A DNA stretch of 64,000 bases from contig NZ_JAXCIL010000002.1 in NCBI RefSeq assembly GCF_034387475.1, positions 806,001 to 870,000 of the forward strand, written 5' to 3'. Each line of letters starts with the position of its first letter. Within the stretch, counting starts at the first letter, position 1. This stretch comes from Pseudomonas sp. Teo4. GTDB taxonomy: Bacteria; Pseudomonadota; Gammaproteobacteria; Pseudomonadales; Pseudomonadaceae. The notes under the pieces were generated by a model. It made no database searches. It was given only the letters and a program-made list of their open reading frames with translations, and was not told the origin of the DNA. The position numbers were made by a program, and so were the translations under genes. This document shows positions 1 through 64,000 of the stretch, in pieces.

Positions 1-665
1 CCAGTCAGTTCGCCGCCGACTTCGCCAGCGCTGCCGGTGACAACGCTCAGCACGCCAGCCGGGATGCCGGCACGGTTGGCCAGTTCGACCAGGGCCAGGG
101 CGGAGTACGGGGTTTGCGAAGCAGGCTTGAGCACCATGGTGCAGCCAGCAGCCAGGGCCGGGCCGGCTTTACGGGTGATCATCGCGGCCGGGAAGTTCCA
201 CGGGGTGATGGCCGCGGTAACGCCGATTGGCTGCTTGATGACGATCAGGCGCTTGTCTGGCTGGTGGCCAGGGATGGTGTCACCGTAGACGCGCTTGGCT
301 TCTTCGGCGAACCACTCGATGAACGAAGCGGCGTAGGCGATTTCGCCCTTGGCTTCGGCCAGCGGTTTGCCTTGCTCGGTGGTCATCAGGCGAGCCAGGT
401 CGTCCTGGTTCTCGATCATCAGTTCGAACCAGCGGCGCAGTTTGGCCGAACGCTCTTTGGCGGTCAGGGCACGCCAGGCCGGCAGGGCCTTGTCGGCGGC
501 TTCGATGGCGCGGCGGGTTTCCGCGGTGCCCATCTTCGGCACGGTACCGATGACTTCACCGGTGGCCGGGTTGGTCACCTTGATGGTCTGGCCGCTGTCC
601 GCATCCAGCCATTCACCGTTGATGAAGGCCTGCTGGCGGAACAACTGAGCGTCTTTGAGCTGCAT
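1..665 (-). CDS. gabD: Succinate-semialdehyde dehydrogenase GabD, N-terminal part
   Basis: The gene runs off the left edge. It begins at an ATG at 663-665, and about 221 residues of a family length near 480 are present. The product oxidises succinate semialdehyde to succinate with NAD(P)+, the last step of GABA breakdown, in the cytoplasm. The aldehyde dehydrogenase cofactor motif ITPWNFP lies near residue 153, and the stretch GVLSVVTGSAGEVGGELT at the edge matches GabD closely. The catalytic Cys and Glu would lie outside the window, so activity cannot be judged. Another aldehyde dehydrogenase of the same subfamily is possible but less likely. Confidence 0.88.
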   Translation of the reverse strand, partial: MQLKDAQLFRQQAFINGEWLDADSGQTIKVTNPATGEVIGTVPKMGTAETRRAIEAADKALPAWRALTAKERSAKLRRWFELMIENQDDLARLMTTEQGKPLAEAKGEIAYAASFIEWFAEEAKRVYGDTIPGHQPDKRLIVIKQPIGVTAAITPWNFPAAMITRKAGPALAAGCTMVLKPASQTPYSALALVELANRAGIPAGVLSVVTGSAGEVGGELT

Positions 666-977
666 GTCGGCTTCCCGAATTGTTGATTGTTGAAAAGCGC
701 GCCCGTGGCACGGAGCGTTTGAAATCTCAAACGAATGCTAAGCGGGTGCTGGGGTGTTGGACAATAGGCTGTTCGAAAAAAAGAACGAATGGTTGAACAC
801 CCTGTCCGAAATATCACTGCTCCATTCGCGGGTAAACCCGTTCCCACAGGTACTCCACTGAGCCTCTGGGCAGTGAAGATCCTGTGGGAGCGGGTTTACC
901 CGCGAATGGGCCCGGACAGGTTAGATGATATTGCAGACTGGATGATGAAGGGAGGACCGACGGCCCTCCCGGCAGGA
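666..977. other. Intergenic region between gabD and astA, no gene
   Basis: This 312-base gap holds the gabD promoter region (reading left) and the 3' end of the sftP-astA unit. I see no convincing coding sequence. Its main feature is the REP pair at 822-909. Confidence 0.6.
822..909. repeat. Inverted pair of REP elements
   Basis: Two copies of a roughly 29-base sequence, at 822-850 and 881-909, face each other across a 30-base spacer. Each contains the core CGCGGGTAAACCCG. The arms differ at one position (CCCGTTCCC against GGGAGCGGG). The same element is found at 6131-6204. It lies just downstream of astA, where it could end or stabilise that transcript. Confidence 0.85.
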
Positions 978-2654
978 TCAGAACGCTTTGGCCAGGTCGA
1001 TCACCAGTGCCCGGTAGCCGACGCTACCCGGCTGATGACTGTGTACCTTCAGCTCCACCAGCACCTCCTGGCTACCGCGACGCACTTCGTTGAGCACGGT
1101 GGTGGTCAGTTTCTCGGGGGTGAGGAAATTCACCGACGCGGAATAAATGAACTGAGTATCGGTCTCCGGTCGGTACGCCACCACCGAAGTCACCGGGCTG
1201 TACCACTCGTCCCCGCGCTCCTTGCCGTACTCCCAGACCTGCTCGACCGTCCCCTTGGCTTCGTCGATCTTGTACTCCACGGCCCGGCTGTAGTTTCCGG
1301 CCAGTTTGGTCGGTGCGAAGTCACGCCCCCAGCCGTTGTCGAACACAGTCAGCGTGCCCTGACCGGTCAACCAGGCGGTGTGCTGGGTCCAGGACCAGTC
1401 GAAGCCCTCGCTGGCAACTGGCGTCAGGACCTTGTCCTTGAGCCGCTCCGGCCAACCCTGGGGCGAAGCGAGAATCCACTTCACCGATTTGTCACGACCT
1501 ATCTTCACCACGCCCTGATGCCTTGCTGAAACGATAATGCTGTCATCATCCGCGTCGTAATCGATGGCATTCACATGCGCCCAGTTACGCCCCGTCCCAA
1601 CCCCCGGCGTATCACCGAACGGCAAGTCACCCTCGGCCAGTTCGTTGGCCAGCAGGTTGTCCTGTTTCTGTACGCCCTCAGGCAATTGAATCGCGGCTTT
1701 GCCCAGGGTTTCCAGCAGGTCGCCGCGATAGGGGTCGAGAATCTGGTTCAGGTCCCAGAAGTCCAGTACATCGCCAGCTTCGTTGACCTCGATGATGTGG
1801 TCGCGAATCGAGCGCACACGCTTGCCATCCGGGCGCCGATAGTCGCTGGTGCCGACCCGCAGCAGATAAGTGCCGTTGATGGTCTCGCGAATTTCGTGGG
1901 AGAAGTCGGCGAACTTGTCCGGCAGGCTGCGCTGCCAGATGCGCCGTCCAAGCAGGTCGTACTTGGAGTAGGTCTGGCCCTGGCCCCAGATCAGCTTGCC
2001 GTCGCGGGTCTGCTGGAAGCCCATTGTCCCGCCCAGCCCATCACGGCGATTGGAGTCGTGGATCTGCTCGATATCCAAGTACCAGCGCACATCGCCATTG
2101 CTGTCGGCAATCCAGTTGTTACCCACCTGGTCCCACTCGGCGGCGCCACCCAGACCATTCCATTTGAAGGCACGGCCACCGGGGATGTCGCCCAGCAAGT
2201 GGTTGAACAGGTACAGACGTTTTTCGAAGCCCGCCGCCACCTTGATCGGCTCGACCTCGGGCAGTGCGGCCGTCTGTTTCGCCACCACCGGCAGGCGCAC
2301 CGCCGGGGCATAGATTTCATAGCGCTCACGCACCCGCTCACCGTCGAGCTTGTAGGTCACTTCTACCTGGTTGACGTGGTCCGGGTAGAGGCCGAACACG
2401 GGAATCCCGCCATAGGTCCACAGTGACTGGTCGGACACCTCGTAGGCAATCTCCACCCCCCGCTCGCCACGGGCCAGCACTCGCACATGGGCGGCGCTCA
2501 GGGTGCGCCCGCCGTCACGGATGATCGCGGTCAGCGGGGCCAGTCGGTAAGGGTTGACGACGATGTCACCGAGCAACGCTTCATTGTGCTCGGGCACCTT
2601 GGCGGTCAGGCAGGCGCCTTCAGGCAGTGCGGGGGTTTCGGTCTTGGCATTCAT
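978..2654 (-). CDS. astA: Arylsulfate sulfotransferase AstA (cytoplasmic form)
   Basis: A protein of 558 residues in the arylsulfotransferase (AssT) family, which moves sulfate from a phenolic sulfate ester to another phenol. The family's active-site residues are all visible: His253 (FSHEIRE), His360 (NWAHVN), Arg378 (SARHQG) and His425 (WTQHTAW), at nearly the spacing of the E. coli AssT residues. Unlike that periplasmic enzyme it has no signal peptide, so it should act in the cytoplasm. It follows sftP by 17 bases in one transcription unit. It contains only 2 Met and 1 Cys, the pattern of a sulfur-starvation protein. P. putida S-313 has a homologous astA. Confidence 0.88.
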   Translation of the reverse strand: MNAKTETPALPEGACLTAKVPEHNEALLGDIVVNPYRLAPLTAIIRDGGRTLSAAHVRVLARGERGVEIAYEVSDQSLWTYGGIPVFGLYPDHVNQVEVTYKLDGERVRERYEIYAPAVRLPVVAKQTAALPEVEPIKVAAGFEKRLYLFNHLLGDIPGGRAFKWNGLGGAAEWDQVGNNWIADSNGDVRWYLDIEQIHDSNRRDGLGGTMGFQQTRDGKLIWGQGQTYSKYDLLGRRIWQRSLPDKFADFSHEIRETINGTYLLRVGTSDYRRPDGKRVRSIRDHIIEVNEAGDVLDFWDLNQILDPYRGDLLETLGKAAIQLPEGVQKQDNLLANELAEGDLPFGDTPGVGTGRNWAHVNAIDYDADDDSIIVSARHQGVVKIGRDKSVKWILASPQGWPERLKDKVLTPVASEGFDWSWTQHTAWLTGQGTLTVFDNGWGRDFAPTKLAGNYSRAVEYKIDEAKGTVEQVWEYGKERGDEWYSPVTSVVAYRPETDTQFIYSASVNFLTPEKLTTTVLNEVRRGSQEVLVELKVHSHQPGSVGYRALVIDLAKAF

Positions 2655-2671
2655 GGCAAAGCTCCTTGTGC

Positions 2672-5008
2672 TCAGAAGTCATAACGGGCGGTGGCGCCGA
2701 ACGTGCGCGGGGTACCGAGTACGCCGGCATAACCACCGTTGGCGGAGTTCCACAGGCTGGTGAAGTAGGTCTTGTCGCCGGCGTTCTTCACCCACAGCGA
2801 CAAGTCGATCACGCCGTCGCCCTGGTCCAGGCGAACCCCGGTAGAGAGGTTGATGAGTGCGTAGCTGGGGATCTGGCCGAAATCGGAATCGTCGATGGTG
2901 CCCACCGCTTTCGAACGGAAGGCGTAGCTGCCGGTGACATACGGCTCGATACGCTCGGCCAGTTGCCATTTGTATTGGGCGTTGAGGTTGGCGATGTACT
3001 TGGAGGCGCCCACCACCTGGTGGCCGGACAGGTCGCAAGTGGCGGTGGCATTGGCCAGGCTCACTTCCGGCGGGCATGGGGCATCGTCGTATTCGGTGTA
3101 ACGCACATCGTTCCACGACCCATTGAAGTTCACCGTCAAGCCGCGCACCGGCAGCGCCGTGGCTTCGAACTCAAGGCCGCGTGAGCGCACACGGCCGGCG
3201 TTGGCCAGGTATTGCACACGATTCGCCTCGTCATAGACGTTGGCCTGGTAGCCATGCACCTCAGCCCAGAACAGGTTGGCGTTGAGTTGCAGGCGGTCAT
3301 CGAACAGCGTGCTCTTGACCCCGACCTCTGCGTTGTTGACCCGCTCGGTGCCGACCAGCAGCGAGTCCGTGCCCAGGCGTGGCGCGGCACCGACGGTCAG
3401 GTTGATGCCACCAGACTTTTCGCCGTGGGTCAGGGTGGCGTAGCCGAGCAGCTGGTCGTTGAAGCGGTAGCTCAGGCCAAGCAGGCCGGAAGGGCTGAAG
3501 GTGTACTGGTTGAGGTCACCCGAGTCGAAGGCCCCTACCCGGCCCTGACGCGCGGCGGCGGCCGCACCGGTCACGGCCGCGCCACCGACTGGCGCATCAC
3601 GGGTGACCGAAGCGCTCTTCTCTTCATAGGTGCCACGGATACCGGCGGTGAAATCCAGCCGGTCGGTGACATGCCAGGTACCTTGGGCAAACAGCGCGTA
3701 GCTGTCAGTGTCGATGTGCCCGTCGCCAATCGTGGTGACATTGTTCAGGGCACCGGTCGGCGTCAGGTTCCAGATGTCCGCCTTGGGCCCGTAATAGGTG
3801 AACGAGGTGTTATCCAGGTCCTGCTTGAAGTAATACGCGCCGAGCACGTAGTCGAAGGCGCCACCGGTGGGCGATGCCAGGCGGATTTCCTGGGAGTACT
3901 GCTTGTCACGCACCGACACCCCGGCGTTGTAGAACACCGGCACGTTCAGGCCATCGTCGTTGCGCGGGGTGAAATCCCACCAGCGGTAGGCGGTGATCGA
4001 GGTCAGGGTGAAGTCATTGGGCAGGGTCCAGTTGGCCTCCACCGAGGTGCCGCCCTGGAATACCGTCACCTGCTGGTCAGAGTCGAAATTGACCTTGCGG
4101 TCCTTGCCCGACACCAGTGTGGCGCCAGCTTGCGCTGCCAGGCTTTCATAACGGTTGACGCCGTTGATGGTCGGGCCGGTGCTGTACAGGCTGAGAATGC
4201 CGTTGTTGGAGTCTTCCTCGTTGTACTCGCCAATCCAGCGCAGGTTGAAGGTGTCGCTCGGCTCGAACAGCAATTGGGTACGAAAGCCCTGACGCTTGCC
4301 GCCGTTGAGGTCATCGCCGTTGTAGACGTTCTTCACATAGCCATCATCCTCGGTGCGATAAGCGCTGATGCGTCCGGCCAAGGTTTCGCTGATCGGCCCG
4401 GAAAAACTGCCTTGGGTCTGCAGGTAGCCATCTTCACCAATGGACTGCTGGATGCTGCCCTCGCGGTGGAACGTCGGCTTGCGCGTGGTGATGTTCAGCA
4501 CCCCGGCAGTGGTGTTCTTGCCAAACAGCGTGCCCTGAGGCCCGCGCAGCACTTCGAGCTGCTCCACGTCGAGCAGGTCGAACACGGCCATGCCGGGGCG
4601 CCCGAGGTAGACGTTGTCCAGATAGATGCCGACGCTACCCTCCAGGCCATCACTGGCGGGGTTGTTGCCCAGTCCTCGGATCGAGATGCTCGACTGACGG
4701 GCATGCACATAGGCAACGTTGGTGCTGGGCACCAGCTGTTGCAGATCTTGCACACGGTAGATGCGCTGGGTTTCCAGGGTCTCGCTATTGAGCACGCTGA
4801 TGGGCGTGGGCACGCTCTGCGCGGTTTCTTCACGGCGACGGGCATTGACCGTCACCGTACCGAGTTTGGCGTCCTGCTCAGCCACTGGAGTGGTGCTGGC
4901 AGCTTCTTCGGCAAAGCTGCCATTGGCGGCAGCCAGCAACACGCCAGCGGCCAGGGGTTGCAAGGTGTACCGCGACGCACGCGCGGGCCAACGGGAAAGT
5001 CGGGACAT
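2672..5008 (-). CDS. sftP: TonB-dependent outer-membrane receptor, SftP-like
   Basis: A 778-residue TonB-dependent receptor. The start at 5006-5008 is preferred over an upstream ATG because AAGGAG lies 7 bases before it and it gives a clean signal peptide ending near SFA/EE (residues 32-34). A TonB box-like GTVTVNA follows, then the plug with LRGPQGTLFGKNTTAGVLN, then a beta-barrel ending in the usual aromatic residue (ARYDF). It probably takes sulfate esters across the outer membrane, judging from its co-transcription with astA and divergence from the LysR gene sftR; the substrate itself is inference. Only 2 Met and 2 Cys occur in the whole protein. It corresponds to sftP of P. putida S-313. 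Confidence 0.85.
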   Translation of the reverse strand: MSRLSRWPARASRYTLQPLAAGVLLAAANGSFAEEAASTTPVAEQDAKLGTVTVNARRREETAQSVPTPISVLNSETLETQRIYRVQDLQQLVPSTNVAYVHARQSSISIRGLGNNPASDGLEGSVGIYLDNVYLGRPGMAVFDLLDVEQLEVLRGPQGTLFGKNTTAGVLNITTRKPTFHREGSIQQSIGEDGYLQTQGSFSGPISETLAGRISAYRTEDDGYVKNVYNGDDLNGGKRQGFRTQLLFEPSDTFNLRWIGEYNEEDSNNGILSLYSTGPTINGVNRYESLAAQAGATLVSGKDRKVNFDSDQQVTVFQGGTSVEANWTLPNDFTLTSITAYRWWDFTPRNDDGLNVPVFYNAGVSVRDKQYSQEIRLASPTGGAFDYVLGAYYFKQDLDNTSFTYYGPKADIWNLTPTGALNNVTTIGDGHIDTDSYALFAQGTWHVTDRLDFTAGIRGTYEEKSASVTRDAPVGGAAVTGAAAAARQGRVGAFDSGDLNQYTFSPSGLLGLSYRFNDQLLGYATLTHGEKSGGINLTVGAAPRLGTDSLLVGTERVNNAEVGVKSTLFDDRLQLNANLFWAEVHGYQANVYDEANRVQYLANAGRVRSRGLEFEATALPVRGLTVNFNGSWNDVRYTEYDDAPCPPEVSLANATATCDLSGHQVVGASKYIANLNAQYKWQLAERIEPYVTGSYAFRSKAVGTIDDSDFGQIPSYALINLSTGVRLDQGDGVIDLSLWVKNAGDKTYFTSLWNSANGGYAGVLGTPRTFGATARYDF

Positions 5009-5200
5009 GCAAATGCTCCTTGAGGCATGGGCCCTGGCGAGCATTTCCGTTGGCGGAATCGAATCGCAGTCAGATGGGCTTATATTCTTTTAAGAGATAT
5101 AAATATTTGTTTTTCATATTTTGTGGAATAAGTGACTCCCTTTATAAGGTGGCTAACCCTCATCAGCAATTGCATTCGACCGAAAGTTTTCATGTAGAAA
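5009..5200. promoter_or_regulatory. Divergent sftP / sftR promoter region
   Basis: AT-rich 192-base gap between two divergent starts, and so the expected place for SftR binding. Two segments recur in the atsR/atsB gap. One is TATCTCTTAAAAGAAT on the minus strand at 5084-5099, itself an imperfect dyad. The other is ATAAGTGA on the plus strand at 5128-5135. Confidence 0.55.
5084..5099 (-). promoter_or_regulatory. Candidate SftR/sulfur-control site
   Basis: Minus-strand TATCTCTTAAAAGAAT. Its first 13 bases match TATCTCTTGAAAG at 8448-8460 in the other divergent ats promoter with one difference. The match and the dyad are visible; that a regulator binds here is inference. Confidence 0.4.
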
Positions 5201-6115
5201 ATGCATATAGACCTCCGCCAGCTCCGCCACTTCATTGCCCTTGTCGAGCACCGCAGCTTCGTTGCCGCGGCAGCGGCGGTGAACCTCTCGCAATCGGCGT
5301 TCAGCCGCAGCATCCAGACGTTGGAGCACAACATCGGCTGCCGCCTGGTCGACCGCGCCAGCAAAGAGCTGGCACCGACCCGCCAAGGCCTGCTGGTGCT
5401 GGAGCACTCGCGTCGGCTGGTGCATGGCGCGCACAACCTGGTCAATGAAATCCACCAGTTCAACGGGGCAACCACCGGCGTGGTGCGCTTCGGGTCAGGC
5501 CCTGCCCCGGCTGGCGGCCTGGTGCCTCGGGCGGTGGCGCGTTTCGTGGCCGAATACCCGGCGGCGCGTACCTGCTTTCAGGTGGACAACTGGCAGGCGT
5601 TGAACCGCAAGTTGATTGCCGAGGAGATCGAATTCTTCGTGGCCGATACCCGGCAGTTTGAATCCGACCCGGACTACCGGGTGCACAAGCTGGCACCGCA
5701 GCGCTGGCACTTCTGCTGCCGTGCAGGTCACCCGCTGACCGAGCGCGCCGAAGTACGTGCCCGCGATGTATTCGATTACCCCTTGGCGACCACCTTCCGG
5801 CCGCCGAACATCCGCAAGATTCTCAGCGACCTCAGCGGCCGCCAGGACTTCCTGCCCACGGTGGAATGCGAGCACGGCTATGCGCTGCTGAACGTGGTGA
5901 TGCACTCGGACACCATCGGCATTGCCTGCAATGCCAACTTGCGGCCGTATCAGGCGGAGGGAGGGTTGGTGGCGCTGGAGTTGGTGGATTTGCTACCGGA
6001 GCAGGAAGAGGCGTTCTACACCCGCTATGGGGTAGTGAGCCGTGTGGGATATGGCTTGTCGCCGCTGGCGCAGGGGTTGGTGAGGCAATTGATTGCCTGC
6101 GATACCGAACTCTAG
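5201..6115 (+). CDS. sftR: LysR-type regulator of sulfate-ester use, SftR-like
   Basis: A 304-residue LysR-family regulator with the N-terminal helix-turn-helix at about residues 3-62 (LRQLRHFIALVEHRSF, then LSQSAFSRSIQTLE) and a LysR substrate-binding domain from about 90. It stands divergent from sftP-astA, the classic layout for a LysR gene and its target. The whole neighbourhood matches the S-313 cluster in which SftR is needed for sulfate-ester metabolism. The likely inducing state is sulfur limitation, but the ligand cannot be read from the sequence. A REP palindrome lies between its stop and the convergent atsK gene. Confidence 0.85.
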   Translation: MHIDLRQLRHFIALVEHRSFVAAAAAVNLSQSAFSRSIQTLEHNIGCRLVDRASKELAPTRQGLLVLEHSRRLVHGAHNLVNEIHQFNGATTGVVRFGSGPAPAGGLVPRAVARFVAEYPAARTCFQVDNWQALNRKLIAEEIEFFVADTRQFESDPDYRVHKLAPQRWHFCCRAGHPLTERAEVRARDVFDYPLATTFRPPNIRKILSDLSGRQDFLPTVECEHGYALLNVVMHSDTIGIACNANLRPYQAEGGLVALELVDLLPEQEEAFYTRYGVVSRVGYGLSPLAQGLVRQLIACDTEL

Positions 6116-6130
6116 AAGGTCACCCTCATT

Positions 6131-6204
6131 CTGTGGGAGCGGGTTTACCCGCGAATACGATGGTGAATTAGCTGCCGTATTCGCGGGTAAACCCGCTCCC
6201 ACAG
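6131..6204. repeat. Perfect inverted REP pair between sftR and atsK
   Basis: A 29-base arm at 6131-6159 is repeated exactly in reverse complement at 6176-6204 around a 16-base loop. The core CGGGTTTACCCGCG is the same as in the pair at 822-909. Placed between convergent genes, it may act as a bidirectional transcription stop or stabiliser. Confidence 0.9.
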
Positions 6205-6213
6205 GGTTGTGCA

Positions 6214-7119
6214 TCAGCCTTTACGCGTTGTCCGGCTCAACTGTCCATCAACACCGACCGGCACCTCTCCCGCCAACGTCACCCGCCGTACCAAGCGCGG
6301 CTGAGTGCCATAGTCATCCACCGCATAATGCTGGGTGGCGCGGTTATCCCAAATCGCCACGTCACCGGCCTGCCAGCGCCAGCGCACGGTGTTCTCCAAC
6401 CGGGTCACATGCCCCTGCAGCACCGCGAACAGGTGCTGGGAGTCGGCCAGCGAGTAACCTTTGATGCGTTTGACGAAGTGCCCCAGTTGCAACGCCCGCT
6501 CGCCGCTGATCGGGTGCACCCGCACCACCGGGTGCTCGGTTTCATACACAGTCGAGGTGAACACTTTGCGATAACGCTCAAGCTTGGCCGGGTCGACATC
6601 CGGCTTGATGCTGGCGTAGTCGTATTCGTTGCTGTGCACCGCCCAGAGTTTGTCGGCCAGCTCGCGCAGCGGCTCAGGCAGCTCGCGGTAGGCAGCGGCC
6701 GTGTTGGCCCACACCGTATCGCCACCGGAGGCCGGCGCCACCACGCTGCGCAGGATCGAGGCCTTGGGGTAGGCATCGACGAAGGTCACGTCGGTGTGCC
6801 AGGAGTTGGCCCGCTGGCCTTCGGCACCGTCCAGCTGCAACAGGTAGCTGGTGCCGTCGACCACAGGCACAGTCGGGTGCGCGACCGGTTCGCCCAGCAG
6901 CTTGGCGAACCCTTCCTGGCTCTGGTCGTCGAGGTGGGTTTGCTCACGGAAGAAGATCACCTTGTGCTCGACCAGCGCCGCCTGGATTGCCTCGATGGTG
7001 GCGGCGTCCAGGTCGGCGGCGAGTTTCACGCCGCGGATTTCGGCGCCGATACGGCCGGCGATCGGGTGAATGTCGAGGGTTACGGTGTGCGGCGCTTTGG
7101 CCAGTGCGGCATTGCTCAT
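6214..7119 (-). CDS. atsK: Alkylsulfatase AtsK, Fe(II)/2-oxoglutarate dioxygenase
   Basis: A 301-residue TauD-family dioxygenase, the same length as AtsK of P. putida S-313. It cleaves alkyl sulfate esters oxidatively, giving an aldehyde and sulfate while 2-oxoglutarate becomes succinate. The iron ligands are visible: His108 and Asp110 in SWHTDVTF, and His264 in ATQHYAVDDYG. Arg residues for 2-oxoglutarate follow in QPRLVRRVT. The reading frame opens further upstream, but the start at 7117-7119 (MSNAALAKAP) has a GAGGA element before it and matches the family. Apart from the initiator it contains no Met and no Cys. It lies 44 bases after atsR in the same direction. Confidence 0.93.
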   Translation of the reverse strand: MSNAALAKAPHTVTLDIHPIAGRIGAEIRGVKLAADLDAATIEAIQAALVEHKVIFFREQTHLDDQSQEGFAKLLGEPVAHPTVPVVDGTSYLLQLDGAEGQRANSWHTDVTFVDAYPKASILRSVVAPASGGDTVWANTAAAYRELPEPLRELADKLWAVHSNEYDYASIKPDVDPAKLERYRKVFTSTVYETEHPVVRVHPISGERALQLGHFVKRIKGYSLADSQHLFAVLQGHVTRLENTVRWRWQAGDVAIWDNRATQHYAVDDYGTQPRLVRRVTLAGEVPVGVDGQLSRTTRKG

Positions 7120-7163
7120 TGCTGTGGTCCTCACGGTCGAATGAAGGGCTTGCTGGTCGGTAT

Positions 7164-8225
7164 TCAGCGGGCGGCCTGGGTGGCCTGTGGTTGTTGCAGG
7201 GCGGCATCGAGGAAGCGTGGCTCGACCCACTCGGAAACCTGGAAGCCCCGGCGGATCAGGCGCTCCTTGGCGGCCAGGTCAACGCCTTGCTGCAGCAGGC
7301 TGATGAATTCGGGGTCCAGGCGTGGGTCGAAGTAGTGCGCCAGGTTCTCCTCGGCAAGATCGCCCTCGATAATCACCTTTGGATAGTTGGCGGTGGTCGC
7401 CACCAGGTTCACGTAGGCCTCGCGGTTGTTCTCGTCACGCAGCCATTCGGTGGCCTGTTGCTGGGCCTTGACCAGGCGTGCGGTGAGGTCGGGGTGCTGT
7501 CGGATGAATTCGCCGGTGCCCAGCAATACCGCCTGGGTGCTGCCGGCCCCTTTGAGGTCGCGGGAGTTGACCGGCAACTCGACCAAACCGCGATCGCGCA
7601 GCGCCAGCAGGCTGGACAGGCCCCAGGTGGCGTCGATCTGCTTGGCGGCGATGGCAGCGTTGGCGGCGTTGAAATCCAGGTTGATCACTTTCAGGTCGCG
7701 CTCGCTCAGGCCCTGGCTGGCCAACGCGCTGGCGAACGACAGCTGGTTGGCGGTGCCACGGAACACCGCCACGCGCTTGCCCTTGAGGTCTTGCAGGGTC
7801 TTGATGCCCGAGCCGGGCACCACGCCCAGGTAGCTCTTCACCCCACGCACCCCGGCAGACAGCACCCGGGTGTCGAGACCATTGGCCTTGCCGATGATCG
7901 CGGCCAAGTCGCCAAGGTAGGCGAAGTCCGCCTGGCCGTTGGCCAAGGCTTCATTGATCACCGGTCCTGCGCCCTTGAAGAAGCGCCAGTCGATGCGGAT
8001 GCCATCCTTGGCGAACTCTTTCTCCAGCAGTTGTTGGTCGCGCAACACATCCACAACGCCACCGGCACTGGGTTTGCTACCGGCACTGAGGTCGGGCACG
8101 GCGATGCGGATGGACTCGGGTCTGGCGGCTTCGGACGCCTGGGCAGTGAGTGCGAAAGCGCACAGCAGGCCGACCAGCAGGGTCGGGGCAAAGCGGTTGA
8201 GCAGGTGGCGGGTCGGGGATTTCAT
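7164..8225 (-). CDS. atsR: Periplasmic sulfate-ester-binding protein AtsR
   Basis: A 353-residue ABC substrate-binding protein of the SsuA/TauA family. The signal peptide is clear (hydrophobic LLVGLLCAFALTAQA, cleavage near residue 30). The mature domain carries typical family segments such as GQADFAYLGDLAAI and FRGTANQLSFA. It should deliver alkyl sulfate esters to the AtsB/AtsC importer encoded divergently. The mature part has neither Met nor Cys. An SsuA-type sulfonate-binding role is an alternative, but atsK next door and synteny with S-313 favour sulfate esters. Confidence 0.88.
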   Translation of the reverse strand: MKSPTRHLLNRFAPTLLVGLLCAFALTAQASEAARPESIRIAVPDLSAGSKPSAGGVVDVLRDQQLLEKEFAKDGIRIDWRFFKGAGPVINEALANGQADFAYLGDLAAIIGKANGLDTRVLSAGVRGVKSYLGVVPGSGIKTLQDLKGKRVAVFRGTANQLSFASALASQGLSERDLKVINLDFNAANAAIAAKQIDATWGLSSLLALRDRGLVELPVNSRDLKGAGSTQAVLLGTGEFIRQHPDLTARLVKAQQQATEWLRDENNREAYVNLVATTANYPKVIIEGDLAEENLAHYFDPRLDPEFISLLQQGVDLAAKERLIRRGFQVSEWVEPRFLDAALQQPQATQAAR

Positions 8226-8522
8226 GGCAAGGCTCCTTGGCAGGCTGCCACCGGCGATGGCCGGCGCTTTGGCCAGAAGCTAGGCAGGTCTGGTTAGAAC
8301 CTACAAAGATCAAAACTTCATTTTTTAGTAACTGAAAGACATAAATCAGCAGGCATGCGGTTCTGCGGGCAGCTTGCGGGAAACGCATGGAAAATATGAG
8401 GAAAACGCAATGACATGGGGCTTCCGCATGCAAAGGACGCATGCTCTTATCTCTTGAAAGCCACTCATGTGAATTTTTAATTCCATAAGTGAATAACCTA
8501 ACAACGCTTCGAGAGATGGCTG
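8226..8522. promoter_or_regulatory. Divergent atsR-atsK / atsB-atsC promoter region
   Basis: A 297-base gap between divergent starts with no gene. It contains TATCTCTTGAAAG at 8448-8460 and ATAAGTGA at 8485-8492, both also found in the sftP/sftR gap. Several GCATG segments cluster at 8353-8444. No sigma-54 signature was seen. Confidence 0.55.
8448..8460 (+). promoter_or_regulatory. Candidate SftR/sulfur-control site
   Basis: TATCTCTTGAAAG, 12 of 13 bases shared with the minus-strand site at 5087-5099 in the sftP/sftR promoter region. It lies 63 bases before the atsB start. Binding is inferred from the recurrence only. Confidence 0.4.
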
Positions 8523-10109
8523 ATGAATGGAGTTCTGAGCAAGCGTTCGTGGTGGCAACCGGGCCCGCTACGCGGCCATTTCGCGAGACAAGGCCGCTCC
8601 CACAGCCTGCCGTGGGTTGTGCCTGCGGTGGTGGGCGGGCTGTGGCTGATTGCCAGCCAGCAGCATTGGATGAGCGAGCAAATCCTGCCCGCGCCCTCTC
8701 TGGTCTGGCAGACCGCGCTGGAGTTCGGTTCCGGTGAGCTCTGGGGTCACCTGTGGATAAGTCTTCAGCGGTTGTTCTGGGGGCTGTTTGCCGGAGTCGC
8801 CAGTGGCTTGCTGTTGGGCACCTGGCTGGGGGCTTCGCGCCGTGCGCAGACGCTGGTGCTGCCCACCTTCGTGGCCCTGGCGCAGATCCCGACCCTGGCC
8901 TGGATCCCCTTGTTCATGCTGTTTTTCGGTATTGGCGAACTGCTCAAGCTGGTGGTGCTGATCAAGGCCGTCGTCGTGCCGGTGACCCTGCACACACTGG
9001 TGGGCGTGCGCGATGCACAGCCCAAGCTGCGCGAAGCCGCCGCCGTGCTGCGCCTGCCCCGTCATCTGCTGTTCCTGCGTTTGCTGCTGCCAGCAGCCCT
9101 GCCCGCTTTTCTCACAGGTGTGCGTCTGGCCCTGGCCACCGGCTGGACGTCCTTGCTCGCCGTCGAGTTGCTGGCCTCCAGCGAAGGCATCGGCTACCTG
9201 ATGGTCTGGGGCCGACAGCTGTTCATGCTCGATCTGGTGTTCGTCTGCATTCTGGTCATCGGCCTGGTCGGTGCTGTGTTGGAGCGGGGCTTCTCCGGCC
9301 TGGAGAAACGCCTGCTGTACTGGCCGCAACCGGCAACCGGCGAACAGCAGCGCGGCCCCTTGCACCATGGCTGGCAGAGCCTGCTGCTACCGCTGACACT
9401 ACTTGCCCTATGGCAGGCCAGCAGCAGTTTCGGCTGGGTCGATGCGAATATCCTGACCTCGCCGCTGGAAGTTGTGTGCACCTTGATCAGCGGACTGCTG
9501 GACGGCTCGTTGCCCCAGGCCCTGGTCACAAGCCTGGAACGCACCTTGGGCGGTCTGCTGCTGGGAGGCGGAGCCGGTTTGCTGATCGGCCTGCTGCTGG
9601 GCTTGTCGCAAATAGCCGAACGCGCGTTCGGGCCGAGCCTGTCAGCCTTGCGCCAGGTCGCACTGTTCGCCTGGGTGCCGCTGCTCACCGCCTGGTTCGG
9701 ACTAGGTGAAGGGGCCAAGCAGGTGTTCGTCGCCCTCGCGGCATTCTTCCCGATGCTCATTGCCACCCAGCGCGGCATCGCCGGCCTGTCGCCGCAGTTG
9801 GCCGAAGCCGCACGCACGCTGCGCTTGAGCCTACCCCAACGGCTCCACCGGCTGGTGCTGCCCGGCGCCGCTCCCGCGATTTTCGCCGGCCTGCGCCTGG
9901 CACTGATCTACGCCTGGCTGGGTACCATCGGCGCCGAATACTTCATGCCCTCGGACGGTGGAATCGCCAGCCTGATGATCGGCGCACAGCAACTGTTTCG
10001 CATGGATCAGGTGATGGCCGCCATGGTCCTCATCGGCCTGGTCGGCGCCCTGCTCGGCACCCTGGGACAACGCATTGAATCGCGCGCCACGCGCTGGAGA
10101 ACCGCATGA
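8523..10109 (+). CDS. atsB: Double ABC permease AtsB for sulfate esters
   Basis: A 528-residue inner-membrane protein made of two SsuC/TauC-type permease domains joined head to tail (about residues 30-255 and 280-520). Each half carries the ATPase-contact loop of the family: LREAAAVLRLPRHLLFLRLL in the first and LAEAARTLRLSLPQRLHRLV in the second. Most importers of this kind use two copies of a 250-residue permease, so this fusion supplies the whole channel in one chain, as in S-313. A GAGAGATGG element precedes the ATG. The stop overlaps the atsC start by 4 bases, so the two genes are translationally coupled. Confidence 0.88.
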   Translation: MNGVLSKRSWWQPGPLRGHFARQGRSHSLPWVVPAVVGGLWLIASQQHWMSEQILPAPSLVWQTALEFGSGELWGHLWISLQRLFWGLFAGVASGLLLGTWLGASRRAQTLVLPTFVALAQIPTLAWIPLFMLFFGIGELLKLVVLIKAVVVPVTLHTLVGVRDAQPKLREAAAVLRLPRHLLFLRLLLPAALPAFLTGVRLALATGWTSLLAVELLASSEGIGYLMVWGRQLFMLDLVFVCILVIGLVGAVLERGFSGLEKRLLYWPQPATGEQQRGPLHHGWQSLLLPLTLLALWQASSSFGWVDANILTSPLEVVCTLISGLLDGSLPQALVTSLERTLGGLLLGGGAGLLIGLLLGLSQIAERAFGPSLSALRQVALFAWVPLLTAWFGLGEGAKQVFVALAAFFPMLIATQRGIAGLSPQLAEAARTLRLSLPQRLHRLVLPGAAPAIFAGLRLALIYAWLGTIGAEYFMPSDGGIASLMIGAQQLFRMDQVMAAMVLIGLVGALLGTLGQRIESRATRWRTA

Positions 10110-10969
10110 ACGCCTTCAATACCTCGGCCCTGCTTGCGGCCAATCAACCCGACGCCACGCCACCGCTGGTCAGCTTCGAAGGCGTCGGTAAAACCTTCAC
10201 CGTCGATGGCCAGGCATTCGAGGCCATTCGCAACTTCAACCTGTCGATCAACCAGGGCGAGTTCATCGCCATCGTCGGTGCCTCCGGTTGTGGCAAGTCG
10301 ACACTGCTGCGCCTGCTGGTGGGGCTGGATACTGACTATAGCGGCAGCATCCGCGTCGACGGCCAGCCGGTCAGTGGCATTGGTGGCGAGCGCGGGATCG
10401 TGTTTCAGGAGCACCGGCTATTCCCCTGGCTGACGGTAGAACAGAACATCAGCCTGGGCCTGGTCAACGAGAAGCTCACCCAGGGCGAGCGTGCCCGACG
10501 CATTCACGAGTTCGTGCAACTGGTGGGCCTGGTCGGCTTCGAGTCGGCCTACCCGCACCAGCTTTCCGGCGGCATGGCCCAGCGCGTGGCGATCGCACGA
10601 GGGTTGGTGGCGAGCCCACGCATCCTGTTGCTGGACGAGCCCTTCGGCGCGCTCGATGCACTGACCCGCCAGCAACTGCAGGATGAACTGCTGGCCATTC
10701 GCGAACGAGCAGGTATCACCACATTGCTGGTGACCCACGATGCCGAAGAAGCCACTTACCTGGCCGACCGGGTGGTGGTGCTGGGGCCACGTCCGGGGCG
10801 GATCAAGGCGGTGGTGGAGGTGGATGTGCCACACCCGCGCCTGCGCAGCGGGGTGGCGCTGCATGGGCTGCGTGAAAAGGTGCTGCATCAGATCACCGGG
10901 GATGGCGATTATCTGAAGCCTGCCGTGGCGCGGGTGCAGGGGCTGCGGCCGGAGCTGATTGCGCTCTGA
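10106..10969 (+). CDS. atsC: ABC transporter ATPase AtsC
   Basis: A 287-residue cytoplasmic ATPase that drives the AtsR/AtsB sulfate-ester importer. All nucleotide-binding motifs are visible: Walker A GASGCGKST, signature LSGGMAQR, Walker B ILLLDEP and switch His in LLVTHDAEEA. It belongs to the SsuB/TauB/nitrate group. The ATG overlaps the atsB stop. An inverted REP pair follows within 15 bases and may end the transcript. Confidence 0.9.
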   Translation: MNAFNTSALLAANQPDATPPLVSFEGVGKTFTVDGQAFEAIRNFNLSINQGEFIAIVGASGCGKSTLLRLLVGLDTDYSGSIRVDGQPVSGIGGERGIVFQEHRLFPWLTVEQNISLGLVNEKLTQGERARRIHEFVQLVGLVGFESAYPHQLSGGMAQRVAIARGLVASPRILLLDEPFGALDALTRQQLQDELLAIRERAGITTLLVTHDAEEATYLADRVVVLGPRPGRIKAVVEVDVPHPRLRSGVALHGLREKVLHQITGDGDYLKPAVARVQGLRPELIAL

Positions 10970-10981
10970 GCGGGTGACAAT

Positions 10982-11077
10982 GCCGGCCTCATCGCCGGCA
11001 AGCCGGCTCTCACAGGTACTGCAGTGATCTAAAGATTGTCTCGTCCATGCAGGAGCTGGCTTGCCAGCGATGAGGCC
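10982..11077. repeat. Inverted pair of REP elements
   Basis: GCCTCATCGCCGGCAAGCCG at 10986-11005 faces its partly conserved reverse complement (GCTGGCTTGCCAGCGATGAG) around 11056-11075. This is the P. putida REP family distinct from the CGGGTTTACCCG type. It lies between the convergent atsC and DUF971 genes, at the border between the sulfate-ester cluster and the next operon. Confidence 0.75.
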
Positions 11078-11097
11078 ATCAAAGGCATTACAAGATC

Positions 11098-11370
11098 CTA
11101 CAGGGTGCGCAGGTAGTTCCAGGGATAGATGCCGCGCTCATGACCGTCGCTGAACACCAGTTGCACGCCATACCCCTGCGGTTCGATGCGTTCCACACGT
11201 ACATCCTCGCGCACCAACTGGATGCCGCCGCGCAGTTTTGCCGCGCGGCATTGCGAGCACGGGCAGGCTCCGCGCAACCGTATATGGCTGACGACCTGCT
11301 CCGCGTCGTCCCATTGCACGATCAACTGCCCCGGACCGCGCTTATTGCGAATCTCACCAGGGGCATTCAT
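11098..11370 (-). CDS. DUF971 domain protein (CxxC-containing)
   Basis: A 90-residue protein consisting of one DUF971 domain, also known as the N-terminal domain of gamma-butyrobetaine hydroxylase and found fused to Mrp/ApbC-type iron-sulfur carriers. Cysteines cluster in RGACPCSQC and could bind metal. It starts at the ATG at 11368-11370, which overlaps the stop of the HEAT gene (TGATG); a GTG one codon earlier is possible. As the last gene of an operon with a 2x[4Fe-4S] ferredoxin and a flavoprotein, a part in metal or cluster handling is plausible, but this is inference. Confidence 0.8.
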   Translation of the reverse strand: MNAPGEIRNKRGPGQLIVQWDDAEQVVSHIRLRGACPCSQCRAAKLRGGIQLVREDVRVERIEPQGYGVQLVFSDGHERGIYPWNYLRTL

Positions 11371-12335
11371 CACACGGTTCCTCGCAACTGGGTCAAAGCA
11401 ATGCGCACCGCCTTGCGCACCTCCGGGTCGCTGTCCGCTTCGGCCGCCTGCAGCACCGGCATCGCTCGGGCCTGCCCCAACTCGCCGAGCGCCAGCGCCG
11501 CCTCTTTGCGCAGGTTGGCGATACCATGCCCGAGCAGTTCGCCCAAGGCGTCCAGTGCCTCGACATGGCGAAGCCGCCCCAAGGCGCGGGCGGCGCGCAG
11601 GCGGACCTGCCAGTAGTCGTCAGCCAGCGCTTGCACCAGCGCGGGACCGGCTTGTACATGGCCAACCTTGCCCAACGTGGTGGCAGCTTCTTCGCGCACT
11701 TGCCAGGCGGTGTCGGCCAATGCCGCGACCAAAGCTGGCAGCACACTGACATCGCGCGCCAGGCCCAAGGCACCGATGGCCGCGCGGCGCACCTCGGTGT
11801 CTGGCTCGGTGGCAGCCAGCGCTGCCAGTGCTGGCACTGCAGGTTGGTGCTTGAGCCAACCCAGAATACCCACCGCTTCGCGCCGAACCCCCGCATCCTG
11901 ATCGCTCAGCGCAAGCAGTGCGGGCCCTGCGGCATCTTCCAGGCGCAGCTCGCGCAGGGCTCTCAGGGCGCTGGCGCGCACAAACACATCGGCATGGGTG
12001 GCCCACGGCAAAATCAGTTGGCCTGCTTCAAGGCTCTTGAGCTCGCTCAGGCTCTGCGCAGCAGCCAGGCGTACCGGCTCGGCGGTATCAGCCAATGCGG
12101 CACACAAGGCCTGCACCACTTCAGGCTCTTCCCAGGCTTCGAGTAAACGTGCCGCCTCGGCACGGACTTCATCCGCCGCATCGACCAGCAGTGCATCGGT
12201 CAACCACGGCAGGGCGTCCAGGTCCTCAAGGTCGGCCAGCTCGATCAGTGCGATACGCCGCACGCCAGCGTCTGCATCCTCAAGGCGGGGCAGCAAGTCG
12301 ATGATGTCGGGATTGTCTGTGTTTCGTTCAGTCAT
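11370..12335 (-). CDS. HEAT-repeat (PBS-lyase type) protein
   Basis: A 321-residue, Ala/Leu-rich protein made almost wholly of about ten 31-residue HEAT-like repeats; DVSVLPALVAALADTAWQVR and VGHVQAGPALVQALADDYWQ are two neighbouring examples. Such solenoids bind partner proteins; relatives include phycobilin lyase subunits and scaffolds for enzyme maturation. No signal peptide or catalytic motif is visible. It overlaps the ABC ATPase gene by 4 bases upstream and the DUF971 gene downstream, so it belongs firmly to this operon. Its partner could be the flavoprotein-ferredoxin pair, but nothing in the sequence proves this. Confidence 0.85.
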   Translation of the reverse strand: MTERNTDNPDIIDLLPRLEDADAGVRRIALIELADLEDLDALPWLTDALLVDAADEVRAEAARLLEAWEEPEVVQALCAALADTAEPVRLAAAQSLSELKSLEAGQLILPWATHADVFVRASALRALRELRLEDAAGPALLALSDQDAGVRREAVGILGWLKHQPAVPALAALAATEPDTEVRRAAIGALGLARDVSVLPALVAALADTAWQVREEAATTLGKVGHVQAGPALVQALADDYWQVRLRAARALGRLRHVEALDALGELLGHGIANLRKEAALALGELGQARAMPVLQAAEADSDPEVRKAVRIALTQLRGTV

Positions 12336-13192
12336 AGCGCGATCCGTAGCGGAGGGTGGTCAGTGTCAGGCAGGCCAAGGGGGGTGAGACGCGGCAGTTC
12401 GCGTCCCTCTTCGTGGCGCAACAAGGCCAGACAATGACGCTTGAGGTGGGTGAACGCCGGGCTGGTCAGCAGACTCGCGCGGCGCGGGCGTGGGAAGGTC
12501 AGGCGCAGGTCTTCGATGAAGCGACCGGGGCGCGGGCTCATCACCAGAATGCGATCGGCGAGGAACAGGGCTTCGTCGATATCGTGGGTGACGAAAACCA
12601 CGGTGGTGCGAATGCGCGTCCAGATATCCAGCAGCAACTCCTGCATGCGAGCACGGGTCTGGGCGTCGAGGGCGCCAAACGGTTCGTCCATCAGCAGCAG
12701 GCGTGGCCGGTTGATCAGCACCCTGGCGATCTCGGCACGTTGCTGCATGCCACCGGAGAGCTGGTTGGGCCAGCGTTCGGCGAAGTCGGCAAGGCCGACC
12801 AGCTGGAGCATTTCACTGGCCCGCTGCTGGCGCTCGGCCTTGCTCTGGCCCTGCATCTTCAAGCCGAAGGCAACGTTATCCAGCACATTGCGCCACGGCA
12901 GCAACGTGTGGTGCTGGAATACCATGCCACGTTCGGGGGACGGGCCGCCAACCGCCAGGCCGTCTACACGCAGGTCGCCGCCATTGGGCAACAGATGCCC
13001 GGCCAGAGCGCCCAGCAAGGTGGATTTGCCACAACCGGACGGCCCGAGGATACAGACGAACTCACCCGGGGCCACCGAGAAGTCCAGCGACTGGACGGCT
13101 TCGAACGCTTCTGCGCCATGCCCAAGGCGGATCGATACGCCACGCGCCTCGATGCGCCCAGGTTCGGGGGCCTGCTGATAACTGCTCATCAT
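12332..13192 (-). CDS. ABC transporter ATPase (SsuB/NrtD type)
   Basis: A 286-residue ATPase with Walker A GPSGCGKST, signature LSGGMQQR, Walker B LLLMDEP and switch His in VFVTHDIDEA. It belongs to the nitrate/sulfonate/taurine importer group. The start at 13190-13192 forms an ATGA overlap with the permease stop; a second ATG directly follows. It powers the transporter formed with the permease at 13189-13971 and the binding protein at 13987-15393. The cargo is unknown. Confidence 0.9.
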   Translation of the reverse strand: MMSSYQQAPEPGRIEARGVSIRLGHGAEAFEAVQSLDFSVAPGEFVCILGPSGCGKSTLLGALAGHLLPNGGDLRVDGLAVGGPSPERGMVFQHHTLLPWRNVLDNVAFGLKMQGQSKAERQQRASEMLQLVGLADFAERWPNQLSGGMQQRAEIARVLINRPRLLLMDEPFGALDAQTRARMQELLLDIWTRIRTTVVFVTHDIDEALFLADRILVMSPRPGRFIEDLRLTFPRPRRASLLTSPAFTHLKRHCLALLRHEEGRELPRLTPLGLPDTDHPPLRIAL

Positions 13193-13971
13193 GCCCCCCT
13201 CCGCGCCCGATACCACGGCGTCGCCAGGGCACCCAGACGCTTGACCAGAGCACTGCTGCCCATGCCCAGCGCCCCGATCAGCAACATGCCTACGATGATG
13301 TCCGGGTAGTTCTGCAAGGTATACGACTCCCAGGTGTAGTAGCCGATACCGAACTGCCCAGAGATCATCTCGGCGGTGACCAAGCAGAACCACGAGGTAC
13401 CCATGCCGATGGCCAGGCCAGTGACGATGCTGGGCAACGCCCCTGGCAGCACCACTTCTCGCAGAATCGCCCAGCGCCCGGCACCCAGGCTGCGAGCCGA
13501 AGCCACCAGCCGCGGGTCGACCGCTTCGACGCCATGCACGGTGTTGAGCAAAATCGGGAACAGCGCACCGGTGAAGGTGATGAACACCATGGAAAGCTCC
13601 GACGACGGAAACATCAGGATCGCCAGCGGGATCCATGCCACAGCCGGGATCGGCCGCAGCACTTCCAGGGGCGGTAGCAGTGTGTCCTCGGCCCAGTTCG
13701 AGCGGCCGATCAACAGCCCCAACGTCACACCCAGCAGGACGGCAATGCCATAACCGGCGAACACGCGCATCAGGCTGCTGCCCAGGTGTGCCAGCAAGGC
13801 ACTGGAAGCCAGCAACTGCCAGGCAGCCTCAAGCACCGCTTTCGGCGTGGGCACGTAGGTGAAGGTGAACAGGCCGAAGTCCAGTTTTGCCGTGGCGGCC
13901 AGTTGCCAGAACGACAGGCAGGCCAACAGGGAAGCCAGGCGCACGGGCCAGCGCTTGAAGTCGCGGGTCAT
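13189..13971 (-). CDS. ABC permease (SsuC/TauC type)
   Basis: A 260-residue inner-membrane permease of the nitrate/sulfonate/bicarbonate importer group. About six hydrophobic segments are visible, with the ATPase-contact loop around residues 153-170 (VASARSLGAGRWAILREVVL). Unlike AtsB it is a single-domain permease, so two copies should form the channel. It sits 15 bases after the binding-protein gene and overlaps the ATPase gene by 4 bases. Confidence 0.9.
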   Translation of the reverse strand: MTRDFKRWPVRLASLLACLSFWQLAATAKLDFGLFTFTYVPTPKAVLEAAWQLLASSALLAHLGSSLMRVFAGYGIAVLLGVTLGLLIGRSNWAEDTLLPPLEVLRPIPAVAWIPLAILMFPSSELSMVFITFTGALFPILLNTVHGVEAVDPRLVASARSLGAGRWAILREVVLPGALPSIVTGLAIGMGTSWFCLVTAEMISGQFGIGYYTWESYTLQNYPDIIVGMLLIGALGMGSSALVKRLGALATPWYRARRGA

Positions 13972-13986
13972 GTCAGTGCCTCCCGG

Positions 13987-15393
13987 TCAGCGCTGGGCGA
14001 CCAGTTTCTGGTTGGCGTTGACGAAGTCCAGCGTTTCACCGCCGTGGGCCTTGGCGTATTGCTCGGCCTGGTCCTTGAGCAGGAAGGCCGCCAGTTCGCC
14101 CTTGGCGTTGCGCACGAACCAGGCTTGGTTGGCCAGCAGCTTGATGCCGCTATCGGCAGCCTGGGCATAGATGGCTCGGATGTCCTTGCCTTCCTGCTCA
14201 AGCTGGGCCAGGGCGCCGAGCGCCGCTTCCGGGGAAGCATAGTGGCGAACCTTGTCCTCGCCCCGTACCCAGATCTGCGCCAGGCGGCTGAAGTCGGTGA
14301 TCGGTTTGCCAGTCAGTGCATCGTTGGCCTTGAGCGGCAACGGTTGATAGTTCTTCAACGCCTTGTCGTAATCCAGGCCGGCCTGCTTGAAGGCCGTACG
14401 GATGTACTGGTCGTCGATGAACTGGGTGGTATCCAGGCCGCGATCGGTCTTCTTCAGCAGCTTGAGTGTATCGATAGACGTGGCCACGGCCTGGCGGTAC
14501 TCGGGTTTCCAGGTCAAGTCACGAGTTTGCAGGCCCAGCGGACCGTGGAACAGGTAGTTCACCTCGGCTTCGATACCGGTGACTTTCTCGATCAGTTCGC
14601 TGTACTTCTCAGGCTCGGCGGCAATCAACCGATCCGCTTCGAGGCTGGCCCGCAGGTAGGCGGTGACCACCTCGGGATACTTTTTCGCATAGTCGGCGTC
14701 CACCAGAGCACCGTGGAAAGTCGGCGCGTTGGCCTGCGAGCCGTCGAAGATCTTGCGGGCGAAGCCACGGTTGGGGAACAGCTCGGCGAAGGGCACAAAA
14801 TCGGCATGGGCCTCGATACGATTGCTGCGCAAGGCAGAGCCGGCAATCTCCGGCGCCTGGGCAATGATCCGCACGTCTTTCTGCGGGTCCCAGCCTTGTG
14901 CGGCGACCGCCCGCAACAGCATGCCGTGGGCGGTGGAGGCGAACGGCACGGAGATGGTCTTGCCCTTGAGCTCGCTCAATGACTGCACGCCAGAAGTTGC
15001 CGGCACGACAATGCCATTGCCGCTGCCATGCACACTGCCAGACAACACGCTGATGAACAGGCTGCGCTTGCCAGCGTCCAGGTGGGCAACACCATTGAAC
15101 GAGCCGGGGAAGTCGGCCATGGCGCCAAAGTCCAGTTTGCCGGCGACCATTTCGTTGGTCAGCGGTGCGCCGCTGGTAAAGTTCTTCCACTCGATCTGGT
15201 ACTGCGCGTCCTTGTACTTGCCATCATGGGGCAGGTATTTCTCCAGCAAGCCCAGCTCGCGGATCAACAGGCCGCCGGTGGCGCAATTGATGGTGGTGTC
15301 CTGGGTGCCGATGGCGACCCGAATGGTTTCGGCGCTGGCATTGAGCCCAGCAAACGCCAGCGCGAGGCCGGCCACGGTTGCTACAAGGCGCAT
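13987..15393 (-). CDS. ABC substrate-binding protein with NosL-like C-terminus
   Basis: A 468-residue secreted protein, about 130 residues longer than a normal SsuA/NrtA binding protein. The start at 15391-15393 follows GAGGGGAAA and gives a signal peptide ending near NASA/ET (residue 21). Residues 22 to about 350 form the binding domain (GKLDFGAMADFPGSFNG, SVPFASTAHGML). The last 110 residues contain DIRAIYAQAADSGIKLLANQ and GELAAFLLKDQAEQYAKAHG, which resemble the copper chaperone NosL. The Met/Cys metal ligands typical of NosL are not visible, so this half may bind something else or only serve structure. The ligand is unknown. Confidence 0.82.
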   Translation of the reverse strand: MRLVATVAGLALAFAGLNASAETIRVAIGTQDTTINCATGGLLIRELGLLEKYLPHDGKYKDAQYQIEWKNFTSGAPLTNEMVAGKLDFGAMADFPGSFNGVAHLDAGKRSLFISVLSGSVHGSGNGIVVPATSGVQSLSELKGKTISVPFASTAHGMLLRAVAAQGWDPQKDVRIIAQAPEIAGSALRSNRIEAHADFVPFAELFPNRGFARKIFDGSQANAPTFHGALVDADYAKKYPEVVTAYLRASLEADRLIAAEPEKYSELIEKVTGIEAEVNYLFHGPLGLQTRDLTWKPEYRQAVATSIDTLKLLKKTDRGLDTTQFIDDQYIRTAFKQAGLDYDKALKNYQPLPLKANDALTGKPITDFSRLAQIWVRGEDKVRHYASPEAALGALAQLEQEGKDIRAIYAQAADSGIKLLANQAWFVRNAKGELAAFLLKDQAEQYAKAHGGETLDFVNANQKLVAQR

Positions 15394-15511
15394 AGGTGTT
15401 TCCCCTCGATTCGTTATGAGTATTGGAGTCGTCTCCGCCACCAGGCTTGGGTGGTGGGAAACGAGGGGCATTGCAGGTGGGCGTCCGGTGGTTCGCCGGA
15501 TGGCCGGGCGA

Positions 15512-15757
15512 TTAACGCAACAGGTACGGAATGTCGACCTTCACTGCGCCGGTGGGGCAGTCTTTTTCACAGGGCATGCAGTACCAGCATTCGTCGAAAG
15601 CCATGTAGGCCTTCTGCGTAGCTGGGTTGATGGCCAGCAGGTCCATTGGGCAGACCTCGACGCAGACGGTGCAGCCCTTTTCAGCGATGCATTTGTCTTC
15701 GTCGATGGTTACCGGGGCGCTGCTGCGAAAAAAGATTTCCTGGGGTTGATAGGCCAT
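15512..15757 (-). CDS. 2x[4Fe-4S] ferredoxin (AprB-like)
   Basis: An 81-residue ferredoxin with two cysteine clusters: CIAEKGCTVCVEVCP at about residues 23-37 and CWYCMPCEKDCP at about 57-68. Together they supply eight ligands for two [4Fe-4S] clusters. The layout resembles the cluster part of adenylylsulfate reductase beta (AprB) without its C-terminal tail. The gene follows the AprA-like flavoprotein, so it is likely the electron partner of that enzyme in the cytoplasm. Confidence 0.88.
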   Translation of the reverse strand: MAYQPQEIFFRSSAPVTIDEDKCIAEKGCTVCVEVCPMDLLAINPATQKAYMAFDECWYCMPCEKDCPTGAVKVDIPYLLR

Positions 15758-15840
15758 GTCACGGGGTCCTTGGGGCCTTCGGCCCTCGTTCTAAGTTGTC
15801 GCTGGAGCGGATGGCCCCATCCCTACAGAGCACCACCGCC

Positions 15841-15869
15841 CCTGTGGGAGCCGGCTTGTCAGCGATGGG
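15841..15869. repeat. Single REP element
   Basis: One copy of the P. putida REP sequence (CCTGTGGGAGCCGGCTTGTC and following) in the 131-base gap between the flavoprotein and ferredoxin genes. In this operon position it could tune relative mRNA levels. Confidence 0.7.
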
Positions 15870-15888
15870 CTGCACCGCGGCCCTGAAT

Positions 15889-17613
15889 TCATGCCGCATC
15901 GGCCTTCAATCGCAGTCGTTCGTACGCCGTTTGCTCGTCGGCATCCAAAGCGATCAGGTACGGCTCGACTGCTTTCTTGAAACTGGTCATGGCACCGTCC
16001 TCACCCTTCTTCAGATGGCAATGGCAGAACCACTCGCTATCGTTGCGCTCCGGGAAATCTACGCGGCGGTGGTAAAGCCCCCAGCGGCTTTCCTCGCGGA
16101 ACAACGAAGCCCGTGCCGCCATTTCGGCACAGTCACGTATCACCGCGACCTCCATCGCCCGCATCAACTCATGGGGGTTGTTGGCCTTCATCTGGGCCAA
16201 GTCGCGCTCGATCTCGGCAAAGCGCGCCAGGCCAATTTCCATCTTTTTGGTTACCTTGGGCGGCTGCAGGTAGTCGTTGACCATGCGCCGCAGTTTGTAC
16301 TCGACCTGGGCCGGCGGCAGGCCGTGTTCACGCCGCAACGGTGCGAACACGCGCTCCTGTTCGCGTTCGACCTGTGCGCTGTCGACCTCGGCCAGCTCTC
16401 GCCCGGCCACGTACTGTGCTGCGTTCACTCCAGCGAACCAGCCGTAGGTAAACGCCCCCAGCATGTAGTTGTGCGGCACCGCGGCCATGTCGCCGGCGGC
16501 ATAAAGGCCTTTGACGCTGGTCTCGGCCTTTTCGTTGACCCAAACCCCCGATGCAGAGTGACCCGAGCAGAAGCCGATTTCGGAGATGTGCATCTCGACC
16601 ATATGCTGGCGGTAATCGGTGCCACGCCCGGCGTGGAACTGGCCACGACTGGGGCGTTCATTGCTGTGCAGGATTTCTTCGATGTTCTGGATAGTTTCCT
16701 CGGCCAGGTGATCGAGCTTGAGGAACACCGGGCCATTGCCACCTTCGAGCTCCTGGTGGAACTCCCACATCATCTGCCCGCTCCAGTAGTCGCATTCGAT
16801 GAAGCGCTCACCCTTGCTGTTGGCGGTATAGCCCCCCAGTGGCCCAGTGACATAAGCACACGCCGGACCGTTGTAGTCCTTGATCAGCGGGTTGATCTGG
16901 AAGCACTCAAGGTTCGCCAGTTCCGCGCCAGCGTGGTAGGCCATGGCATAGCCGTCACCCGCATTGGTGGGGTTTTCGTAGGTACCCATCAGGTAGCCCG
17001 ACGACGGCAAGCCCAACCGGCCGGCGGCGCCACAGGCGAGGATCACCGCCTTGGCGCGGATCACCCGGAATTCGCCACTTCGGCAGTCGAAACCGAGCAC
17101 TCCCGCAGCAGCCCCTTCGCCATCGAGCAGAACCCGGGTGCAGACCATACGGTTGCTGATTTCGACCCGCGCGCGCTTGAGCTGACGGTAGAGCACCTTC
17201 TTGATGTCGTGGCCTTCGGGCATGGGCAGCACGTAGGCCCCCATGTGATGCACCTTCTTCACCGCGTAGTCGCCAGTCTCGTCCTTTTCGAACTTCACGC
17301 CCCAGCGGTCCAGCTGCTCGATGGTCTCGAAGCTGCGCGTGGCGTAAGCGTGCACGGTGGCCTGGTTGACGATACCGTCATTGGCCACGGTGATTTCCTT
17401 GGTGTACTGCTCGGGTGTGGCGTGGCCGGGAATGATCGCGTTGTTCAAGCCGTCCATGCCCATGCTGATGGCACCACTTCGCTTGACGTTGGCTTTGTCC
17501 AGCAACAGAACACGCAGGTTCTTGTCTTGCTCCTTGGCCTTGATAGCCGCCATCGGCCCGGCGGTGCCGCCACCGATGACGACGATGTCGTAGTCCTGGG
17601 TTTCGATGCTCAT
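15889..17613 (-). CDS. AprA / fumarate-reductase-like flavoprotein
   Basis: A 574-residue FAD enzyme of the succinate dehydrogenase/fumarate reductase/adenylylsulfate reductase alpha superfamily. The N-terminal nucleotide-binding motif is VVIGGGTAGPMAA (about residues 11-23) and a second FAD motif is GLYAAGDMAAVPHNYMLGAF near 385-405. The pairing with an AprB-like ferredoxin and the general layout favour the AprA branch, so a sulfur oxyanion reaction is possible. AprA's substrate-binding residues need an alignment: KDYNGP resembles AprA's KDGYGP, but I do not see the Arg that I recall just before it. No signal peptide, so cytoplasmic. It is rich in Met and Cys, unlike the ats proteins. Its start overlaps the GntR stop by 4 bases. 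Confidence 0.8.
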   Translation of the reverse strand: MSIETQDYDIVVIGGGTAGPMAAIKAKEQDKNLRVLLLDKANVKRSGAISMGMDGLNNAIIPGHATPEQYTKEITVANDGIVNQATVHAYATRSFETIEQLDRWGVKFEKDETGDYAVKKVHHMGAYVLPMPEGHDIKKVLYRQLKRARVEISNRMVCTRVLLDGEGAAAGVLGFDCRSGEFRVIRAKAVILACGAAGRLGLPSSGYLMGTYENPTNAGDGYAMAYHAGAELANLECFQINPLIKDYNGPACAYVTGPLGGYTANSKGERFIECDYWSGQMMWEFHQELEGGNGPVFLKLDHLAEETIQNIEEILHSNERPSRGQFHAGRGTDYRQHMVEMHISEIGFCSGHSASGVWVNEKAETSVKGLYAAGDMAAVPHNYMLGAFTYGWFAGVNAAQYVAGRELAEVDSAQVEREQERVFAPLRREHGLPPAQVEYKLRRMVNDYLQPPKVTKKMEIGLARFAEIERDLAQMKANNPHELMRAMEVAVIRDCAEMAARASLFREESRWGLYHRRVDFPERNDSEWFCHCHLKKGEDGAMTSFKKAVEPYLIALDADEQTAYERLRLKADAA

Positions 17614-18359
17614 GCCTTGCTCCCTTTCTGGCGGTCGATGCGCAGGCGGTATTGGAAAGCATCACCACGGTAATAGAGGTGTTCGAAGTCCAGCGGCGTG
17701 CCATCGGCGGTATGGGTAAGGCGCTCGATGCGCATGATGGGCGAGCCCTCTTCCACTTCCAGGGCCTGGGTCAGGTCGCTGTCAGCCAGCACCGCATCGA
17801 TGGCCAGGTCGGCGTGCCCGAGCGCAATGCCGCAGTCGTTTTCCAGCAAGAGGAAAATGTCGCGGGAGACCAGATCGGCTTTTTCCAGCTTTTCGCCGAC
17901 CGTCTTTGGCAACCAGGTCAGTTCCAGTGAAATCGGCTCGCGGTTGATCAGGCGAACCCGGCGGATCTCGGTGACCAGGCTGCCTTCCTCGACCTGCAGG
18001 CGCGCCGCAACCAGTGCGCTCGCTGGCACATGACGGAAGCTACGTAGGCGATTGAGCACTTCGTAACCCATTTGTGTCATCGACTCGGCCAGACCCTGCA
18101 GGGTGCTGACGTTCTGGAACGCCTTGGGTTTGGCTACGAACGTGCCCTTGCCGTGGATCTTGAAGATCAGCCCTTCCTTCTGCAGGTCACCCAGCGCCTG
18201 GCGCACGGTGATGCGGCTGACATCGAACAGCTTTCCCAGTTCGCTTTCCGAGGGCATGCGGCTGTGTGGCGGATAGGTGCCATCAAGAATGCGCTCGCGC
18301 AGCACTTCCTTGAGTTGGGTGTAGAGCGGTACCGGGGACAGGGGGAGCAGTTCGGCCAT
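17610..18359 (-). CDS. GntR-family regulator, HutC subfamily
   Basis: A 249-residue regulator with an N-terminal winged helix (about residues 8-72; RMPSESELGKLF, VSRITVRQALGDLQKEGLI) and a C-terminal UTRA effector domain (about 95-240, ending EHLYYRGDAFQYRLRI). It starts at 18357-18359 after AAGAGA. It is the first gene of the flavoprotein-transporter operon and overlaps the next gene. A perfect palindrome at 18381-18396, just before its start, is the likely operator, which suggests autoregulated repression relieved by the transported or processed small molecule. Confidence 0.9.
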   Translation of the reverse strand: MAELLPLSPVPLYTQLKEVLRERILDGTYPPHSRMPSESELGKLFDVSRITVRQALGDLQKEGLIFKIHGKGTFVAKPKAFQNVSTLQGLAESMTQMGYEVLNRLRSFRHVPASALVAARLQVEEGSLVTEIRRVRLINREPISLELTWLPKTVGEKLEKADLVSRDIFLLLENDCGIALGHADLAIDAVLADSDLTQALEVEEGSPIMRIERLTHTADGTPLDFEHLYYRGDAFQYRLRIDRQKGSKA

Positions 18360-18380
18360 GGGTCTCTTCGCTAGTCGGCT

Positions 18381-18396
18381 ACTTGTTATAACAAGT
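18381..18396. promoter_or_regulatory. Palindromic operator of the GntR operon
   Basis: ACTTGTTATAACAAGT is a perfect 16-base palindrome 21 bases upstream of the GntR start. Its ACTTGT...ACAAGT arms match the general form of HutC-subfamily operators. It is the only such site I noticed in the operon. Confidence 0.7.
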
Positions 18397-18479
18397 TGTG
18401 ACCAGAAGATACGGGGCATAAGAATTGATTGAGAAATACTGTTATTGCATATGGATAGATGGGTTTGTCGTGCCTGTGC

Positions 18480-18512
18480 TGGCCCCATCGCCGGCAAGCC
18501 GGCACCTGCAGG
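18480..18512. repeat. Single REP element
   Basis: CCCCATCGCCGGCAAGCCGG and flanking bases, a single copy of the P. putida REP family between the GntR promoter and tRNA-Arg. Confidence 0.6.
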
Positions 18513-18612
18513 TTCGCCGCGTTGCTTGGGCTGGCCTGTCTCAGGGGGAAAAACAGCCACAGATCAAGGCGATGGACGTCACCGAATCAGATGGGTATGA
18601 TGCGTGCGCGTT

Positions 18613-18689
18613 GCACTCGTAGCTCAGCTGGATAGAGTACTGCCCTCCGAAGGCAGGGGTCGTGGGTTCGAATCCCGCCGAGTGCGCCA
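18613..18689 (+). tRNA. tRNA-Arg (anticodon CCG)
   Basis: A complete 77-base cloverleaf: acceptor GCACTCG paired with CGAGTGC, D-stem GCTC/GAGT, anticodon stem CTGCC/GGCAG with loop CTCCGAA (anticodon CCG), T-stem GTGGG/CCCGC with loop TTCGAAT, discriminator G and an encoded CCA end. It reads arginine CGG codons. No integrase or attachment duplicate lies next to it. Confidence 0.95.
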
Positions 18690-18693
18690 TATC

Positions 18694-18725
18694 AAAAGCC
18701 CTGGGATCATTCCCGGGGCTTTTTC
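18694..18725 (+). terminator. Rho-independent terminator after tRNA-Arg
   Basis: AAAAGCCCTGGGA, a short loop, TTCCCGGGGCTTTTT: a GC-rich hairpin with one G-T/mismatch position, followed by a T-run, starting 5 bases after the tRNA. Confidence 0.85.
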
Positions 18726-18882
18726 GTTTGTATCGCCCGGGCTGGCCTACCCGCAGGGAACCTGTTTCCCATCATGACGTTTTTCAATCGCCTCCATGCC
18801 GTTTCCTGCATTGCCGTGCAAGCCGTCGTACCGGATGCTTTATTTACTCGGACAGATCGCTTTTCCACCCGCAGAGGCCTGT

Positions 18883-19320
18883 ATGAAGAACGTCGAAGAA
18901 ATCCTCAAAACCAAGTCCCAGCATCAGACCGTATACACCATCGGCCCTGATGACTCGGTGCTCGACGCCCTGAAGTTGCTGGCAGAGAAGAACATCGGCG
19001 CACTGCCGGTTGTGGAAGATGGCCAGGTGGTGGGCATCGTCAGTGAACGCGACTACGCGCGCAAGCTGGTACTCAAGGGCCGCTCTTCAGCCGCCACACC
19101 TGTGCGTGAAATCATGAGCGCACCAGTGGTTACCGTGGGGCCAAAGCAGAAGCTCGATGACTGCATGAACCTGATGACTGACCGCCACTTGCGCCACTTG
19201 CCCGTGGTGAGCAGCGGCGCACTGCTGGGCCTGTTGTCGATTGGTGACCTGGTCAAGGAAACCATCGCCGAACAGGCCAGCCTCATCCAGCAACTGGAGC
19301 AGTACATTCGCGGTGAATGA
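18883..19320 (+). CDS. CBS-domain protein
   Basis: A 145-residue soluble protein made of two CBS domains (about residues 10-65 and 75-130), a module that usually senses adenosine nucleotides. Typical motifs are seen in GALPVVEDGQVVGIVSERDY and HLPVVSSGALLGLLSIGDLV. The ATG at 18883 follows AGAGG. No catalytic domain is attached and its partner is unknown. It is convergent with the membrane protein gene at 19332. Confidence 0.88.
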   Translation: MKNVEEILKTKSQHQTVYTIGPDDSVLDALKLLAEKNIGALPVVEDGQVVGIVSERDYARKLVLKGRSSAATPVREIMSAPVVTVGPKQKLDDCMNLMTDRHLRHLPVVSSGALLGLLSIGDLVKETIAEQASLIQQLEQYIRGE

Positions 19321-19331
19321 TCACTCCGTGA

Positions 19332-19970
19332 TCAATGGTAAGCGCGCTCCAGCTCGTCCAGCTGATGGTCGAAACTGCGCAGGCGCGCCGACCAGGTGTA
19401 CACCAGCACTTCAAGATCCCGGTTGAGCACTGCCGTATTGCCATGGCCGGTGCTCGACGGCTCGCACAGGTCCAGCTGATAGCGCTCGCGGGCCATCGCC
19501 GTGGCCACGCTGGACAGGTCGCGGGCGTTGGCCAGCCAGCGGTGATGATGGTCGTGCACTTCACGGTCGAGCGCCCGGCATTGGCGTTTGAGCGCATCCA
19601 GGCTCTGCTCCAGTGGCGTCCCCTTGAGTTCGCCCATGACCTCTTCGAAGGTGCGCCCGGAATGCCAGTAGCTGCCCCAGAAGTAGCGGTCGAACACCGT
19701 CTCGACGCGCCGCAGCGCGACCTTGGTGTTCCAGATGGTCAGCAACGTTCGCCCCTGGACCACTTCGCGCTTGTTCAGGTGCAATTGTTGCCAGGCGATC
19801 CACGTGAGCCCCACCAGCGCGACCGCTGCGGTGACCGCAGCGGCGGCATAAAGGAACTGCACCGCCTGGTTCATCTGCTGGGTATGGCGGATGCCGTAGA
19901 AATAACCGGCCGTCAAGGTGCCCAGGATCGTCACGGAGCACCAGAACCCTGGTGCGTAGGGATCTTTCAT
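19332..19970 (-). CDS. Conserved hypothetical membrane protein
   Basis: A 212-residue protein I do not recognise. Two hydrophobic segments (about residues 9-26 and 37-60) lie at the N-terminus. A mostly helical, charged cytoplasmic part follows, with a His-rich HDHHHRW near residue 142. No enzyme motif is visible. Its 3' end faces the CBS gene 11 bases away. Confidence 0.65.
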   Translation of the reverse strand: MKDPYAPGFWCSVTILGTLTAGYFYGIRHTQQMNQAVQFLYAAAAVTAAVALVGLTWIAWQQLHLNKREVVQGRTLLTIWNTKVALRRVETVFDRYFWGSYWHSGRTFEEVMGELKGTPLEQSLDALKRQCRALDREVHDHHHRWLANARDLSSVATAMARERYQLDLCEPSSTGHGNTAVLNRDLEVLVYTWSARLRSFDHQLDELERAYH

Positions 19971-20041
19971 TGCGCTATCCCCCTCTTGTTTTTCCTGAGC
20001 ATAGCAACGGCCAAATCACTCATCAGGTGCCACTCGGCGCT

Positions 20042-20284
20042 TTATTTTCGGGGGCGACGCAATGCTTCATTCAGCTGATCGAAAGGGACGGCCCAATCGG
20101 CATCTTCAATGATGCTGTCCTGCAGGAAAGTCCGCTGGGATTCGGTCCAGAACGGTGCATCCACCAGTTTGATCTCGTTCTTCAAGGGGGAGTGACTGGC
20201 GATGAACTGGTCGATGCTTACGGCATCATCCGGCAGGCCCAGTTGCTTGAACAGTTCAGCGAATGGATGGGTCGGTGCTTCCAT
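20042..20284 (-). CDS. DUF2789 family small protein
   Basis: An 80-residue, acidic protein matching the DUF2789 family (HPFAELFKQLGLPDDA near the N-terminus, FLQDSIIEDADWA in the second half). The family is widespread in gammaproteobacteria with no known function. It lies 62 bases after the YbaK-like gene in the same direction and may share its transcript. Confidence 0.75.
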   Translation of the reverse strand: MEAPTHPFAELFKQLGLPDDAVSIDQFIASHSPLKNEIKLVDAPFWTESQRTFLQDSIIEDADWAVPFDQLNEALRRPRK

Positions 20285-20346
20285 GATTCCTCCTCATGCG
20301 CCGGGCAAGCCGTCCACGACGCCGGCCCGGCATTGGTTTGAGAACA

Positions 20347-20805
20347 TCAGCACAGCTCGCGCACTTCGGCGTTCGGCACGAGTTTCAGGTATTGCTCCAT
20401 GCTCATGTGGATCAAGTGGTCGTGATCACCTGCTTCCAGATAGACATCACCTTGGCGAGTGATGCTGGGATCCAGCAGCATTTTTATCTTGTAGGCATCG
20501 CCCAACGCTGGCACCGCACCGCGCTCGCAATCACCGAAGAGCGTCGGCAGACCGCTTTCGCGGGTGAGTTGCCAGGCACCGGACATGCGTATCTTGCTCA
20601 TGTCCAGGTGGCGATTGGCTGGTAGCACGGCCATGATGTAGTTGCCATGACGGTCATCGAGCATCACCGACTTGGCGACCCGCTCTGCGGGTACGCCGGC
20701 CGTGCGTGCCGACTCCAGGCTCGTGGCGGAGTGTGGGTGGGGAATGATGTCGTAGTCGCAGTTGGCCTGGTCCAGGCGCTGCTGCAAGGTTTTGGCCATA
20801 CGCAT
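20347..20805 (-). CDS. YbaK/ProX-type aminoacyl-tRNA deacylase
   Basis: A 152-residue protein of the YbaK/prolyl-tRNA editing family, which hydrolyses mischarged tRNA. Supporting segments are HPHSATSLESARTAGVP, VAKSVMLDD (with the conserved Lys) and CERGAVPALGD. The start at 20803-20805 has GGAGGT at good spacing and is chosen over an ATG two codons downstream. Which tRNA is edited cannot be told from the sequence. Confidence 0.8.
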   Translation of the reverse strand: MRMAKTLQQRLDQANCDYDIIPHPHSATSLESARTAGVPAERVAKSVMLDDRHGNYIMAVLPANRHLDMSKIRMSGAWQLTRESGLPTLFGDCERGAVPALGDAYKIKMLLDPSITRQGDVYLEAGDHDHLIHMSMEQYLKLVPNAEVRELC

Positions 20806-20832
20806 GATGCACCTCCGGTTTGGCCCCCCAGT

Positions 20833-20859
20833 CTCTGTAGGAGCGGCCTTGCGTCGCGA
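20833..20859. repeat. Short Pseudomonas repeat element
   Basis: TCTGTAGGAGCGGCCTTGCG, continuing TCGCGAG, is a common Pseudomonas intergenic repeat related to the elements at 47938-48149. A single copy lies upstream of the YbaK-like gene. Confidence 0.55.
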
Positions 20860-20978
20860 GCGGGCTGAACGGCAGCCTCGAAATGCTTCTGTGACGCGGC
20901 CCCTAATCTCCAAGTTTAGGCCCTGCCCCAACAGGCAGGACTAAACTTCATATACACAGGCGGACGAGGTGACGACAG

Positions 20979-22328
20979 GTGATCAGGTGCTGTTGCCGCT
21001 GGCTGTTGCTGTTGCTGATGCTCGGCACCTCCCAGGGCGGTTTGGCCGCACCCGGCCCGGTCTGGGTTTTGAGCATCGACGACGCCATCGGCCCGGCCAC
21101 CGCCGATTATCTGGTTCGCAGCCTCGATCAGGCCCGTGAACAAGGCGCACAACTGGTGGTCATTCGCATGGATACACCCGGCGGCCTGGACAGCGCCATG
21201 CGCCAGATGATCAAGGCCATTCTCGCCAGCCCCGTACCGGTGGCCAGTTTCGTCGCCCCCAGCGGCGCCCGCGCGGCCAGTGCTGGTACCTACATCCTGT
21301 ACGCCAGCCATGTGGCGGCCATGGCCCCCGGGACCAACCTCGGCGCTGCGACCCCGGTGCAGATCGGCGCGCCGCCAGGCACACCCAAGGACGACAAGGC
21401 CAAACCCAGTGGCGACGAGGACACCCTTGCACGCAAGCAGGTCAATGACGCCGCTGCCTATATCCGTGGCCTGGCGCAGTTGCGTGGGCGCAACGCCAGC
21501 TGGGCGGAACAGGCCGTGCGTGAAGCGGTCAGCTTGTCGGCCAGCGAAGCCCTGCGCTTGAAAGTGGTCGACCTGGTCGCCAATGACCTGTCCGACCTGC
21601 TGCGCCAGCTTGACGGCAAGACGCTGACTGCCGCTGACCAGCCGCGTCTGCTGCAGACCAACGGCGCCAGTCTGGTCGAACACCTACCGGACTGGCGCAC
21701 GCGTCTGCTGGCCGTGATCACCAACCCCAGCGTGGCACTGATTCTGATCATGATCGGGGTGTACGGCCTGCTGTTCGAGTTCATGAACCCAGGCTCAGGG
21801 GTCGGCGGAGTTGTCGGTGGCATTTGCCTGTTGCTGGCCTTGTACGCGCTGCAGCTACTGCCGGTCAGCTATGCCGGGGTGGCGCTGATTCTGCTGGGCC
21901 TGGCATTCATGATCGCCGAGGCATTCTTGCCCAGTTTCGGCGTGGTCGGCTTTGGCGGCATCGTTGCCTTTGTGGTCGGGGCGGTGATTCTGATGGACAC
22001 CGACGCCCCAGGTTTTGGCATCCCGCTGGCCTTGATCGCCACCCTCGCGGTGCTTTCGGCGCTGCTGCTAGGGGGCGTGCTGGGCATGGCCATCAAGGCG
22101 CGCAAACGCGCGCTGGTTAGCGGTGATGCCGGCCTGGTAGGCAGCCTGGTAACGGTCACCCAGGTGATGGCAGACAACCCGTTCTGCGGCTCGGTACAGG
22201 CCCAGGGCGAACAATGGCAAGTCCAGTGCATGACGCCGCTGCAGGTCGGCCAGTCGGTCCGCGTCACGGCCCGACACGGTGTCATGCTGGATGTGAGCGC
22301 TGCCGCACCCGGGGCGCAAGGGGAATGA
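20979..22328 (+). CDS. NfeD-family membrane serine protease
   Basis: A 449-residue membrane-bound ClpP-class protease of the NfeD type. A signal sequence ([16 protein letters not shown]) is followed by the protease domain with the nucleophile Ser in [12 protein letters not shown], then four hydrophobic segments (about residues 245-370) and a C-terminal OB-like NfeD domain. It starts at GTG 20979, with GAGG 13 bases upstream. Its stop overlaps the SPFH gene start; NfeD and SPFH proteins work as pairs in membrane quality control and microdomain formation. Confidence 0.87.
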
Positions 22329-23083
22329 CGATGTTCATGCAATTGGGCTTCGGCGCCCTGCTGATGCTGCTGGCTGTGTTGTTGCTGTCGGCCTTTCGCA
22401 TCCTGCGCGAATACGAGCGGGGTGTGGTGTTCCAGCTCGGGCGTTTCTGGCAGGTCAAAGGGCCGGGGCTGATTCTGTTGATTCCGGTGATTCAGCAAAT
22501 GGTCCGCGTCGACTTGCGCACCGTGGTGCTCGACGTGCCGCCGCAGGACGTGATTACCCGCGACAACGTCTCGGTCAAGGTGAATGCCGTGGTGTATTTC
22601 CGCGTGCTCGACCCGCAGAAGGCCATCATCCAGGTGGAGGACTTCCTCGTCGCCACCAGCCAACTGGCCCAGACCACGCTGCGGGCCGTACTGGGCAAGC
22701 ACGAGCTGGACGAGTTGCTGGCCGAGCGCGAGCAACTCAACTCGGATATCCGTCAGGTGCTGGATGCACAGACCGATGCCTGGGGTATCAAGGTGGCCAA
22801 CGTCGAGATCAAGCATGTCGACCTGAACGAATCGATGATCCGGGCCATTGCCCGTCAGGCCGAAGCCGAGCGCGAGCGGCGGGCCAAGGTGATCCATGCC
22901 GAGGGCGAGCTGCAGGCATCGGAAAAACTGATGCAGGCCGCGCAGATGCTCAGCAAGGAGCCGGGGGCCATGCAGTTACGCTACATGCAGACGTTGGGGA
23001 CGATTGCCGGGGACAAGAGCTCGACCATCGTGTTTCCGTTGCCGCTGGATCTGCTCAAGGGGTTGGTGGACAAGCAGAAATAG
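22325..23083 (+). CDS. SPFH/band-7 protein (slipin type)
   Basis: A 252-residue membrane protein: one N-terminal membrane segment ([19 protein letters not shown]), then an SPFH/stomatin domain ([20 protein letters not shown] to about residue 185) and a coiled, charged C-terminal helix ([20 protein letters not shown]). It starts by a 4-base overlap with the NfeD gene. Slipins of this kind partner with NfeD proteases, which is consistent with the coupling seen here. Confidence 0.88.
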
Positions 23084-23113
23084 CAGAGGGCTGCAAAGCA
23101 GCCCCCACGTCAA

Positions 23114-23746
23114 TCAGAGCGGCGCACGGCGCAAGGTCGCGAGGAACGTGGCCGCGCCAATGAACAACCCGGCAAAGGTCCGGTTCAGGCGCTTCTGCTG
23201 CTTCGGTGTACGCAGCAGACGCAACACCCGCGACGCCAACCCGGTGTAACCCGCCATCACCAGCATGTCGACGGTGATCATGGTCACGGTGATCGCCACG
23301 TACTGCGGCAGCAGCGGCGCATGCGGATCGATGAACTGCGGCAGGACCGCCAGCATGAACACCAGGGCCTTGGGGTTGCTGACGTTTACCAGAAAACCAC
23401 GGAATACCAGGGTCAGGGGCTTGCCGATCGGACGCACGCCCGATTCGTCGGACATGTCCATCGGCAAGGCCTGCCATTGCCGGTAGGCCAGGTAGACGAG
23501 GTAGAAGACGCCAAACCACTTGATGATCTGGAAGGCGGTGGCGGAAGCGGCGAGGATGGCTCCCACACCCGCGGCGATGATGGCGATCTGCATGATCAGG
23601 CCCAGTTGCAGGCCCAGGGCGTTCCAGTAACCACGCCAGAAACCGTACTGCAGCCCGCTGGACATCGAGGCAATCGCCCCAGCGCCCGGTGACAGGCTGA
23701 TTACCCAGCACGCGGCAAAGAAGCCCAGCCACATTTCCATCGACAT
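23114..23746 (-). CDS. LysE/RhtB-family exporter
   Basis: A 210-residue inner-membrane protein with about six hydrophobic segments and the family signature SLSPGAGAIASMSSGLQYGF near the N-terminus. The family exports amino acids or related compounds; the substrate cannot be assigned. The ATG at 23744-23746 is chosen over a GTG one codon earlier, and GAGG precedes it. Its 3' end faces the SPFH gene. Confidence 0.85.
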   Translation of the reverse strand: MSMEMWLGFFAACWVISLSPGAGAIASMSSGLQYGFWRGYWNALGLQLGLIMQIAIIAAGVGAILAASATAFQIIKWFGVFYLVYLAYRQWQALPMDMSDESGVRPIGKPLTLVFRGFLVNVSNPKALVFMLAVLPQFIDPHAPLLPQYVAITVTMITVDMLVMAGYTGLASRVLRLLRTPKQQKRLNRTFAGLFIGAATFLATLRRAPL

Positions 23747-23841
23747 CACACACCTCGCTCGAACAACTGTTGCAAAACATTAAGCTAAGGTGTTGGCGAA
23801 AAAATAACCAGCGATTTCTGAAGGACTTCCATTGCCTGTGT

Positions 23842-24034
23842 CGGCCCTATCGCCGGCGAGCCGGCTCCCACATGGACCGCGACGATCTTGAGATCACTGC
23901 AGCTCCTGTAAGAGCCGGCTTGCCAGCGATGAGGCCGGTGCAGCCAACACAAGTCAGTTGCTCCCACATGGACCGCGCAGACCTTGAGAACACCGCAGAA
24001 CCTGTGGGAGCCGGCTTGCCGGCGATGAGGCCGG
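23842..24034. repeat. Cluster of REP elements
   Basis: Three REP copies lie at about 23842-23871 (minus orientation), 23905-23938 and 24001-24034 (plus orientation). The linking segment GCTCCCACATGGACCGCG occurs twice, at about 23864 and 23960, so the cluster contains a roughly 96-base direct duplication. It fills the gap between the LysE and MscS genes. Confidence 0.8.
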
Positions 24035-24044
24035 TTCAGTCGCA

Positions 24045-24632
24045 TCAGTCAACCTCGACCGAGGCATCCTTATGCATCGACTGCACTTCAGCCCCACGCC
24101 AGCGCCGCACCGATTTCTGGAAGAACTGGCTGTTCGGCACCTGCACCAGCGCTCCGCCAGCCTCTGGCAGTTCCATCAGCGTGGTGAACAGCAGGTTGAT
24201 GGCGATCACCCGGCCTTTGACGCCCGGTTTGTCGAGGGTGTCCACCAGCTCGACCACATCGCCAATGCGAAACGGCCCGACGGTGAAGATCAACACCGCG
24301 CACAACAGGTTGGACAACACGCTCCACATGGCAAAGAACGCCACCGCAGCGACAGCGACAAAGCCGGACAGCGCCGTCCACAATACCGTCGCCGAAACGC
24401 CCAGGCGTTCCAGCACAAACAGCAGTGCACTGCCCATGATCAGCCAGCGCAGGCCTCCGCGCACAGGCACCAGCAACTCCGGCGGCAGCGGATAACGCTG
24501 GCCCAGACGGCTGAGGCCACGGGCAACGACGCGTTGCAGGACAAAGGCTGCGACCAGAATCAACAGAATCTGCAACCCCAGCCAGAAGGTGTCCATCCAT
24601 TGTCCTGGCAACAGGGAGCGCAGCTCCTCCAT
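24045..24632 (-). CDS. Small MscS-family mechanosensitive channel
   Basis: A 195-residue MscS-type protein, shorter than E. coli MscS (286). Three or four hydrophobic segments occupy residues 15-125, the pore-lining part is around 95-115 (FVAVAAVAFFAMWSVLSNLL), and the beta domain follows with GPFRIGDVVEL and LPEAGGALVQVPNSQF. The large C-terminal cage domain is absent. It should release solutes on osmotic downshock. Its ATG overlaps the stop of the ABC-F gene (TGATG). Confidence 0.82.
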   Translation of the reverse strand: MEELRSLLPGQWMDTFWLGLQILLILVAAFVLQRVVARGLSRLGQRYPLPPELLVPVRGGLRWLIMGSALLFVLERLGVSATVLWTALSGFVAVAAVAFFAMWSVLSNLLCAVLIFTVGPFRIGDVVELVDTLDKPGVKGRVIAINLLFTTLMELPEAGGALVQVPNSQFFQKSVRRWRGAEVQSMHKDASVEVD

Positions 24633-26542
24633 CAGGACAGCGCCTCGAGCTCGGCCTGCATGCTTTCCAGGGTCTCCAGGGCTTCCATCCAGGCTTCTTC
24701 CAGTTCGCCTTCGCGCTGCTTGAGTTTTGACTGCCGCGCCAGCAGATCACGCAGTTCGTCTTTGCGCGACGCGTCGTACAGCCCGCCATCGCCCAGCGCG
24801 GTTTCGATCTCGGCCAGTTGACTGTGCACCTGGTTGAGTTCGGCTTCGAGCTTGTCGGCCGCACGCTTGTGTGGCGCCAGCTGCTGACGCAGGGCCGCTG
24901 CCGCCTGCCGTTGGGCCTTCTTGTCGGTCTTGTCGGGGTTGACCGGGGTGTTGCTGACCGGCGCACTACGCTGACGGTACTCGACCAGCCAACGGCTGTA
25001 GTCGTCCAGATCGCCATCGAAGGTGTCGACCTTGCCGTCGGCCACCAGCAGGAAATCATCGGTGGTGCTCTTGAGCAGATGACGGTCGTGGGACACGACC
25101 ACCACGGCACCGGCGAACTCCTGCAAGGCCATGGTCAAGGCCAGACGCATTTCCAGGTCGAGGTGGTTGGTGGGTTCGTCGAGCAGCAGCAGGTTCGGGC
25201 GTTCCCAGGCAATCAGCGCCAGTGCCAGACGCGCCTTCTCGCCACCGGAGAAGTTCACCACCGGCTCATGGACACGGTCGCCATGGAAGTCGAAACCACC
25301 CAGGAAATTGAGCAGCGTCTGCTCGCGCTCGGTCGGGGCAATCCGCTGCAGGTGCAGCAATGGGCTGGCCTTGTCGTCGAGAGAGTCGAGCTGGTGCTGG
25401 GCGAAGTAGCCGACGGCCAGGTTTTCGCCACGCACCAAGCGGCCGGCCAGTGGCTGAAGCTCGCCGGCCAGGTTCTTGATCAGGGTCGACTTACCGGCGC
25501 CGTTGGGGCCGAGCAGGCCGATGCGGGCCCCCGGTACCAGTTGCAGCTTGACCTTCTCCAGGATCGCCTTGTCGCCGTAGCCCAGGCGCCCTTCGGACAG
25601 GTCCAGCAGCGGGCTGGAAATTTTCTCGGATTCGCGGAAGACAAAGTCGAACGGCGAATCGACATGCGCCGCAGACAGCTCTTCCATGCGCTCCAGGGCC
25701 TTGATCCGGCTCTGCGCCTGGCGGGCCTTGGTGGCCTGAGCCTTGAAGCGGGCGATGTACTTTTCCATGTGCGCGCGCTGGGCCTGCTGTTTCTCGTAGG
25801 CCTGTTGCTGTTGCGCCAGGCGCTCGGCACGGGTGCGCTCGAAGGCTGTGTAACCGCCCTTGTACAGGTTGAGCTTGCGTTGCTCGACATGCAGCACATG
25901 GTCGACCACGGCGTCGAGGAAATCGCGGTCGTGGGAAATCAGCAGCAGCGTGCCGGGGTAGCCTTTGAGCCAGTCCTCCAGCCAAAGGATCGCATCGAGG
26001 TCCAGGTGGTTGGTCGGCTCGTCGAGCAGCAACAGGTCGGAAGGGCACATCAGTGCCTGGGCCAGGTTGAGGCGCATCCGCCAGCCACCGGAGAAATCAC
26101 CGACGCGGCGGTCCATCTGCTCGTTGGTGAAACCCAGACCGGCCAGCAGTTTGCGCGCACGGGCATCGGCGGTATAGCCGTCGGCGCTGTCCAGCTCACT
26201 GTGCAGGCGCGCCAATGCAGTGCCGTCGTGGGCAGCCTCGGCGGCGGCGAGTTCGGCCTGGACCTTGCGCAGGCGAGCATCGCCATCGAGCACATAGTCC
26301 ACCGCGACCCGGTCGAGGGTATCGACTTCCTGGCGCATGTGAGCGATGCGCCAGTCGCCAGGCAGCAGGCAGTCGCCGGCGTCAGGCGACAGCTCACCGC
26401 GCAGCAGGGCGAACAGGCTGGATTTTCCGGCGCCGTTGGCGCCGATCAGGCCGGCCTTGTGACCGGCGTGCAGGGTCATCTCGGCGCCTTCTAGCAAGCG
26501 CTGCGGACCACGCTGTAAAGTGAGGTTGGATAGTCTGATCAT
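24632..26542 (-). CDS. ABC-F ATPase (YheS/Uup type)
   Basis: A 636-residue soluble protein with two ABC cassettes and no membrane domain. Walker A motifs are GANGAGKSS (near residue 37) and GPNGAGKST (near 345). ABC signatures are DFSGGWRMRL and NFSGGEKARL, and Walker B motifs are LLLLDEPTNHLD in both halves. A charged linker and a C-terminal coiled coil (about 560-636) are present. ABC-F proteins act at the ribosomal E site in translation; length and layout fit YheS best. It is divergent from the TIGR02444 gene. Confidence 0.9.
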   Translation of the reverse strand: MIRLSNLTLQRGPQRLLEGAEMTLHAGHKAGLIGANGAGKSSLFALLRGELSPDAGDCLLPGDWRIAHMRQEVDTLDRVAVDYVLDGDARLRKVQAELAAAEAAHDGTALARLHSELDSADGYTADARARKLLAGLGFTNEQMDRRVGDFSGGWRMRLNLAQALMCPSDLLLLDEPTNHLDLDAILWLEDWLKGYPGTLLLISHDRDFLDAVVDHVLHVEQRKLNLYKGGYTAFERTRAERLAQQQQAYEKQQAQRAHMEKYIARFKAQATKARQAQSRIKALERMEELSAAHVDSPFDFVFRESEKISSPLLDLSEGRLGYGDKAILEKVKLQLVPGARIGLLGPNGAGKSTLIKNLAGELQPLAGRLVRGENLAVGYFAQHQLDSLDDKASPLLHLQRIAPTEREQTLLNFLGGFDFHGDRVHEPVVNFSGGEKARLALALIAWERPNLLLLDEPTNHLDLEMRLALTMALQEFAGAVVVVSHDRHLLKSTTDDFLLVADGKVDTFDGDLDDYSRWLVEYRQRSAPVSNTPVNPDKTDKKAQRQAAAALRQQLAPHKRAADKLEAELNQVHSQLAEIETALGDGGLYDASRKDELRDLLARQSKLKQREGELEEAWMEALETLESMQAELEALS

Positions 26543-26592
26543 GATGGTCGCGGAGTCTACCAGCTTCCTCGGCCCGTAGCGTGAGTGGAATC

Positions 26593-27075
26593 ATGTACAC
26601 CGACCTGTGGAATCACGCCCTGGCCTTGTATGCCCGGCCCGGCGCGGAACAAGCCTGCCTGGCGCTGCAAGCGTCAGGCGCCGATGTCTGCCTGTTGCTG
26701 TGTGGCACTTGGCTGCAGACTCGTGGAGTGGCAGCCGATGACGAGCGCGTTAGAGCGTTGCGTGAGTTGGCCGAGCCCTGGCAACGCGATGTGGTTGTTC
26801 CACTGCGCCACCTTCGTCAGCAATGGCGCGAGGCGGCCGCAAGTGACCCACAATTGTTGGCGTTACGCGAACAGGTCAAGGGGCTGGAGTTGCAGGCGGA
26901 AAAAGCGCTGCTCGAACGCTTGCAGCAGCGTGCACAACAGTGGCCCGCGGACGCTGGCGAGCGCACGCAGGACTGGCTGGCTCTGCTCGTACCGGAGCAA
27001 GCCAGAAGCCACGACGCGCTGGTTCGGTTGCGCGTCGTGGCCACAGGGTTTCAGGAAGCCGAAGACGGCGCCTGA
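26593..27075 (+). CDS. TIGR02444 family protein
   Basis: A 160-residue protein of the TIGR02444 family of unknown function, recognisable by LWNHALALYARPGAEQACLA and GADVCLLLCGTWLQTRG. It is largely helical and soluble. The ATG at 26593 is preferred to a GTG at 26581, though no strong ribosome site is visible before either. Its last 25 bases overlap the 3' end of the convergent algP gene. Confidence 0.75.
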   Translation: MYTDLWNHALALYARPGAEQACLALQASGADVCLLLCGTWLQTRGVAADDERVRALRELAEPWQRDVVVPLRHLRQQWREAAASDPQLLALREQVKGLELQAEKALLERLQQRAQQWPADAGERTQDWLALLVPEQARSHDALVRLRVVATGFQEAEDGA

Positions 27076-28277
27076 ACAGCGGTGCTTACAGGTGCCGGTG
27101 ATGCGGCGGGAGCAGCCGAGTTGGTCGCTGGGGCAGGCGCGGCTGGCTTGGCTTCAGGCGCCGGGGTGGCGGCTGGTTTCTCCGCGACTGGCTTGGCAAC
27201 AGCGGCCTTTGGAGCCCTGGCGGCGGCCGGTTTGGCGGCCGTAGCCTTGGCTGGGGCTTTGGCAGCGGCTGGCTTGGCGGCAGCAGCTTTGGCTGGGGCC
27301 TTCGCAGCGACTGGCTTGGCGGCAGCAGCTTTGGCTGGAGCTTTGGCAGCAGCTGGCTTAGCGGCAGCAGCCTTGGCTGGGGCTTTGGCAGCGGCTGGCT
27401 TGGCGGCAGCAGTCTTGGCTGGGGCTTTGGCAGCGGCTGGCTTGGCGGCAGCAGTCTTGGCTGGAGCTTTGGCAGCAACTGGCTTAGCGGCAGCGGCCTT
27501 GGCTGGAGCTTTGGCAGCAACTGGCTTGGCGGCAGCGGTCTTGGCTGGAGCTTTAGCAGCGGCTGGCTTGGCGGCAGCAGTCTTGGCTGGAGCTTTGGCA
27601 GCGACTGGCTTAGCGGCAGCAGTCTTGGCTGGGGCTTTAGCAGCAGCTGGCTTAGCGGCAGCAGTTTTGGCTGGAGCTTTGGCAGCGACTGGCTTAGCCG
27701 CAGCAGTCTTGGCTGGAGCTTTGGCAGCAGCTGGCTTAGCGGCAGCAGTCTTGGCTGGAGCTTTGGCAGCAGCTGGCTTGGCGGCAGCAGTCTTGGCTGG
27801 GGCTCTGGCAGCGGCAGGTTTGGCTGCGGCCTTCACGGGGGCCTTGGCAACCGCAGGCTTGGCTTTGGTGGCCACTGCGCGCTGGTCGAGTGCCTTACCT
27901 ACGGCTTCGCGAACTTTGCCAACACCCTGGGCCAGTTTCAGGCTTTCCTGGGCATCACGTTTGAGTTGTTGAATATAAGTACGCGTCTGCGATTGACGGT
28001 CTTTGAGCGAATCGAGCAAGTCTTCGAGTTCGCCAATGGCTTTCTGCGCTTTGCTCTGTGCCTTGGCTTTTCCTGCCTTGGCCGCGTCCTGCAACTTCAG
28101 GCGACCGTTGTGCAGTTTTTCCTGAGCCTTGCCACGTTGTTTTTCCAACTTGGCCAGCAGTTTCTCAGCATCCGCCAGCGCTTGGGAGCAGGCGTCTTCC
28201 AAATGTTCGAGCAGGCTGCCCGAAAGTTGCTGGAGCAGGTGCAACGGCGTACTGACTGGCTTCTTCTTAGCCGACAT
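27051..28277 (-). CDS. algP: AlgP, histone-like Ala/Lys/Pro-rich regulator
   Basis: A 408-residue protein with an N-terminal, phasin-like helical part (about residues 1-150, rich in Lys and coiled-coil heptads) and a long repetitive C-terminal half. The repeat is about 14 copies of a 14-residue unit, KAPAKTAAAKPAAA with small variations, resembling histone H1 tails. A final Ala/Pro-rich stretch lacks Lys. In P. aeruginosa AlgP (AlgR3) binds DNA and affects alginate gene expression. It is near algQ and algR, as in other Pseudomonas. The repeats make its length likely to vary between strains. Confidence 0.88.
   Translation of the reverse strand: MSAKKKPVSTPLHLLQQLSGSLLEHLEDACSQALADAEKLLAKLEKQRGKAQEKLHNGRLKLQDAAKAGKAKAQSKAQKAIGELEDLLDSLKDRQSQTRTYIQQLKRDAQESLKLAQGVGKVREAVGKALDQRAVATKAKPAVAKAPVKAAAKPAAARAPAKTAAAKPAAAKAPAKTAAAKPAAAKAPAKTAAAKPVAAKAPAKTAAAKPAAAKAPAKTAAAKPVAAKAPAKTAAAKPAAAKAPAKTAAAKPVAAKAPAKAAAAKPVAAKAPAKTAAAKPAAAKAPAKTAAAKPAAAKAPAKAAAAKPAAAKAPAKAAAAKPVAAKAPAKAAAAKPAAAKAPAKATAAKPAAARAPKAAVAKPVAEKPAATPAPEAKPAAPAPATNSAAPAASPAPVSTAVQAPSSAS
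27220..27809 (-). repeat. 42-base tandem repeat inside algP
   Basis: About 14 in-frame copies of a 42-base unit encoding the 14-residue Ala/Lys/Pro motif. Copies differ mostly at third codon positions and at a few Ala/Val or Thr/Ala sites. The array is coding DNA and keeps the reading frame whatever the copy number. Confidence 0.9.
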
Positions 28278-28502
28278 GGTTTACCTCCTGGCTGACGAGA
28301 TTGCGGCTCATACTATGCTTCTGCTGCTACCGCCGCTAGGGCATGTTGACAGTATCGATGGCGCCGCGTTGCATGCCTGGGCAAAGTTGTTATCTTGCAG
28401 CTCCGTGCAAGTGTAGTTGCTCAATAAATCATTGCTGATATTTACACATCCATTGTCGACAGGGCTGGCATACTTTCCCGCTCATTGGAGCAGGAGTTGA
28501 GC

Positions 28503-29168
28503 ATGCCTCGTTATCTGTTATTCGGCCTTTGCCTGTTGGCTCCCTCTGTCCTGGCCAACCCTGACAACCCTCCTGCAAACGATCAGGATCTGGCCTACAG
28601 CCTCGGCGCCAGCCTGGGTGAGCGCTTGCGCCAGGAAATGCCCGGCCTGCAGCTGGACGCACTGGTCGAGGGCCTGCGCCAGTCTTATCAGGGCCAACCG
28701 CTGAAGCTCGACAAGGCGCGGATGCAGGCCATCCTGCAACAGCATGAAGAACAGGCAGGCACCGCCGCCGAACAAGCCGAAGTGGACAAGCTTCGAGCGG
28801 TGGAAACACGCTTCATGGCCAACGAGCGGGCGCGCGCTGGTGTGCACGAGTTGCCCGAAGGCGTGCTTTACAGTGAGTTGCAAAACGGTACCGGCGCTCA
28901 ACCCAAAACCGGGGGCAAGGTACAAGTGCGGTACGTGGGCAGGCTGCCGGATGGTTCCGTGTTCGACCAGAACCTGCAGCCGCAATGGTTCAGCCTGGAC
29001 TCGGTCATCGAGGGTTGGCAGGTGGCATTGCCACACATGAGGACGGGGGCCAAATGGCGGTTGGTGATTCCATCGGCACAAGCCTACGGTGCCGAGGGCG
29101 CGGGTGACCTGATCGCGCCCTACACACCACTGGTGTTCGAAATCGAGTTGCTGTCGGTGGCTGACTGA
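28503..29168 (+). CDS. FKBP-type peptidyl-prolyl isomerase, secreted
   Basis: A 221-residue protein with a signal peptide (LLFGLCLLAPSVLA, cleavage near residue 19), an N-terminal helical FKBP dimerisation domain (DLAYSLGASLGERLRQEMPG) and a C-terminal FKBP catalytic domain (VQVRYVGRLPDGSVFDQNLQ, YGAEGAGDLIAPYTPLVFEI). It should assist proline isomerisation of periplasmic or outer-membrane proteins. GGAG precedes the ATG at 28503. The FKBP gene beside algP/algQ is conserved in Pseudomonas. Confidence 0.88.
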   Translation: MPRYLLFGLCLLAPSVLANPDNPPANDQDLAYSLGASLGERLRQEMPGLQLDALVEGLRQSYQGQPLKLDKARMQAILQQHEEQAGTAAEQAEVDKLRAVETRFMANERARAGVHELPEGVLYSELQNGTGAQPKTGGKVQVRYVGRLPDGSVFDQNLQPQWFSLDSVIEGWQVALPHMRTGAKWRLVIPSAQAYGAEGAGDLIAPYTPLVFEIELLSVAD

Positions 29169-29177
29169 TCCAGGCCA

Positions 29178-29648
29178 TCAGGCCTGGACCACATCCTCTT
29201 CCTTGTGCGCGTTGTGCAGCACTTCGATCAGGCAGTCTTCGAGCTCGAAGCGCTCATGCAACAGGCTACCCAGCTTGCCCAGCTTCTCGGCAAAGCGTTC
29301 GGTATCCTTGCACTCGCCCTTCTCGCAGTGGTCATTGAAGGCCAAGGCGATTTGAGTGGTGTCGTTGATCCGCGGATTGATTTCTTCAGCCAGTTTCAGC
29401 GCCTTTTCGTCGCCGAAGGCCTTCGCTTCGCTGACCAGTTGCTCACAAACTTCAAAGTGCCAAGCCGAAACGTAATCGACCAGGATCGCGCAGAAATCCC
29501 GGTTCTTGTCTTTATCGGCAAAGGCCGGCTTGACGTCACGCAAGGCGCGGAAAGCCTCCACCAGTTCCTGGCGCTCTTCGAGCCAGCGGTCGATCAGCTT
29601 GTGAACCCCACCCCAGCGTTCCTGAGCGTTCTGACAACTATCGAGCAT
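29178..29648 (-). CDS. algQ: AlgQ/Rsd anti-sigma-70 factor
   Basis: A 156-residue, mostly helical protein of the Rsd/AlgQ family. It binds region 4 of the main sigma factor RpoD and helps alternative sigma factors. The start at 29646-29648 (MLDSCQNAQERWGGVHKLID) agrees with known AlgQ proteins. The C-terminal segment HERFELEDCLIEVLH is also typical. In P. aeruginosa it was found as an alginate and virulence regulator (AlgR2). Confidence 0.9.
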   Translation of the reverse strand: MLDSCQNAQERWGGVHKLIDRWLEERQELVEAFRALRDVKPAFADKDKNRDFCAILVDYVSAWHFEVCEQLVSEAKAFGDEKALKLAEEINPRINDTTQIALAFNDHCEKGECKDTERFAEKLGKLGSLLHERFELEDCLIEVLHNAHKEEDVVQA

Positions 29649-29879
29649 GGCGTTCTCATCCCTTCTGGGTAGATGCCGCTGCACCTCGCACCACGACCGT
29701 GCAGCACAAAGGTGACATCAGCAGGACGGCATCGAGCAGTTGTATTTTCGGTATGCGTGCTGGGAGATTATTCCCGCGCGTGCTGAGCTTCAAGGTACGC
29801 AGCGGACAAAGTTCATACAAGTGTTTAATACCCTTTCGCAGCACCATTGGTCGCGCTACTGGCTTCAACTTGTTCTGAG

Positions 29880-30407
29880 TCAACCTTTGGCCAACGTGCG
29901 GAAACGATACGCCAGCAGGCAGCTCAAGGGCAGCGCGGCCAATAGCAGGAAGGCCAGCAGGCTCCATTCGGGCAGTGTCAGCTCAAGAAAGCTCCAGGTC
30001 AGCGAGTTGCAATCGGGGCCACCCAACAGCAGTTGCCTGGCAGCCTCGCCCCACGAGCGCTCCAGTACCTGCATGAACGGCAGCGGACAGCTATGCGCCG
30101 CTTCCTCACCTTGCAGCCAGACATGCCGACCCGCCAGCAAGGCACCACCGACAGCGAAAGCCAACATCGCTCGGGAATAGCGAAGCTGGCCGTATGGCCC
30201 GGGAAAATGCAGCATCGCGCAAAGGCCCACCAGTGAGTAAACGCCAAGCAAAAGGCGCTGACTGAAGCACAGCGGACAAGGTACCAGCCCGAGCACATGC
30301 TCCAGATGGAAAGACGCCAGCAGCACAGCCAACGATGCAAGGCAGGCAGGAACGAAATAGGTGCGCAAACGGGCCGGCAGCATGGACGGTGAAGGTCCCA
30401 GGGTCAT
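29880..30407 (-). CDS. dsbB: Disulfide bond formation protein DsbB
   Basis: A 175-residue inner-membrane protein with four hydrophobic segments and both redox Cys pairs: Cys44/Cys47 in PCPLC and Cys107/Cys133 in the periplasmic loop. It reoxidises DsbA and passes electrons to quinones. The ATG at 30405-30407 is used, but Met9 (30381-30383) is an alternative start; neither has a strong ribosome site. It is close to the dsbH gene of the P. aeruginosa hem/alg region. Pseudomonas usually has more than one DsbB. Confidence 0.87.
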   Translation of the reverse strand: MTLGPSPSMLPARLRTYFVPACLASLAVLLASFHLEHVLGLVPCPLCFSQRLLLGVYSLVGLCAMLHFPGPYGQLRYSRAMLAFAVGGALLAGRHVWLQGEEAAHSCPLPFMQVLERSWGEAARQLLLGGPDCNSLTWSFLELTLPEWSLLAFLLLAALPLSCLLAYRFRTLAKG

Positions 30408-30565
30408 TGACGTGGCCTGAAACGGTAGAGGAAAGGCGAGCTTTGTTTCAAGGCGCTACAGGAATGACAAGTCGCTGAATGGCAGCGAATTTTCCAGCCA
30501 TTCAGTAGGAAAACTCCGAAGAAAAGGACTGCAGAAGCAGCTTACAGAAAAGGATAAATTACCGG

Positions 30566-30602
30566 ACCCATGAACCCGCGCCTCGGCGCGGGCCCATGGG
30601 TA
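30566..30602 (-). terminator. Hairpin downstream of hemY
   Basis: CCCATG and CCCGCGCC pair with GCGCGGG and CATGGG around a 3-base loop directly after the hemY stop, forming a long GC-rich stem. On the minus strand the following bases have only a short T-run, so it may be a weak terminator or a 3' stabiliser for the hemCDXY transcript. Confidence 0.5.
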
Positions 30603-30604
30603 GG

Positions 30605-31843
30605 TCAGGCGCGTACGCTTTCGGGCAATGGCAGGGCCAACAGGCGCTCGTCCAGCAGACCGAGGCCTTCCTGGAACAGCTGATTACTGCGCTCGGTTTC
30701 GCCCAGACCTGCCAACAGACGGGCCAGTTCGGCACAGGCTTCAGGGTTGCGTTCCATGCGCAGGCTGCTTTCCAGGTAGTCACGGGCCTTGCCCCAAAGG
30801 CGGTTCTGCAAACTCAGTCGACCCAGTGTCAGCAGCAAGCTTGGGTCTTGCGGATGGGCTTTCAGCCAGCCCTCTGCGGTTTGCAACTGACGCGCCGGGT
30901 CATCGCCACGCACCAGCCCATACAAGCGGGCCAAATGGCTTTCGTACTCGCGCTTCAGGGCACTGCGCAGCACCTGCTCGGCCTCACCCTGAGCGCCCAC
31001 CTGACGCAACTGTTCGGCGTAGGCCAACACCAACTGTGGCTCCTGGCGTTGGGCCGAGGTCAGTTGCTGCCAGGCCCGCTCAAGGGCCTGACGTGCACTG
31101 CTCGGGTCGTCGCCTCGGGTCGTCGCCAGGCTCAGGTTCTGCCCCCACGCCCGCTGTTCCAGTGAGGCCAGCTCATCCGCCGGCAGCACTTTAGCTTTGC
31201 GCAATTCCGGCATCAGGCGGATCAGAGCCGGCCAATCACCACGCTCAAGGTAGAGGCGCTGCAGCAAACGCAGCACCTGGCCGTTGTGTGGATGGCGCTC
31301 TTGCATCGCCAGCAGGGTTTCCAGGGCGCCATCACCATCACCACGGTCCATCTGCAGTTGCGCATGGGTCAGGGCCACCGCCAGCTCTGCCTGGGGCTGG
31401 CGTTCAAGGGCGCGTTCCAGCAGGTTGTCGCTGTCCTCCGTACGGCCCAGCTCGTTAGCGGCACGGGCCGCGCCAAGGTAGTACAGCAAAGGCTGACGCT
31501 CGGCCTCGGCGGCCCGATGCAGATGACGTTGGGCACTGGCCCAGCGCCCCTCGGCGAGGTCGAGTTGACCTTGCTCGACGGCCAGGCGAATACGCCGGCT
31601 ACGATTGCGCCGCGACCACGGGTTGACCACACCACTGGAGGTCAGCACCAGCCCCACCAGATATCGCAACAACCAAAGCAGCGCGACGATCACCACCAGC
31701 GCCGCCAATGCCGCCCACAGCCCCGACTGATAGCGGAAGCCACCATAGGAAATCAGCACGTAACCGCTGTGTTTGGCGACGGCAATGCCCAGCGCCGCGG
31801 CGACCACAATGGCCAGCACCGCCAACAGGTAGACTCGCTTCAT
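30605..31843 (-). CDS. hemY: HemY, TPR membrane protein of the haem cluster
   Basis: A 412-residue inner-membrane protein: two N-terminal hydrophobic segments (about residues 5-22 and 40-70), then TPR-like repeats in the rest, such as AERQPLLYYLGAARAANELG and QDPSLLLTLGRLSLQNRLWG. HemY is always encoded with hemC/D/X in gammaproteobacteria and is thought to organise haem-synthesis enzymes at the membrane; it has no catalytic motif. Its start overlaps the hemX stop by 4 bases. Confidence 0.88.
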   Translation of the reverse strand: MKRVYLLAVLAIVVAAALGIAVAKHSGYVLISYGGFRYQSGLWAALAALVVIVALLWLLRYLVGLVLTSSGVVNPWSRRNRSRRIRLAVEQGQLDLAEGRWASAQRHLHRAAEAERQPLLYYLGAARAANELGRTEDSDNLLERALERQPQAELAVALTHAQLQMDRGDGDGALETLLAMQERHPHNGQVLRLLQRLYLERGDWPALIRLMPELRKAKVLPADELASLEQRAWGQNLSLATTRGDDPSSARQALERAWQQLTSAQRQEPQLVLAYAEQLRQVGAQGEAEQVLRSALKREYESHLARLYGLVRGDDPARQLQTAEGWLKAHPQDPSLLLTLGRLSLQNRLWGKARDYLESSLRMERNPEACAELARLLAGLGETERSNQLFQEGLGLLDERLLALPLPESVRA

Positions 31844-32940
31844 GGCTTGCCCCCTTCAGCCTCGGCAGGCAGATGGCGGCGCTGGATGTAGGCCTGCACG
31901 GCAGCAAGGCTTTCACTCAAGTCAGGGGTGACGACCGATACCGGCTGCTCGGCCAGGGCATTGAGGCTGTCTAGCATCGCCTTGCTCTGCGGGTTGTCGG
32001 CATTGAAGTTGGCCAGCAATACGCTGCGAGCATCATCCAGGGCCTGGCTGTAGACCTTGGCCTCGCCATTGAGCGCCGCCCATTGGGCCTGCTCGATGGT
32101 CAGGCTCAGAGCCAGGCGCAGTTGGTTGAGCGACTGCCCGGCCAGCAATGGCCGTACATTGTCGTCAGCGTTGAAGTCGACCTGGAAATACTTGGATATT
32201 TCTGCCCACCACTGGGACCAGCGGCTGGCGCCATCGCCGTCGGCGGTCAGGGCTCCCATGGCATCGGCGTTGCTTTCAAACTCTGGAGACTGGGCGCTGA
32301 GCTGCTGCACCAACTCACGCTGGGCAGCCAACTTGAGGAACAGCCCGGTGCGATCCGGCTGCTGGGTGCTGTTGAGCGTCGCCAGGCTACGCGCCAGTTG
32401 TTCACGGGCCGCGAAGGCGCCAGGGTCGCTCTGCTCGCGCAGGATCTCGTCGGCACCTTCGACCAGGGCTTTGGCGCTGGTGATGTCCTGCAGGGCCGAC
32501 AGACGCAGGGTGGCCAGGCGCAGCAGGTGTTCAGCTTCGGCTAGACGCCACTCTTTGCGGCTTTCGCCGAGCACGGTCTCCAGGCGCTGGCTCAGGCGCT
32601 GCTGGTCGCTTTGCAGCTGGGCCACCAGCCGGCGACGGTCTTCCAACTCGCTGGCCGCCGGCAGGCTGGCCAGCTGCGCGCTGATCTGCTGCTCGCGCTG
32701 CTGCAATGCCTCGGCACGAAGGCTCAATGCCTCCAGGTGCTGCCCTTGGCCCTGCTCGCTGCCTTGCAGTTGCCGCACCTGCCAGACACCCCAACCTCCT
32801 ACCGCCACCCCAGCTGCACCCAGCAGCAGAGCCAGCAAGGCCAGACCATTGCCGGAACGTTTGGTGGGTGTTGTGCTGATGGGGTCCGCCGGCGCCTGTG
32901 CCGACGGCTGATCATTGTTGGACAAGACAGTTTCGCTCAC
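31840..32940 (-). CDS. hemX: HemX family membrane protein
   Basis: A 366-residue protein with one membrane segment near the N-terminus (GLALLALLLGAAGVAVGGWG) and a long periplasmic coiled-coil region rich in Gln and Leu. HemX is often labelled uroporphyrinogen-III methyltransferase but lacks that fold; it is a structural partner in the hemCDXY operon. The GTG at 32938-32940 is chosen because AAGGAT lies 7 bases upstream; an in-frame start 9 codons earlier is less likely. Confidence 0.85.
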   Translation of the reverse strand: MSETVLSNNDQPSAQAPADPISTTPTKRSGNGLALLALLLGAAGVAVGGWGVWQVRQLQGSEQGQGQHLEALSLRAEALQQREQQISAQLASLPAASELEDRRRLVAQLQSDQQRLSQRLETVLGESRKEWRLAEAEHLLRLATLRLSALQDITSAKALVEGADEILREQSDPGAFAAREQLARSLATLNSTQQPDRTGLFLKLAAQRELVQQLSAQSPEFESNADAMGALTADGDGASRWSQWWAEISKYFQVDFNADDNVRPLLAGQSLNQLRLALSLTIEQAQWAALNGEAKVYSQALDDARSVLLANFNADNPQSKAMLDSLNALAEQPVSVVTPDLSESLAAVQAYIQRRHLPAEAEGGKP

Positions 32941-32985
32941 GTATCCATCCTTTGCATGGGGGCGCATCGCTCTGAGCTTAGCGCC

Positions 32986-33753
32986 TTAAGAGGCAGGTGC
33001 AGCGCTGCGCTGCACGGCTGCCAGCAAGGCCGCGGCACTCGCGCCACGGCAATCCACAACCTGTTGAGCCCCGGCGGCCCTGGCCTGCTCGGCGACCCGG
33101 GGGCTTGGCACGAACAGCGGCAGGGTTGCGAGCTTGGCCCAGTCGGCGCCCGCCATCTGCCGCAAATGTTCAAGACCTTGCCCACTGCTGACCATCAGCC
33201 CATTGAGGCGTTCCGCTTCAATGCGACGCAGCAATGTACCCGCCGGATACTCTGGCAGGCACCGACGATACAGTTCCAGATAATCGACACTAGCACCTTG
33301 CTCTCCAAGACGCTCGGAGAGCAGTTCGCGACCTCCCTCGCCACGCACGATCAGAACCTGCGGCGCAGACACGGCAATAGCTTCACGCAATGCGGGAAGT
33401 GCCAGCAATGCCTCGCTGTCATCCCCCAGTGCCGGACACGTCACCCACGCTCCGCTATCACGTAGCACCTGGGCGGTCGCCTCGCCCACCGTGAACCAAC
33501 CGTGTTTCGGGGGCTGCAGGCCGGCCTCGGCCAGCCGTTCCAGCAGCTGTCTGGCAGCCGGCTTGCTGACCACGATGATTGCCTGATAAAGGTGCAGCCT
33601 GGCCAGCAATTGACGCTGGTCGTCATCCAGCGCAACAGGTTCGATGGCCAGCAACGGCAGGCAACTGCTGGCGATACCAGCGGCAAGGAGACTCTGCGCC
33701 AGTGCCGCGCAGTCCTCTTCGGGACGGGTCAGCAACAGGCGCCAGGGGCTCAC
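32986..33753 (-). CDS. hemD: Uroporphyrinogen-III synthase HemD
   Basis: A 255-residue cytoplasmic enzyme that closes hydroxymethylbilane with inversion of ring D to give uroporphyrinogen III. The family is weakly conserved, but [20 protein letters not shown] at the start, [11 protein letters not shown] in the middle and [13 protein letters not shown] near the end fit. Position between hemC and hemX settles the call. It overlaps hemC by 4 bases. Confidence 0.9.
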
Positions 33754-34691
33754 GGGTGGCCAGCCTCGCCGTAGACTTCCTTGAGGATCGCCTCGGCGCC
33801 CTGACCCAGCAGGTCTTCAGCCACCTGAACACCCAGCGCCTCAGCCTGGGAACGGGGTGCACGGGCCTGCGCAACCAACAAGGTGCCTCCGCTTGGCTGG
33901 CCGACCAGCCCACGCAGCCACAACTGCTCGCCTTCGAGCACTGCATAGCAGGCGATGGGCACCTGGCAACCGCCGTTCAGGCGCTTGTTCAGTGCGCGTT
34001 CGGCCACCACACGGTCGGCGGTATCGGCATGGTGCAGCGGCGCCAGCAGGGCGTGAGTCTCGCTGTCGGCGCTGCGGCACTCGATGCCCACGGCACCCTG
34101 GCCGCCTGCTGGCAGGCTGTCATCGACGCTGATGGTCGAAGTGATACGGTCTTCGAAGCCGAGGCGAATCAGGCCCGCCGCCGCGAGGATGATCGCGTCG
34201 TACTCACCGGCATCGAGCTTGGCCAGGCGGGTGTTGACGTTGCCGCGCAGGAAACGGATTTCCAGGTCCGGGCGACGCGCCAGCAGTTGTGCCTGGCGAC
34301 GCAGGCTGGAGGTGCCGACGATGCTGCCGGCTGGCAGCGCCTCGAGGCTGGCGAACGTATTGGAAACGAAGGCATCGCGAGGGTCTTCACGCTCGCAGAT
34401 GCAATACAGGCCCAGGCCCTCGGGGAAGTCCATCGGCACATCCTTCATGGAATGCACGGCGATGTCGGCTTCGTTGTCCAGTAGGGCGGTTTCCAGCTCC
34501 TTGACGAACAGGCCCTTGCCGCCAATCTTGGCCAAAGGCGCATCGAGCAGCTTGTCGCCACGGCTGACCATGGGCACCAGCGTGACCAGCAGGCCTGGAT
34601 GCGCTTGCTCCAAGCGGGCTTTGACGTATTCGGCCTGCCACAGGGCCAAGGCACTTTTACGGGTGGCAATGCGGATTTCGCGAGTGGACAT
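33750..34691 (-). CDS. hemC: Hydroxymethylbilane synthase HemC
   Basis: A 313-residue enzyme that polymerises four porphobilinogen molecules. Cys242, which carries the dipyrromethane cofactor, is visible in [11 protein letters not shown], and the motifs [19 protein letters not shown] and [11 protein letters not shown] are present. The start at 34689-34691 (MSTREIRI) is chosen over a GTG three codons upstream. It is the first gene of the hemC-hemD-hemX-hemY operon. Confidence 0.95.
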
Positions 34692-34792
34692 GGAACGCAC
34701 CGAACCAGAGAAATGCCGCTGATGATAACAGCTCCACCGGCTTCGCTAGCAGATGCGGGTCAATCGCTTGTCTGGTACTGGCTGCTGCGCCT

Positions 34793-34845
34793 CTATCGCC
34801 GGAAAGCCGGCTCCTGCAGGTTCCAGGGGGCCGGCTTACCGATAG
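34793..34845. repeat. REP-like hairpin between algR and hemC
   Basis: CTATCGCCGGAAAGCCGG pairs with CCGGCTTACCGATAG over a short loop. It belongs to the REP family and lies 6 bases past the algR stop, so it may end or protect the algR transcript. Confidence 0.6.
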
Positions 34846-34851
34846 CAGGGT

Positions 34852-35595
34852 TCAGAGCGTCTGCATCATCTTGCGCACGCCGGCGACATGGCGGCGGCTG
34901 ACGGTCAGGGCATCGCCGTCCAGTCCCTTGAGAAACAGCTGGAAATGCCCTAGCGGCGTACGTTGCAAGCGTTCGATGCGCTCACGGGCGACCAGGGCGT
35001 TGCGGTGAATGCGTACAAAGCGCTCGCCGAACTCGTCCTCAAGCGCCTTGAGTGGCTCGTCGAGCAGCACCTCCCCGGCTTCATGGCGCAGGGTGACGTA
35101 TTTGTGGTCGGCAATGAAGTAGATGACCTGCGGTAGAGGGATCAGCTCGATGCCCTTGCGGGTTCGCGCACTGATGTGGCTGCGTGGGCCTCCACCTTCG
35201 TTGGCCGGTCGGGTGAGCGCCGCCAACTGGGCGCGGTTGGGCTTCTCTGCCTTGCGCAGCGCCTCGCGCAGCGCCTGGGGCTGGATTGGTTTGGTCACAT
35301 GGCTGAGCGTGCTGTCCTTGAACGCCTCGCTTCCGTATTCATCATCGCCGGTGCAGAACACCACCGACGGCGGGGCCTCGCGCTCGCACAGGCGGGCGGC
35401 CACCTGCAGGCCGTCCAGGCCTGGCATGCCGATGTCCAGCAGGACCACGTCGGGCTTGAGGCTTTCGATCAGGGCCAAGGCCTCCTCGCCGTTGGTGGCG
35501 CTGGGCTCCAGCACGGTGTAACCCTCCAGTTCGCCAAGCAATCGGCTCAGGCGTTCACGGGCCAGGGGTTCGTCATCAACGATCAGGACATTCAT
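34852..35595 (-). CDS. algR: Response regulator AlgR (LytTR type)
   Basis: A 247-residue regulator with an N-terminal receiver (Asp54 in DVVLLDIGMPG) and a C-terminal LytTR DNA-binding domain (about residues 140-245; VIYFIADHKYVTLRHEAGEV, FVRIHRNALVARERIERLQR). In P. aeruginosa AlgR controls alginate, type IV pili and rhamnolipid genes with the kinase AlgZ/FimS. Here the gap to argH has no room for algZ, so its partner must be encoded elsewhere or it acts without one. It lies upstream of hemC in the same direction. Confidence 0.93.
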   Translation of the reverse strand: MNVLIVDDEPLARERLSRLLGELEGYTVLEPSATNGEEALALIESLKPDVVLLDIGMPGLDGLQVAARLCEREAPPSVVFCTGDDEYGSEAFKDSTLSHVTKPIQPQALREALRKAEKPNRAQLAALTRPANEGGGPRSHISARTRKGIELIPLPQVIYFIADHKYVTLRHEAGEVLLDEPLKALEDEFGERFVRIHRNALVARERIERLQRTPLGHFQLFLKGLDGDALTVSRRHVAGVRKMMQTL

Positions 35596-35904
35596 AATTG
35601 CGCTGGATTCCTGAATGAGTCTCGCACAGGTATAGCGTAGACAGGTGTGGTTCGAGCGACACTGCGGTCACGCTCTAGACCGGTGCGATGGCCAAAGATT
35701 CACTAGGCCGGCATATTCGTTGCCAGTCCTCTGTCCAACTGTAGACGGTCCGTGGAACACTGCCGTTCAATCGTTAAATATCGCTGTCCTCCCCTCCTGC
35801 CAGTGTTTTCTCGACATTTCTGTCGACCGGCGTCCTACGGCGGCCAGCCCAACCCTGTTATCATCGGCGACACTTTTTCGTTCACGCCTTCAACGAGTGA
35901 ATCC
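35596..35904. promoter_or_regulatory. algR-argH divergent gap, no gene
   Basis: A 309-base region between divergent genes. It should contain both promoters. No open frame here resembles the AlgZ/FimS kinase that occupies this place in P. aeruginosa. Confidence 0.55.
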
Positions 35905-37299
35905 ATGAGCACCGACAAGACCAATCAGTCCTGGGGCGGCCGCTTCAGTGAGCCCGTCGACGCCTTCGTCGCCCGCTTCACCGCCTCGGTCGATTTCGAC
36001 AAGCGCCTGTACCGCCACGACATCATGGGTTCGATCGCCCACGCCACCATGCTGGCGCAGGTCGGCGTACTCACCGACGCCGAGCGCGACACCATCATCG
36101 ATGGCCTGAAAACCATTCAGGGCGAGATCGAGGCCGGCAACTTCGACTGGCGCGTCGACCTTGAAGACGTGCACATGAACATCGAAGCACGCCTGACCGA
36201 CCGTATCGGTATCACTGGTAAGAAGCTGCACACCGGCCGTAGCCGCAACGACCAGGTGGCCACCGACATTCGCCTGTGGCTGCGCGACGAAATCGACCTG
36301 ATCCTGGCCGAAATCACTCGCCTGCAGCAGGGCCTGCTGGAGCAGGCCGAGCGCGAAGCCGAAACCATCATGCCCGGCTTCACCCACCTGCAGACCGCCC
36401 AGCCGGTCACCTTCGGCCACCACCTGCTGGCTTGGTTCGAAATGCTCAGCCGCGACTACGAGCGCCTGGTCGACTGCCGCAAGCGCACCAACCGCATGCC
36501 ACTGGGCAGCGCGGCACTGGCTGGCACCACCTACCCGATCGACCGCGAGCTGACCTGCAAGCTGCTGGGCTTCGAGGCCGTGGCCGGCAACTCGCTGGAT
36601 GGCGTCTCGGACCGCGACTTCGCCATCGAATTCTGCGCCGCCGCCAGCCTGGCCATGATGCACCTGTCGCGCTTCTCCGAAGAGCTGGTGCTGTGGACCA
36701 GCGCCCAGTTCCAGTTCATTGACCTGCCTGACCGCTTCTGCACCGGCAGCTCGATCATGCCGCAGAAGAAGAACCCGGATGTTCCAGAGCTGGTACGCGG
36801 CAAGAGCGGCCGAGTGTTCGGCGCCCTGACCGGCCTGCTGACCCTGATGAAAGGCCAACCGCTGGCCTACAACAAGGACAACCAGGAAGACAAAGAGCCG
36901 CTGTTCGATGCCGCCGACACCCTGCGCGACTCGCTGCGTGCTTTCGCCGACATGATCCCGGCCATCAAGCCACGTCATGCCATCATGCGCGAAGCGGCGC
37001 TGCGCGGGTTCTCCACCGCGACCGACCTGGCGGACTACCTGGTACGCCGTGGCCTGCCGTTCCGTGACTGCCACGAAATCGTTGGTCATGCCGTGAAGTA
37101 TGGCGTCGACACTGGCAAGGACCTGGCCGAGATGAGCCTGGACGAGCTGCGCCAGTTCAGCGACCAGATCGAGCAGGACGTGTTTGCCGTGCTGACCCTG
37201 GAAGGCTCGGTGAATGCCCGTAACCACATTGGTGGTACCGCACCGGCGCAGGTGCGTGCTGCCGTTGTGCGTGGCAAAGCTCTGCTGGCTTCGCGCTAA
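35905..37299 (+). CDS. argH: Argininosuccinate lyase ArgH
   Basis: A 464-residue enzyme for the last step of arginine synthesis: argininosuccinate to arginine and fumarate. The fumarase/aspartase superfamily signature [11 protein letters not shown], with the catalytic Ser, is at about residues 281-291, and [11 protein letters not shown] and [12 protein letters not shown] are also present. The ATG at 35905 ([16 protein letters not shown]) matches the family start, although the frame stays open upstream. Confidence 0.96.
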
Positions 37300-37324
37300 C
37301 TGCGATTGCGAGGGCTTTGCCCTC

Positions 37325-37458
37325 GATCGCCGGCAAGCCGGCTCCCACAGGTACCGCGCTGATCTTGGGATCACTGCAGTACCTGCGGGAGCAACTGTCT
37401 TGCTCAATGTCTAAAAAGCTTGCGCGACCCTGTGGGAGCCGGCTTGCCGGCGATTGGG
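37325..37458. repeat. Inverted pair of REP elements
   Basis: GATCGCCGGCAAGCCGGCTC at about 37325 and its reverse-complement-like partner CCTGTGGGAGCCGGCTTGCC at about 37430 flank roughly 75 bases. A short hairpin, GGGCTGC AAA GCAGCCC, follows at 37456-37472 beside the stop of the glutathione transferase gene and may terminate either convergent transcript. Confidence 0.75.
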
Positions 37459-37474
37459 CTGCAAAGCAGCCCCC

Positions 37475-38137
37475 TCAGCGCTTCCCGCTGCGCACCATCT
37501 CCATGAAAGCCGGCATCGCCGCATCCTTGTCCGCCACGATCCGCGCCATATGCGGGTTTTCGCGCATCTTATCCAGCAACGCCTTGGCTTGCGGGAAGTC
37601 GGCAAGGAAATCGATGTTCAGCACCTTCTTGCCCACGGCGTAGGCCAGGTCGACCGAGAAGCAGAACATCAGGTCCGCCAAGGTCAGTTCCTCACCTGCC
37701 ACATAAGGTGCAAAGCGGCCATTGCGCTTGAGCGTGGCGAACCCCGCCAGCAGCTCGGTGCGCGCGCGCTCCTTGATCAGTGGCTCGACTGCCGCGCCGA
37801 AGAACGACTCGGCATAGCAGGTACGCGCAGGCAGCTCGATATACAGTTCGATCTCCTTGAGCAGCTCGCGCACCTTGGCCTGTTCGAACGGATCGGCGGG
37901 CAGCAGCGCCTTGCCGCCACGGGTCTGCTCGATGTAGTCGAGAATCACGCTGGTCTCGCTGAGGAAGCCGTGCTCGGTCTCCAGCACAGGCACTTTACCG
38001 CGCGGGCTTACTTCCAGCGCCTGCGGCGCCTGACCACCATAGAAGGCGACCTCCTCGAACGGCAGTCCTTTCTCCAGCAGCGCCAGCTTGACCATGTTGT
38101 AGTAGTTGCTGACCGAGAATCCGTGAAGCTTGAGCAT
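37475..38137 (-). CDS. Glutathione S-transferase
   Basis: A 220-residue cytosolic GST: thioredoxin-like N-terminal domain (MLKLHGFSVSNYYNMVKLAL, PRGKVPVLET, then SETSVILDYIE) and helical C-terminal domain (about residues 90-210, EELTLADLMFCFSVDLAY). The catalytic residue is probably Ser10 or Tyr12/13, near the N-terminus. Natural substrate unknown. Confidence 0.87.
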   Translation of the reverse strand: MLKLHGFSVSNYYNMVKLALLEKGLPFEEVAFYGGQAPQALEVSPRGKVPVLETEHGFLSETSVILDYIEQTRGGKALLPADPFEQAKVRELLKEIELYIELPARTCYAESFFGAAVEPLIKERARTELLAGFATLKRNGRFAPYVAGEELTLADLMFCFSVDLAYAVGKKVLNIDFLADFPQAKALLDKMRENPHMARIVADKDAAMPAFMEMVRSGKR

Positions 38138-38249
38138 TGGGTAACAGCCTCCAGGCCGTGTGGGGATGGCCCGGCTTTTATAGACCGATCAGCCAGGCAT
38201 GACCAGCCAAGGCGTGGCAAACTGTATGCCCCTCTACAGGAGTACCGCC

Positions 38250-38552
38250 ATGAGCGAGCCCACCGACATCGACAATGACGACGACGAAGCCTTCGCCGAA
38301 GCGACGCTGACCCAGGCCATTGAAAACCAGATCGAAAGCGGCGAGCCACCAGCTGCCAAGGCCACCTTCAACAAGCTGACACTGGTTGGTTACGAGCGCG
38401 AAGACATCCTCAACCTCATGGCCCACGTGCTGGCCATCGAAATCGACAACATGCTCGACGAAGACCGCCCGTTCGACGGCGAGTGGTACGAGACCGCCCT
38501 TCGCGCATTGCCGGAGCTTCCACCTGAGGCGGATCAAGGCGACGACGAATAA
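38250..38552 (+). CDS. Conserved hypothetical acidic protein
   Basis: A 100-residue protein with an acidic N-terminus (residues 5-18 mostly Asp/Glu) and a helical core (VGYEREDILNLMAHVLAIEI). I do not recognise the family. A CAGGAG ribosome site lies 8 bases before the ATG. It is upstream of the TIGR02647 gene in the same direction, divergent from the GST gene. Confidence 0.65.
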   Translation: MSEPTDIDNDDDEAFAEATLTQAIENQIESGEPPAAKATFNKLTLVGYEREDILNLMAHVLAIEIDNMLDEDRPFDGEWYETALRALPELPPEADQGDDE

Positions 38553-38621
38553 GCCGACTACACTCCAGGGTCAGGCACCGCTGCCGGTGCCGTCATCCTC
38601 GTCTGGAAGTCAGGAGTCGCC

Positions 38622-38867
38622 ATGTCCTTCACCCCCGAACTGATCGCCGAACTGGAAGTCCTCGCCCTGTTCAACCTGGACAGTCATCAGGAAGGCATCA
38701 AGGTCCACAGCAACGCGTCCCCCGCCCTTGTCGCCGCAGCCAAGCGCCTGTACGACAAACAACTGACCGACCAGCCTGACGGCGGCTACCTGACCAGTCT
38801 GGGGCTCGATGCCGCCCAGAGCGTCCAGCAGCTGCTGACCATCCTCAAGGCTGCGCAACCGGCGTAA
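38622..38867 (+). CDS. TIGR02647 family protein
   Basis: An 81-residue protein of the TIGR02647 family (MSFTPELIAELEVLALFNLD, QLTDQPDGGYLTSLGLDAAQ), found mainly in Pseudomonas and relatives near cyaA. Function unknown. A GGAG element precedes the ATG. Confidence 0.8.
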   Translation: MSFTPELIAELEVLALFNLDSHQEGIKVHSNASPALVAAAKRLYDKQLTDQPDGGYLTSLGLDAAQSVQQLLTILKAAQPA

Positions 38868-38875
38868 TTGCACCG

Positions 38876-38905
38876 CCCCCATCAACGGTTTGTCGGTGAT
38901 GGGGG
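38876..38905. terminator. Possible terminator hairpin before cyaA
   Basis: CCCCCATCA pairs exactly with TGATGGGGG over a 12-base loop just after the TIGR02647 gene. No T-run follows, so it may be an imperfect terminator or a REP remnant. Confidence 0.4.
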
Positions 38906-39012
38906 CCGCAAGCGCTGGCAAAATGGCGCCAAAAATTCCGCTTTTTGGCTTATCCGACTGCGATACTCAGGCTAAACTCGCCGCAGCTTCCCTGGCCCGC
39001 TCTGAGTGCTGA

Positions 39013-41877
39013 ATGAACCACCCCCACGAAATCCGCCCCGATCTGGACGAAGGCATCGACCGCAAGGTGCTGGCGAAATTGCGTGCTCGGTTCCTGCAGG
39101 TCAACGAGGGCCGGCTGCAGCGCGCCATGGACGGGCTTTCGACACGTCAGCAACAAGTGCTGACCCTGCTACCGCTGCTGTTTCACGTCAACCACCCGTT
39201 GTTGCCTGGCTATGTCTCGGGCAGCACACCGGCCGGTGTTTCGGGTTTCGAACCCAATGCAGAGCTGGTTGCCGAGGGGCAACGGCTGGCACGCTCGTTC
39301 TCTTACCGGACGCGTCTTGGCAACCCGCACCGCCCAATCCATGGCCTGTTCCTGATGGGCAGCCTGGGCTCCCTGGCCCAGGCCGAGCAGAGCGATATGG
39401 ACCTCTGGGTTTGCCATGCACCTGGCCTGAATGAACATCAGCTTCAGGAATTGCGACGCAAATGTCAGCTACTCGAGGCCTGGGCCGACAGCCTGGGCGC
39501 CGAAGCGCACTTCTTCCTGATTGACCCGCAAGGTTTCGCCCAAGGCCAGCGAGACAGCCAGCTCAGCTCGGACGATTGCGGCACCACCCAGCATTTCCTG
39601 CTGCTCGATGAGTTCTACCGTACCGCCATCTGGCTGGCCGGACGCACGCCGCTCTGGTGGCTGGTGCCGGTGTATGAGGAACACAACTATCTCGACTACA
39701 CCGAAACCTTGCTGTCCAAGCGCTTCATCCGCAGCACCGACGCCCTGGACCTCGGTAACCTGTCGCACATTCCGCCCGGCGAGTTCGTCGGGGCCGGCCT
39801 GTGGCAACTGTTCAAGGGCATCGACTCACCCTACAAATCTCTGCTCAAGTTGCTGCTGACCGAAGTTTACGCCAGCGAACACCCGACCGTGCGCTGCCTG
39901 AGCCTTGATTACAAGCAGGCGGTTTTTGCCAACCAGCTCGACCTCGATGAGCTGGACCCCTACGTGATGGTGTACCGGCGAATCGAGCGTTATCTGCAGC
40001 AACGGGGTGAAACCGCCCGCCTCGAACTGGTGCGACGCAGCCTTTACCTCAAGGTAAACAAGAAAGTCAGCGGAATTGACCGCTCGCGTAACAACGGCTG
40101 GCAGCGCCGACTGCTGCAACGCCTGGCCGATGAATGGGGCTGGGACGAGCGCCAACTGGCCATGCTCGATAGCCGCAGCCAGTGGAAAGTGCGCCAGGTC
40201 GCAGTCGAACGCCGCGAACTGGTCGCCGAACTCAACCACAGCTACCGCTTTCTCAGCCAGTTCGCGCAGAACCAGAATGCCAGCAGCCGCGCAGACCAGC
40301 GCGACCTCAACGTTCTCGGCCGGCGCCTGTACGCAGCCTTCGAGCGCCGCGCGGGCAAGATCGAAGTGATCAACCCGGGCATTGCCCCGGACCTTGCCGA
40401 GGACACCCTGACGCTGGTCCACTCGCCCAACCGCAAGGAGCCCGGCAGCCACCACTGGGGGCTGTACAACGGCAATCTCAGTGTGCACGAGTGGGAGCAC
40501 TTCAACCCGATCAAGCGCTGCCGCGAACTGCTCGAACTGCTGACCTGGGCCCATCGCAATGGCGTCATCGACAGCAGCACACGCCTGGCACTGCACCCAG
40601 GCATCAGCGACCTGACCGAATTCGAACTGTTCAACCTGCTGGGCAGCCTGCAACAAAGCCTGCCATTGCCGTTGGGGGCCGTCAGCGAAGTGCGCCTGCT
40701 GCAACCTAGCGTCGCCGACGAAATGCTGCTGCTGGTCAACGTGGGTATCGATCCGCTGCGTCACCACCGCGACCTGAACATCCTGATGACCACCGAGCGC
40801 ACTGACTCGCTAAGTTACGCAGGGGTGCGCGAAAACCTGGTGCTGACCCTCGACCAGATTACCCTCAACAGCTGGAACGAAGTGCTGGTACAGCGTTACG
40901 ACGGCGAACATGCGCTGCTGCGCTGCCTGCGCGACTTCCTCAACAGCCTTGGCCAGCGCAGCCACCGGCCACGCGTACGCGTGCGCTGCTTCTGCCATAA
41001 CCGCGCCCAGGCGATCAGCCAGCGGGTCGAAGATATTTTCGACACGGTGCAACTGCTGCTCGACCAGAGCCAGAATCACCGCTACCTGTTGCAAGTCGCG
41101 CAGCATACCCACGTGCTGGAGTTGCTGCCTGGTCAGGTCACCTTAGCGACGCTGGACAGCCATGATGCCGTGCTCGATTACCTGGGCGAGGAACGCAGCG
41201 TCTATAGCCCGCTGCATCTGGACGCAAGCGCCTTGCAGGACCACGACTTGCCGCTGCTACTGGAACAAGCCCGCCCCGACTGCATTCAGGTGTTCTACCG
41301 GCTGCTAGACGGCTGGGCTGACCTGTATGTGCTCGATGAGTACAACGCCCTGTGGCAGCAGCGCCTGCCACTTCAGGACGAAAGCCATCTGCTGCTGCCT
41401 TTGCAGCGTTTTTTGCGCTCGGTGGTGATGCGCCGTGATGCCCGCTTGCCACTGGATTACTCAAGGCAAGTGCCGTTGCAGATCCAATACGCGCAACTGT
41501 TGCCGACGGGGCCTGGCAAGGCGCGGAGCATCGAGCCACGACCAGCGCCCGGCGAGGACCTGGACCAACCCTGCTACGAGGTCCAGGCCATTCTGCAGGC
41601 AGGTACTGACGATGAGGTGCATGTCACGCTCTATTGCGACCAGCAAGAGTTTTCCGAACTGGACCACGGCGATGAACTGTACACCGTGGTCGCCCGGCAG
41701 ATTCTCGGCCAGCGTCGAAGTGCAGGACAGTACCGGTGTTACATCACCGACCTGGATTTGTCGGAACTGCTCGGAGATGAGCCGGGGTCGACGATTCTCT
41801 ACCTACGCTATAAACGTCAGCTGGAGCAGGCACTGAATGAAGGGCTCGCGCAACTTCAGGCGGCACTGGAGCCCTGA
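39013..41877 (+). CDS. cyaA: Class I adenylate cyclase CyaA
   Basis: A 954-residue cytoplasmic enzyme making cyclic AMP from ATP. The catalytic nucleotidyltransferase part is in the N-terminal half; GSLGSLAQAEQSDMDLWVCH (about residues 114-133) carries the Ser and the two Asp metal ligands. The C-terminal half is the regulatory part that in enterics responds to the glucose phosphotransferase system. Length and motifs fit full-size class I cyclases. Neighbourhood with cyaY and lysA is conserved in Pseudomonas. Confidence 0.95.
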   Translation: MNHPHEIRPDLDEGIDRKVLAKLRARFLQVNEGRLQRAMDGLSTRQQQVLTLLPLLFHVNHPLLPGYVSGSTPAGVSGFEPNAELVAEGQRLARSFSYRTRLGNPHRPIHGLFLMGSLGSLAQAEQSDMDLWVCHAPGLNEHQLQELRRKCQLLEAWADSLGAEAHFFLIDPQGFAQGQRDSQLSSDDCGTTQHFLLLDEFYRTAIWLAGRTPLWWLVPVYEEHNYLDYTETLLSKRFIRSTDALDLGNLSHIPPGEFVGAGLWQLFKGIDSPYKSLLKLLLTEVYASEHPTVRCLSLDYKQAVFANQLDLDELDPYVMVYRRIERYLQQRGETARLELVRRSLYLKVNKKVSGIDRSRNNGWQRRLLQRLADEWGWDERQLAMLDSRSQWKVRQVAVERRELVAELNHSYRFLSQFAQNQNASSRADQRDLNVLGRRLYAAFERRAGKIEVINPGIAPDLAEDTLTLVHSPNRKEPGSHHWGLYNGNLSVHEWEHFNPIKRCRELLELLTWAHRNGVIDSSTRLALHPGISDLTEFELFNLLGSLQQSLPLPLGAVSEVRLLQPSVADEMLLLVNVGIDPLRHHRDLNILMTTERTDSLSYAGVRENLVLTLDQITLNSWNEVLVQRYDGEHALLRCLRDFLNSLGQRSHRPRVRVRCFCHNRAQAISQRVEDIFDTVQLLLDQSQNHRYLLQVAQHTHVLELLPGQVTLATLDSHDAVLDYLGEERSVYSPLHLDASALQDHDLPLLLEQARPDCIQVFYRLLDGWADLYVLDEYNALWQQRLPLQDESHLLLPLQRFLRSVVMRRDARLPLDYSRQVPLQIQYAQLLPTGPGKARSIEPRPAPGEDLDQPCYEVQAILQAGTDDEVHVTLYCDQQEFSELDHGDELYTVVARQILGQRRSAGQYRCYITDLDLSELLGDEPGSTILYLRYKRQLEQALNEGLAQLQAALEP

Positions 41878-41893
41878 CCGACCGCAGTGACCG

Positions 41894-42304
41894 TCAGAGG
41901 TCGAAATCGCCCGCCGCTTCCGGCTGGTACTCGACCGCCAGCAACTTCAGCTTGAGGGTCTTGCCGCCGGGGGCCGGCCAGTCGATCTGCTCACCCACCG
42001 AAAGGCCCAGCAGTGCGCAGCCAATGGGTGCCAGAATCGAGACACTGCCTTCAGCGCCTGCATCCTTCGGGTATACCAACGTCAGGTGGTAATCCTTGCC
42101 GCTGGCCTCCTCGCGGCAGTGCACGCGGGAATTCATGGTCACCACACCCGCTGGCACCTCCTCATGACCGACCACCTGCTCGGCGCGGTCCAGCTCGCCC
42201 TGAAGGGCGAGTACACCCGGGGTACTTTCGTCGAGGCTGTCGATCAGGCGCTCGAGACGCTGTACGTCCAATCGGGTGAGGATGAGGGAAGGCTTGGTGC
42301 TCAT
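41894..42304 (-). CDS. rnk: Rnk, GreA-like regulator of nucleoside diphosphate kinase
   Basis: A 136-residue protein: N-terminal short coiled coil (residues 10-50) and C-terminal FKBP-like GreA/GreB domain (TLVYPKDAGAEGSVSILAPI, GCALLGLSVGEQIDW). Rnk binds RNA polymerase and affects NTP balance. It lacks the acidic tip of true Gre factors as far as I can see. It is convergent with cyaA, 16 bases away. Confidence 0.87.
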   Translation of the reverse strand: MSTKPSLILTRLDVQRLERLIDSLDESTPGVLALQGELDRAEQVVGHEEVPAGVVTMNSRVHCREEASGKDYHLTLVYPKDAGAEGSVSILAPIGCALLGLSVGEQIDWPAPGGKTLKLKLLAVEYQPEAAGDFDL

Positions 42305-42355
42305 GATCCAGTCAGACTCCTTGTGAACAGGCTTTTTTCTTCGGACAGATAAAGC

Positions 42356-42381
42356 AAAACCCCGCCCAAGGGCGGGGTTTG
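42356..42381. terminator. Terminator-like hairpin AAAACCCCGCCC / GGGCGGGGTTT
   Basis: An 8-9 bp GC stem (CCCCGCCC / GGGCGGGG) with a 2-base loop, flanked by A-run and T-run, so it can terminate in either direction. It sits upstream of the rnk start and downstream of the DUF1289 stop, and so probably ends the minus-strand cyaY-DUF1289 transcript. Confidence 0.85.
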
Positions 42382-42460
42382 TGGATGCTTTGGCGTCACC
42401 GACGCAGAACCCGACACTACCACAGCCGGGTAAATACTCAAGCCCGCAAAATCAATGTGC

Positions 42461-42673
42461 CTATGCCTGCGCTCGCAGCGCCTGGGCCTCGCGGCAAATC
42501 TGCCGACGCCGTTCATCGTCTGCCGAGCGCCATTCGCGAATATGCTCGACATGCCGGTGACACCCCGTGCAGACCTTGTGCTCATCCAGTCGGCAAACAC
42601 TGATGCAAGGCGATGGCACTGCGGGGCTGACATTGCTGTACAGCGGCTTTGGGGGCCGTACCTGGGTGCTCAT
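42461..42673 (-). CDS. DUF1289 small Cys-rich protein
   Basis: A 70-residue protein of the DUF1289 family. The four cysteines in PCISVCRLDEHKVCTGC fit a small metal- or cluster-binding site. The ATG at 42671-42673 follows the cyaY stop by one base, so the two genes are co-transcribed. Function unknown; the pairing with frataxin suggests iron or Fe-S biology, as inference. Confidence 0.82.
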   Translation of the reverse strand: MSTQVRPPKPLYSNVSPAVPSPCISVCRLDEHKVCTGCHRHVEHIREWRSADDERRRQICREAQALRAQA

Positions 42674-42674
42674 G

Positions 42675-43007
42675 TCAGATCTCGTCGAAGTCCAGCTTCT
42701 CGCCGGCTCGCTCCCAGACGATGCGCTCAAGCATCTCGCCGAGCAGCTCTTCGCTCTTCTCGCAAACCCACTTGCCGCTCTCTTCGTCGTAGTCGAAGTG
42801 GAAGCCACCGGAACGGTCGGCCAGCCACAACTGACGCAGCGGCTCCTGGCGGCTGAAGATCAGCTGGCTGCCGTTGTCGAACTTGATGGTCAGCACCCCT
42901 GCGGAATTTTCCATGTCCAGGTCCAGGCCGCTCTCGTCGAACAGGTCTTCCAGGGCCTGTTGGGTCGCGTCGACCAGATCATGGAAACGCGCTTCACTCA
43001 AACTCAT
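42675..43007 (-). CDS. cyaY: Frataxin-like protein CyaY
   Basis: A 110-residue frataxin homologue that binds iron and slows or tunes IscS-driven Fe-S cluster assembly. The acidic first helix (DATQQALEDLFDESGLDLDM) and the beta-sheet motif GGFHFDYDEESGKWVC are visible. It is divergent from lppL, as in E. coli and P. aeruginosa. Confidence 0.93.
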   Translation of the reverse strand: MSLSEARFHDLVDATQQALEDLFDESGLDLDMENSAGVLTIKFDNGSQLIFSRQEPLRQLWLADRSGGFHFDYDEESGKWVCEKSEELLGEMLERIVWERAGEKLDFDEI

Positions 43008-43099
43008 TGCAGGAACCTCGAAATTGGCTGCGTTACAGGCAAGGCGGGGAAGATACGGGCGCTTGCCGTTGAATGCAAAGGTTTGCCGTGGCCTTCCTT

Positions 43100-43132
43100 G
43101 GCCTCATCGCCGGCAAGCCAGCACCTACAAGG
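43100..43132. repeat. Single REP element
   Basis: GCCTCATCGCCGGCAAGCCA with following GCACCTACAAGG, one copy of the REP family in the cyaY-lppL gap. Confidence 0.6.
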
Positions 43133-43235
43133 GGCGCGCCCAAGCCTGCGAGAGGCGATTTACGTCACTGGCAGCACACAAGGATAGCCCGCCCGACGGA
43201 CCGGCTCTTGCATAGGCAATCCGCTGGTCGCTCGG

Positions 43236-43241
43236 TATACT
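43236..43241 (+). promoter_or_regulatory. Possible -10 box of the lppL-lysA-dapF promoter
   Basis: TATACT lies 37 bases before the lppL ATG. The -35 match at 17 bases upstream (TAGGCA) is poor, so the assignment is tentative. Confidence 0.35.
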
Positions 43242-43277
43242 CGGGCGCAATACTGCTTATTTCAAAGGATTTCACCC

Positions 43278-43490
43278 ATGAAGCGCCTGATTTCCTCACT
43301 TGCGGCGCTGGTCGCGGTTGCCTGTCTCGTTTCGGCCTGCGGTCAGAAAGGCCCTCTGTACCTGCCCGAAGACGGCAAGGACGGTAAAGACAGCCACAAA
43401 TCGCATCAGCACCAGCACGCTCAACCTGCGCAAACTCAAGAGCAGCAGCCAGAGCAGCCAATCGAGCCCGAGCAGACGCCAGAGCAGTAA
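43278..43490 (+). CDS. lppL: LppL, LptM-family lipoprotein
   Basis: A 70-residue lipoprotein: signal peptide with lipobox LVSAC (Cys21), directly followed by the family motif [10 protein letters not shown], then a Gln/Pro/His-rich disordered tail. The E. coli homologue YifL, now LptM, helps LptD mature in the outer membrane. The gene is between cyaY and lysA-dapF as in E. coli, and 9 bases before lysA. Confidence 0.88.
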
Positions 43491-43499
43491 GGAAATCAG

Positions 43500-44747
43500 A
43501 TGAACGCTTTCAACTACCGCGACGGTGAACTGTTCGCGGAGGGCGTGGCCCTGTCGGCCATCGCCGAACGTTTCGGCACCCCGACCTACGTGTATTCGCG
43601 GGCCCACATCGAGGCTCAATACCTTAGCTACACCGATGCCCTGCAAGGCGTCGAGCACCTGGTGTGCTTCGCGGTCAAGGCCAACTCCAACCTGGGCGTG
43701 CTGAACGTCCTGGCACGCCTGGGCGCTGGCTTCGACATCGTCTCCGGCGGTGAACTGGAGCGCGTGCTGGCCGCTGGTGGCCGCGCCGATCGCGTGGTGT
43801 TCTCTGGCGTCGGCAAAACCCGCGAAGACATGCGCCGCGCCCTGGAAGTCGGCGTGCACTGCTTCAACGTCGAATCCACCGACGAGCTCGAGCGCCTGCA
43901 AGTGGTGGCCGCCGAGATGGGCAAGGTTGCTCCGGTCTCGCTGCGGGTCAACCCGGACGTCGACGCCGGTACCCACCCGTATATCTCCACCGGCCTCAAA
44001 GAGAACAAGTTCGGCATCGCCATCGCCGATGCCGAAGCCATCTACGTGCGCGCCGCCCAGCTGCCGAACCTGGAAGTGGTCGGTGTCGACTGCCACATCG
44101 GCTCGCAGCTGACTACCGTCGACCCGTTCCTCGACGCCCTCGACCGCCTGCTGGTGCTGGTCGACCGTCTCGCCGAGTGCGGCATCCACCTGCGCCACCT
44201 GGACCTGGGCGGCGGTGTTGGCGTGCGCTACCGCGACGAACAGCCGCCATTGGTGGCCGACTACATCAAGGCCATCCGCGAGCGCGTCGGCGAGCGCGAC
44301 CTGGCCCTGGTGTTCGAGCCGGGCCGCTACATCGTGGCCAACGCCGGTACCCTGCTGACCCGCGTGGAATACCTCAAGCACACCGAACACAAAGACTTCG
44401 CCATCATCGATGCGGCGATGAACGACCTGATCCGCCCGGCCCTGTACCAGGCCTGGATGGGGGTCAGTGCGGTCAAGCCGCGTGAAGGCCAAGGCCGTGC
44501 CTATGACCTGGTCGGGCCGATCTGCGAAACCGGCGACTTCCTGGCGAAGGACCGTGAGTTGAACCTGGCCGAGGGCGACCTGCTGGCCGTTCAGTCCGCG
44601 GGCGCCTATGGTTTCGTCATGAGTTCGAACTACAACACCCGTGGGCGTTGCGCAGAAATCCTGGTCGACGGCGATCAGGCTTTCGAAGTCCGCCGTCGCG
44701 AGACCATCGCCGAACTGTACGCTGGCGAAAGCCTGCTGCCGGAGTAA
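43500..44747 (+). CDS. lysA: Diaminopimelate decarboxylase LysA
   Basis: A 415-residue PLP enzyme turning meso-diaminopimelate into lysine. Lys60 in CFAVKANSN binds [23 protein letters not shown] and [11 protein letters not shown] are typical of the alanine racemase-like barrel, and the active-site Cys is in [10 protein letters not shown]. It is followed after 4 bases by dapF, which makes its substrate. Confidence 0.96.
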
Positions 44748-44751
44748 ACCC

Positions 44752-45582
44752 ATGCTGCTGCGTTTTACCAAGATGCATGGGCTGGGCAACGACTTCATGG
44801 TCCTCGACCTGGTCAGCCAGCACGCCCACATCCAGCCAAAGCACGCCAAGCAATGGGGCGACCGCCATACCGGCATCGGTTTCGACCAGCTGTTGATCGT
44901 CGAGGCGCCGAACAATCCGGAAGTGGATTTCCGCTACCGGATCTTCAACGCTGACGGCTCCGAGGTCGAGCAATGCGGCAACGGCGCACGCTGCTTCGCC
45001 CGCTTCGTGCTGGACAAACGCCTGACCGCGAAGAAGCGCATCCGCGTCGAAACCAAGGGCGGCATCATCGAACTGGACGTGCAGAATGACGGCCAGGTAT
45101 GTGTCGACATGGGTCCGCCACGCTTCATCCCGGCCGAGATTCCGTTCATCGCCGACCAACAGGCGCTGAGCTATGCGCTGGAAGTCGACGGCGAGCAGCA
45201 TTCGATTGCCGCCGTTTCCATGGGCAACCCTCACTCGGTGCTGCGCGTCGATGACGTGCACACGGCACCGGTGCACACGCTGGGTCCGAAGATCGAAAAC
45301 CACCCTCGTTTCCCGCAGCGGGTCAATGCCGGGTTCCTGCAGGTCATCGACCGCCACCGCGCCAACCTGCGGGTGTGGGAGCGTGGCGCCGGTGAAACCC
45401 AGGCCTGCGGCACTGGTGCCTGCGCCGCCGCGGTGGCAGCGATCAGTCAGGGCTGGATGGACTCCCCGGTTACCCTCGATTTGCCAGGCGGACGCCTGCA
45501 CATCGAGTGGGCCGGCCCCGGCAAGCCGGTGTTGATGACGGGGCCCGCCGTGCGCGTTTATGAAGGACAGGTTCGTCTCTAA
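44752..45582 (+). CDS. dapF: Diaminopimelate epimerase DapF
   Basis: A 276-residue epimerase converting LL- to meso-diaminopimelate. Both catalytic cysteines are visible: Cys75 in [10 protein letters not shown] and Cys219 in [10 protein letters not shown]. The ATG at 44752 ([15 protein letters not shown]) matches known proteins. It is part of the lppL-lysA-dapF-DUF484-xerC-yigB run. Confidence 0.96.
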
Positions 45583-45595
45583 GCGAGTAACCGCC

Positions 45596-46306
45596 ATGAC
45601 CGATCAGCCAAACGTTGTACCTCAGCAACCCGACGAGCTCGATGCCGAAGCGGTGGTCGCCTACCTGCGCGCCCACCCAACCTTCTTCGCCGAGCACGAT
45701 GACCTGCTGATAGAGCAGCGCATTCCGCACCAGCGTGGCGACAGCGTGTCGCTGGTTGAGCGCCAGCTCAAGCTGCTGCGCGACCGCAACATCGAGATGC
45801 GCCATCGCCTGTCGCAACTGATGGACGTGGCACGGGACAACGACCGGCTGTTCGACAAGACCCGTCGGCTGATCCTCGACCTGCTCGATGCCAGCAGCCT
45901 GGAAGAAGTGGTAATGGCCGTCGAAGACAGCCTGCGCCAGGAATTCCAGGTGCCGTTCGTCAGCCTGATTCTGTTTGGCGAAAACGTCGCGCCGGTCGGC
46001 CGCTGGGTCAGCAACGCCGAGGCCCAGCAGGCCATTGGCGGGCTGCTGGGTGGTGGCAAGACCGTCAGCGGCAACCTGCGTGAGCACGAACTGGCCTTCC
46101 TGTTCGGTGAGGAACAACGTCGTGAAGTTGGCTCCAGCGCCGTGGCTACCCTTGAATATCAAGGGCTTCATGGCGTCCTGGCAATCGGCAGCCATGACCC
46201 GCAACACTACAAGAGTAGTGTCGGCACCCTGTTCCTCGGCTACATCGCCGAGGTGCTTGGCCGAGTGGTACCCCGCCTCACCCAGACCCTACGCCCGGTG
46301 CGCTGA
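45596..46306 (+). CDS. DUF484 (YigA-like) protein
   Basis: A 236-residue protein of the DUF484 family, which has a GAF-like fold. The N-terminal part contains [19 protein letters not shown] and a coiled-coil stretch, and the C-terminal part ends in [17 protein letters not shown]. It always lies between dapF and xerC; the role is unknown. Its stop overlaps the xerC start (TGATG). Confidence 0.87.
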
Positions 46307-47205
46307 TGGAACGCCAGCTGGAGGCTTATTGCGCACACCTGCGCAACGAGCGCCAGGTGTCCGAGCACACCCTGCTGGGCTATCGTCGCGACCTCGCCAA
46401 GGTCATCGGTTACTGCAATAACCAAGGCATCGCCAGCTGGAATGCACTGCAGATTCAGCAGCTACGTCAGCTCATCGCCCGCCTGCACCACGACGGCCAG
46501 TCCTCACGCAGCCTGGCACGTCTGCTTTCGGCAGTGCGCGGCCTGTATCGCTATCTGGTCCGCGAAGGCCTGTGCCAGCACGATCCGGCCAACGGCCTGG
46601 CACCGCCCAAGACCGAGCGGCGCCTGCCCAAGGTGCTGGACACCGACCGCGCCCTGCAATTGCTGGAAGGGGGGGTGGACGACGATTTCATCGCCCGCCG
46701 CGACCAGGCCATTCTCGAACTGTTCTATTCCTCTGGCCTGCGCTTGTCCGAGCTGACCAACCTTGACCTTGAACACCTCGACCTGGCCGCCGGCCTCGTC
46801 CAGGTGCTCGGCAAGGGCGGCAAGGCGCGCGTGCTGCCCGTGGGCCGCAAGGCCCGTGAAGCCCTGCAGGAGTGGTACCGGCTGCGCGGCATCGGCAGCC
46901 CTCGCGACGGCGCCGTGTTCATCACCCGCCAAGGCAACCGTCTGAGCCCACGGGCCATCCAGATGCGAGTCAAAGCCGCTGGCGAGCGCGAACTTGGCCA
47001 GCACCTGCACCCACACATGCTTCGCCATTCTTTCGCCAGCCATATGCTGGAATCGTCCCAGGACCTGCGTGCAGTGCAGGAGATGCTCGGCCATGCCGAC
47101 ATCAGCACCACGCAGATCTACACCCACCTGGACTTCCAGCACCTGGCCTCGGTGTACGACAGCGCCCACCCTCGGGCCAAACGCAGCAAAGGCACTGACT
47201 CATGA
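46306..47205 (+). CDS. xerC: Tyrosine recombinase XerC
   Basis: A 299-residue recombinase that resolves chromosome dimers at dif with XerD. All catalytic residues can be placed: Arg146 (SSGLRLSEL), Lys170, His237 and Arg240 ([10 protein letters not shown]), His263 (LGHADI) and nucleophile Tyr272 (TTQIYTHLD). Housekeeping context (dapF-DUF484-xerC-yigB) separates it from phage integrases. Confidence 0.95.
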
Positions 47206-47897
47206 GCATCAAGCTGATCACCTTCGACCTCGACGATACTCTGTGGGACACCGCGCCGGTGATTGCGAGCGCGGAGGTTGTCCTGCGTGACTGGCTCGAA
47301 GCCAATGCCCCCATCCTTGGGGGTGTTCCCGTGGAGCATCTGTTCGCCATCCGTGAGCGGTTGGTCCAGGCCGAGCCGGGCCTCAAGCACCGCATCAGCG
47401 CATTGCGCAGGCGCGTGTTGTTCCATGCCTTGGAGGAAGTCGGCTACAGCGAGAAACACGCTCAAGAGCTGGCTAACGAAGGATTTGAAGTATTCCTGCA
47501 TGCACGGCACCAGGTCGAGGTGTTCCCCGAGGTGCAGCCTGTGCTGGAAATCCTGCGCCATAGCTACACCTTGGGCGTGGTGACCAATGGCAACGCCGAC
47601 GTACGCCGATTGGGGCTGGCGGATTACTTCAAGTTCGCCCTGTGTGCGGAAGACCTGGGGATCGGCAAGCCAGACCCTGCGCCATTTGTTGAAGCCTTGC
47701 GTCGGGGTGAGGTGGAAGCCAGCGCGGCGGTGCACATCGGTGATCACCCAGGGGATGACATTGCCGGGGCTCAGCGCGCTGGGTTGCGAGCGGTGTGGTT
47801 CAACCCGCAGGGCAAGGTCTGGGCCGGTGAACAGGCGCCGGATGCTGAGATTCAGCGGTTGTCGCAGTTGCCTGACGTGATTGCGCGCTGGCGCTGA
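47202..47897 (+). CDS. HAD phosphatase, YigB type
   Basis: A 231-residue HAD-IA phosphatase. Asp9 and Asp11 of the catalytic DxD are in [10 protein letters not shown]; motif II is VVTNGNADV and the metal-binding motif is [13 protein letters not shown]. The gene order with xerC is that of E. coli yigB, whose product dephosphorylates FMN and the riboflavin precursor; the same activity is likely. It overlaps xerC by 4 bases. Confidence 0.85.
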
Positions 47898-47937
47898 CAA
47901 GGGCTGGCCTTGAGGTTTGTGGCAGGGCGAACATCGC

Positions 47938-48149
47938 GCGCCGCCCGCGCGGCGCATCGCGAGCAAGGCTCGCTCCTACGCTTGTTTCAGGCCAGTTATT
48001 CCTGTGGGATTTGTGCGCGAACGCCTTGGTGGCATGGCACGGTATCGCGTCGTACAAACCAGGCGGTCGCGCGCGACTGTTACAGGCGTTATTGGCCGTA
48101 AACAAGCGTAGGAGCGAGCCTTGCTCGCGATGCGCCGCGCGGGCGGCGC
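47938..48149. repeat. Long palindromic REPIN-like element
   Basis: Perfect 50-base inverted arms at 47938-47987 and 48100-48149 contain the Pseudomonas REP core GTAGGAGCGAGCCTTGCTCG. The 112-base centre is itself imperfectly palindromic, so the whole 212 bases could fold into one hairpin. It lies in the 355-base gap between the convergent yigB and sutA genes, and I see no gene in it. Confidence 0.88.
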
Positions 48150-48209
48150 CCGATCTCGCAGACAACAAAAATACCGAGACAAACACCTTGTAGCCCAAAC
48201 AGCGCCCAC

Positions 48210-48240
48210 AAAAAAGCCCGCAGCGACGGCGGGCTTTTTT
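48210..48240. terminator. Bidirectional terminator between yigB and sutA
   Basis: AAAAAAGCCCGC, loop AGCGAC, G then GCGGGCTTTTTT: a GC-rich stem with A-run and T-run on both sides, 12 bases beyond the sutA stop and downstream of yigB. Confidence 0.9.
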
Positions 48241-48252
48241 GCGTTCAGCCAC

Positions 48253-48585
48253 TCAGATAGGGCGGCTGCCGTACTTGTTGTCCGGCTTCTTGGGTGGGTC
48301 GGCGACCACGTTGGCCTCAACCTCCTGAACCTTGCCACCGCGCGCCAGGAACTCTTCCATGGCCTTGGCCAAGGCATCGCGTTCCTTCTGCTTGGCTTCC
48401 ATGCTCGGCATCTCGTCTACCGAGACAGCCGCCTTGGAGGACTTGCCCTTGGCAGTCGGTGCAGGGCTGCTGTCGTCATCGCCAGCATCTTCGGCGCCAT
48501 CATCAGCCGCAGCTTCGAGGCCCTCATCACCCTCGTCTTCGTCGCCTACTTCGAGGTCATCATTTTCCAGATCGTCGTCGCTCAT
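48253..48585 (-). CDS. sutA: SutA, RNA-polymerase-binding slow-growth regulator
   Basis: A 110-residue, highly acidic protein. Residues 1-45 are mostly Asp/Glu, the middle helix contains EAKQKERDALAKAMEEFLAR, and the C-terminus VVADPPKKPDNKYGSRPI closely matches P. aeruginosa SutA. SutA binds the RNA polymerase beta subunit and aids ribosomal and other transcription in slowly growing cells. A long structured untranslated region precedes it (48586-48850). Confidence 0.88.
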   Translation of the reverse strand: MSDDDLENDDLEVGDEDEGDEGLEAAADDGAEDAGDDDSSPAPTAKGKSSKAAVSVDEMPSMEAKQKERDALAKAMEEFLARGGKVQEVEANVVADPPKKPDNKYGSRPI

Positions 48586-48654
48586 GTTCTACCTCATGAC
48601 TTGCGAAAAGCAGGTTAGTTATAGACCAGTGCGCAGCCGTAGACCGGCTGTCAC

Positions 48655-48850
48655 CAGTGAAAATTCAACTGGCCGTGGGTTGGCCACTGCCCTTGTGGCA
48701 TCCGCTCCTGTTGGGCCGCGGCGCCAAACAGGCCCTGCTCCTGGCAGGACCTGACAAATTCTCGAGCCCCTGCTGGCCACACGCTATTGGCAAGCCTAGC
48801 AAAGGCTGGCGAAGCGTGTGGACTGCTCGTCAAACACCCTTCGGGGCGCA
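48655..48850 (-). ncRNA. Structured leader or small RNA upstream of sutA
   Basis: On the minus strand a TAGAAT -10 box (48850-48855) precedes three hairpins in succession: CCACACGCT/AGCGTGTGG with an inner AGCCT/AGGCT stem (48777-48821), CAGGTCCTG/CAGGGCCTG (48729-48753) and TGGCC/GGCCA (48669-48687). No coding sequence fits this 430-base gap. It could be the sutA 5' leader or a separate RNA of about 190 bases. The -35 box is weak, and no RNA family was recognised. Confidence 0.4.
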
Positions 48851-48971
48851 TTCTAGCGTGCTCGTAGAAAAAGCAAAGCACCCTGAACGCTCTGCATCTT
48901 GTAAGTATTTGGCCTACGTCGCGAACGTGAACGATAAACCGTTTGCACTGCGGAAAATGGCGAATTTCGGG

Positions 48972-49004
48972 CAAAAAAATGCCCGGCGAACCGGGCAAAT
49001 TTTT
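48972..49004 (-). terminator. Rho-independent terminator after amtB
   Basis: On the minus strand TGCCCGG, loop TTCG, CCGGGCA followed by seven T, 20 bases past the amtB stop. Confidence 0.92.
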
Positions 49005-49016
49005 CCAGCGTCGCGG

Positions 49017-50348
49017 TTACAGGTTGTAGCCGCGTTCGTTGTGTTGAGCCAGGTCGAGGCCGACCGACTCTTCTTCTTCGTTGACCCGCAGGCCCATGAC
49101 CACGTCCAGCACCTTCAGGATGATGTAGGTGACGACGGCGGTGTAGACCACGGTGAAGAGCACGCCCTTGGCCTGGATCCAGACCTGTGCGCCGATATCG
49201 GTGACCGCGCCAAAGCCACCCAGGGCCGGGGCTGCGAACACACCGGTGAGCAGTGCGCCGATGATGCCGCCAATACCGTGCACGCCGAAGGCGTCCAGGG
49301 AGTCGTCATAGCCCAGCTTGCGCTTGAGGGTCGTGGCGCAGAAGTAGCAGATCACGCCCGAGACCAGGCCGATCACCAAGGCCCCCATCGGGCCGACAGT
49401 GCCAGCGGCCGGAGTAATGGCAACCAGGCCGGCAACCACACCCGAGGCGATGCCCAGGGCGCTGGGTTTGCCGTGACCGATCCACTCGGCGAACATCCAG
49501 CCCAACGCAGCGGCGGCGGTAGCGATCTGGGTGACCAGCATGGCCATGCCAGCGGTGCCGTTGGCGGCCGCAGCCGAACCTGCGTTGAAACCGAACCAGC
49601 CGATCCACAGCATGGCGGCGCCCATCAGGGTGTAGCCCAGGTTGTGCGGAGCCATTGGGGTGGTCGGGTAGCCTTTACGCTTGCCCAGCACCAGGCAGGC
49701 CACCAGGCCGGCGATACCGGCGTTGATGTGCACCACGGTGCCGCCGGCGAAGTCCAGTACGCCCCAGTCCCACATCAGCGCGCCGTCACCGCTCCAGACC
49801 ATGTGCGCGATTGGCGCATAGACCAGGGTGAACCAGACGCCCATGAAGATCAGCATGGCGGAGAACTTCATGCGCTCGGCGAACGCACCGACGATCAGCG
49901 CCGGGGTGATGATGGCGAAGGTCATCTGGAAGGTGATGAACACCGCTTCAGGGAACAGCGCAGCGGCCGAGGTCAGGTTGCTGGGCGTGACACCGCTCAG
50001 GAACGCCTTGGAGAAGCCGCCGACGAAGGAATTGAAGTTGAGCACGCCTTTTTCCATACCCGTGGTATCGAAGGCCATGCTGTAGCCGTAGACGACCCAG
50101 AGAATGCTCATCAGGCCAGTGATGGCGAAGCACTGCATCATCACCGAGAGCACGTTCTTGGAACGCACCATACCGCCGTAGAACAGGGCCAGGCCCGGAA
50201 TGGTCATGAACAGCACCAGCGCCGTCGCAGTCAGCATCCACGCGGTATCGCCGGAGTTCAGCGCTGGGGCAGCGTCCTCTGCCAGGGCAAGGCCGGGCAT
50301 TACGAGGGACAATAGGGCTCCTAGCCCTGCGATCTTACGCAGAGTCAT
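49017..50348 (-). CDS. amtB: Ammonium transporter AmtB
   Basis: A 443-residue inner-membrane channel for ammonium. A signal-like N-terminus (LLSLVMPGLALA) is followed by eleven hydrophobic segments; FYGGMVRSKNVLSVMMQCF, the pore His region with VWSGDGALMWDWG and the family signature DFAGGTVVHINAG are visible. It follows glnK by 47 bases, and GlnK plugs this channel when nitrogen is plentiful. It probably belongs to the sigma-54/NtrC-controlled glnK operon. Confidence 0.95.
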   Translation of the reverse strand: MTLRKIAGLGALLSLVMPGLALAEDAAPALNSGDTAWMLTATALVLFMTIPGLALFYGGMVRSKNVLSVMMQCFAITGLMSILWVVYGYSMAFDTTGMEKGVLNFNSFVGGFSKAFLSGVTPSNLTSAAALFPEAVFITFQMTFAIITPALIVGAFAERMKFSAMLIFMGVWFTLVYAPIAHMVWSGDGALMWDWGVLDFAGGTVVHINAGIAGLVACLVLGKRKGYPTTPMAPHNLGYTLMGAAMLWIGWFGFNAGSAAAANGTAGMAMLVTQIATAAAALGWMFAEWIGHGKPSALGIASGVVAGLVAITPAAGTVGPMGALVIGLVSGVICYFCATTLKRKLGYDDSLDAFGVHGIGGIIGALLTGVFAAPALGGFGAVTDIGAQVWIQAKGVLFTVVYTAVVTYIILKVLDVVMGLRVNEEEESVGLDLAQHNERGYNL

Positions 50349-50395
50349 TTGTTTTCTCCTGGGGCGTTGGGTTTGGTGAGGCTTTTTTTGTCGCT

Positions 50396-51076
<681 letters not shown>

Positions 51077-51171
51077 CTAATCACGTTCCCGCTTCGTTGG
51101 GAGCCGGCTCAAGGTGTCAAACGCCCACGTGCTACACTGCGGCTCCTTCGACGATTACCGGACAGCCGAAC

Positions 51172-51435
51172 ATGCTCGCGCCCAAAGCTTTTCTCGACGC
51201 CCTGAGCGACCAGGCCTCGCGCCTTTTCAGCAGCGACACCGCCCAACCCCGCGCCGAACTGGAAAGCCAGTTCAAGGTGCTGATGCAGGGCGCTTTCAGC
51301 AAGCTGGACCTGGTCAGCCGCGATGAGTTCGACAGTCAGATGGTCGTCCTGGCCCGTACCCGCGCTCGCCTGGAGGCCTTGGAAAAACAGGTCGCCGAGC
51401 TGGAAGCACGGATGGCGCCAGCTGCCCAGGAATAA
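51172..51435 (+). CDS. ubiK: UbiK ubiquinone-synthesis accessory factor (BMFP family)
   Basis: An 87-residue protein of the YqiC/BMFP family: an N-terminal amphipathic helix (KAFLDALSDQASRLF) and a C-terminal trimeric coiled coil (VVLARTRARLEALEKQVAEL). UbiK binds UbiJ and lipids and supports aerobic ubiquinone synthesis. The start at 51172 is the family start. It is divergent from glnK. Confidence 0.88.
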   Translation: MLAPKAFLDALSDQASRLFSSDTAQPRAELESQFKVLMQGAFSKLDLVSRDEFDSQMVVLARTRARLEALEKQVAELEARMAPAAQE

Positions 51436-51460
51436 CAATCGACACACGGAGCGTTTCACC

Positions 51461-51889
51461 ATGAAAGTCAGTGCACGCAATGTTTTCGAAGGTACCGTCA
51501 GCGCTGTTCAACCCGGTGCAGTCAACGCCGAGGTCGAACTGACCCTTGGCGGCGGAGAGAAGCTGGTGGCAGTGGTGACCATGGCCAGCCTGCATAACCT
51601 CAACATCAATGTTGGCAAGCAGGCCGTGGCGCTGGTCAAGGCGCCATGGGTGGTGCTGCTGACCGATGCCGCTGGCTACAAGCTTTCTGCGCGTAACGCC
51701 CTGGAAGGCGTAGTGACCCGAGTGGGCGACGGCGCGGTGAACGCCGAAGTGGTGCTGAAGCTGGCCGGTGGTACCGAGGTGTACGCCATTGTCACCCGAG
51801 AAGCGGTACAGGAGTTGGGCCTGGCGCCTGGCGTCAAAGCCACCGCGCTGATCAAGGCGTCGCATATCATTCTCGGCGCCAAGCCCTGA
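51461..51889 (+). CDS. Di-Mop TOBE-domain molybdate-binding protein
   Basis: A 142-residue cytoplasmic protein made of two Mop/TOBE domains, each beginning with KxSARNxxEG (residues 2-11 and about 72-81) and carrying a GAVNAEV motif. Such proteins (ModG/Mop) bind and store molybdate. It lies 25 bases after ubiK and may share its transcript. Confidence 0.88.
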   Translation: MKVSARNVFEGTVSAVQPGAVNAEVELTLGGGEKLVAVVTMASLHNLNINVGKQAVALVKAPWVVLLTDAAGYKLSARNALEGVVTRVGDGAVNAEVVLKLAGGTEVYAIVTREAVQELGLAPGVKATALIKASHIILGAKP

Positions 51890-51913
51890 GAAAGCGGCTC
51901 GCGGGCCTTGGCG

Positions 51914-53929
51914 TCATGCCGAGGCCCGCAGGCGGTCCCGCGAAGGGGCCGCTGCAGTCGGCGGTAGTTCATCTGGGTAAAGAGTGCCGCGAAACAGCGT
52001 CGCACCGCATACCGTGAACAGCGTCTTGAACACGCTGTGCGAGTTGAGGATCGCGCTCTGGATCTCTTCGACTTCCGGATTGCCCGGCAGCAAGGCGGCT
52101 GCCCTGCTCACCCACTCGATGGCAGCGAAGCGGCTTTGCTTGCGAGTGCCGTGCCCTTGCATCCAAGCCAGCGCCATTTGCGCGCAGGCACGCCCAGCGA
52201 TGCCAGCATCTTCATGCTGTACCAGGTCAAGTAAATAGCTGACAGCTTCTTCACGCTCAGCAGACTCACCAAACTGGCGCAACAAGATGCCCAACTGCAG
52301 TCGCGCCTGGGCATCTGTCTGATCGTGGCCCAAGGCCTCCAGCAACAGCCGCCTGACCGACAACATCGCACTACGCTCGCTCAGGTCTTCACCCATCATG
52401 CGCCGAAACGCCACCTCGTATGTAGCCTGAGGGCTTCCCAAAGCCGCGGCACGCATCAGCCAGTGCTCTGCAGCCTCGTCGTCCAGATAGCATTCCGGCG
52501 TATCGTCCAGCCCTCCTCGATGCAGATCGCAGAGACGCATGGCGGCTTCGGGCAGCCTGCGCTCGGCACATTGCTCGAATAAGAAACAGGCAGGCTCGTG
52601 CAACTGTCCCGCCCATAAAAGGCGTGGCACCTCCAGAATGTCAAAGCCCTGACCTTCATTCCCGAACTGACGGTTCACAGCGGCATCCAGCCAACCGGAG
52701 GCCTGTTCGAAGGAGCGGGCAAAGCCCCATAACCCGAATTGGTGCCCTACAGCTCGCAGCGCGCAGGCAGCGGTAAGCATACGACTGTCACACAGAGACT
52801 CGATAGCGATGCGCAACGACTGCCTGTTGTCTTGCAAACCGTGCAGTACAACGAGGCAGACAAAGTTGTAAAAGGGTTCTGCGCCACCCCGCGAGAAGCA
52901 ATGCTCGGGGCACAGCTCGACACTGGCAACGAAGTCGGCCATGGCACCAGCAGGGTCGTGAAGTGCTTGCCGCCGCCATGCGCCCCGTCGGGCCAAGAGC
53001 ATGGCACGTTCTCTGGGCCGGAGTTCACGCAGCCACCAGTTGTTGAAGATGCCCTGCCACCTGTCATTTTCGCGATTCTGATCGGCACGGTAGCCATCAA
53101 AGAAAAACGTCCAGCGGATGGCATTTCGTTGTGCTTCACTCCAGCCCTCGCATGCGGGCCCGCTAACCAGATCTTCAAGTGCCTGCAGGCCTCCACCCCA
53201 ACGGGGCAGCAAGTAGGTGGCATAAGCCTCGACCGCCTCGAAGCAACCCGCAAACCAGCGCAAGGCGTGGCCCAGCCAGTAATGCTGCGCAGTTTCATCC
53301 CAACACGCCGACCGTACCGTCAGGCAGGACGGCAGGAGCTGAGGCAGTTCGAGCAGCGGGGCAAATCCGTAGCGCACCAGAAATGGCGCCGCCGCCTCCT
53401 GGACCTCCACATCAGGGTGGGCGCTGGGCCTGTAGCGTGCGGGCTGGCCATGCAGCAGTTCGCTCAGCCACCCTGGCTCACGAAAATGCGCACTCATGTG
53501 CAGCATGCAGATAGCGGCCGCCACCGGCACTTTGGATACCGCCATGGCTCGCAACAGGTATACCGCACCGATTTCGCAGACTTGTTCGGCCGCCAACCAG
53601 CGCTCTTCGCTAACTTCGTCAGTACTGTCGACCCCTTGTATGTGACGGGCACGACTGAAGCAGTGAAAACCCATCGCTACCTGCGGGTGATAGGCCTTGG
53701 GGCAGGCGTCGATCCAGGCCTTGAGGAACTGAGTCAGGGCCTTGTCACCCTGCGCGCCCGAATTCGCCAGCATGTGCCCTTGAAGTGCCTCCAAATAGGT
53801 GGGGCACTCACCTGGCGGTGCCTGCAGCCAACACGCTTCGAGGGCGTCGAAGTAGCCGTTGAGTTCAACGAATGCATTGGCCTGCACCAGTTCGCGGATG
53901 TCCTGACGGGTGCGAGTGAGTGTTTGCAC
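51914..53929 (-). CDS. Large helical-repeat protein, possibly DUF4034 with Sel1-like repeats
   Basis: A 671-residue soluble protein I cannot place with certainty. The N-terminal half (LVQANAFVELNGYFDALEAC to about residue 330) resembles DUF4034. The C-terminal half contains Sel1/TPR-like helices such as CDLHRGGLDDTPECYLDDEA and LGSPQATYEVAFRRMMGEDL. Cys is unusually frequent in the first half. No signal peptide or catalytic motif is visible. It stands alone between the Mop gene and comM. Confidence 0.65.
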   Translation of the reverse strand: MQTLTRTRQDIRELVQANAFVELNGYFDALEACWLQAPPGECPTYLEALQGHMLANSGAQGDKALTQFLKAWIDACPKAYHPQVAMGFHCFSRARHIQGVDSTDEVSEERWLAAEQVCEIGAVYLLRAMAVSKVPVAAAICMLHMSAHFREPGWLSELLHGQPARYRPSAHPDVEVQEAAAPFLVRYGFAPLLELPQLLPSCLTVRSACWDETAQHYWLGHALRWFAGCFEAVEAYATYLLPRWGGGLQALEDLVSGPACEGWSEAQRNAIRWTFFFDGYRADQNRENDRWQGIFNNWWLRELRPRERAMLLARRGAWRRQALHDPAGAMADFVASVELCPEHCFSRGGAEPFYNFVCLVVLHGLQDNRQSLRIAIESLCDSRMLTAACALRAVGHQFGLWGFARSFEQASGWLDAAVNRQFGNEGQGFDILEVPRLLWAGQLHEPACFLFEQCAERRLPEAAMRLCDLHRGGLDDTPECYLDDEAAEHWLMRAAALGSPQATYEVAFRRMMGEDLSERSAMLSVRRLLLEALGHDQTDAQARLQLGILLRQFGESAEREEAVSYLLDLVQHEDAGIAGRACAQMALAWMQGHGTRKQSRFAAIEWVSRAAALLPGNPEVEEIQSAILNSHSVFKTLFTVCGATLFRGTLYPDELPPTAAAPSRDRLRASA

Positions 53930-54184
53930 AGGGCTTTACCTTGGAAGTCCATTTGGAAGCCGCGTTGTCGTCCGATGACAACGCCAGTGGCCGTTGAACA
54001 CTAAGCCATCACCTTGCGCTGCGCAAAGAAAATTGGATCCATTATTGTCAGTTTGTGTGAAAGCGCAGTGGAAACACCTGCCCTGCAAAACTTCGACGCA
54101 CTCTTCTGCCGCCTGTCTATCTCGAGCTCACTATGCTTGGCGAATGCCGCAGGAAGCGGCGCCTTCAATGACAATGGAGTGCCC

Positions 54185-55672
54185 ATGTCCCTAGCCCTTG
54201 TCCACAGCCGCGCCCAGGTGGGTGTGCAGGCACCGGCCGTCAGTGTCGAAACTCACCTGGCCAATGGCCTCCCCAATCTCACGCTGGTCGGCCTGCCCGA
54301 AACCACGGTCAAGGAAAGCAAGGACCGGGTGCGCAGTGCCATCGTCAACTCCGGCCTGGACTACCCCGCCCGGCGTATCACCCAGAACCTGGCGCCAGCC
54401 GACCTGCCCAAGGATGGCGGCCGTTACGACCTTGCCATTGCCCTGGGGATCCTCGCCGCCAACGGCCAGGTACCGGTGCAGGCCCTGAGCGAAATCGAGT
54501 GTCTGGGCGAACTGGCGTTGTCGGGAAAGCTGCGACCGGTACAGGGGATATTGCCCGCCGCACTGGCAGCGCGCGAGGCGGGTCGAGCCTTGGTGGTACC
54601 CCAGGAAAATGCCGAGGAAGCCAGCCTCGCAGGTGGCCTGGTGGTCTACGCAGTAGGGCACTTGCTGGAACTGGTTGCCCACCTCAACGGCCAGGTCGTG
54701 TTGCCACCCTATGCCGCCAATGGTCTGCTGCTGCACAGCCGTCCCTACCCCGACCTCAGCGAAGTACAAGGCCAGGTAGCCGCCAAGCGGGCATTGCTGC
54801 TCGCGGCTGCCGGAGCCCACAACCTGCTGTTCACCGGGCCACCCGGCACCGGCAAGACGCTGCTCGCCAGCCGCCTGCCCGGGCTTCTACCTCCACTGGA
54901 CGAGCAAGAAGCCCTGGAGGTGGCGGCCATTCGGTCGATCAGTGGGCACACGCCCCTGAAAAGCTGGCCGCAGCGCCCGTTCCGCCACCCTCACCACTCA
55001 GCGTCCGGCCCGGCATTGGTGGGCGGCAGCAGTCGGCCGCAACCTGGCGAAATTACACTGGCCCACCACGGGGTGTTGTTTCTTGACGAGCTTCCAGAGT
55101 TCGAGCGACGGGTGCTTGAGGTGTTGCGCGAGCCCTTGGAATCCGGCGAGATCGTCATTGCCCGCGCCAAGGACAAAGTGCGCTTCCCTGCCCGTTTCCA
55201 GCTGGTGGCGGCGATGAATCCCTGCCCTTGCGGCTACCTTGGCGACCCTACCGGTCGCTGCCGCTGCAGCACCGAACAGATCCAGCGCTACCGCAACAAA
55301 CTGTCGGGCCCATTGCTCGACCGCATTGATCTGCATCTGACCGTGGCGCGCGAAAGCACCACACTCAACAGCCACCCCTGTGGCGACACCAGCGCCACAG
55401 TCGCCCGCGTCGTGGCTGAAGCTCGTGAGCAACAGCAACGTCGCCAAGGCTGTGCGAACGCCTTCCTCGACCTCGATGGTCTGCGCCGTCACTGCCAGCT
55501 CACAGCACCAGACCAAGCCTGGCTGGAAAGTGCCTGCGAACGGTTGACCTTGTCCCTGCGTGCCGCGCATCGCCTGCTCAAAGTGGCCCGGACGCTGGCC
55601 GACCTGGAAAAAACCGAGTCGATCGCCAGGTCTCACCTGGCCGAAGCCCTGCAGTATCGTCCGAGCACCTGA
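54185..55672 (+). CDS. comM: ComM/YifB-family AAA+ ATPase
   Basis: A 495-residue Mg-chelatase-like ATPase: an N-terminal Lon-like domain (residues 1-170), an AAA+ module with Walker A GPPGTGKT and Walker B VLFLDELPEF, and a C-terminal helical lid (DLEKTESIARSHLAEALQYR). In naturally competent bacteria ComM is a helicase that extends branch migration of incoming DNA. The ATG at 54185 follows GGAG; the open frame upstream is not conserved-looking. Confidence 0.92.
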   Translation: MSLALVHSRAQVGVQAPAVSVETHLANGLPNLTLVGLPETTVKESKDRVRSAIVNSGLDYPARRITQNLAPADLPKDGGRYDLAIALGILAANGQVPVQALSEIECLGELALSGKLRPVQGILPAALAAREAGRALVVPQENAEEASLAGGLVVYAVGHLLELVAHLNGQVVLPPYAANGLLLHSRPYPDLSEVQGQVAAKRALLLAAAGAHNLLFTGPPGTGKTLLASRLPGLLPPLDEQEALEVAAIRSISGHTPLKSWPQRPFRHPHHSASGPALVGGSSRPQPGEITLAHHGVLFLDELPEFERRVLEVLREPLESGEIVIARAKDKVRFPARFQLVAAMNPCPCGYLGDPTGRCRCSTEQIQRYRNKLSGPLLDRIDLHLTVARESTTLNSHPCGDTSATVARVVAEAREQQQRRQGCANAFLDLDGLRRHCQLTAPDQAWLESACERLTLSLRAAHRLLKVARTLADLEKTESIARSHLAEALQYRPST

Positions 55673-55742
55673 CCCTACCCACCCAAGCACGGCCCTGAAA
55701 GGCGATGAGCACACTCAATGTCAGTGATAGTTGTATTTTATT

Positions 55743-55767
55743 TTGCGCGCTAATTAATTGAGCGCAA
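55743..55767. promoter_or_regulatory. Palindrome upstream of the DUF2790 gene
   Basis: TTGCGC and GCGCAA flank a TAATTAATT core, forming a 25-base dyad 57 bases before the ATG. It could be an operator or an overlapping promoter element; no match to a known regulator was recognised. Confidence 0.35.
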
Positions 55768-55824
55768 TATTAACTCCAGGCAGCAAGCAGTCGTCGCCAA
55801 CCTCACTGAACCTGGAGAACGATC

Positions 55825-56079
55825 ATGACCCTCAGCAAAGCATTCACCTTCGCCACTGTCGCCTTGGTCACCAGTACCGGCGCCTTCGCCCAGCCCGTTG
55901 AAGCAACGCCCTACCACTACGGCATGGCGCTGGATATCGCCCAGGTGATCGCCGTGCAAACCCTAGCCACCGCTCAAGGCCATACCGCTACAGCCACCAT
56001 GACCTACCGCGACAGCAGCGGCCAGGTCCGTACCCTGAGCTACAGCCAACCCAACACCACGCTTGCCAACCAGAATTGA
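55825..56079 (+). CDS. DUF2790 secreted small protein
   Basis: An 84-residue protein with a signal peptide (TFATVALVTSTGAFA) and a DUF2790 domain (YGMALDIAQVIAVQT, ATATMTYRDSSGQVRTLSY). The family is typical of Pseudomonas, often in several copies and linked to copper or stress responses. Function unknown. GGAG lies before the ATG. Confidence 0.8.
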   Translation: MTLSKAFTFATVALVTSTGAFAQPVEATPYHYGMALDIAQVIAVQTLATAQGHTATATMTYRDSSGQVRTLSYSQPNTTLANQN

Positions 56080-56127
56080 TGCGCACCGGCAGAACCAGGC
56101 CCCTTTGGCGGCCTGGTTCGTTCATGC

Positions 56128-56499
56128 TCACGGCAAGTTCAAGACCAACGCGGCCTCGACGGCCCTCAGCAGTACGTCTTCATTGAACGGTTTTCCCAGG
56201 CAGGCCACCGCCCCCTTACGCATGGAGGCCTCCAGCGCCGCGTCATCCCAATGCGCCGACATGCAGATCACCGGTAAGCGCCAGCCCAACCTCGCCAGTT
56301 CGCCCTGCACCTGCAGCCCTGTCAGGCCAGGCATTTTCAGATCCAGCAGGACACACCCCGCCTGACGCGCCTGTGGCGACGCCAGCAGCTCCTCGCCTGA
56401 ACCGAACAGCAACGTGTCAAACCCGGCCGAACGCAACAGGTTGGCCAGGCTTCTGCGCACGGACGCATCGTCGTCGACAATGCACACCCAGCCGCTCAT
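56128..56499 (-). CDS. Stand-alone response-regulator receiver protein
   Basis: A 123-residue receiver domain with nothing attached. The acidic pocket (VDDDASVR), phospho-acceptor Asp53 (VLLDLKMPG) and conserved Lys (CLGKPF) are intact. Its start overlaps the stop of the larger regulator by 4 bases. It may act as a phosphate sink or intermediate for the hybrid kinase encoded divergently at 57734. Confidence 0.88.
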   Translation of the reverse strand: MSGWVCIVDDDASVRRSLANLLRSAGFDTLLFGSGEELLASPQARQAGCVLLDLKMPGLTGLQVQGELARLGWRLPVICMSAHWDDAALEASMRKGAVACLGKPFNEDVLLRAVEAALVLNLP

Positions 56500-57488
56500 G
56501 CAGCGCCCTGATCTTCACAGCGAGCGCCCGCATCGATGACATGGTGCATGGCGACCAACTCGACCAATGAGCGCGACTGCATCTTGTTCATGATGTTCTT
56601 CTTGTGAACCTTGGTGGTGACTTCACTGGTGCCGATGGCCTTGGCAATCTGCTTGTGCGTCAGTCCTCCGACCACCAGTGAGAACACTTGCCGCTCGCGC
56701 TGGGTCAGGCGCCCGTACTTTTCGCGAACCTGCCGTACATGCCACCACTCGCGCCCCTGCGCCAAGGCACGCGCACGCACCGACTGCAGCAGCTCAAGCA
56801 GCTTGTGCTCATCGAAGGGTTTGGTGAGGAATTCCACGGCGCCCGCACGCATGGCCTGAACCGTCATGGGAATGGTGCCGTACCCGGTCATGAAAACAAT
56901 CGGCCAGGGGAGCTCAAGCCTGTGCAGCGCCTGCTGTACGTCCAGGCCGCTGGCAACGGGCAGGTTCATGTCCAGTAACAGGCAGGCATAGGGTGTATCG
57001 CACGGCGTTTCGAACAGTTCCTCCGCCGAAGCGTACAGCCGATGGGGAATATCCTCGGCGCGCAACAAGCGACCAAGGGCCGTGCGCACTGACGGGTCGT
57101 CATCCACCACCAGTACCAGCACGGTTCCACTGTCGTCCACCGGCGGCCCGGCGACAATTGAGAGCGGCGACTTGCCGGGTACCGGCGCCAGCACATCGTT
57201 GGACATTTCCGCCGCCAGCCGGTAGCCCCTGCGGGGTATGGTCTGGATCAAGCCCCGGTCGCCAAAGGCCTTGCGCAGCAGCGAGATCTGCACTTGCAGG
57301 TTGTTGTCTTCCACCACCGTACCGGCCCAGACCTGGCTGAACAGCTCGTCCTTGCCGACCACCCGACCATTAGCCCGGATCAGTGTCGCCAGCACCTCGA
57401 ATGCACGCCCACCCAAGGGCATCGGCTTGCCGTCCAGAAACGCTTCCCGCCGCTCCAGCGACACCTGGGCATTGCCTATTCGGATCAT
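56496..57488 (-). CDS. Response regulator with winged-helix, receiver and LuxR domains
   Basis: A 330-residue regulator with three domains: an OmpR/ToxR-type winged helix first (residues 1 to about 95; DNNLQVQISLLRKAFGDRGL, IPRRGYRLA), a receiver (about 120-235, Asp173 in LLLDMNLP, Lys in LTKPF) and a LuxR/FixJ helix-turn-helix at the end (about 258-320; LTQRERQVFSLVVGGLTHKQ). Having a DNA-binding domain at each end of the receiver is unusual. The start at 57486-57488 (MIRIGNAQVSLERRE) is chosen over an upstream frame that reads through the promoter. It is divergent from the giant sensor kinase, its probable partner. Confidence 0.87.
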   Translation of the reverse strand: MIRIGNAQVSLERREAFLDGKPMPLGGRAFEVLATLIRANGRVVGKDELFSQVWAGTVVEDNNLQVQISLLRKAFGDRGLIQTIPRRGYRLAAEMSNDVLAPVPGKSPLSIVAGPPVDDSGTVLVLVVDDDPSVRTALGRLLRAEDIPHRLYASAEELFETPCDTPYACLLLDMNLPVASGLDVQQALHRLELPWPIVFMTGYGTIPMTVQAMRAGAVEFLTKPFDEHKLLELLQSVRARALAQGREWWHVRQVREKYGRLTQRERQVFSLVVGGLTHKQIAKAIGTSEVTTKVHKKNIMNKMQSRSLVELVAMHHVIDAGARCEDQGAA

Positions 57489-57564
57489 GGTCTTCTCGAA
57501 TCTCGCGGGTCCGGGCGGTTGCGCAGCCCCGTGCAATCTAGGCCAGCATCCACGTTCATACAAT

Positions 57565-57578
57565 TATCCCGAGGGATA
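57565..57578. promoter_or_regulatory. Palindrome in the divergent regulator/kinase promoter
   Basis: TATCCC GA GGGATA is a 14-base dyad in the 245-base gap between the regulator (start 57488) and the kinase (start 57734). It may be bound by the LuxR- or winged-helix domain of the regulator; this is inference. Confidence 0.4.
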
Positions 57579-57733
57579 GGTTCGTCTTTGGACTATACAA
57601 GCACCCACCTCCACCCAGGTGCTGATAACGGTCAAGATGGTTCCCGTTCCTGCCAAGCCGGTCGCATGAAGCTTTCAGCAGAGCTGCGCTGCGTATACTC
57701 GCGCCCTTGGATGTCGCTAGCAGGGGGTGCTTG

Positions 57734-60700
57734 ATGCTCGATGAACGCCTCGCTCACAGGCCCATCGATTACGACCAGTCGATCGATGACGGCTGGCTGG
57801 GCCGCTGTGACATCACGCCCTTGGGCCAGGAAGGTGATCTCACTTACTTCCGCCTGAGCGACCACAGCACGGGCCAGGCCTGGGTGGCTATTCGCGCACC
57901 TCTCGAAGCCCCCGCCGCTTGCCAGCGCCTCGAGCGCAACTACCGGCTGCAGTTGGACCCGCATTGGGCCGTGCTGCCCTCTGCCTTTGTCCGCTCTGCC
58001 GAAGGTCCGCTGCTGATCTACCCGGCAGGCCGCTCGATCAAAGACCTGATTGACCTCGGACCAGCCGCACTGCCGACGTTCCTCGACGTAGCGACCAACG
58101 CCGCCACCGCATTGGCCCAGGCCCATGAACGCAATGTGCTGCATGGTGCCTTGCAACCACACCATGTGTTCGTCCAACACGACCTGAGTGTAAAGATCGG
58201 TGGTTTTCATGCCGACCCTCCCGAACTGGTCAGCGAACAGGAGACCCCTGTCGGCAACTGGTCCTACCTCGCCCCTGAACAGATCTGCCCCCATGGCAGC
58301 AGCAGCGACCGGCGCAGCGACATCTACGCTCTGGGCGCGATCCTCTACCAGCTGCTCCTTGGCGAATTACCGTTGGCTGGCCGTGACAAATCGCACTGGC
58401 GGCAATTGCACGCCGGCGTTCAGCCCAGAGCGGCCTGCGAAGTCGACGCCAACGTACCCCAGGCTCTGAGCCAGGTACTCGACAAAGCGCTGGCCAAGGA
58501 ACCCGACGCCCGTTACCAGAGCGCACGGGCACTGGCGATTGAACTTGCCCATTGCCAGCGTCATTTGGCAGCGAAAGGCACACTCGATCACTTCGAGCCG
58601 GGCTGCGCCGACCCGATATCAACCAGTCGCGAGCGCCTCCATGGGCGCGCGGCCGAACTGAAAACCATCGCCCTGCTGTTCAAGGCCCTGCGCCGAGACA
58701 GCAAGCCCCAGATGCTGCTCATCAACGGGGCCACCGGCATGGGCAAGTCCAGCCTGGTCAATGCCGCGCTGAAGGCTTGCGCCGAAGGTTATTGGGCGAC
58801 TGGCAAGTGCAATAGCCTGGAGCAAGCGGTGCCTTATGCACCGTGGCTGGAAATCCTCGGCTCACTGGCCACGCAGCTCCTGGCCAAGAACAGCGAAGAC
58901 CTGGCCTCGCTACGGCATAAGATCCTGCGCCGCCTCAAAGGCCGCGGGCGGTTGCTGGGCAAGCTGGCCCCTGACCTGCAACTGATCATCGGGCCGATGG
59001 CGGAACTGCCGGAAAAACCCACGCGTCTGGCGTTACAGAAAGAACTGCGGGCAGTGGTCGAGTTTCTAGGGGTGTTCAGCCGCCCCGGCCACCCGCTGGT
59101 GCTGTTCTTCGATGACCTGCAATGGGCCGACAGCGCCACCTTGCACCTGCTGGCAGAGCTGCTCGCCCATCCCCCCGCCAGCCTGCTGTTGATTTTCGCC
59201 CGGCGCAACGACACATCGCCAGGCAACACCATGCCCACTCGCCCTGAGCTAATACGCTGTACAACCCTCGACTTGCGCCCGCTCTCTGTTGGTGCGGTGA
59301 TGGAGCTGATTGGCGAGCGCTACCACGTGCCCCCCGAAGAAGCGATGCAGGTCGCGCAACTGGTGCACGCCAAGACGGCTGGCAACCCTTTCTTCATCAA
59401 CCAGATACTGCAAGCCATGGTCGAAGATGGCCTGCTAACCTTCGACACCCAGACCATGCGCTGGACCTGGTCGTTACAGGCCGTGTCGCAGCACCGCTAT
59501 GCCGACAACGTCGCCGACCTGATGGTTGACCGCCTGGCACGCCTGCCAGCGGCCCAGCGGGATGTATTGCGCCTTGCCAGCGCTGCGGGCGGCCGTTGCG
59601 ATGAACGACTGCTGGAAAAGGTGTTGCCCACCGACGCGAGCTGTCTTGATGAACAACTCAAGGCGCTGGTGGATGCGGGCTTCCTGCTGCCAACCCAGAA
59701 AGGCCTGGGTTTCGCCCATGATCGCGTCATGCAAGCTGCCTATGAGCTGACGCCTCTGCATGATCGAGCAACGCAGCATGCACGCATCGCCATGGCCATG
59801 CACCAGGTTTGGCAAGACGACCTGCACAGCGCCGTGTTCGAGATCGCCAACCAGGTGCAGCGCGCCAGCCCTTTGGTCTTAATGGCAAACGATTGCGCTG
59901 CATTCCTGAAGTTGCTGCAAGACGCCGCGCTACGGGCACGCGACAGCGCCTCATTCGAACAGGCTGCTGGGTACCTCGCAGCCGGCGAAGCCTTGTTGGG
60001 GCACGACACTGAAACCGAAGCATTTGCCTTCGCCTGCCTGGCGGCAGAGTGCGACATGCTGATGTCGCGCATGCCTGACGCCGAGGCTCGCATCGAACAA
60101 TGCCGACAGCGCGCTCGAACGCCGTTGCAGCATGCCCGTGTGTGCAAGCTCAAGGCACGCTTGCATACCTTGCGGTCCGACTACGAACCCGCCATCGAAG
60201 CGGCGCTTGCCGGGCTTGCCCTGCTCGGGATCACCTTGGCGCGCGGCAACGACCCGGAACACGTTGAGGCCGAGTACGCACGCGTGCGCGGCCTGATCGA
60301 GCAACAGGGCCGTCACTGCCTCGAATCTCTGCCCAAAGCCGAAGCCGAGCACGCGATCATCGCAATCGAGCTACTGACGACCCTCTCCTCGTCGTTCTTC
60401 GTACAGGATGACCTCTGCTGCCTGCACTTGGCCAAGATCATGGAGCTGACTCTGATCCACGGCGTGGCTCCGGGGAGCACCTACGGCCTGGCCTGGTTCG
60501 GGGTCATGAACGCCGAACGCTTCGCCGCCTACCATGACGGGCACGCCTACTGCCTGGCAGCGCTCAAGTTGATCGAGCGGCATGGCTTCGAGTCCGACCT
60601 GACCAGCGCCCTGCTCGCGCTGGACCAAGTCAGTGCCTGGACCGCACCGATGGAGTTCGCTCGACGCACGGCGTTGGAGGCCATCGACTCGGCACGTCTG

Positions 60701-62815
60701 AGTGGTGACCTGGCCATGGCCTGCTATGCCTGCAACCATCTGGTATCTGACTCGCTGTTCATGGGCCACCACTTGCAGACTGTTGCTGCCGAGGTGGAGC
60801 AGGGCCTTGGCACTGTGCGCCGTTACGGTTACCGGGATATCGAAGACATCCTGCTGGCGCAACGGCACTTCATCACCAGCATGAGCGCAGCTGAGCCTTG
60901 CCGAGGCGGCCTGGCGTCGGGCACGACAGCCACGGTGCCGGACGCAATCGCCACGTCCAGAACAACACGCTTCTTCCAGGCTCTATACACCGGCATGGCC
61001 GCGTTCTACCTGGGCGAAATCCACAAGGCCGTTCTCTGCCTGGATGATGTCGGCGAACACGCCTGGGCTGCCCCGGCACACATCAACCTGGCCGACTACC
61101 ATCTGTTCCGCGGTCTGGCCTTGGGCAGCCCGGAAACGCCCGGCACACTTGAAATGAAACTGTCGACCCTGGGCGAACTGCGCGAGCGCTTTGCCCAATG
61201 GGCCCACTTCAACCCCATCACGTTCCGCAACAAGCTGCTGTTGATCGAGGGCGTCATCGCCAAGCTCAACGGTGATGGCCTGGCCGCCATCCGCTGCTTC
61301 GACCAGGCACAGATCGCCGCCACCGCCGCCGGGTTCATCCATGAACAGGCACTGGCCCACGAGCAGTTGGCCGAAGTGTGCATACCCAGTGGCCTGATTT
61401 CCGGCGCCAACCTGCACCTGCGCATCGCCCGGGACTGCTTCCACATCTGGGGCGCGACGGGCAAAGTCCGTCAGTTGGAGACCCTGCACCCGTTCCTGCG
61501 CACCCAGCCGGTCCAGGAAACCTACCGCTCTTCCAGCCAAGCCAGGCTGGACCTGGAGGTCGGCATCGAAGCGGCAAGGGCGTTGTCCGAAGAAGTGTTG
61601 CTGGAGGGGCTGATCGAAACCCTGATGGGCCACCTTACCCAGCACTCCGGCGCCGACCATGGCGTACTGCTGATCGTCAGCGGTGCCGAGTTCCAGATGG
61701 CGGCCCTTGCCTATATCGACGACGCGGGCCTGCATGTCACGCTGGACAACTGCCAGAAGTTCATGACTCAGGCGCCGCTGTCGATCATCAATGCCACCAT
61801 GCGCACCAAGAAGCCCTTGATGCTCAACGACGCCTTGAGCGATTGCCCGGAGGCCTTCCGCCAGGAACTGCAGGTCCGGGGTGCCCGTTCTGTACTGTGT
61901 CTGCCACTGGTTATCCAAGGCGTGCTGATCGGCCTGGTTTACCTGGAGAACCGCCTGGTGCCGAACCTGTTCGGCAGCCAGCGCCTGGCCATGCTGGAGA
62001 TCCTCGCCTCGCAGGCCGCCGTGTCGCTTCAAACCGCCAAGTTCTACACGCGCCTAGCGGAAGACAACCAGACCCGCGCACAGATGGAAGCCGAATTGCG
62101 CCGCTCGCGTGCCGAACTTGCCCGCAGCGCACACCTGCAAGTGATGAACGAACTGTCGGCATCCATTGCCCACGAAATCAGCCAGCCGCTGCTGGGCATA
62201 GCTTCCAACGCCGCAGCCAGCCTGCGTTGGCTCAAACGCGGCGAGCCTGACTTGGCTGAAGCCATCGCCGGCCTGGAAGACATTCGCGCCGACAGCGAGC
62301 GGGCCGCGAACATCGTTCAGGCGTTGCGCTCGCTGGCCAAGCAGTCGCCGATACAGCGCAAGACCGTGAAACTCGATGAGTTGGTGGTTGAAGTAGTACG
62401 GCTGACCTCTTCGGACGCGCTCAAGTGCGGGGTGCAGGTGAGCACCCGGCTGAACGCGGCGATTGGCGTCATGGCAGACCCCGTGCAACTGCAGCAGTTG
62501 GTGTACAACTTGATCACCAATGCACTGGAGGCCCTGGCGGGGTACCGGAACGACGGGCTGCTGCGCATTTCATCAGCGGTTGTGGGCGATGCGGTGGAAA
62601 TCTGCGTGGATGACAACGGCCCAGGCATTGCGCCTGAGGAACGGGAACGGGTTTTCGGGGCCTTCTATACGTCAAAGGCGGGTGGGTTGGGCATGGGGCT
62701 GGCGATCTGCAGTTCGGTGGTGCAGGCCCATGGTGGGCGCTTGCAGGCCCAGGTGTCGGAACTGGGGGGATGCCGGATCAGATTCAGCGTACCGATCCAG
62801 CATCCCCCCGTGTAG
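57734..62815 (+). CDS. Giant hybrid sensor: pseudokinase, ATPase, GAF, histidine kinase
   Basis: A 1693-residue cytoplasmic signalling protein. Domain order: Ser/Thr kinase-like (about 20-280), AAA/NACHT-like ATPase (Walker A NGATGMGKSS near 332, Walker B LVLFFDDLQWAD near 455), a long helical TPR-like region (about 650-1280), GAF (about 1290-1440), then a histidine kinase with phospho-acceptor His1480 (SIAHEISQPLLG) and an HATPase domain (NLITNALEAL, DDNGPGI, GLGMGLAI). The Ser/Thr kinase part lacks three key residues: VAIK reads VAIR (Arg54), HRD reads HGA (137-139) and DFG reads GGF (156-158). The histidine kinase looks intact. The start at 57734 follows AGGGGG; an ATG 27 bases upstream is possible. 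Confidence 0.88.
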   Translation: MLDERLAHRPIDYDQSIDDGWLGRCDITPLGQEGDLTYFRLSDHSTGQAWVAIRAPLEAPAACQRLERNYRLQLDPHWAVLPSAFVRSAEGPLLIYPAGRSIKDLIDLGPAALPTFLDVATNAATALAQAHERNVLHGALQPHHVFVQHDLSVKIGGFHADPPELVSEQETPVGNWSYLAPEQICPHGSSSDRRSDIYALGAILYQLLLGELPLAGRDKSHWRQLHAGVQPRAACEVDANVPQALSQVLDKALAKEPDARYQSARALAIELAHCQRHLAAKGTLDHFEPGCADPISTSRERLHGRAAELKTIALLFKALRRDSKPQMLLINGATGMGKSSLVNAALKACAEGYWATGKCNSLEQAVPYAPWLEILGSLATQLLAKNSEDLASLRHKILRRLKGRGRLLGKLAPDLQLIIGPMAELPEKPTRLALQKELRAVVEFLGVFSRPGHPLVLFFDDLQWADSATLHLLAELLAHPPASLLLIFARRNDTSPGNTMPTRPELIRCTTLDLRPLSVGAVMELIGERYHVPPEEAMQVAQLVHAKTAGNPFFINQILQAMVEDGLLTFDTQTMRWTWSLQAVSQHRYADNVADLMVDRLARLPAAQRDVLRLASAAGGRCDERLLEKVLPTDASCLDEQLKALVDAGFLLPTQKGLGFAHDRVMQAAYELTPLHDRATQHARIAMAMHQVWQDDLHSAVFEIANQVQRASPLVLMANDCAAFLKLLQDAALRARDSASFEQAAGYLAAGEALLGHDTETEAFAFACLAAECDMLMSRMPDAEARIEQCRQRARTPLQHARVCKLKARLHTLRSDYEPAIEAALAGLALLGITLARGNDPEHVEAEYARVRGLIEQQGRHCLESLPKAEAEHAIIAIELLTTLSSSFFVQDDLCCLHLAKIMELTLIHGVAPGSTYGLAWFGVMNAERFAAYHDGHAYCLAALKLIERHGFESDLTSALLALDQVSAWTAPMEFARRTALEAIDSARLSGDLAMACYACNHLVSDSLFMGHHLQTVAAEVEQGLGTVRRYGYRDIEDILLAQRHFITSMSAAEPCRGGLASGTTATVPDAIATSRTTRFFQALYTGMAAFYLGEIHKAVLCLDDVGEHAWAAPAHINLADYHLFRGLALGSPETPGTLEMKLSTLGELRERFAQWAHFNPITFRNKLLLIEGVIAKLNGDGLAAIRCFDQAQIAATAAGFIHEQALAHEQLAEVCIPSGLISGANLHLRIARDCFHIWGATGKVRQLETLHPFLRTQPVQETYRSSSQARLDLEVGIEAARALSEEVLLEGLIETLMGHLTQHSGADHGVLLIVSGAEFQMAALAYIDDAGLHVTLDNCQKFMTQAPLSIINATMRTKKPLMLNDALSDCPEAFRQELQVRGARSVLCLPLVIQGVLIGLVYLENRLVPNLFGSQRLAMLEILASQAAVSLQTAKFYTRLAEDNQTRAQMEAELRRSRAELARSAHLQVMNELSASIAHEISQPLLGIASNAAASLRWLKRGEPDLAEAIAGLEDIRADSERAANIVQALRSLAKQSPIQRKTVKLDELVVEVVRLTSSDALKCGVQVSTRLNAAIGVMADPVQLQQLVYNLITNALEALAGYRNDGLLRISSAVVGDAVEICVDDNGPGIAPEERERVFGAFYTSKAGGLGMGLAICSSVVQAHGGRLQAQVSELGGCRIRFSVPIQHPPV

Positions 62816-62835
62816 CAGCCGGTTTGCCGGCGATT
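62810..62835. repeat. Single REP-like element
   Basis: TGTAGCAGCCGGTTTGCCGG and flanking bases, a degenerate REP copy between the sensor kinase and ycaC-like genes; it overlaps the end of the kinase gene by 6 bases. Confidence 0.5.
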
Positions 62836-62843
62836 AGCTCAGA

Positions 62844-63470
62844 TCAGCGGGCGCTCAACGCCGCATAGCTATTCATCAGGTTGCGGTAGTTGGGAATGCG
62901 CTGCGACAGCAGGTTACCCAGGCCTTCGATATCGTTGCGCCAGTCGCGGTGCAGCTCACACGCCACCGAGAACCAGTTCATCATCTGCGCGCCGGCCTGG
63001 GTCATGCGTACCCAAGCAGCCTGCTGTACGGTCTCGTTGAAGGTGCCCGAGGCATCGGTGACCACGAACACCTCAAAGCCCTCAGCCAGCGCCGACAGGG
63101 TCGGGAACGCCACACACACGTCGGTCACTACACCGGCGATGATCAGTTGCTTGCGCCCGGTCGCCTTGATCGCCTTGACGAAGTCTTCGTTGTCCCAGGC
63201 GTTGATCTGGCCCGGCCGTGCAATGTATGGGGCATCTGGGAACATTTCCTTGAGCTCGGGTACCAGCGGGCCGTTCGGGCCTTGCTCGAAGCTGGTGGTG
63301 AGGATGGTTGGAAGGCCGAAGAACTTCGCCAGGTCGCCCAGGGCCAGGACATTGTTCTTGAACTCGTTGGGCGAAAAATCCTGCACCAGCGAGATCAGGC
63401 CGGTCTGGTGGTCGACCAGCAGCACGACGGCGTCGTCTTTGTTCAGGCGCTTGTAATCCGGTTGGCTCAT
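62844..63470 (-). CDS. Isochorismatase-like cysteine hydrolase, YcaC type
   Basis: A 208-residue hydrolase of the isochorismatase superfamily, closest to YcaC. The nucleophile Cys is in VVTDVCVAFP (near residue 118), the acid Asp in LLVDHQTGL (near 20), and Lys near 85-100 would complete the triad. YcaC forms octameric rings; the substrate is unknown. A GAGTCA-type weak ribosome site precedes the ATG. The neighbouring AraC-type gene may regulate it. Confidence 0.85.
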   Translation of the reverse strand: MSQPDYKRLNKDDAVVLLVDHQTGLISLVQDFSPNEFKNNVLALGDLAKFFGLPTILTTSFEQGPNGPLVPELKEMFPDAPYIARPGQINAWDNEDFVKAIKATGRKQLIIAGVVTDVCVAFPTLSALAEGFEVFVVTDASGTFNETVQQAAWVRMTQAGAQMMNWFSVACELHRDWRNDIEGLGNLLSQRIPNYRNLMNSYAALSAR

Positions 63471-63544
63471 GAGAGTGACTCCTTGGGTTGGGTGACACGG
63501 GCCGGTACTGTCCGCACATGGCTATACCGACGGATACCTTGGTT

Positions 63545-63937
63545 TTAAGAATGCACGCCGATGGGTTCGGCTTTGGCCGCCAGCCGCCAGGCTTTCGGGG
63601 GTTGCCCGACCAGGCGACTGAATGCCCGGGTAAAGTGGGCCTGGTCGCAAAAACCGCATTCCAGGCTGACATGGGTGATGGGTGCCTCGGTGGCCAGCAG
63701 GCGTTTGGCCTTTTCCATACGCGCCAACAAGCGCCAGGCCTGCGGCGAGAGGCCTGTGTTGACTTTGAAGGCTCGGGAAAAGTGGCTGCGTGTGAGGTTG
63801 CAAACCCCGGCGATCTCGATGATCGACAATGAACTGCGCAGCATCAGCTCCTTGGCCTGACGCAGGCGTGCGGGGGTCAGCGCGCCGGGTGGGCAGGTGT
63901 CCTGGTGCAGGCTGTCGTGGACCGTTCGGGGGTGCAT
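63545..63937 (-). CDS. Short AraC-family transcription regulator
   Basis: A 130-residue protein consisting almost only of an AraC DNA-binding domain with two helix-turn-helix motifs (IIEIAGVCNLTRSHFSRAF and HVSLECGFCDQAHFTRAFSR). It lacks the N-terminal effector domain of full-length AraC proteins, like SoxS or MarA. The start at 63935-63937 follows AGGAGAG at good spacing. It precedes the ycaC-like gene by 74 bases in the same direction. Confidence 0.87.
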   Translation of the reverse strand: MHPRTVHDSLHQDTCPPGALTPARLRQAKELMLRSSLSIIEIAGVCNLTRSHFSRAFKVNTGLSPQAWRLLARMEKAKRLLATEAPITHVSLECGFCDQAHFTRAFSRLVGQPPKAWRLAAKAEPIGVHS

Positions 63938-64000
63938 GGCGACTCTCCTGTTCAATGGGGAAAGTCTCGCGCCCGGCACATGACAAAGTCCTGAGCCAAA

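Follow-up and report, generated by a model that had tools for sequence, protein, structure and literature searches.

Several of the main sulfur scavengers of aerobic soil bacteria (SsuD, TauD and AtsK) depend on O2, while sulfatases that work by hydrolysis and lyases of the Xsc kind need no oxygen. A reductase that frees sulfite from a sulfonate without O2 has been described in the nitrogenase-like isethionate reductase IsrBHDK (PMC11423573). The best structural match to the enzyme considered here is the PAPS reductase of Methanothermococcus thermolithotrophicus (8a8o; PMC10322725), which is likewise reported as a flavoprotein of the fumarate reductase family paired with a small subunit carrying two [4Fe-4S] clusters. 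A plasmid survey of 2025 predicts organosulfonate uptake and assimilation for one F. caldus copy of what is the same module, a cargo labelled ‘ferredoxin/APS reductase/GntR’ with a NitT/TauT transporter; the available text of that survey gives a prediction on the same organosulfonate theme, without mechanism, wider distribution or test (PMC12375680). A sequence-only reading of our locus had named no characterised pathway with this set of genes, knowing of none. We found no experimental study of the gene set in the open-access literature, and the available text of four papers (PMC8557817, PMC3826726, PMC7784912 and PMC3827995) holds nothing on the module, but the statement has to be qualified by the survey's prediction.

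Our locus lies in a window of 64,000 nucleotides from Pseudomonas sp. Teo4, the whole stretch of DNA that was analyzed. Gene calls and profile searches of the window place eight minus-strand genes at 11098–18359, in the order given by the earlier reading: a GntR/UTRA regulator (17610–18359), an FAD flavoprotein (15889–17613), a ferredoxin (15512–15757), a periplasmic substrate-binding protein (SBP; 13987–15393), the permease (13189–13971) and ATPase (12332–13192) of an ABC importer, a HEAT-repeat protein (11370–12335) and a DUF971/GBBH-like_N protein (11098–11373; PF06155). Four of the seven gene junctions are 4-bp overlaps and one is a 15-bp gap, and the two wider gaps, of 131 and 118 bp, flank the ferredoxin gene. 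This layout suggests co-expression. The whole set is present in 70 of 80 Pseudomonas loci, with identical order in all 70.

The palindrome ACTTGTTATAACAAGT (18381–18396) lies 21 bp ahead of the GntR start; the arrangement seen in the earlier reading, eight genes behind one palindrome, is borne out. It is the single such site in the 6.5-Mb genome when up to two mismatches are allowed, and it recurs with 0–3 mismatches at most 120 bp upstream of the GntR gene in all 80 of the homologous Pseudomonas loci (one shuffle per locus gave best matches of 6–9 mismatches). This conservation points to a putative operator, presumably bound by the GntR/UTRA protein. The regulator has the GntR helix-turn-helix (PF00392) and UTRA (PF07702) domains of its class, and it scores under the cut-off of every NCBIfam match among 25 of 26. 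At Rfam gathering scores, a search for an RNA element upstream of the operon returned tRNA-Arg as the sole match in window positions 1–24000. Intrinsic terminators were predicted at 10 sites, compared with 4.9 ± 2.3 in shuffles; these lie on both strands, are all intragenic and were left unused.

The flavoprotein, the probable catalytic subunit, is a member of NCBIfam family NF006131 (PRK08275; 1137.7 bits over residues 2–573, curated cut-off 587), whose label is ‘fumarate reductase’/succinate dehydrogenase. Its profile nevertheless ranks PAPS reductase 8a8o (278 bits) above A. fulgidus APS reductase (201–202 bits) and succinate dehydrogenase (SDH; 128 bits), which agrees with its earlier description as AprA-like. 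It falls far short of the AprA model TIGR02061 (182.9 bits, cut-off 641.75), on which two control AprA proteins score 1085 and 934 bits, and its identity to AprA is 23–27%. In a quick tree, 28 module flavoproteins, drawn from 119 loci, and 17 AprA-like proteins, two of them confirmed as AprA by the model, lie on opposite sides; SH-aLRT support is 100 for the AprA branch and 88 for the module branch with SDH and NadB rows counted in. The family therefore stands beside AprA, not inside it, and did not fall within a group of known, unrelated function. AlphaFold models of the flavoprotein and the SBP, built from shallow alignments, have mean pLDDT values of 39.1 and 46.4, too low for use.

The substrate residues of the flavoprotein differ from those of both AprA and SDH. 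Arg265 of A. fulgidus AprA, which we take to be a substrate-contacting residue, corresponds to L243, and the substrate glutamine corresponds to V128; each position is fixed in at least 27 of the 28 module proteins and in 17 of 17 AprA-like proteins. N57 and H352, counterparts of the presumed active-site residues Asn74 and His398 of AprA, are fixed in both groups alike, and H381, E345 and R510 are likewise common to the module and the 17 AprA-like sequences. The replaced glutamine, Gln145 of A. fulgidus AprA, is reported to contact the substrate (PMC10322725). The module flavoprotein aligns with 8a8o over profile positions 7–565, and 8a8o retains the Asn and His equivalent to N57 and H352; it also keeps the Arg of AprA position 265, where the module flavoprotein has Leu, and the module loop at residues 104–123, which carries HHxGxYVLPMPEG, is unlike that of 8a8o. 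Among the residues that we take to bind substrate in E. coli SdhA, His242, Thr254 and Glu255 are replaced by N241, A253 and Y254, and Arg286 and Arg399 stand opposite gaps, in an alignment read by eye. A true APS reductase is rejected by family cut-offs, tree position and residues, and a fumarate reductase or SDH by the substrate residues, the lower scores and the AprB-like partner subunit.

This partner, the ferredoxin, is probably the electron-transfer subunit. Its PDB matches include AprB (3gyx_B and 1jnr_B) and the PAPS reductase beta subunit (8a8o_C), in line with the pairing that had been proposed, and its eight cluster cysteines and the CWxC tryptophan, in the motif CWxCxxCxxxCP, are present in 118 of 118 homologous ferredoxins. 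Trp42 has been proposed for electron transfer in PAPS reductase (PMC10322725); by our own reading it would be this CWxC tryptophan, which AprB-type ferredoxins share. At 81 amino acids the protein is shorter than AprB (150–166 amino acids), and it is not a member of the AprB model TIGR02060 (35.3 bits, cut-off 135.65). The operon also differs from the 8a8o system in having an importer, HEAT and DUF971 proteins and in lacking a sulfate-activation gene.

The HEAT-repeat protein (PF13646) corresponds to the HEAT portion of PRK13800, a fused model; in related loci it is either the flavoprotein's direct neighbor or part of one fusion protein with it. Because the two are fused in actinobacteria, the HEAT protein is more likely an enzyme subunit, probably the third, than a maturation factor. 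The sequence-only reading had cast both HEAT and DUF971 proteins as helpers of metal-cluster maturation; this role becomes the less likely one for HEAT and is kept as a possible one for DUF971, its single basis being that an Mrp/NBP35 gene follows HEAT in place of DUF971 on four of four cyanobacterial plasmids.

The importer shares its NitT/TauT-type SBP, permease and ATPase with the SsuABC/TauABC and AtsRBC systems, from which it differs by an additional NosL-like C-terminal SBP domain and by an operon without SsuD, TauD or AtsK. The SBP profile finds TauA first and SsuA next, with a nitrate-transport protein also matched at 70 bits and no thiosulfate or sulfate binder among its four PDB matches; this fits the sulfur-type importer that had been suggested. 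The permease (PF00528) resembles SaoP, SsuC and NtrB, all under their cut-offs, and the top NCBIfam model of the ATPase (PF00005) is a taurine ABC ATPase, also under its cut-off. All three components are nearest to taurine, sulfonate and nitrate importers and score under the curated TauA, SsuA, SsuC and TauB cut-offs, so they can be assigned to the NitT/TauT class only and to no substrate. The NosL-like tail is upheld by matches at E ≤ 0.01 in 18 of 28 family members (best 1.9e-8), although the window copy is under the Pfam cut-off.

Beside the operon lies a predicted sulfate-ester locus, in which several genes were named by position from the published order atsACBR-sftR-atsK-sftP (PMC3596284). 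It comprises an AtsC-like ATPase (10106–10969, plus strand; named by position), whose place next to the module is conserved in loci of the P. putida group, an AtsB-like permease (8523–10109, plus; by position), an AtsR/SsuA-like binding protein (7164–8225, minus; top PDB match SsuA 3uif), an AtsK alkylsulfatase of the TauD family (6214–7119, minus; 642 bits over 301 amino acids to AtsK 1oih), an SftR-like regulator of the LysR family (5201–6115, plus; by position), an SftP-like receptor matching TonB-dependent receptor models (2672–5044, minus; by position) and an arylsulfotransferase (ASST; 978–2654, minus; PF05935, 422 bits). AtsK or its locus adjoins the module in the window; in the P. nitroreducens group it does so from the other side, and two Sinorhizobium plasmids have an AtsK relative (57–58%) beside the module. 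No ats/sft gene was found in the covered stretch of 62 of the 80 Pseudomonas loci, six of which have only a 39–40% AtsK relative, and AtsK at E ≤ 1e-60 is absent from 14 of 19 genomes.

Proteobacteria, cyanobacteria and actinobacteria all include members with this gene set. The module is present in 42 of 119 sampled Pseudomonas genomes, our own included, on many rhizobial and Burkholderiales plasmids and in some cyanobacteria and actinobacteria; relatives were drawn from the best 80 of at least 553, the best 120 of 6457 and the best 120 of 6548 matches. Outside Pseudomonadaceae, all 33 of the 33 loci combine the flavoprotein with the AprB-like ferredoxin and the HEAT protein; this set comprises the 39 loci outside L001–L080 minus six from Pseudomonadaceae (L112, L113 and L119–L122) and holds near-duplicates (for example, L125/L134 and L130/L141), so its members are not independent. 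Most loci also encode an importer.

Neighboring genes were scanned with queries cut from the loci themselves, so that matches include the queries (four of the five TauE matches are query loci). Electron suppliers (FdxA, an FNR-type reductase, Rnf or a large FAD oxidoreductase) are near the module in 14 of the 33 outside loci, and YeiH or TauE/SafE in nine, with neither in the other 24; electron suppliers, YeiH and TauE were each found in 0 of the 80 Pseudomonas loci. YeiH, named a putative sulfate exporter by TIGR00698, is near the module on three of four cyanobacterial plasmids and within 10 kb of it in four of 19 genomes, each of which has merely one or two YeiH copies. Three of these four genomes have one genus code in common. 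TauE/SafE has 2–13 matches per genome, and in 0 of the 19 is one of them within 10 kb of the module; as a general neighbor it is not upheld in this set. In Salmonella, YeiH is reported to be the primary driver of sulfite resistance (PMC12880088). The earlier reading is supported in part. Its sulfur theme is retained: sulfur genes (AtsK, YeiH and TauE/SafE) surround some copies.

Taken from sequence comparison, these observations suggest an importer joined to a cytoplasmic reductase, an uncharacterized APS reductase relative that probably has three subunits and would work without oxygen. We give about an even chance to the proposal that the operon imports an organic sulfonate or sulfate ester, from which a ferredoxin-driven reductase would free sulfite. 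The NitT/TauT-type importer would take up the organic sulfo compound, and low-potential electrons would pass from the two [4Fe-4S] clusters of the ferredoxin to the flavoprotein FAD. Following the mechanism proposed for APS/PAPS reductase, reduced FAD would then attack the sulfur, with the organic part as leaving group; the resulting FAD-N5-sulfite adduct would free sulfite, which the cell would assimilate or, in loci with YeiH or TauE, export. The HEAT protein would serve as a structural or docking subunit, DUF971 (Mrp/NBP35 in cyanobacteria) may aid Fe-S cluster loading, and a ligand-responsive GntR/UTRA protein would control the operon at the 18381–18396 palindrome. The reductive direction is favored because electron-supply genes lie near the module in the 14 outside loci, against none of the 80 Pseudomonas loci.

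This proposal is weakened by the many loci and genomes in which AtsK, YeiH, TauE/SafE or electron suppliers were not found near the module, and by the sulfonate C–S bond, since its leaving group is a poor one in the chemistry of APS reductase. The same machine might cut an S–S or S–N bond, as in S-sulfocysteine, thiosulfate, polythionates or sulfamates, whose leaving groups suit that chemistry better than a carbanion; the enzyme evidence is identical for both, and the copy on the plasmid of a sulfur oxidizer (L123), which sits badly with sulfur scavenging and is hard to explain by it, would suit an inorganic or S-sulfonate substrate. We consider such a substrate unlikely, given the taurine- and sulfonate-like SBP, its four PDB matches and the organic sulfate esters that are the substrates of the AtsK neighbors. 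A sulfur-free substrate, with an unsaturated acid reduced in the manner of fumarate reductase or an oxyanion such as nitrate brought in by the NitT-type transporter, would agree with the NCBIfam family name and the nitrate-transport match, but the changed SDH residues, the ranking of SDH below PAPS and APS reductases, the AprB-like ferredoxin and the sulfur-gene neighbors make it distinctly unlikely.

The enzyme could also run in the oxidizing direction, taking sulfite or sulfinate and passing electrons to ferredoxin and NADP+ for detoxification or energy, like AprBA of sulfur oxidizers. APS reductases are reported to be reversible (PMC10322725), FNR-type reductases could work both ways and YeiH is by name a putative exporter of sulfate; against this, the AprA substrate Arg and Gln are gone, the plasmid tables (20, of which 18 are annotated) name no ATP sulfurylase among those 18 and an importer sits beside the enzyme in most loci. 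Rnf, moreover, makes reduced ferredoxin, and we regard oxidation as a shade more doubtful still. Least probable, in our estimate, is that the sulfur neighbors are incidental and the module performs another redox task, such as reducing a cofactor or signaling compound: the non-core neighbors do vary, and 62 of 80 Pseudomonas loci lack an ats/sft gene beside the core, but linkages to AtsK, YeiH and TauE/SafE arose in different lineages.

Returning to the reductive release of sulfite, we tentatively propose, at somewhat less than even chance, a widespread O2-independent ‘reductive sulfatase/desulfonase’, an APS-reductase relative that would have lost the nucleotide pocket and would use electrons from ferredoxin to cut off organic sulfo groups as sulfite. 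If true, it would be a further O2-independent sulfur route, hidden under a ‘fumarate reductase’ annotation, that complements the O2-dependent AtsK, TauD and SsuD in cyanobacteria and in bacteria associated with soil and plants. The module would be a flavin counterpart of nitrogenase-like isethionate reductase, to whose proteins its own are unrelated. It would also add a new reaction to the APS-reductase family and set right a frequent misannotation, and it would open the use of organosulfur compounds in low-oxygen soil, in the rhizosphere and in nodules to testing.

All eight minus-strand genes of the operon were found as the sequence-only reading described them: a GntR/UTRA regulator (17610–18359), the flavoprotein (15889–17613), a ferredoxin (15512–15757), a substrate-binding protein (SBP, 13987–15393), a permease (13189–13971), an ATPase (12332–13192), a HEAT protein (11370–12335) and a DUF971 protein (11098–11373). 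Most of them overlap or lie close together. Four pairs overlap by 4 bp (GntR/flavoprotein, permease/ATPase, ATPase/HEAT and HEAT/DUF971) and 15 bp separate the SBP and permease genes, but the ferredoxin gene is flanked by gaps of 131 and 118 bp. The 131-bp flavoprotein–ferredoxin gap (15758–15888) resembles a Pseudomonas REP-type repeat and may be one. The single palindrome proposed as operator (18381–18396) has no second copy in the 6.5-Mb genome, even when two mismatches are tolerated, and it stands upstream of GntR in 80/80 Pseudomonas loci with 0–3 mismatches (shuffled controls, 6–9). On both grounds, it looks like a local operator rather than a regulon site.

These loci hold the 80 best-matching of 553 relatives found on genome contigs, all from Pseudomonas or labelled close kin. 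The suggested neighborhood search recovered the complete set in identical order in 70 of the 80, and the core genes found share the flavoprotein's strand in 527/527 cases. Six P. putida-group loci (L001, L002, L008, L009, L014 and L016) keep the flavoprotein, ferredoxin, HEAT and DUF971 genes and lack the operon's own SBP, permease and ATPase; an ats-like importer adjoins, as if it could replace them. L015 lacks the importer, and L025, L040 and L063 lack further parts, some at contig ends. In L025 (after 9701), GntR and the flavoprotein are present, and no ferredoxin, HEAT, DUF971 or importer gene was found in the 8 kb past 9701; an insertion possibly split this module. The flavoprotein family occurs in 42/119 Pseudomonas genomes and in 5/274 genomes from the same class as the window, both counts including the source genome, as well as in 51/72,556 plasmid records (E ≤ 1e-80). 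Among the hosts of the 50 listed plasmid records are rhizobia, Paraburkholderia, Acinetobacter and Acidithiobacillus, together with four cyanobacteria and two actinobacteria. Outside Pseudomonadaceae, flavoprotein, ferredoxin and HEAT genes occur together on one strand in 33/33 loci (13 from genomes, 20 from plasmids); 29 of these loci also carry the SBP and permease genes, 31 the ATPase gene, 18 a DUF971 gene and 14 a GntR gene. One Pseudomonas flavoprotein gene (G636:C1:1893174-1894875) is split across two overlapping frames, either because it is broken or because it was mis-sequenced.

The flavoprotein belongs to NCBIfam PRK08275 (1138 bits; cut-off, 587), whose name, 'fumarate reductase/succinate dehydrogenase', is a family label. 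Succinate dehydrogenase (SDH) identity was rejected: in the profile alignment, the SDH substrate residues are replaced or fall in gaps. A profile of 30 relatives best matched Methanothermococcus PAPS reductase (278 bits), compared with about 201 bits for A. fulgidus APS reductase and 128 bits for SDH. In the AprA phylogeny proposed as a check, a quick tree, 28 module flavoproteins separate from 17 AprA-like proteins, two of them confirmed as AprA (SH-aLRT 100 for the AprA branch; 88 for the module branch with own-genome SDH and NadB counted in). Of the residues fixed within each group (at least 27/28 module and 17/17 AprA-like proteins), N57, H352, H381, E345, R510 and W528 are among those common to both, whereas Arg265, Gln145 and Trp234, among others, are replaced by L243, V128 and Y212 (A. 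fulgidus numbers read from the profile alignment). Arg265 contacts the substrate in AprA; Gln145 is named as another such residue in PMC10322725. On this pattern, the enzyme has probably lost the nucleotide end while retaining the fold and the sulfite end. The ferredoxin is AprB-like, as claimed, and also similar to the beta subunit of PAPS reductase, with the CWxC Trp in 118/118 relatives.

HEAT and DUF971 had both been cast as cluster-maturation helpers, a role that now fits DUF971 better than HEAT. In Tsukamurella, flavoprotein and HEAT are fused (893 aa; PRK13800, 1568 bits; cut-off, 1196), and a comparable open frame of 939 aa occurs in Nonomuraea. The fusion points to a stable complex, and we take HEAT as a probable enzyme subunit. 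On 4/4 cyanobacterial plasmids, where DUF971 was not found, an Mrp/NBP35 gene follows HEAT, encoding an Fe–S transfer ATPase by Pfam (one tested). Plant HCF101 joins both domains, and together these observations support a possible role of DUF971 in Fe–S maturation. Its CxCxxC motif is present in 95/101 copies; because some alphaproteobacterial copies lack it, the cysteines cannot be essential.

The importer resembles the SsuABC type envisaged: TauA is the best match to its SBP profile (94 bits), ahead of SsuA (78), and a nitrate-transport protein matches too (70). The anticipated NosL-like domain is an extra one, present in 18/28 SBP family members. On three cyanobacterial plasmids, LysR regulators of 666–678 aa with an SBP-like C-terminal half adjoin the flavoprotein (L125:6652-8652, L126:6403-8439 and L134:4137-6152). 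This half resembles the SBP by BLAST, and the one copy tested has a sub-threshold Pfam match to NMT1_2 (E = 3e-4), as if it might sense the SBP's ligand. Amidase genes lie near the module in L124, L127 and L115 (the latter two share 50% identity with the L124 copy), and L124 and L127 also have GNAT acetyltransferase genes; such neighbors could perhaps point to a substrate that bears an amide.

Electron-supply genes, one or more per locus, accompany the module in 14 of the 33 loci outside Pseudomonadaceae: FdxA (11), FNR-type FAD/NAD reductase (8), Rnf (2) and a 1100–1150-aa FAD oxidoreductase (2). The last (L123:10574-14035 and L104:14706-17999; Pfam, Pyr_redox_2 only), near both module and FdxA, is possibly an NAD(P)H:ferredoxin oxidoreductase. 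The Rnf genes lie downstream of the module in L106 and L107, and L107 carries SCO1/SenC and cytochrome c genes between importer and GntR. No electron-supply gene was found in the stretch examined around each of the 80 Pseudomonas loci, so electrons there must come from genes elsewhere. A Crp/Fnr regulator occurs in 15 of 39 loci (the 33 plus six from Pseudomonadaceae). Suppliers and regulators together favor a reductive, perhaps low-oxygen, role.

Sulfur genes also surround the module. YeiH is nearby in 7/39 loci; by Pfam it lies within 10 kb in 4/19 genomes (G282, G373, G420 and G461, the last three sharing a genus code). From the 21 copies above cut-off in all 19 genomes, about 0.08 such placements would be expected. 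TauE/SafE, near the module in 5/39 loci, counts little alone because genomes hold 2–13 matches, near the module in 0/19. In the window, a sulfate-ester locus (978–10969) directly adjoins the operon, encoding an arylsulfotransferase, TonB receptor, LysR, AtsK (642 bits to solved AtsK), SsuA-like SBP, double-length permease and ATPase. The gene arrangement of this locus is similar to atsACBR-sftR-atsK-sftP in strain UW4 (PMC3596284). The arylsulfotransferase lies at the far end, and a search of the 119 related loci returned no homolog of it; the tested genes included no arylsulfatase.

Combining the enzyme, HEAT/DUF971, importer, electron-supply and sulfur-context evidence, we propose that R-SO3− would be imported, that reduced FAD would attack its sulfur, and that the organic part would depart, releasing sulfite. 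O–S cleavage of a sulfate ester would fit both the chemistry and the linkage to AtsK: AtsC/AtsB homologs (80–92%) lie downstream of the module in 13/80 Pseudomonas loci, SftR-SftP-AtsK homologs upstream in five others, and an AtsK relative (57–58%) 2 kb upstream on two Sinorhizobium plasmids. Four Pseudomonadaceae genomes have a single AtsK (79–100%, E ≤ 1e-60); in three of them, no more than 10 kb separates it from the module. Against this linkage, 62/80 Pseudomonas loci show no such ats/sft neighbor in the stretch examined, six of them having a 39–40% AtsK relative only. C–S cleavage of a sulfonate suits the nearest SBP relatives. Isethionate reductase (PMC11423573) provides a natural precedent for reductive sulfite release from a sulfonate.

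The statement that no characterized pathway has this gene set holds for experiment, none being found in the open-access literature searched, but not for prediction. A 2025 plasmid survey (PMC12375680) records 'ferredoxin/APS reductase/GntR' and a NitT/TauT transporter as cargo of F. caldus plasmids, with assimilation of organosulfonates as the predicted function. The operon is real and conserved, its flavoprotein is probably misnamed, and we hold the predicted function, release of sulfite from an imported sulfonate or sulfate ester, with moderate confidence.
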